Origin: a virus
IMG/VR virus record: IMGVR_UViG_3300025141_001021
Location: 1-20,114 of that record
DNA: 20,114 nucleotides
Reading direction: 5' to 3' (one strand)
The position numbers and the translations under genes are program-made. The notes below the pieces were generated by a model. That model saw only the letters and a program-made list of their open reading frames with translations, did not search any database and was not told the origin of the DNA. Numbering within the stretch: position 1 is the stretch's first letter; each line of letters opens with the position of its first letter. Below are positions 1-20,114 of this stretch, piece after piece.

Positions 1-2
1 TG

Positions 3-899
3 ATCAAAGGGCCTCCTTCACCGCACAGGTTTCTCCCCGACCCGTGTAAACTTAGTACAGCGGTCAATGCCGCCCAGGCGATTAAAATTATTGCGCTACA
101 CACAGAGTTCGCAGGTCCTGCTGAAGGTCAAATACCCAACCCAGGCGATGAAGTCATTGTCCAGCTACAGCCTGGAGATTATTCTTATAATGTTGCCCGC
201 GCAACTTTTACTAAATTGACTGTCAAAAATGCCAATAGAAGCCTAAACGCAGTCTCCGCGTGTTCTGCTGGGGAACTAGGAGACCTTTTTGAAGATGGCG
301 CCGGCTCCTTGCTCGGTCCCAACGATTTTAGTCCTCGCCAATATCGCTATCTTGGCAACGCGGCTGGTCTTAACAACACGATCGTTGAAAACGGCAGGCT
401 TCACCTTCACCCGGATTTACTTGGAACACTAAATACAGATTATAGCGCTCATGCCGCTACGATGCTAAAGGACACACTCCCGGCATGGGATGCTCTAGCA
501 GAAGCCTATCATAAACAATTTAAAGGGGAGAAATTCCCCGCCCAACCCGGCGGCGGCTACCGTACTTTTGAAAAACAACTCGACGCTCGACAAAGGCACG
601 GAGAAAAAGCAGCCAAACCCGGAAGATCAAACCACGGACTCGGCGTAGCATTGGATATCTCCAGTAATATAGTGCAATTTGGCAATGACAGGTATCAATG
701 GCTTTTTGAGAATTCCAAAACATATCAAATAATTCACCCGTGCTGGGCTCGACAGAAGCGGGATACAAGTACAAATGCCGCTTCACGCTGCAACGGTTGC
801 CCGACAGACCCGCGCGATAAATGCGGTACAAATGTAGAAGTATGGCACTGGGAAATTACCGACTCACAGATCAAGGCCCTGCTCGCACGTATTTATTAA
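3..899 (+). CDS. Tail-associated cell-wall peptidase, VanY-type (M15), 5' end outside window
   Basis: The frame is open from the first bases of the window, so the gene starts upstream and about 298 codons are visible. An in-frame TTG at 216 could act as a start. I do not favour it, because the upstream residues (for example IPNPGDEVIVQL at about 138-173) read like the end of a gp5-type OB fold. The rest is a VanY-like M15 peptidase: GYRTFEKQ at 555-578, the SNHGLGVALD zinc motif (His at 633, Asp at 654) and EVWHWE near the C-terminus (Glu at 837, His at 846). The family cleaves D-Ala-containing peptide bonds in peptidoglycan. Four cysteines lie between the two halves of the active site (741, 789, 798, 822), which is unusual. 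Its place beside a spike-like gene and baseplate genes suggests a virion-carried lysin that opens the cell wall at infection. A host-lysis endolysin is a less likely alternative. The peptidase call is firm; the OB-fold call is an inference. Confidence 0.85.
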   Translation: MKGPPSPHRFLPDPCKLSTAVNAAQAIKIIALHTEFAGPAEGQIPNPGDEVIVQLQPGDYSYNVARATFTKLTVKNANRSLNAVSACSAGELGDLFEDGAGSLLGPNDFSPRQYRYLGNAAGLNNTIVENGRLHLHPDLLGTLNTDYSAHAATMLKDTLPAWDALAEAYHKQFKGEKFPAQPGGGYRTFEKQLDARQRHGEKAAKPGRSNHGLGVALDISSNIVQFGNDRYQWLFENSKTYQIIHPCWARQKRDTSTNAASRCNGCPTDPRDKCGTNVEVWHWEITDSQIKALLARIY

Positions 900-923
900 T
901 GACAAATCATAAGTGATAATAAA

Positions 924-1895
924 ATGGCAACTATTAAAATATTTGATATTGATCAACTAACAGAAGATCAAAAACAACAGTATGGTGCCTTTAAGGCTTC
1001 GAGCATCGTTAGTGATGCGATGGGGATTTTTAACACCCGCGTATATGAACCTACATACAACTATCTTCGAGCACAAAATGAGCAGTTGTTAGGAGACGCA
1101 ACAGTTGACGCAAACATCGTCATTGGTACCGATCGCCCTTCCCAGATCTCAGGACCCGGTTATGGAGCTTACGGCGCCCAAAAGGCAAACACGATTGATA
1201 TCGTCGTGGGAAGAATGGCCGCCGCCCGTTCAGGCAAAGGCCCAGACAACGGAACGTTTGTCAATCCTTCATTTGCCGCCGACGCTGCCCGCATTTATAT
1301 TAGCCAGATGACCGACATAGATACCAACTTTGGCATTGCGAATGGCCGCACTGGAAATATAACAGGGCGTTCTGCGATTGGCATGAAGGCTGACGCAGTT
1401 AGAATCGTTGGGCGTGAAGGTGTCAAGATAATCACCGGCGCTTCATTCGAGTTTGAAAATGCAGGTAACGGCAATGGTGAGACAAACTCCAAAGGCGGCG
1501 ATCTCATGCCGGCACCGTTCATCGAGCTTATTGCAGGCAACATTACATCGGAAAACGAATCAAACAATGGGCAGAAATATATCCAAGGAGTCGGCAGGGG
1601 CGAGAACATTGTTGACTGCTTGGAGGATCTCACCGACTTGATGAATGACTTTTTGGGAGCTATGATTAACTTCTGCTATCTTCAGATCGTATTCAATACT
1701 GCTGTGCAGGTTAACGTCTTTCCCTTCCACAGTTTCCACTCTGCCACTGGTACAACTATTAATCAGCAACTATTGACGTCAGTGTTTAACGCCCTACATC
1801 ACATAAGGACTCAATTAAACTCAACTTTCCCGACAGACTATTTAAAGGTTAGCGGCAACAAGTACATTGCCAGCAAGACCGTTTTTGCTACATAG
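924..1895 (+). CDS. Putative baseplate central spike / puncturing-device protein
   Basis: This is a 323-residue protein starting 24 bases after the peptidase gene. No strong Shine-Dalgarno sequence is visible before the ATG; the spacer is A/T-rich. The N-terminal 60 residues look helical. Residues about 65-100 are glycine-rich and end in IDIVVGRMAA. A region with DAARIYISQ follows, then short alternating beta segments such as KADAVRIVGREGVKIITG (residues about 154-171). These resemble the repeats of gp5/VgrG-like beta-helical spikes. The last 100 residues contain a helical stretch with two cysteines (DCLEDLTDLMNDFLGAMINFC) and no catalytic motif that I recognise. Position after an OB-like/peptidase gene and before wedge genes supports a role at the baseplate centre, with the lysozyme part of T4 gp5 replaced by the separate upstream peptidase. 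The structural role is inferred from pattern and context, not from a named family match. Confidence 0.6.
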   Translation: MATIKIFDIDQLTEDQKQQYGAFKASSIVSDAMGIFNTRVYEPTYNYLRAQNEQLLGDATVDANIVIGTDRPSQISGPGYGAYGAQKANTIDIVVGRMAAARSGKGPDNGTFVNPSFAADAARIYISQMTDIDTNFGIANGRTGNITGRSAIGMKADAVRIVGREGVKIITGASFEFENAGNGNGETNSKGGDLMPAPFIELIAGNITSENESNNGQKYIQGVGRGENIVDCLEDLTDLMNDFLGAMINFCYLQIVFNTAVQVNVFPFHSFHSATGTTINQQLLTSVFNALHHIRTQLNSTFPTDYLKVSGNKYIASKTVFAT

Positions 1896-1898
1896 GAA
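1894..1898 (+). promoter_or_regulatory. Ribosome binding site for the 2165-residue gene
   Basis: AGGAA overlaps the TAG stop of the preceding gene and lies 6 bases before the ATG at 1905. It supports that start and suggests coupled translation of the two genes. Confidence 0.6.
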
Positions 1899-1904
1899 TT
1901 TCTC

Positions 1905-4900
1905 ATGGCTGAAGAAGATTCAAAATTTCTAAAATTTCAAGATAAAGACGGCAACTTACTTATTGATAGTTGTCCTGACGTTGAATTCGTCCCAGCACCC
2001 CTTGATTGCCCCGATTGTAAGCCAGATCCTAAATATATCGCCCCCAATTGGAAGTCACAAACAATCGATGAACCGTGGCTCAATCAAAAAGAATGCAGGT
2101 ATTATATTACAGTCACGACTCCTGAGACGTCGTTGTTGCCGGAAGGCGCGACTGTGGTATCAGATACAGAGGCGGAAGAACATCTAAAGACCATTTACAC
2201 TAAATATGTGACAGACGCTGCTCTGGGATTGCTCGTAGCGTACAACAAGAAGACAGACGATAGCACAATAGATCTGATCATTCCAGCAATGAAGGCTGAA
2301 AAATCCTCCTTGGATTCTCGCAAGTTCTCCCGCCTAAAGTTGCTATACTCTATTGCCTATGAGGACTTCGCAGGACTAGAAGAGCAAGAAGGGGACGCTG
2401 ACGGCGAAGACGATTCTAATGCAAACGGCGTTACAGTAGTTTACGATGCAAACGAGATCTACCATAAGTTAAGAACATTTCAAAAGACAATGAAGCTATA
2501 CGCTGGCTTCTATTATGGCCGCCGCCTAATCGACAAAGGCTCATTGACCTTCCAGCACCCCGATGGTGTCGAAACCCTCTATACTAATGAACAACTCGAT
2601 AGATATGGAACCGGGGTATTTGGCGAAGACTATATGATGTCAGCCCTTACGTCGCTCGATGACTTTTTGAACAATAGAGGGTTCAATATTTTTACCGGTT
2701 TTGAAATAGCCGACTGGTTTAGCAACAAGAACATAGTAGGACGCGTAGAGCTATTCTATAACAATGAGTATTTTCTTGAGAAGCTAAAAGTAACTGCGGG
2801 CTGCGGAGAGGCTGAGTGGACAGGAAGGAAGCTTCAAGCATTGACCCGAAAAGAGATCTATAAAGATCCAACTGCGATGGCTTACTTTGCTCAACTGAAC
2901 GAGATGGACAGAGCGATCAAGTCCCGCGAAACACCTGCTTGGATAGAGTTCCTTACTACCTATACATATCCGCCTGTAAAAGAAACATTTGACTGGCCTT
3001 ACGCCGATGCCGGCCCATCAGAGGGCGGTTGTATTGCTGGCGCTCTAGAACGAGAAGCCAAACAACTAGGCGTCGATATTTTAAATGATACCATGAGCAT
3101 CGGAAAAGCCGCGGCCTATGCATATGTAAAGAACGTTTGTATGTCTTCATCGGCCGAAGATCGTATTGGTGCCCCCGTGGAGCAGATGAGGGAGCTTGGT
3201 CTTTTGTACACCCCGACAGAGAGTGCGTCGGGAGAGATGGCGAAAAAGAACATACTGGCGTATTCTACAGAGCAAGCCTTTAAGGAACTGGAGAGTAGCT
3301 CCCAGCCATTTATTAACATCTGTGCTAAGATGGGAACAGTGGTGCCGGGAACCGACAAGAAGATGTTGGATGATATGTGGTCAGGCGCTTTTGATCAGGC
3401 TAAATTGGCTGGTCTCAAGAGCTTCTTGCTAGAAGGCGTTACTTGTCTTATGGGAAGTGTGACATTCGAGGAATTCCTTGCGACGTCATTGCAGTCTGCG
3501 CTTGAGTCAATGACACTAGAAAATTTTGGAGAGCTATTCGGTGGCTTGCCGCCGGAAAGACAGCAAGCTATACAAGACAAGCTTAATGCTCGATGGGAAA
3601 GCGGAGAACTGCTCGAAGAAAATAGCAATAGTCAATACTTGTCTGACGTAATTCAAGACATGCCTAATGGCGTCCCATCGCCATGGCTGGATCCGAGCAT
3701 GGTTGCGCTTCAAAATGCCCACGTCACCGAAGATCCGGCTACAAATGCGCCTATTGTTCCGACAACAATCTCTGGAAATGCATTAGAACCAAACCGCAGA
3801 ACCTTGGCAGTGAGACTTGATACTGCTTCGCAGACCTATTCTTCGGTCCCCGGTATTATGGAGCTATGGGCTAGCCAAATGATACAGGAATATCAGGATG
3901 ATCTGCTCGAACTACTCGAACCAATTGGAAAGTTTCCAGGCGCCCAGGTTATTACACATACGCTATTAGAGTTAGACTGCCCGTTGCCGCCCCTGATGAC
4001 ACCGACGTTTATGGAAAAGATGTCCAACCTACGCCCGGACCTTCCACAGTTTAAGACAAAAGACGACGTTAAAATTCCAAAAACAGAATATCCCGCAGGC
4101 TGGGTTCCTAAGTATAAAGATTGGACTGCTTTTATTTACGAGGCAGCCAAGTTGGTAATCCAGCAAGTTCTAATACAGACAATAACAAGGCTTATCAAAA
4201 AGGTGTGCCAGCTTCTTGGTGATGCAATTTGCGCAGCCATTGAGACTGCTGGAAAGCTTGCCGCGGCCGCCATTACTGATGGTTCAAGCGCAGAGTTTGG
4301 GAACATTATCCGTGACAGCATTTGCGGCCCAGATGCCGATCAGGCAACTGTCGATAAGACAATCCAAGAGATGTTCGAAAAGCTCGGTGTTGGTGGCGCT
4401 GCATTGGCAGATCCTATAGCGGTCCAGAACTTCGTATCTGATGTTTCTTCAGCAGCTAGCCGTAAAGAACTACTCAATGCATTTGACGGCGAAATGTCTG
4501 CTGAGTTGGCTGAGATCATAGACAACTTGATCGAATATGAATACCCGCAGTTCCGTCAGGGGCTATCAAATCGCGGCGCCATAGCAGGATTCTTTAAGAA
4601 TATCGGTAACATAATGCCCATTGATGTTCGTGCTGCAATGAAAGACTTTGTTAACTCACTTCCAGAGCAAGACATCTTGCCGGCCAACCCTTCTCTTTGT
4701 GCCACGCCTGAAGACCTTGAAGACTACTGTAACTTGAGAGCCGCGCTCTTAACAGGTCGCTCAACCCCAGCACAATCGCAGGAAATGTGTCAGGCAGATA
4801 AGGACGAGCGCCTTGCCGACTTGGCAGACTTGGCTAACGCCCTCAATGGGCTGCCTGTAGACCTTCCTCCCATGCTTTCGGACCCTGGGTGTGAGAACGG

Positions 4901-7900
4901 GCTGTTCCCCTTCGAAAACCCCGCCCAAACGGCAGCCACGGCGACTGCGCTCGGAGGCTCTTTAGAGCAGCTTAAGATTGACTTTACAAAGGACATGATC
5001 GGTAATGGGCCCTTTTGGAGCGACTGGGGCTTTCTAAACATGACCTTGTCAGACACGATGGGTAAAGCTTTGAGCACCCACCATCGCGAAGTATCCTTTT
5101 CAAGAAGCAAGGTGGACTTTGTTAGCGACCTCTCCCTCCCAGACGATTATGTCACAGAGGAGAATTTTCTATGGGTTTTCAGCGATCCAGTGGCGACCCC
5201 CGGTCAATATAGTAACTTTCCCAAGTCAGTGGCAGAATGGCTCAGAGATCAAATAGATGTGCTTCCGATTAGCTATAACCTCAATAACGATTTCAGTGGC
5301 AGTGAAATATTCGATCAGAGTTTTGAGGCTCTTGGGGTAACAACTTGGAATGGTAGCGTCAATGTTTTGGGCGTACCAGATTATGGCTACAATATTAACC
5401 TAACAACACAGTGGGACCCGACCACGAATGCCAGCACTGAGAATGGTGCTTCTTCCGCAGGCTTTATACGACTTGAGCGCCTTCCCAGAAAGAGTACGCC
5501 AGATCTTCATTTGGAATTCCGTGACAATTTCGATGGCCGCAAGGAAGCCCAATTTGGAGTTGGCTACGATATTGGACTTTATCTATCCGATATAGTACAG
5601 AAAGCCGATGGGACCTACACCAACAAGGGGCTACCTACTGCTCCACTGGATGCAAATCGAGTCCTTATTTATGAAATGCTAAATGAGGCAGCCATGGCCA
5701 TGGAGAACCGCGAAGCCGGCTCCGAAACTTTAATTCAAGACATGTTGTTTGAATTCCTGGCGGTAGATGATACGCTGGGTTATTTCTACGAGGACGACGG
5801 CACTCGATTGTCTGAGTTCCCTAACTTTACGTCTTGCTTCGAAACCCACCAAGACCACACTCCCCCTGTGGTCCTCCTAAATGAACTATTAGACAAGGTT
5901 CCATCTTCTGAGGCTCCCACAAAAGGCCGGTTAAGAGCCTTCATCCAAGACTATATGTCACAGTTTACAAACGACATTAAAGCCGAGATTGCAGGCAACA
6001 AAGCAGCTTGGGCTTATGGCGCCAAGTTTGATGACCTATCCCAGAAAGATATAGAATATGTTGTCGATGATAATCAGGTAACAGACGCCTATGTTGATGG
6101 AGTATACTATGATTTGGTTCCTGGCGGTACTCTATATGGTTCCATTAAAAAAGTAGATACCACTGCAACTAAAAACTTTAATCCTGATGGCTTGCGTAGC
6201 TTGCGCAATTCAGACGCAATCATGGGATTAAGCCGAGATCAATACGAGAACAAAAACGCTCCTAAGAAGATTAGAGCATATTATCTCAATCCAAGCACAT
6301 ACGGAGGCACGTATACTTCGCCTCCGATTTATATCAAGCCCCAGAAGAACGAAGGCTGGATGGGGATGGCTGAAGTCCTTTTTCCCGAAACCAGTCCCTG
6401 CAAGCCGTCCAAGAAGGAGATGGTAGATTTTGATGGAATACAGGAAGAGGTCAATGACAACTATAACAAGGTTGCAGAAGACCCCCGTCTCGCCAACGAA
6501 AACGAATGCACGCTCCAGGTGCCTTACAATAGGATCCTTGAGCGCCCCTCGGTCGCGGGAATCGAGGGCGTTATTCGCGCCGCATGCAGGATTTATGTCA
6601 CCACTCATTTCTTAAAAGCATCGGCATTGTTTTCTGTATTTAACCCAACACACCACCGAGAAACATTCGGTAGCCTTTACGCTCAGTTTATAGTAGAAGA
6701 CATGGAGAAGTCGTTCAAGGACGCTCAAAATGGATTCTTTGAGTTCTTTAACCCATTTAAGGACGAAGAATTCTGGTACGGGTTCCTGGAAATGGCCGTC
6801 CAGACCTACTCAAGATATATTGATGAGGAGCGTATTGTGTCTCCGAAACCAGAAATACGTGCCGCTCTAACCAGATTAAACGACATGCAGGAGCAGTATC
6901 AGTATCCTTCCAGAGCAGATTTACAAGATGCGAAAGAATCCGGCAGCACTAAGTGGTGGCAAACACTCGACAGCTACCGTGAAGAAAAGAACTTTGAAAC
7001 TGTGCAGGCCACAGAGGAAGACGCCAAGTTGATTCTCAAAGAGTTCGTTATGATGGAACTTGAAGAAATGGGCGCCACCTTCACGGACAACCTGAAGACT
7101 CTGGACCGCCAACCGAAGTATGAAAGACTGGGATACTACGTTTTAACAAACAAGTCTCAAGGGGGCATTGATCTCGATCTACACAAGACCATTGAAAAAG
7201 AACTTACAGAACTTCCCAAGAGCGGTGAAGGGTATTATACAGCAGGAAACGAATTTAGCGATTCAATGACTGCTGAGATGTATACAGGGTACTATCATGT
7301 TCAGCAAGACGATGACGGAACCCCCGTTTATGTTGCTGGCGAATATCAGAAAGATGGCGAAGATCAAGCGGTCTTAAGACCATGGTCTAACAAGATTGTT
7401 GTTCCAATCGGAGACATACAGGAATACGATTCAGGCGTCAACTATATTCTTACTAGTACAGAGACACCGTTTATTGTTGAAAAATACATCTCTATTAACG
7501 GCAACAAGAAAAATCCAACTGCCGCCATAAACACAATAAGAGGTAAATCATCCGGCAACATCTCCGACCACTACCCTGGTACTATGCTACTGCTTACTGA
7601 GACTGATGAAGTGACTGGTGAAGAGAAAGAGATTGGAATCACCGGTGAACTAGGTGTTCGACATGGACTGTTGTTCTCTATCGGAATAAACGGACAAAAA
7701 TATGAAATAACTAGCGTTGAAATTGACGCACTCGATCTTAAGGTTACAGATGTTCAGCCTCTCGAAGGCAACAGCGAGCTTCTATTCTGTCTTATTCGTC
7801 ATTTGGTAGATGATTCTATGTTTAGAATGCTTACACAGTATATCTTCCCAATGCCAAAGGCACTCTCTACCATGGCAATCTACAATGATCTGGGATTCTT

Positions 7901-8402
7901 GCCGTCAATCGCTCAGGTTACTGTGGAGGAGGGGCTAGGAAAACCCGGCTGGCTGCCCAACCCTCTCAAACCGCGCACTATTGACAACATTCCTGGCATG
8001 ATTGCGACTTTCCCGGACGCTCAAGAAGGGGATTACACGCCTAACTACGACAATTCTAGAGAGGGTTGGGCAAACTATGAAGATCGGCAGCCCGGATTCC
8101 TAGCAGGCGTCCCTGGAAGCCCACAGTGGATCTTTGGACTTTTTGTTGTGACCTGGGATGAATGGGACCGCGTACTGCTTAAAAACTCAAAAGCAAGACT
8201 TAAACAGATGTTCCGTTCTTATTATTACTCTAAGGACTTCAGCCCGTTTCACTTTAAGCTTGATTTTGGTAAAATCTTCCTTAAGAATTTGAAAGGTAGT
8301 ATGTTCCCCAGTCCAGCGATTAAATTACTTCCATGGTGGAAGCGAAACAAGATCCGCGCTAATCCCTTTGATGCAAATGGAAATTTGTGTGATAAGAACT
8401 GA
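1905..8402 (+). CDS. Giant structural protein of unknown function (2165 residues)
   Basis: I do not recognise a named family. The start is supported by an AGGAA just upstream and a tight 9-base gap. Visible features in order: a four-cysteine cluster in the first 64 residues (Cys 23, 35, 38, 64, including CPDC); an acidic low-complexity stretch at about 159-176 (EGDADGEDD); a long mixed helical region; a hydrophobic, probably helical segment at about 743-790 rich in Ile, Leu and Ala; an Asp/Asn/Tyr-rich middle; and a strongly basic C-terminal tail (about 2112-2165, with KLLPWWKRNKIR). There is no signal peptide and no enzyme motif that I can see. Lying between the spike-like gene and the gp25-like gene, it is most likely a very large baseplate component. 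A tape-measure protein is less likely: the sequence is not a continuous heptad-like coil, and tape-measure genes normally lie upstream of the spike. The coding call is certain; the role is inferred from context. Confidence 0.9.
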   Translation: MAEEDSKFLKFQDKDGNLLIDSCPDVEFVPAPLDCPDCKPDPKYIAPNWKSQTIDEPWLNQKECRYYITVTTPETSLLPEGATVVSDTEAEEHLKTIYTKYVTDAALGLLVAYNKKTDDSTIDLIIPAMKAEKSSLDSRKFSRLKLLYSIAYEDFAGLEEQEGDADGEDDSNANGVTVVYDANEIYHKLRTFQKTMKLYAGFYYGRRLIDKGSLTFQHPDGVETLYTNEQLDRYGTGVFGEDYMMSALTSLDDFLNNRGFNIFTGFEIADWFSNKNIVGRVELFYNNEYFLEKLKVTAGCGEAEWTGRKLQALTRKEIYKDPTAMAYFAQLNEMDRAIKSRETPAWIEFLTTYTYPPVKETFDWPYADAGPSEGGCIAGALEREAKQLGVDILNDTMSIGKAAAYAYVKNVCMSSSAEDRIGAPVEQMRELGLLYTPTESASGEMAKKNILAYSTEQAFKELESSSQPFINICAKMGTVVPGTDKKMLDDMWSGAFDQAKLAGLKSFLLEGVTCLMGSVTFEEFLATSLQSALESMTLENFGELFGGLPPERQQAIQDKLNARWESGELLEENSNSQYLSDVIQDMPNGVPSPWLDPSMVALQNAHVTEDPATNAPIVPTTISGNALEPNRRTLAVRLDTASQTYSSVPGIMELWASQMIQEYQDDLLELLEPIGKFPGAQVITHTLLELDCPLPPLMTPTFMEKMSNLRPDLPQFKTKDDVKIPKTEYPAGWVPKYKDWTAFIYEAAKLVIQQVLIQTITRLIKKVCQLLGDAICAAIETAGKLAAAAITDGSSAEFGNIIRDSICGPDADQATVDKTIQEMFEKLGVGGAALADPIAVQNFVSDVSSAASRKELLNAFDGEMSAELAEIIDNLIEYEYPQFRQGLSNRGAIAGFFKNIGNIMPIDVRAAMKDFVNSLPEQDILPANPSLCATPEDLEDYCNLRAALLTGRSTPAQSQEMCQADKDERLADLADLANALNGLPVDLPPMLSDPGCENGLFPFENPAQTAATATALGGSLEQLKIDFTKDMIGNGPFWSDWGFLNMTLSDTMGKALSTHHREVSFSRSKVDFVSDLSLPDDYVTEENFLWVFSDPVATPGQYSNFPKSVAEWLRDQIDVLPISYNLNNDFSGSEIFDQSFEALGVTTWNGSVNVLGVPDYGYNINLTTQWDPTTNASTENGASSAGFIRLERLPRKSTPDLHLEFRDNFDGRKEAQFGVGYDIGLYLSDIVQKADGTYTNKGLPTAPLDANRVLIYEMLNEAAMAMENREAGSETLIQDMLFEFLAVDDTLGYFYEDDGTRLSEFPNFTSCFETHQDHTPPVVLLNELLDKVPSSEAPTKGRLRAFIQDYMSQFTNDIKAEIAGNKAAWAYGAKFDDLSQKDIEYVVDDNQVTDAYVDGVYYDLVPGGTLYGSIKKVDTTATKNFNPDGLRSLRNSDAIMGLSRDQYENKNAPKKIRAYYLNPSTYGGTYTSPPIYIKPQKNEGWMGMAEVLFPETSPCKPSKKEMVDFDGIQEEVNDNYNKVAEDPRLANENECTLQVPYNRILERPSVAGIEGVIRAACRIYVTTHFLKASALFSVFNPTHHRETFGSLYAQFIVEDMEKSFKDAQNGFFEFFNPFKDEEFWYGFLEMAVQTYSRYIDEERIVSPKPEIRAALTRLNDMQEQYQYPSRADLQDAKESGSTKWWQTLDSYREEKNFETVQATEEDAKLILKEFVMMELEEMGATFTDNLKTLDRQPKYERLGYYVLTNKSQGGIDLDLHKTIEKELTELPKSGEGYYTAGNEFSDSMTAEMYTGYYHVQQDDDGTPVYVAGEYQKDGEDQAVLRPWSNKIVVPIGDIQEYDSGVNYILTSTETPFIVEKYISINGNKKNPTAAINTIRGKSSGNISDHYPGTMLLLTETDEVTGEEKEIGITGELGVRHGLLFSIGINGQKYEITSVEIDALDLKVTDVQPLEGNSELLFCLIRHLVDDSMFRMLTQYIFPMPKALSTMAIYNDLGFLPSIAQVTVEEGLGKPGWLPNPLKPRTIDNIPGMIATFPDAQEGDYTPNYDNSREGWANYEDRQPGFLAGVPGSPQWIFGLFVVTWDEWDRVLLKNSKARLKQMFRSYYYSKDFSPFHFKLDFGKIFLKNLKGSMFPSPAIKLLPWWKRNKIRANPFDANGNLCDKN
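1971..2096 (+). other. Four-cysteine cluster at the N-terminus of the giant protein
   Basis: Cysteine codons lie at 1971, 2007, 2016 and 2094, giving the spacing C-x11-C-x2-C-x25-C, with the middle pair in a CPDC motif. Such spacing is compatible with binding one zinc or iron atom, or with disulfides. This is an inference from spacing only. Confidence 0.5.
4128..4274 (+). other. Hydrophobic helical segment within the giant protein
   Basis: Residues about 742-790 are rich in Ile, Leu, Val and Ala, with few charges (for example LVIQQVLIQTITRLI, then AGKLAAAAI). The stretch could be a buried core helix pair or a membrane-active segment. The few charged residues inside it (Lys/Arg at RLIKK) argue against a simple single transmembrane helix. 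Confidence 0.4.
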
Positions 8403-8418
8403 AATAGCGAATAATTAC

Positions 8419-8427
8419 AGGAAAAGG
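8419..8427 (+). promoter_or_regulatory. Ribosome binding site of the gp25-like gene
   Basis: The purine-rich AGGAAAAGG ends 7 bases before the ATG at 8435, in the longest gap of the window (8403-8434, 32 bases). No hairpin terminator or clear promoter is visible in the gap. Confidence 0.6.
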
Positions 8428-8434
8428 TAACAGT

Positions 8435-8803
8435 ATGTCTTCTATCGGAGTGAGTCTTCCAATAACACAGGATTCTGGAAACGGTTTTACTACAATAAAG
8501 ACCATTAGACGAATGGTAAAGCAAAATCTTAAAATGCTTATTCTTACTATTCCCGGTGAGAGAGTCATGATTCCTGATTATGGAGTGGGGTTATCTAAAT
8601 ATCTGTTCGAATTTGCCGCAACTGGAATTCAAAGCGACATTCAAAGTAGAATAGAGGAACAGGTTGCTAGATATTTGCCAATTGTAAGGATTATCGATAT
8701 GACAATCGCAGTGCCTTCGGACGCCCCAAACTCGCTATCAGTGCAACTAGTTTATAATATTCCGAATTTGAACACCAGGGATATGTTAGAAATTACTATT
8801 TAA
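8435..8803 (+). CDS. Baseplate wedge protein, gp25 / gpW family
   Basis: This 122-residue protein is close in length to T4 gp25 (about 132 residues). It shows the pattern of the GPW/gp25 family: an N-terminal stretch with polar strands, a helix with IKTIRRMVKQNLKMLILT, then PGERVMIPDYGVGLSKYLFE (the 'G-E-R-x-M-x-P-x-Y-G' hallmark). A helix with RIEEQVARYLPIV follows, then a terminal strand pair. In contractile tails this protein sits in the inner baseplate, binds the gp6/gpJ wedge protein and primes assembly of the sheath. The family was once annotated as a lysozyme, but no catalytic role is expected. A strong Shine-Dalgarno sequence precedes it, and the gp6-like gene follows after 19 bases, the usual pairing in P2-like and T4-like phages and in contractile injection systems. 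Confidence 0.93.
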   Translation: MSSIGVSLPITQDSGNGFTTIKTIRRMVKQNLKMLILTIPGERVMIPDYGVGLSKYLFEFAATGIQSDIQSRIEEQVARYLPIVRIIDMTIAVPSDAPNSLSVQLVYNIPNLNTRDMLEITI

Positions 8804-8804
8804 T

Positions 8805-8814
8805 AGGTGAAGGA
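8805..8814 (+). promoter_or_regulatory. Ribosome binding site of the gp6-like gene
   Basis: AGGTGAAGGA lies 8 bases before the ATG at 8823. It is a strong Shine-Dalgarno-type sequence that supports this start, directly after the TAA/TAG stops of the gp25-like gene. Confidence 0.65.
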
Positions 8815-8822
8815 AAATAATA

Positions 8823-10619
8823 ATGCCAGATAACACCAAGAAAAACACTCCTATCAATTATCTTAACCGTGAATTCAGCGGTATCCGCAACGATCTTATA
8901 GAATTGGCGGAACGATTTTACCCAACACAGTTTCAAGATTTTAGTGAAGGTTCGTTTGGTGCTATGATGGTCGATGCGGTTGCTTACGTTGGCGACCAGC
9001 TATCTCTTTACCTGGATTACAATGTCAATGAGGCTTTTCTAGATACTTCATTTGATAGAAACAATATCTTACGCCACGGCGCTGCTTTAGGCTATAAGAA
9101 CCGCGGCCGTTCCTCTACTTATGGAACAGTGGCGCTCTTCGTTATGGTGCCGGCCGAAGTCGGCGGCTTGGGCCCTGATACTGCTTATATTCCGATCCTT
9201 CCAAAAGGCGCCCGTCTTTCATCAACCGCAGGCATTGGATTTATCCTTACGGACGATGTTAGTTTCTCAGAGCCCAAGAATGACGTTGTAGTTGCCCGCG
9301 TGAACGCCTCCACAGGCGCCCCCACACACTACGCCATTAAAGCTTATGGAAACGTAGTGTCTGGCCAGCTAGCTTTCCGACGCGTCACCGTCGGAGCCTA
9401 CCAAAGATTCTTAAAAGTCAAAATAGCCAACGAAGAAATCGCAGAAGTCATAAGCGTTTTTGATGCAGAAGGTAACGAGTTCTTCGAAGTAGATTACTTG
9501 GCGCAAGATATGGTTTATAAAGAACTGAAAAACGATAACTTCCAGGCGGACAATGTACCGTCAATTATCAAGCCTCTTCTTGTATCAAGAAAGTTTATCA
9601 TGGATACTGGACCTAGAGGCACCTTCCTACAGTTTGGAAGTGGGGATCCTGGCGCCACAAACGTTGTAGCAAGCCCACAGAGCGTAGCAGTCAACACATT
9701 TGGGAAGTCATACATTACTGACACCACATTCGATCCCACTAGGCTGACCAAAAACCATAGTTTCGGAATAGTCCCGGCAAATACCACGCTGTTGATTTCT
9801 TACCGAATCATCCAGCCGCTAAACGGCAACCTGGGTGTTGGAGCGATTAATGGGGTGGGCTCTTCAACATTGCAGTTTAAGGACAGAAACTCACTAAGCA
9901 CGGCACTCATCACAGGGGTTCAAAACTCTCTAGAGGCCTCAAACGAGACCCCAATAGTTGGAGACGTCTCATCCATTTCAGTGGGCCAGTTAAAGCAGCA
10001 GATTCTAGACACTTTTCCAACACAGAACCGCGCCGTTACTCAAGCGGACTATGAGAATTTGGCTCTTAGAATGCCCCCGCGTCTGGGTTCTATAAAGAGG
10101 GTTTCAACACAGAAAGATCAAGACTCATTAAAAAGAAATCTAAATCTATATGTTGTCTCTGAAGATCAGTTTGGAAAACTAACGAGAACCAACCAGACAA
10201 TCAAAAACAATCTTAAAACTTGGCTGTCTACTCATCGCATGATTAACGATACCGTCGACATTCTTGATCCTTACATTATTAATCTCGGAGTAGACTTTGT
10301 AATCTCGGCATCCCCCGGCGTTGATAAAAACACAGCGCTCAATGCAGCCATGACAAAAATCAGGCAGCGCTTTGCTGAGGGATTCTTTATTGGCGAGAAG
10401 TTATACATCAGCGACGTCTACAGTACCCTTAAGGAAACGATGGGGGTTCTTGATGTGGTAAAAGTCAAAATAAACAACAAGACTGGTGCTCGCTATTCAT
10501 CGGTAGCCTACAACATTAACAAGAACTTGTCACCCGATGGCAGTTATCTCATGGCACCAATGAATGGCGTCTTCGAGATTAAGTTCCCGATTACAGATAT
10601 AAAAGGAAAGATTAGATAA
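8823..10619 (+). CDS. Baseplate wedge protein, gp6 / baseplate J family
   Basis: This is a 598-residue protein; T4 gp6 is about 660. The first 95 residues match the gp6 pattern closely: INYLNREFSGIRNDL, then FSEGSFGAMMVDAVAYVGDQ and a stretch describing a helix pair with FLDTSFDRNNILRHGAALGY. A beta-rich middle (about 100-370) follows. A second baseplate-J-type part then carries TQADYENLALRMP (about residues 400-412) and GSIKRVSTQKDQ, ending in alpha/beta segments that include the LGVDFVI strand. In T4, gp6 dimers form the ring that joins the wedges around the hub and drives the change of baseplate shape on contraction. It follows the gp25-like gene, as expected. The stop codon overlaps the next start by one base (TAATG), implying coupled translation. 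I see no truncation or odd codon. Confidence 0.93.
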   Translation: MPDNTKKNTPINYLNREFSGIRNDLIELAERFYPTQFQDFSEGSFGAMMVDAVAYVGDQLSLYLDYNVNEAFLDTSFDRNNILRHGAALGYKNRGRSSTYGTVALFVMVPAEVGGLGPDTAYIPILPKGARLSSTAGIGFILTDDVSFSEPKNDVVVARVNASTGAPTHYAIKAYGNVVSGQLAFRRVTVGAYQRFLKVKIANEEIAEVISVFDAEGNEFFEVDYLAQDMVYKELKNDNFQADNVPSIIKPLLVSRKFIMDTGPRGTFLQFGSGDPGATNVVASPQSVAVNTFGKSYITDTTFDPTRLTKNHSFGIVPANTTLLISYRIIQPLNGNLGVGAINGVGSSTLQFKDRNSLSTALITGVQNSLEASNETPIVGDVSSISVGQLKQQILDTFPTQNRAVTQADYENLALRMPPRLGSIKRVSTQKDQDSLKRNLNLYVVSEDQFGKLTRTNQTIKNNLKTWLSTHRMINDTVDILDPYIINLGVDFVISASPGVDKNTALNAAMTKIRQRFAEGFFIGEKLYISDVYSTLKETMGVLDVVKVKINNKTGARYSSVAYNINKNLSPDGSYLMAPMNGVFEIKFPITDIKGKIR

Positions 10620-10621
10620 TG
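10603..10621 (+). promoter_or_regulatory. Shine-Dalgarno and stop-start overlap (TAATG)
   Basis: AAGGAAAG at 10603-10610 lies inside the end of the gp6-like gene, 8 bases before the ATG at 10619. The TAA stop (10617-10619) shares its last A with that ATG. This arrangement typically gives coupled re-initiation and a fixed ratio of the two products. Confidence 0.6.
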
Positions 10622-12163
10622 CCTTTGCTAAGATACACTGCGTCGGCAGACAACACTATTGTAAACGCCTTTCAGCCCAACTTGCGAGTTCGCGGCACCG
10701 GCTCCAATGCCGGCGAGGCGGATATCCTAGAGGTTTTCTCTATCTACGGAAGGCAGACCACTTCCTCGCAGGAACTATCGCGAACTTTGATTAAGTTCCC
10801 TATTAACGAGATTTCTAACAATCGCTCAACTTCCGCGATTCCTGCTAGTGGTAGTGTGAATTTTTATCTTAAGTTGTATAACGCACCTAGCTCAAAGACA
10901 GTGCCGACAGATTTCACACTGGTTGTTAACCCGATGAATTCAGACTGGCAAGAAGGAATCGGACTGGATCTTGAGGGATACAAAGATCTTACAAAAGGAA
11001 ACATTGGTTCTAACTGGATGAGCGCCAGTTCAACTGCCTCATGGAACTCTGTGTCTGGTGGTGGCGATTGGCTTTCAAGCTCCGCAGATTATCGATATGA
11101 ACAAAGATTTCAGTCTGGTCTAGAAAACTTAGAAATCAACATCACCCCGCTTGTTGAGTGCTGGTTGGCAGACACTATTCCGAACTATGGCTTGGGAGTC
11201 AAGCTAACATCCAGCCAGGAAGCGTCCGGGTCTAGCATAACAGTGCTGGCCTCTAACGACCAAAGCGTGCAGAATAACCCCCTCGGCGCTACGGTTTCTA
11301 ACTATACGAAGAGATTCTTTGCCCGCAAAACTCAATATTTCTTTAAGCGACCTACGATTGAGGCTCGGTGGAGCGACGTTAGGCGTGATGATCGATCGCA
11401 TTTTTACTTTAGTTCTTCCCGTGCTCCTGCGGTAGATAACCTTAATACTCTTTATTTTTATAACGTTATCCGCGGCCAACTCGCTAACATACCCAACATT
11501 GGAACGGGTGTGCTGTTAGTAAGTTTATATTCTGGCTCCAGCCCTTATAACACAGGTCCATCGGGCTCAGCGCTTACCCTCTATGATGGCAAGACTGCAA
11601 TGACAGGCGGTTATGTGTCCACGGGTATCTACTCCTGTTCAATCGGTCTTGTTTCTGCGAGCACGTCGCCTCTATATGATGTGTGGCATACCGGCGCCGG
11701 CGGCAGTCCTACTGATGAATATTTCACGGGCTCTATCAGTCCCCGGCTTTTTTCCGCAGGAATGACCTTGGAGCAGCCTCAGTATGTTATCAACCTGACA
11801 AATCTTAAAGACAAATACCTTTCTCAAGAAACTGTGCGCTTAAATCTATATGTGCGAAATAAGAATTGGAATCCCACTATTTATACAGTAGCGAAAGAAG
11901 CTCCCGAGGCAATGCCTATTCAGAGCGCTTCGTTTAGAGTATACAGGATTTTTGATGGCTATAACGCAGTAGATTACGGAACAGGATCAGATTTCCATAC
12001 TGGTCTTTCCTACGACGTATCCGGCAACTACTTTGATTTCGATATGAAGTTACTTGAGCCTGGATACATGTACGGATTTAGGTTTGCATTCTATGATGAA
12101 ATATCAAAATCATGGCAAGAACAGTCAGAGACCTTCAAATTTAAGGTAGAGCAAGGGTTGTAA
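10619..12163 (+). CDS. Beta-rich baseplate/tail protein with DNRLRE-like N-terminal module
   Basis: This 514-residue protein is rich in Ser, Gly, Asn and aromatic residues, as virion surface proteins often are. Residues about 1-200 follow the layout of DNRLRE/CBM-type jelly rolls: an opening YTASADNTIVNAF, a strand RTLIKFPINEI, the tryptophan-glycine stretch SDWQEGIGLD (about 108-117), a WNSVSGGGDW patch, and TPLVECWLADTIPNYGLGV (about 176-194), which fits the family's 'D/T-x-T-x-x-V-x-x-W' and 'N-Y-G-L' ending. Residues about 230-400 are unassigned beta-type sequence. The last 100 residues look like an immunoglobulin- or fibronectin-like fold (FRVYRIFDGY to FKFKVE). The translationally coupled start ties it to the gp6-like gene, so it is probably a wedge-attached decoration, possibly binding carbohydrate. 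The domain call is from pattern only. No enzyme motif is seen. Confidence 0.72.
   Translation: MPLLRYTASADNTIVNAFQPNLRVRGTGSNAGEADILEVFSIYGRQTTSSQELSRTLIKFPINEISNNRSTSAIPASGSVNFYLKLYNAPSSKTVPTDFTLVVNPMNSDWQEGIGLDLEGYKDLTKGNIGSNWMSASSTASWNSVSGGGDWLSSSADYRYEQRFQSGLENLEINITPLVECWLADTIPNYGLGVKLTSSQEASGSSITVLASNDQSVQNNPLGATVSNYTKRFFARKTQYFFKRPTIEARWSDVRRDDRSHFYFSSSRAPAVDNLNTLYFYNVIRGQLANIPNIGTGVLLVSLYSGSSPYNTGPSGSALTLYDGKTAMTGGYVSTGIYSCSIGLVSASTSPLYDVWHTGAGGSPTDEYFTGSISPRLFSAGMTLEQPQYVINLTNLKDKYLSQETVRLNLYVRNKNWNPTIYTVAKEAPEAMPIQSASFRVYRIFDGYNAVDYGTGSDFHTGLSYDVSGNYFDFDMKLLEPGYMYGFRFAFYDEISKSWQEQSETFKFKVEQGL
12153..12157 (+). promoter_or_regulatory. Ribosome binding site of the LamG giant gene
   Basis: AAGGG lies 9 bases before the ATG at 12167, inside the end of the previous gene. 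Only 3 bases separate that gene's stop from this start. This is modest support for the chosen start. Confidence 0.45.
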
Positions 12164-12166
12164 TAA

Positions 12167-15100
12167 ATGAGCGATATCAAAAACTTATTTGATTCGAAAG
12201 CAAAATACCAAGATTACCAAACTGAGCAAGAAGCTTTTGAAACTGTCGAATCTAAGGAAAATGCCACTCAGTTAGTGGTAAAGCAGAACACGTTTGTTCC
12301 GCAGATTGATTACAGTAAGCCCTCTCGTTTTGCATTTTTTGGCTCTGCTGAGCTATATTACTCTGGGTCTTTTGACAAGATTTCTGGCTATTACCCCTAT
12401 GATGGTACTCGTGCTGAAAAGAATGCGTTTTACAACAGTCTGCTGGAAGTAGACAAATACATATTCGATAATCTTTATCCGCGAAGAAACGGCTATATCT
12501 CTCTCGCTAGCGATGGGTGGACTAGTCGTGTTGGCGGCTTGGTTGATGGCTATGGATTGCCGACCACGCAAGAATACATTACCCTAAAGGGTGGTCCAAA
12601 CACAGGCTCCGCCGGCTCATCCTTGGCGGATCAGTCACCTAATGCCTTCTCCGACGCCTTTAACTACGGTAACATCTATGCCGATTCCGGCAGCATGTAC
12701 CAGAAGGCCGGCTACCCATCCGATTATGGAAAGGGCACTCAGCTATCTAACCTAAGATCTGATTTTGACGACGGCGTAACGGTAGAATTCTGGCTTAAGA
12801 CGGGTTCTCTCACTCCACTCATCACCACCCAAAAGCAAGTCATCTTTGACATGTGGAACAATGTAGCCACCTCTTCGATGAGTTCTGATTACGGAAGAAT
12901 TAGGATCGAGCTAAATTCGGCAGCGTCCAGCCCAATAACATTCACGGTTCAATCCGGCTCAGCTACTAAGACCTCCACAATTGGCGCCGGCACCTCCGCC
13001 ACCGATTCATTTGGGGATTGGCAGCACTATGCCCTGGTGTTTGAGAACACAGGGAGCCTCTTCCGCACAAGGCTTTACGTCAATGGAATCTTTAATGATG
13101 TTGTTGCGACAGTCGGAACGGTCTCCGAGCTAAACTCCAAGAACATGATGGCTCGTCTAGGTTCACTAATCACGAGCCCCAGCGGCTCCGCCGCCGCGTC
13201 CGGCGCCGGAAAGCTATCCGGTTCAATGGACGAATTCCGATTCTGGAAGGCTGCCCGCAACGCCAAGCAGATTGGAGAGAACTGGCTTGATCAGGTTGGC
13301 GGCGGAACAAACAGCGACGTTGTCAACGCTACCCTAGGCGTATATTACAAGTTCAATGCTGGTATTACTGGCGAAACAGCAACCGACTCTGTGGTCTTGG
13401 ACTATGGCGGCCGCGTTAGCAATGGCGTGTGGACCAATTACTCATCAAATGGGCGTTCTATAGATTCGGCCATGGTGCTAGCAGGGGCTGCATCTAAGGA
13501 ATACAAGGATCCAGTCGTAAGAACAAACAACCCAAGCTACGTATCTTTGCGGACAAACTTACTGGCAAGCGGCTCCAACCACGATCTTAACAACAACTCA
13601 ATGTTCATTAACTACGCCCCGGAATGGGTGCTTTCTGAACATGCTGATAGCGGAAATGACAATCTTAAATACATTTCACATATTTGCGGCGCTTACTTCG
13701 ACAAGCTATATGTTCTAACTCAGCAGATACCGAAGCTAAATCACGCCAACTACACTACAGCTTCGGCCGAACCGCTACCGTTCGCGCAGCACCTCCCACA
13801 GAGCTTGGGTCTGCAAACTCCTGATATCTTTGTCGATGCCACCATTCTAGAGAATTTACGTAACCGCGACGAAGACAGCTTCTTCGAGGGCGAACTAAAA
13901 CAGACACAAGATCTTATTTACCAGAACCTGTACAATAACTTGGCACACATCTTTAAGGCCAAGGGAACAGAAAAGGCGATTAGAAATGTTTTAAGGTGCT
14001 TTAACTTAGACGACTCTCTGATCCGCTTCAAGACATATACCAAGGGTACAACATACGAGATAAAGAACAATCTAAAGCAGATAATCGTTGAAGACGCAAG
14101 TCTAAACCTTAATAAGTCACAGAACATCGGCGCCGTAGTTTACCAGCGTGTCAGTTCTTCAAACGCAGAGTCTACGGGTTATCTTTCTGCATCGCGCGGA
14201 ACTGCGGAGCGCCCTTATGGGTTTACCACTGAAGCCGATATCCTGTTTCCGAAATTCAACAAAATCAATGATTCGATAGAAAGAGATTTCACCGAAGTTT
14301 CTCTATTCGGAACAGTGGCTGTGGCTCAGCAGGCGACATCATCTAATGGAACCGACACAACCTTCTTGGCTAGCGACTCTGCTAACTTTGGAGTATATGC
14401 GGTTCGCGATGAACCCTATTCACACAATGTATCTTTCAAGCTAAGCTCTTCCATATATCCGGTCCCGTTTCCGATTCTAACCAGTAGCATATTCTCAAAT
14501 GTATATGACGATAGCGCGTGGAACATTTCAGTCCGTGTTCGGCCGTCAGGCTACCCGTACTCATATTTGGTGTCCGGCTCTATGTCGGACACGTATGACG
14601 TTATTTTTAGAGGCGTTAACTCTTATCTCGGAGTTGTTCAGAATAGTTTCGAAGTCTCAAGCTCCATAATCGCAGCATCAGGAAGCGCTTTCTTGACCAC
14701 GCCTAAACGCGTATACTGTGGTGCCCGCCGGTGGAACTTGACTGGCGCCCTCTTGCAGAAGTCAGATGTCATTATTTCAAACATCAAGGCCTGGGCAAAA
14801 CACATAGATAACCAGTCATTGGATCAACACGTTTATGATTTCGACAACTCTGGTATATCTGCTTCCTATCAAAGCATTTCAGGCTTAGACAACAACAACA
14901 ACTATTTTGATATTTGGAATGCCAATACATTGGCGCTCGAATGGAATTTCGACTCAGTTACCGGTTCTGATGCATCTGGTAACTTTTATGTACAAGATTA
15001 TAGCTCAGGCTCTGCATTACTCAGAGACAACTACGGTTGGATCGGAGATACTATCGGATACCAGCACTCTGGTTATGGCTACGGTTTCGGAGCTTCCTCC

Positions 15101-18100
15101 TCCGACGTCGTCACCACGCGCCTGACAAACACATTTAGAGCATTGACGCCTGAAGAAGCTGTCGGATCCGACATGATCCAGATCTTAAGTGAAGACGATA
15201 CGCTCTTTGAGGTCCTGGAAACTGTACCGGACTACGTCTTTACTTTAGAGAAGAGTTTATATCAGGCTCTTTCCGAAGAGATGATGAACTTCTTGGCTGG
15301 CGTTGGCGACTTCAATAACTTAGTAGGCGAACCAGTTAACCGTTATCGCTCTCGCTACAAGAACATAGAGAAACTCCGCGAGATGTTCTTCCGAAGAGTG
15401 TCGGATGTCGCGACCGTCGAAAAGTTCATGGACTACTACAAGTGGTTTGATTCAGGACTAAGTCACATTCTAGCACAGATGATACCTGCATCGGCTGACT
15501 TTTCTCCCGATTTGTTCAACGTTATTGAAAGCCACGTTTTGGAGCGCCCAAAGTATGAAACCAAGTTCCCTACTTTGGAGGCCCGTGCCGAAGACCCATC
15601 AGGTCAGGCTGAGGGCGCAAGTGGAAGAAGCTATCCTGGTCACCTTGGTGGCTCTCCGCTTCCTTCATCGCCACGAAACACAACCATTCGCATTCCCTAC
15701 TGGAAGCAACGCGCCAACCGAACCGATACCGAAATTAGTTCCGGCGATGCAGTAATCGATGCGCAGAGAGAGACATTTAGAAAGGTCATCAACTCTGTGC
15801 CAACGCTCAGCAGTAGCGCGACTATTATTACATCCGATAGCCAGCAGGTTGGATATAACACATTCCAGAAGGCTGCTTTCGGAAAACAATACAGTGTTGT
15901 TATAAAGGATCCAGTTGCTCCAAGCGCACTAGTCAAGGGTGGCGTAAACTTTCCCCCCACAAAAAAGATTGATTATACTTACAATGCGCTCCGCCCCTTT
16001 GGGCCGGTTAACCAAGATCTTGGCGCATACGTCCCAGAGAACGTACTTGTCTCGTTCGTAGATGAGTTCGATCAGATTCCGATCAATAATGATCCCTCAT
16101 CAGATCCTTCAGCGAAAGTTATGAGAACTGTTAGAGTTCAGCATGGTCGCGATTATGAGCAGGGTATTGGATACTCCAACGTCAAATCTACAATGGCGTT
16201 TCCTTTCAACATTGTTAGCGCATCAGTCGGCGCCGGATACAATGCGCTCATTAACAACAGCATCAACGGCACAAATGTACATGTAAACATCGTAAACCTG
16301 CACAACGATGTTTATGGCCCCGATATGGAACATCCGATGCAGGGTCCATTCACTGAGTACGCTGTTGGTGGCCACCAGTCCCGCCACATCTCTCTTAATA
16401 GCGGCCCCACTCTTGATACCTATCTTACACGGCCCGAAGGATGGCTGCTTCTTTTAGGACAGCAGTTCAACATTACTGGCGCCATCGGCATGACCGGTCC
16501 AGATTATCCTTATCCTGAAGCCAACGACCTAGGAGTAGAGCCTTATCCTCTTACTGGTACCCTAAAAGCATATCTCTACCGCGACTTTGTTGCAAAGAGC
16601 CCGGTGAACATCAAAAACATACAGCTTCGCACTGGCTCAACTATCCTTGGCAACTATCGCCAGAACTACGATGTGGTGATGACGAACGGCGCCTACGCCA
16701 ACCCTCGCCATTTCATCGACAATCAGCCCACACTGCCTTCGCAGGTGGTCCAAGGACCCACGACGGGGGCAACCTCCGTAAGGACGCTCCTGAGCCTTCC
16801 TAGGGCCACTAACGCGCACTTTCAGTTTGTAGACGATTACTCTATTGGATATCTTACCGGAACCAACAATCAGACAGTAATAAGAGGTATATTCTCCGCA
16901 CCCGGAGGAATGGACACTCTCACCCCCGGCTATCAGGATTTCCGTGCCGGCGAATACTCAGTCTACAACGCCCTCAACTACAGAAACCTATCGGTCAAGG
17001 GTCTGTCTCAGCCTTCTAATGTGTCTCAGTCGCAGGTGTTTGGTTCTGAGCCTGTCCAGAAGCGCGTCTACGACATACATGGTAAAGATTATGGTTTGCA
17101 GCCGCTACGTTCTCGTCACGCCGAGCGGTTCTTCCGAGATTCACTCTTCCAGACTAATCCCGGCGCCAGTTATGAACAGTTGCCATCTTTCCAGAAGAAT
17201 CACCGCAACAACATAACAAGACTTGCGATAAATGCCGATGAGACTTACTCTTCTAGCTCGCTCTACGATAACGCTTTTGTTTCTCACCAGATCCCCCGGT
17301 CTACACAGCAGTATGCCTGGATTAATGGAAATGTAGTTGCCGGCAATAACATTTACGGTTTTGCTCCGACAGATTTCTTCTTGAGTGATTCTCTTGGCAT
17401 GCGAGAAGCCTATAACTGGGTCACAGCTAGTGATTTTGGTTCTTTCCTCAATGCATCGGGCAACAGAATATTTGGACTAGCACAAGCCGCCGCCCTTAGC
17501 TCTCCTCATCTCCCGGCCTCCTTTGTGCCAGTAGATTTTATCGGCTTAAACACCAATATCGTTCATTATATAACAAAATCGGATAACGTAGTTGGCCTGG
17601 ATTCCACTGGGGCCGGCCTTGGTTATGTAAATAGTGATTTTTCACCCACTCTTGTTGGGACTCGTACAGCAACAAACGCGGCAATGCTAAACAACCTTTT
17701 GCTTAGTCGTAATGGACCTTATGGGTTTCCCACTTGGCAACAGGTGCGCAATGCGGACAACCCCATTTTGAGAGCAGAGCGCTCCGACAACATCCTATCG
17801 TTGCGGGATACCAATGGCCAGGGCACTACCAGATATGATATGCCCCCCGTTAGCTTGCGAGGGCGCCCAATCTACCTAAACATTGACACGACAGGCTCCG
17901 CAGAAAACGTGCAGAATTACACGCTCCAGGCCGAGTTTGACAATGAGAGGATATACTTCAACACTAACGAGCTTAACGATCGGTTCGATATTCACCTAGA
18001 TAGCTTCACTACACCATATCAGCAGTTGGTTGATATTACCAAGGGTACCCGCTACCGTTTGAATTGGGTTCTTTACGCAGAAAACGTTTTCCCATCACAG

Positions 18101-20114
18101 CGTAACGAGTTCTTGACGCGAACTAGCGAGCGCACAGGATATACCAACAATTTCTGGAGGGCAGCGCGAACAGATCGAAATACTACCGGCGCCAACTCCT
18201 GGGGCGCCCGGATGACGGGCTATGCGATCTCACAGAGCGTGTTCGTTCTTGACGCACCATTTGGATTCCTGACCCGGTCAGCACCCCCAAACACTGTGTC
18301 TTCTTCACTCGACGGTCCCATAAGAAGGAGTTACTTCCTTAGCGGCAACGCCGGCGAGCTACAAAACACATACACCACTTACTACACCGGTTCACAATAT
18401 CCTGGTACCGAGCCCGAACGCGCGAACAAGCATGCTGTCGGCGCTCTCTACAGTCGTAAACAGACAATCGGAAGTCCCCGCTCTGTCATTAATCCGACCG
18501 CCTTTGCGATCCCGGAAACAGGCAGTTCGGTTACATGGAACAACTTCCTTGAAGGGGCAAGACAGATAGAAGTATTCGGCGGAGAAGCTGAATGGGAAGC
18601 TGGCACCGGCGCCGGAATCATCAATAACCAGAACGGCACAGCTAGCTTCGTGTCTCACCCAAGCGAGCCGTGGTTCGATCAATACAGTGATTACAAGGAA
18701 GATCTGCAACTTAAGGCTCGCGGCTACTCTATCGTTCCCGAATTCAGAATCAGCGAGAACCTTAGAGACTATGTGCGCGGCGGTATATATAACTCAGGCA
18801 AGACCAACGACTTTGAAATCGTCGGAACTGCAATCCGCAGCGATTCGTCGTCCTTCTACAGAGATTACTCAAACTCAGAGTTCTTACAGAGCTTTAAGCA
18901 GATCCAAAGTGACACTTCACTGGATGCATCTGAGATACGTCTAGTGTGCTCTGCGGCTATTCGCCTCAACCCCTACAAGGGCTTCTACCCTGCCCAGCGT
19001 AGTATCCAACTAGTCGAGCAGTTTGTCGATTCCTACAGGCCGATGATGAAGACGGTATTGGCTGGTAATACTCCAAGAGATATTCAAGACCCCACCAGCA
19101 CATCATATGGCGTCAATCGTATTATTGCTTCTGCGATATCTTCTCCTGGAATCCTTTATAACACCATCAAGAGCGGAATCGCTGTGGATTATCCGGTTAT
19201 CTCGAATACTCAAAGAGTCTTCCCGGCGCTAATGTCCTCCTCCGCAGGTCGAAAAGCACAGAATAACTGGCTCATGGTCTCTAAGCTTGGCCTTGAGGGT
19301 CGACCCATCGAACAGGATTTGACTTCTAGCACTTGGGATGCTCGCCTTCCATTCGAGACAATCATGTACCCGGATAAATACATGGTCGGTGTTGATATTA
19401 CTGATTGGGAATCCCACCCAAGTTGCTCTTTCCACGATTTCGGTGATGAAGACCGAAGCATTACTATGACTATGATGGGTACCCCCGCGGCAGATCTATA
19501 CTCCAGAATGAGTAAGAACTTCTTCGGCGCCGTTCCAGACTTCTTCCTGAAGGATTCTAATTTAACAAGGTTGGAGTCAGATGTCGTCACGGACGATCTA
19601 AAGTTTGCAGCAGGCGAAGTTTACATGGCGAGAATAAAGATCTTCCGTTCTTTGACGGGCTCTCGTGATTATTCAAATGAAATGCCAACATTTACTCAAG
19701 GCTTGCCGGCCGGACTGACTGCCTATGCTCCGTATGGTGGTCGCCCTTACTTCTTGTCAACAGATACCTGGACAACAGGCTCAGCTTACTATCCCCTCCC
19801 ACAGGACCCGATGAGAGGAAGCAGCATCAGCAGGATGTCAGAAACTTTCACAATGTACAGCCGCCCCACTGCGTTTGGAGCCCCTATCGCAGGGGTGGGT
19901 ACCGCCTCGGTGGGCGCCTACTCTTCAGGCTCAGTGTATGACAGTGTTACCGGCCACAACCCTGCCTTCACCCCTCCTTACTATGACGGAGAGGCTTGGG
20001 TTGATCTAGTCTTTAGGCCATCAGCTTCTGTTAGTTATGATCTGGAGAAGATCCTCTCCGAAACTCAAGCAGTCTACAGAAGATTTGACCCCGGTATGGC
20101 CCTCACCAGCAGTC
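12167..20114 (+). CDS. Giant LamG-containing baseplate/tail protein, 3' end outside window
   Basis: The frame is open for 2649 codons to the last base, with no stop on reading through. A LamG/concanavalin-type jelly roll occupies residues about 200-375: VTVEFWLKTGS, WQHYALVFEN near 285, RTRLYVNG, then GSMDEFRFWKAARN. Residues about 580-625 contain YNNLAHIFKAKGTEKAIRNV, which resembles the KGT-helix motif of P2 tail protein I-like wedge proteins. A second beta-sandwich-like part lies near 690-890 (DDSAWNISVRVRP). Helical sequence with FFRRVSDVATVEKFMDYYKW follows near 1080-1100. The rest (about 1100 to the end) is mostly unassigned, with distinctive stretches such as GEYSVYNALNYRNLSVKG (near 1596) and YSIVPEFRISENLRDYV (near 2188). 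Gene order after gp25- and gp6-like genes suggests the gp7/gpI position. It is probably a huge wedge or fibre-like structural protein; a tail fibre alone is the main alternative. Coding is certain, function only partly so. Confidence 0.9.
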   Translation, partial: MSDIKNLFDSKAKYQDYQTEQEAFETVESKENATQLVVKQNTFVPQIDYSKPSRFAFFGSAELYYSGSFDKISGYYPYDGTRAEKNAFYNSLLEVDKYIFDNLYPRRNGYISLASDGWTSRVGGLVDGYGLPTTQEYITLKGGPNTGSAGSSLADQSPNAFSDAFNYGNIYADSGSMYQKAGYPSDYGKGTQLSNLRSDFDDGVTVEFWLKTGSLTPLITTQKQVIFDMWNNVATSSMSSDYGRIRIELNSAASSPITFTVQSGSATKTSTIGAGTSATDSFGDWQHYALVFENTGSLFRTRLYVNGIFNDVVATVGTVSELNSKNMMARLGSLITSPSGSAAASGAGKLSGSMDEFRFWKAARNAKQIGENWLDQVGGGTNSDVVNATLGVYYKFNAGITGETATDSVVLDYGGRVSNGVWTNYSSNGRSIDSAMVLAGAASKEYKDPVVRTNNPSYVSLRTNLLASGSNHDLNNNSMFINYAPEWVLSEHADSGNDNLKYISHICGAYFDKLYVLTQQIPKLNHANYTTASAEPLPFAQHLPQSLGLQTPDIFVDATILENLRNRDEDSFFEGELKQTQDLIYQNLYNNLAHIFKAKGTEKAIRNVLRCFNLDDSLIRFKTYTKGTTYEIKNNLKQIIVEDASLNLNKSQNIGAVVYQRVSSSNAESTGYLSASRGTAERPYGFTTEADILFPKFNKINDSIERDFTEVSLFGTVAVAQQATSSNGTDTTFLASDSANFGVYAVRDEPYSHNVSFKLSSSIYPVPFPILTSSIFSNVYDDSAWNISVRVRPSGYPYSYLVSGSMSDTYDVIFRGVNSYLGVVQNSFEVSSSIIAASGSAFLTTPKRVYCGARRWNLTGALLQKSDVIISNIKAWAKHIDNQSLDQHVYDFDNSGISASYQSISGLDNNNNYFDIWNANTLALEWNFDSVTGSDASGNFYVQDYSSGSALLRDNYGWIGDTIGYQHSGYGYGFGASSSDVVTTRLTNTFRALTPEEAVGSDMIQILSEDDTLFEVLETVPDYVFTLEKSLYQALSEEMMNFLAGVGDFNNLVGEPVNRYRSRYKNIEKLREMFFRRVSDVATVEKFMDYYKWFDSGLSHILAQMIPASADFSPDLFNVIESHVLERPKYETKFPTLEARAEDPSGQAEGASGRSYPGHLGGSPLPSSPRNTTIRIPYWKQRANRTDTEISSGDAVIDAQRETFRKVINSVPTLSSSATIITSDSQQVGYNTFQKAAFGKQYSVVIKDPVAPSALVKGGVNFPPTKKIDYTYNALRPFGPVNQDLGAYVPENVLVSFVDEFDQIPINNDPSSDPSAKVMRTVRVQHGRDYEQGIGYSNVKSTMAFPFNIVSASVGAGYNALINNSINGTNVHVNIVNLHNDVYGPDMEHPMQGPFTEYAVGGHQSRHISLNSGPTLDTYLTRPEGWLLLLGQQFNITGAIGMTGPDYPYPEANDLGVEPYPLTGTLKAYLYRDFVAKSPVNIKNIQLRTGSTILGNYRQNYDVVMTNGAYANPRHFIDNQPTLPSQVVQGPTTGATSVRTLLSLPRATNAHFQFVDDYSIGYLTGTNNQTVIRGIFSAPGGMDTLTPGYQDFRAGEYSVYNALNYRNLSVKGLSQPSNVSQSQVFGSEPVQKRVYDIHGKDYGLQPLRSRHAERFFRDSLFQTNPGASYEQLPSFQKNHRNNITRLAINADETYSSSSLYDNAFVSHQIPRSTQQYAWINGNVVAGNNIYGFAPTDFFLSDSLGMREAYNWVTASDFGSFLNASGNRIFGLAQAAALSSPHLPASFVPVDFIGLNTNIVHYITKSDNVVGLDSTGAGLGYVNSDFSPTLVGTRTATNAAMLNNLLLSRNGPYGFPTWQQVRNADNPILRAERSDNILSLRDTNGQGTTRYDMPPVSLRGRPIYLNIDTTGSAENVQNYTLQAEFDNERIYFNTNELNDRFDIHLDSFTTPYQQLVDITKGTRYRLNWVLYAENVFPSQRNEFLTRTSERTGYTNNFWRAARTDRNTTGANSWGARMTGYAISQSVFVLDAPFGFLTRSAPPNTVSSSLDGPIRRSYFLSGNAGELQNTYTTYYTGSQYPGTEPERANKHAVGALYSRKQTIGSPRSVINPTAFAIPETGSSVTWNNFLEGARQIEVFGGEAEWEAGTGAGIINNQNGTASFVSHPSEPWFDQYSDYKEDLQLKARGYSIVPEFRISENLRDYVRGGIYNSGKTNDFEIVGTAIRSDSSSFYRDYSNSEFLQSFKQIQSDTSLDASEIRLVCSAAIRLNPYKGFYPAQRSIQLVEQFVDSYRPMMKTVLAGNTPRDIQDPTSTSYGVNRIIASAISSPGILYNTIKSGIAVDYPVISNTQRVFPALMSSSAGRKAQNNWLMVSKLGLEGRPIEQDLTSSTWDARLPFETIMYPDKYMVGVDITDWESHPSCSFHDFGDEDRSITMTMMGTPAADLYSRMSKNFFGAVPDFFLKDSNLTRLESDVVTDDLKFAAGEVYMARIKIFRSLTGSRDYSNEMPTFTQGLPAGLTAYAPYGGRPYFLSTDTWTTGSAYYPLPQDPMRGSSISRMSETFTMYSRPTAFGAPIAGVGTASVGAYSSGSVYDSVTGHNPAFTPPYYDGEAWVDLVFRPSASVSYDLEKILSETQAVYRRFDPGMALTSS
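12776..13290 (+). other. LamG / concanavalin-A-like domain
   Basis: Residues about 204-375 of the giant gene show the alternating strands of a laminin-G-type jelly roll: an EFWLK opening, a QVIFDMW strand, the central W-x-H-Y-A-L-V-F core at 13019, a LYVNG strand, and the closing SGSMDEFRFWKAARNAKQI. Such modules in phage tails often bind glycans or protein ligands. No catalytic residues are apparent. Confidence 0.85.
13910..14035 (+). other. Tail-protein-I-like KGT helical motif
   Basis: Residues about 582-623 of the giant gene contain a helix, then K-G-T-E-K-A-I at 13961-13981, then a second helix ending in RCFNLDDS. This resembles the 'K-G-T-x-x-A-(I/L)-R' motif of P2 gpI-like baseplate proteins. 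The resemblance is short, and the call depends on gene order as much as on sequence. Confidence 0.5.
14380..14800 (+). other. Possible second beta-sandwich domain
   Basis: Residues about 738-878 carry alternating strand-like segments, including DDSAWNISVRVRP, YDVIFRGVN and KRVYCGARRWNLTG. The layout is like a second, diverged LamG-type fold. Weak sequence match; offered as an inference. Confidence 0.4.

Follow-up and report, generated by a model that had tools for sequence, protein, structure and literature searches.

The giant protein encoded at the end of the analysed window (the entire 20,114-base IMG/VR record IMGVR_UViG_3300025141_001021) is likely, in our judgement, to be a baseplate wedge protein that combines a novel, clade-specific extension with exchangeable LamG binding modules. 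Its gene (12167..20114, + strand; codons 1-2,649 of 3,070) occupies the wedge position of a contractile-tail gene cluster. The core of the protein is homologous to wedge-position proteins of cultured phages, the extension is confined to one clade, and LamG domains are inserted, with turnover between relatives, at fixed points (sockets) of the chain.

Reading frame and completion of the gene

The frame opens with an ATG at position 12167 of the + strand and continues for 2,649 codons up to the window edge without a stop, exactly as reported in the first-pass annotation of this DNA. The chance of an open run of this length at 47% GC is about 8e-62. Because the window spans the complete virus record, the edge at which the frame is cut is the end of the contig. 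The gene could be completed with the 81-kb contig L002 (IMGVR_UViG_3300025096_002738), which shows 99.2% nucleotide identity to the window over 7,947 shared bases. In L002 it encodes a protein of 3,070 aa (340 kDa), far bigger than T4 gp7 (1,032 aa), as had been anticipated from the incomplete frame. The stop codon (L002:19211-19213) is located beyond the window, and a 351-aa gene begins one base past it.

Over the giant gene, the window and L002 show 42.5 synonymous and 22.5 non-synonymous differences (dN/dS about 0.16). Four of the 20 residue changes found among 2,649 residues (Y/G, V/C, F/I and A/E) are clustered at residues 764-784 (window 14456-14518), which reflects either a local sequence error or recombination.

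We identified 55 distinct complete and unsplit homologues, of 2,783-4,409 aa. The nearest of them are collinear with the L002 protein from end to end (44-53% identity), and identity in the widest set decreases to about 30%. Since complete homologues exist and the nearest set aligns over the whole length, an assembly error inside the frame, named in the first-pass annotation as grounds for refutation, is excluded; the frame is real and the assembly is sound. A frame cut by the end of its contig could be an artefact of assembly or open by chance, but complete genes on independent contigs, evidence of purifying selection and end-to-end conservation in dozens of genomes speak against this explanation, which the complete homologues already refute and to which we assign practically no probability.

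Genomic context and phage type

Upstream of the giant gene, the window encodes (i) a VanY-like peptidase, (ii) a 323-aa protein, (iii) a 2,165-aa protein (1905..8402, + strand), (iv) a gp25-type wedge protein of 122 aa (8435..8803, + strand; Pfam PF04965, E 6.5e-13; PHROG 261, E 1.4e-17), (v) a baseplate wedge gp6/J-type protein of 598 aa (8823..10619, + strand; PHROG 6, E 2e-20; PHROG 219, E 1e-13) and (vi) a conserved 514-aa protein (10619..12163, + strand), for which Pfam and PHROG searches gave no family. The order gp25-gp6-(514 aa)-giant, in which one additional gene separates gp6 from the giant, is constant in all first-scan loci, and is fixed from the approximately 2,100-aa gene onward. 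The 2,165-aa product, encoded directly before gp25, is a second very large conserved protein without a convincing Pfam, PHROG or PDB sequence match; its relatives are 35-44% identical.

A T4-type Gp23 capsid gene scored over the cut-off in all nine giant-bearing contigs of 187-203 kb, and the 189.7-kb genome G002 of this group also contains matches to tail sheath, terminase, GroEL and DNA polymerase III alpha. On these grounds, the giant-bearing phages are T4-superfamily myoviruses. Gp23 was not found in G001, the 81-kb partial contig nearest to the window. The stretches of IMG/VR that match the giant number more than 550, which suggests that its family is common, and the label "uncultured marine virus" on one structural match suggests a marine source.

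Genome G002 (IMGVR_UViG_3300020477_000014) additionally carries, about 13 kb upstream of gp25, a gene of the RuBisCO large-chain family (45215-46396, corresponding to L184:7215-8396; 394 aa; PF00016, E 5.8e-34), which is absent from 14 other contigs of the group. The giant was also considered as a target of a diversity-generating retroelement. This was rejected, since the reverse transcriptase domain RVT_1 is absent from all 13 records searched; the positive controls were detected.

The probable wedge core and its relatives

In profile comparisons with hhalign, the wedge-position proteins of Immutovirus, Mel-JY01 and LR756508 matched the giant over residues 446-1118 (E 1e-23), and a deeper profile matched residues 448-1118 to the same family (99.9%, E 1.8e-32). 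The core comprises (i) a helical gpI-like domain (residues 446-620; 13502..14026, + strand; hhalign E 2.5e-17 against the same three proteins), with helices predicted at residues 456-611, (ii) a predicted second beta-sandwich of the concanavalin A/lectin type (residues about 615-880; 14009..14806, + strand) and (iii) a second conserved helical segment (residues 1000-1118; 15164..15520, + strand; hhalign E 1.7e-9 against shorter, mid-size wedge-position proteins). The profile of the gpI-like domain matches 83 mid-size ORFs and that of the second helical segment 55 non-giant ORFs. Residues 451-620 are of near-constant length (169-181) across the 55 giants, and near relatives share about 40-60% identity in the core and the C-terminal half.

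These relationships emerged at the level of profiles. With tblastn, the giant had no match at E 1e-5 among 50,697 phage records, and no isolate in this set has a full-length counterpart; weak matches to Immutovirus and LR756508 (E 0.06) were later confirmed by profiles. When the core, the C-terminal half and the 514-aa and 2,165-aa neighbours were used as sequence-profile queries against the PDB, only chance matches were returned. Comparison by hhalign of the giant's own segments revealed no internal duplication, the sole signals being overlaps of adjacent segments. For residues 440-1639, the AlphaFold model is of low confidence in some parts (pLDDT 72.5, pTM 0.47); searched as a whole with Foldseek, it matched lectin-type folds, with no wedge chain among the 50 matches listed. 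Toxin entries among these matches were rejected as merely sharing the concanavalin A-like fold.

The matched proteins of Immutovirus (immuto35A_161, 1,265 aa), Mel-JY01 (WWT39511, 1,336 aa) and LR756508 (1,400 aa) are encoded in the same place, after gp25 and gp6. The gp6 protein itself has full-length relatives in Immutovirus (Flavobacterium phages), Microcystis phage Mel-JY01 and the 484-kb phage LR756508 (28-31% identity; 31% over the full length between the window and Mel-JY01). The three wedge-position proteins are homologous to giant residues 446-1118, but have no Pfam-detected LamG, leave the N-terminal part of the giant unmatched and lack its 1,870-residue extension. Complete mid-size proteins measure 1,188-2,214 aa and are therefore separate in size from the giants. 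Genes downstream of the giant and of the mid-size wedge genes, compared gene by gene, showed weak links (best probability 59%).

In a T4-rooted tree of gp6, all 104 giant-bearing sequences fall into one clade (local support 0.96), which has 21 further members on contigs too short to judge protein size, and 60 mid-size sequences form a separate clade (support 0.996). Because every giant falls in one gp6 clade, the extension was, most simply, gained once.

T4 gp7 (1,032 aa) and P2 gpI (176 aa) share with the giant the position after gp6/J and the alignment of a KGT motif. The gpI-like motif noticed in the first-pass annotation is indeed present, as KGTEKAIRNV, within the segment IFKAKGTEKAIRNVLRCFN (residues 595-613; 13949..14005, + strand), which aligns with P2 gpI KGTIGAIRRVVEPLG and T4 gp7 FYSTKGIEASYKFLFKV below significance (hhalign E 0.02-0.03, probability about 2%). 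A family match did not follow: Pfam Tail_P2_I (PF09684) reached 11-13 bits, below the cut-off of 20.6, on the giant or the LR756508 protein in three of 11 records. Direct sequence homology to T4 gp7 or P2 gpI is thus not significant and suggestive only, and for this reason the protein is assigned to the wedge from synteny and from relatives whose own placement likewise depends on gene order only. Synteny and the homology of the core nevertheless support the proposed wedge position, and the giant is probably a wedge-position protein working like gp7/gpI.

The clade-specific extension

Homology to the shorter wedge-position proteins stops at residue 1118, and from about residue 1205 onward sequence searches of Pfam, PHROG and PDB gave no match. 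The earlier statement that the remainder after about residue 1100 fits no family therefore holds, and no clear full-length match to a described family appeared in Pfam, PHROG, PDB or phage-record searches. The extension (residues 1205-3070, of which 1205-2649 lie in the window at 15779..20114, + strand) has no relative outside giant-bearing phages: four profiles covering it (E1-E4; residues 1200-1665, 1665-2100, 2100-2520 and 2520-3070) matched giant ORFs and none of the other ORFs of the loci searched, mid-size phages included.

AlphaFold modelled residues 1871-3070 of the L002 protein (partly within the window, 17777..20114, + strand) as one compact body (pLDDT 86.1, pTM 0.90). A Foldseek search of this unit against the PDB found nothing (best E 2.0). 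In the viral library BFVD it matched unnamed proteins and one "uncultured marine virus" entry (E 5e-83 to 6e-35); such proteins, e.g. A0A516M7I0 and A0A0F7LAZ6, are uncharacterised, have the same C-terminal fold and probably belong to the giant's family. We predict that this unit represents a new fold; this stays a prediction because a whole-chain search can miss small sub-domains.

LamG modules and insertion sockets

The LamG module proposed earlier was confirmed at residues 191-369 (12737..13273, + strand) as a concanavalin A-like domain (PF13385, E 4e-12; 47 bits against a cut-off of 27.6). It is the single Pfam LamG of the window protein, and the only part of the giant named by Pfam and PHROGs. 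The size spread of the giants results largely from insertions at about six fixed points, located at residues about 251-317 (within the first LamG), 1412, 1456-1466, 1661, 1688-1692 and 2156-2161. As the window protein has one Pfam LamG only, its later sockets are empty. The socket at residues 1456-1466 (16532..16564, + strand), adjoined by that at 1412-1414, holds LamG-type inserts of about 320-410 aa in L008, L010, L129 and L138. The sockets at 1661 and 1688-1692 (17147..17242, + strand) hold inserts of about 170-360 aa in six and 16 members, respectively, those tested being LamG-type. The socket at 2156-2161 (18632..18649, + strand), which AlphaFold places at a predicted beta-hairpin turn, holds LamG-type inserts of about 265 aa in L010 and L107.

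Representative inserts from every socket except 251-255 were tested with Pfam, and those at residues 295, 1412, 1456, 1661, 1688 and 2156 were identified as LamG (E 1e-10 to 5e-19, 42-69 bits). Inserts from different sockets are related to each other (BLAST). LamG detection in the 55 complete giants gave a single domain in 28 and two to five in the other 27, counts in which a domain broken by an insert can score as two or three pieces; since 28 manage with one, the extra modules are not essential. Their turnover is visible between relatives: the socket at residue 295 is empty in L003 and occupied in L100 (core identity 75%), and L113 has two modules versus one in L161 (core identity 72%). In two loci (L135:2192-4390 and L151:7947-9995) the 514-aa-type neighbour is enlarged to 733 and 683 aa, respectively, by a LamG-type region like the giants' inserts. 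Because the L100 insert and a portion of the enlarged neighbour in L151 share 61% identity over 117 aa, LamG modules appear, from these sequences, to move between genes.

Split versions of the gene

Two loci contain the giant in two pieces. In L165 it is encoded as proteins of 1,691 and 1,832 aa, split at about residue 1665-1694 (the 1661/1688-1692 socket region) with three in-frame stops between them, and in L092 it is split at about residue 2010, where a GGAGG resembling a ribosome-binding site precedes the start of the second part. Given that such natural versions occur, covalent continuity may not be essential at the split borders. In the 201-kb genome L086, several TAA codons in frame (L086:15860-15980) break the giant at about residue 905, representing a gene split or decay and possibly a pseudogene. 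A 1,559-aa ORF on a chromosome of a candidate division WOR-3 MAG (L172; CP070664.1, 9992-14668) was rejected as a natural short form, since the match breaks into a partial D12 DNA methyltransferase fused in frame to the core; this fusion is probably a chimeric assembly.

Proposed role and alternative explanations

We propose that core residues about 446-1118 would dock on the gp25-gp6 module, like gp7/gpI in other contractile tails, and that the largely compact extension (residues about 1205-3070) would build the outer baseplate. The LamG modules (one in the N-terminal region, with as many as four others distributed over about six insertion points) are exchangeable, and by analogy would probably bind host surface glycans during reversible adsorption, i.e. 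at first contact. This mechanism, including glycan binding, leans on the precedents of Vp4 Gp119 and evolved Dit described below. A more far-reaching reading, which we hold tentatively and at somewhat less than even confidence, is that residues about 1205-3070 form a new, very large fold in the outer baseplate of T4-type viruses of an uncultured and widespread clade, together with a socketed frame for the display of LamG modules, which are also swapped with the 514-aa neighbour, changing host adsorption. T4 gp7 is present as one copy in each of six wedges; if the giant had the same stoichiometry, it alone would enlarge the baseplate by about 2 MDa.

The LamG domains and variable inserts could also mean that the giant acts chiefly in adhesion, or in receptor binding like a fibre, and is only by chance encoded beside the wedge genes, with the gpI-like segment as an attachment adaptor. 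Listeria phage A511 offers a parallel, in that a large protein with a receptor-binding role, gp104 (1,309 aa), follows its J-type gene. However, hhalign shows no similarity between this protein and the giant; the near-constant length of residues 451-620 and the conservation of the core and C-terminal half are unlike receptor-binding tips, and the C-terminal half is predicted to be compact, not fibrous. We regard this explanation as rather unlikely. Of the fused wedge, adhesin and perhaps fibre roles suggested in the first-pass annotation, the wedge part is supported by synteny and core homology, and an adhesin role may be deduced from LamG domains inserted at several fixed points; the fibre part found no support, the giant having no fibre family match and the model of its C-terminal half being compact and not repetitive.

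It appears quite improbable that the extension arose by fusion of separate wedge proteins (with the roles of T4 gp8, gp9, gp10 or gp11) into the gp7-position chain. The two-gene versions in L165 and L092 would fit such an origin, as would the absence of clear T4 gp8 and gp9/10 homologues from giant genomes (none over the cut-off), but both are equally absent from cultured mid-size phages, which makes their absence uninformative. The splits are likelier later fissions, because all giants form one clade. Alignment of E1-E4 with hhalign against single sequences of T4 gp8-gp12 found nothing. A baseplate wedge protein with its own extension and LamG modules remains our preferred reading.

Comparison with known systems

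Few parts of contractile tails are as well conserved as the baseplate wedges; in the giants, a protein at the wedge position has grown to more than twice its size, apparently a single time in evolution. This leads to the testable view that uncultured viruses may change host attachment while their fibres stay unchanged, and the extension provides a large new structural target, a fold without a solved relative. Literature searches yielded no description of giant wedge proteins or of wedge proteins with LamG.

Baseplate wedge 3 of Bacillus phage Vp4 (Gp119, 831 aa) has two CBM folds and binds Bacillus cells, and its Deep-Blue counterpart (341 aa) is without these CBMs (PMC11406892). Carbohydrate-binding modules in a wedge protein correspond to our reading of the giant, a likeness drawn by description; Gp119 is far smaller, its named folds are CBM, not LamG, and it has no novel extension. 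In siphophages, CBM insertions in the conserved baseplate protein Dit ("evolved Dit") promote adsorption and are present or absent among relatives (PMC10688798), like the LamG of the giant. Evolved Dit is a different and far smaller protein of a non-contractile tail, whereas the giant has about six sockets in one protein. By analogy, we read the giant as a possible contractile-tail counterpart of evolved Dit.
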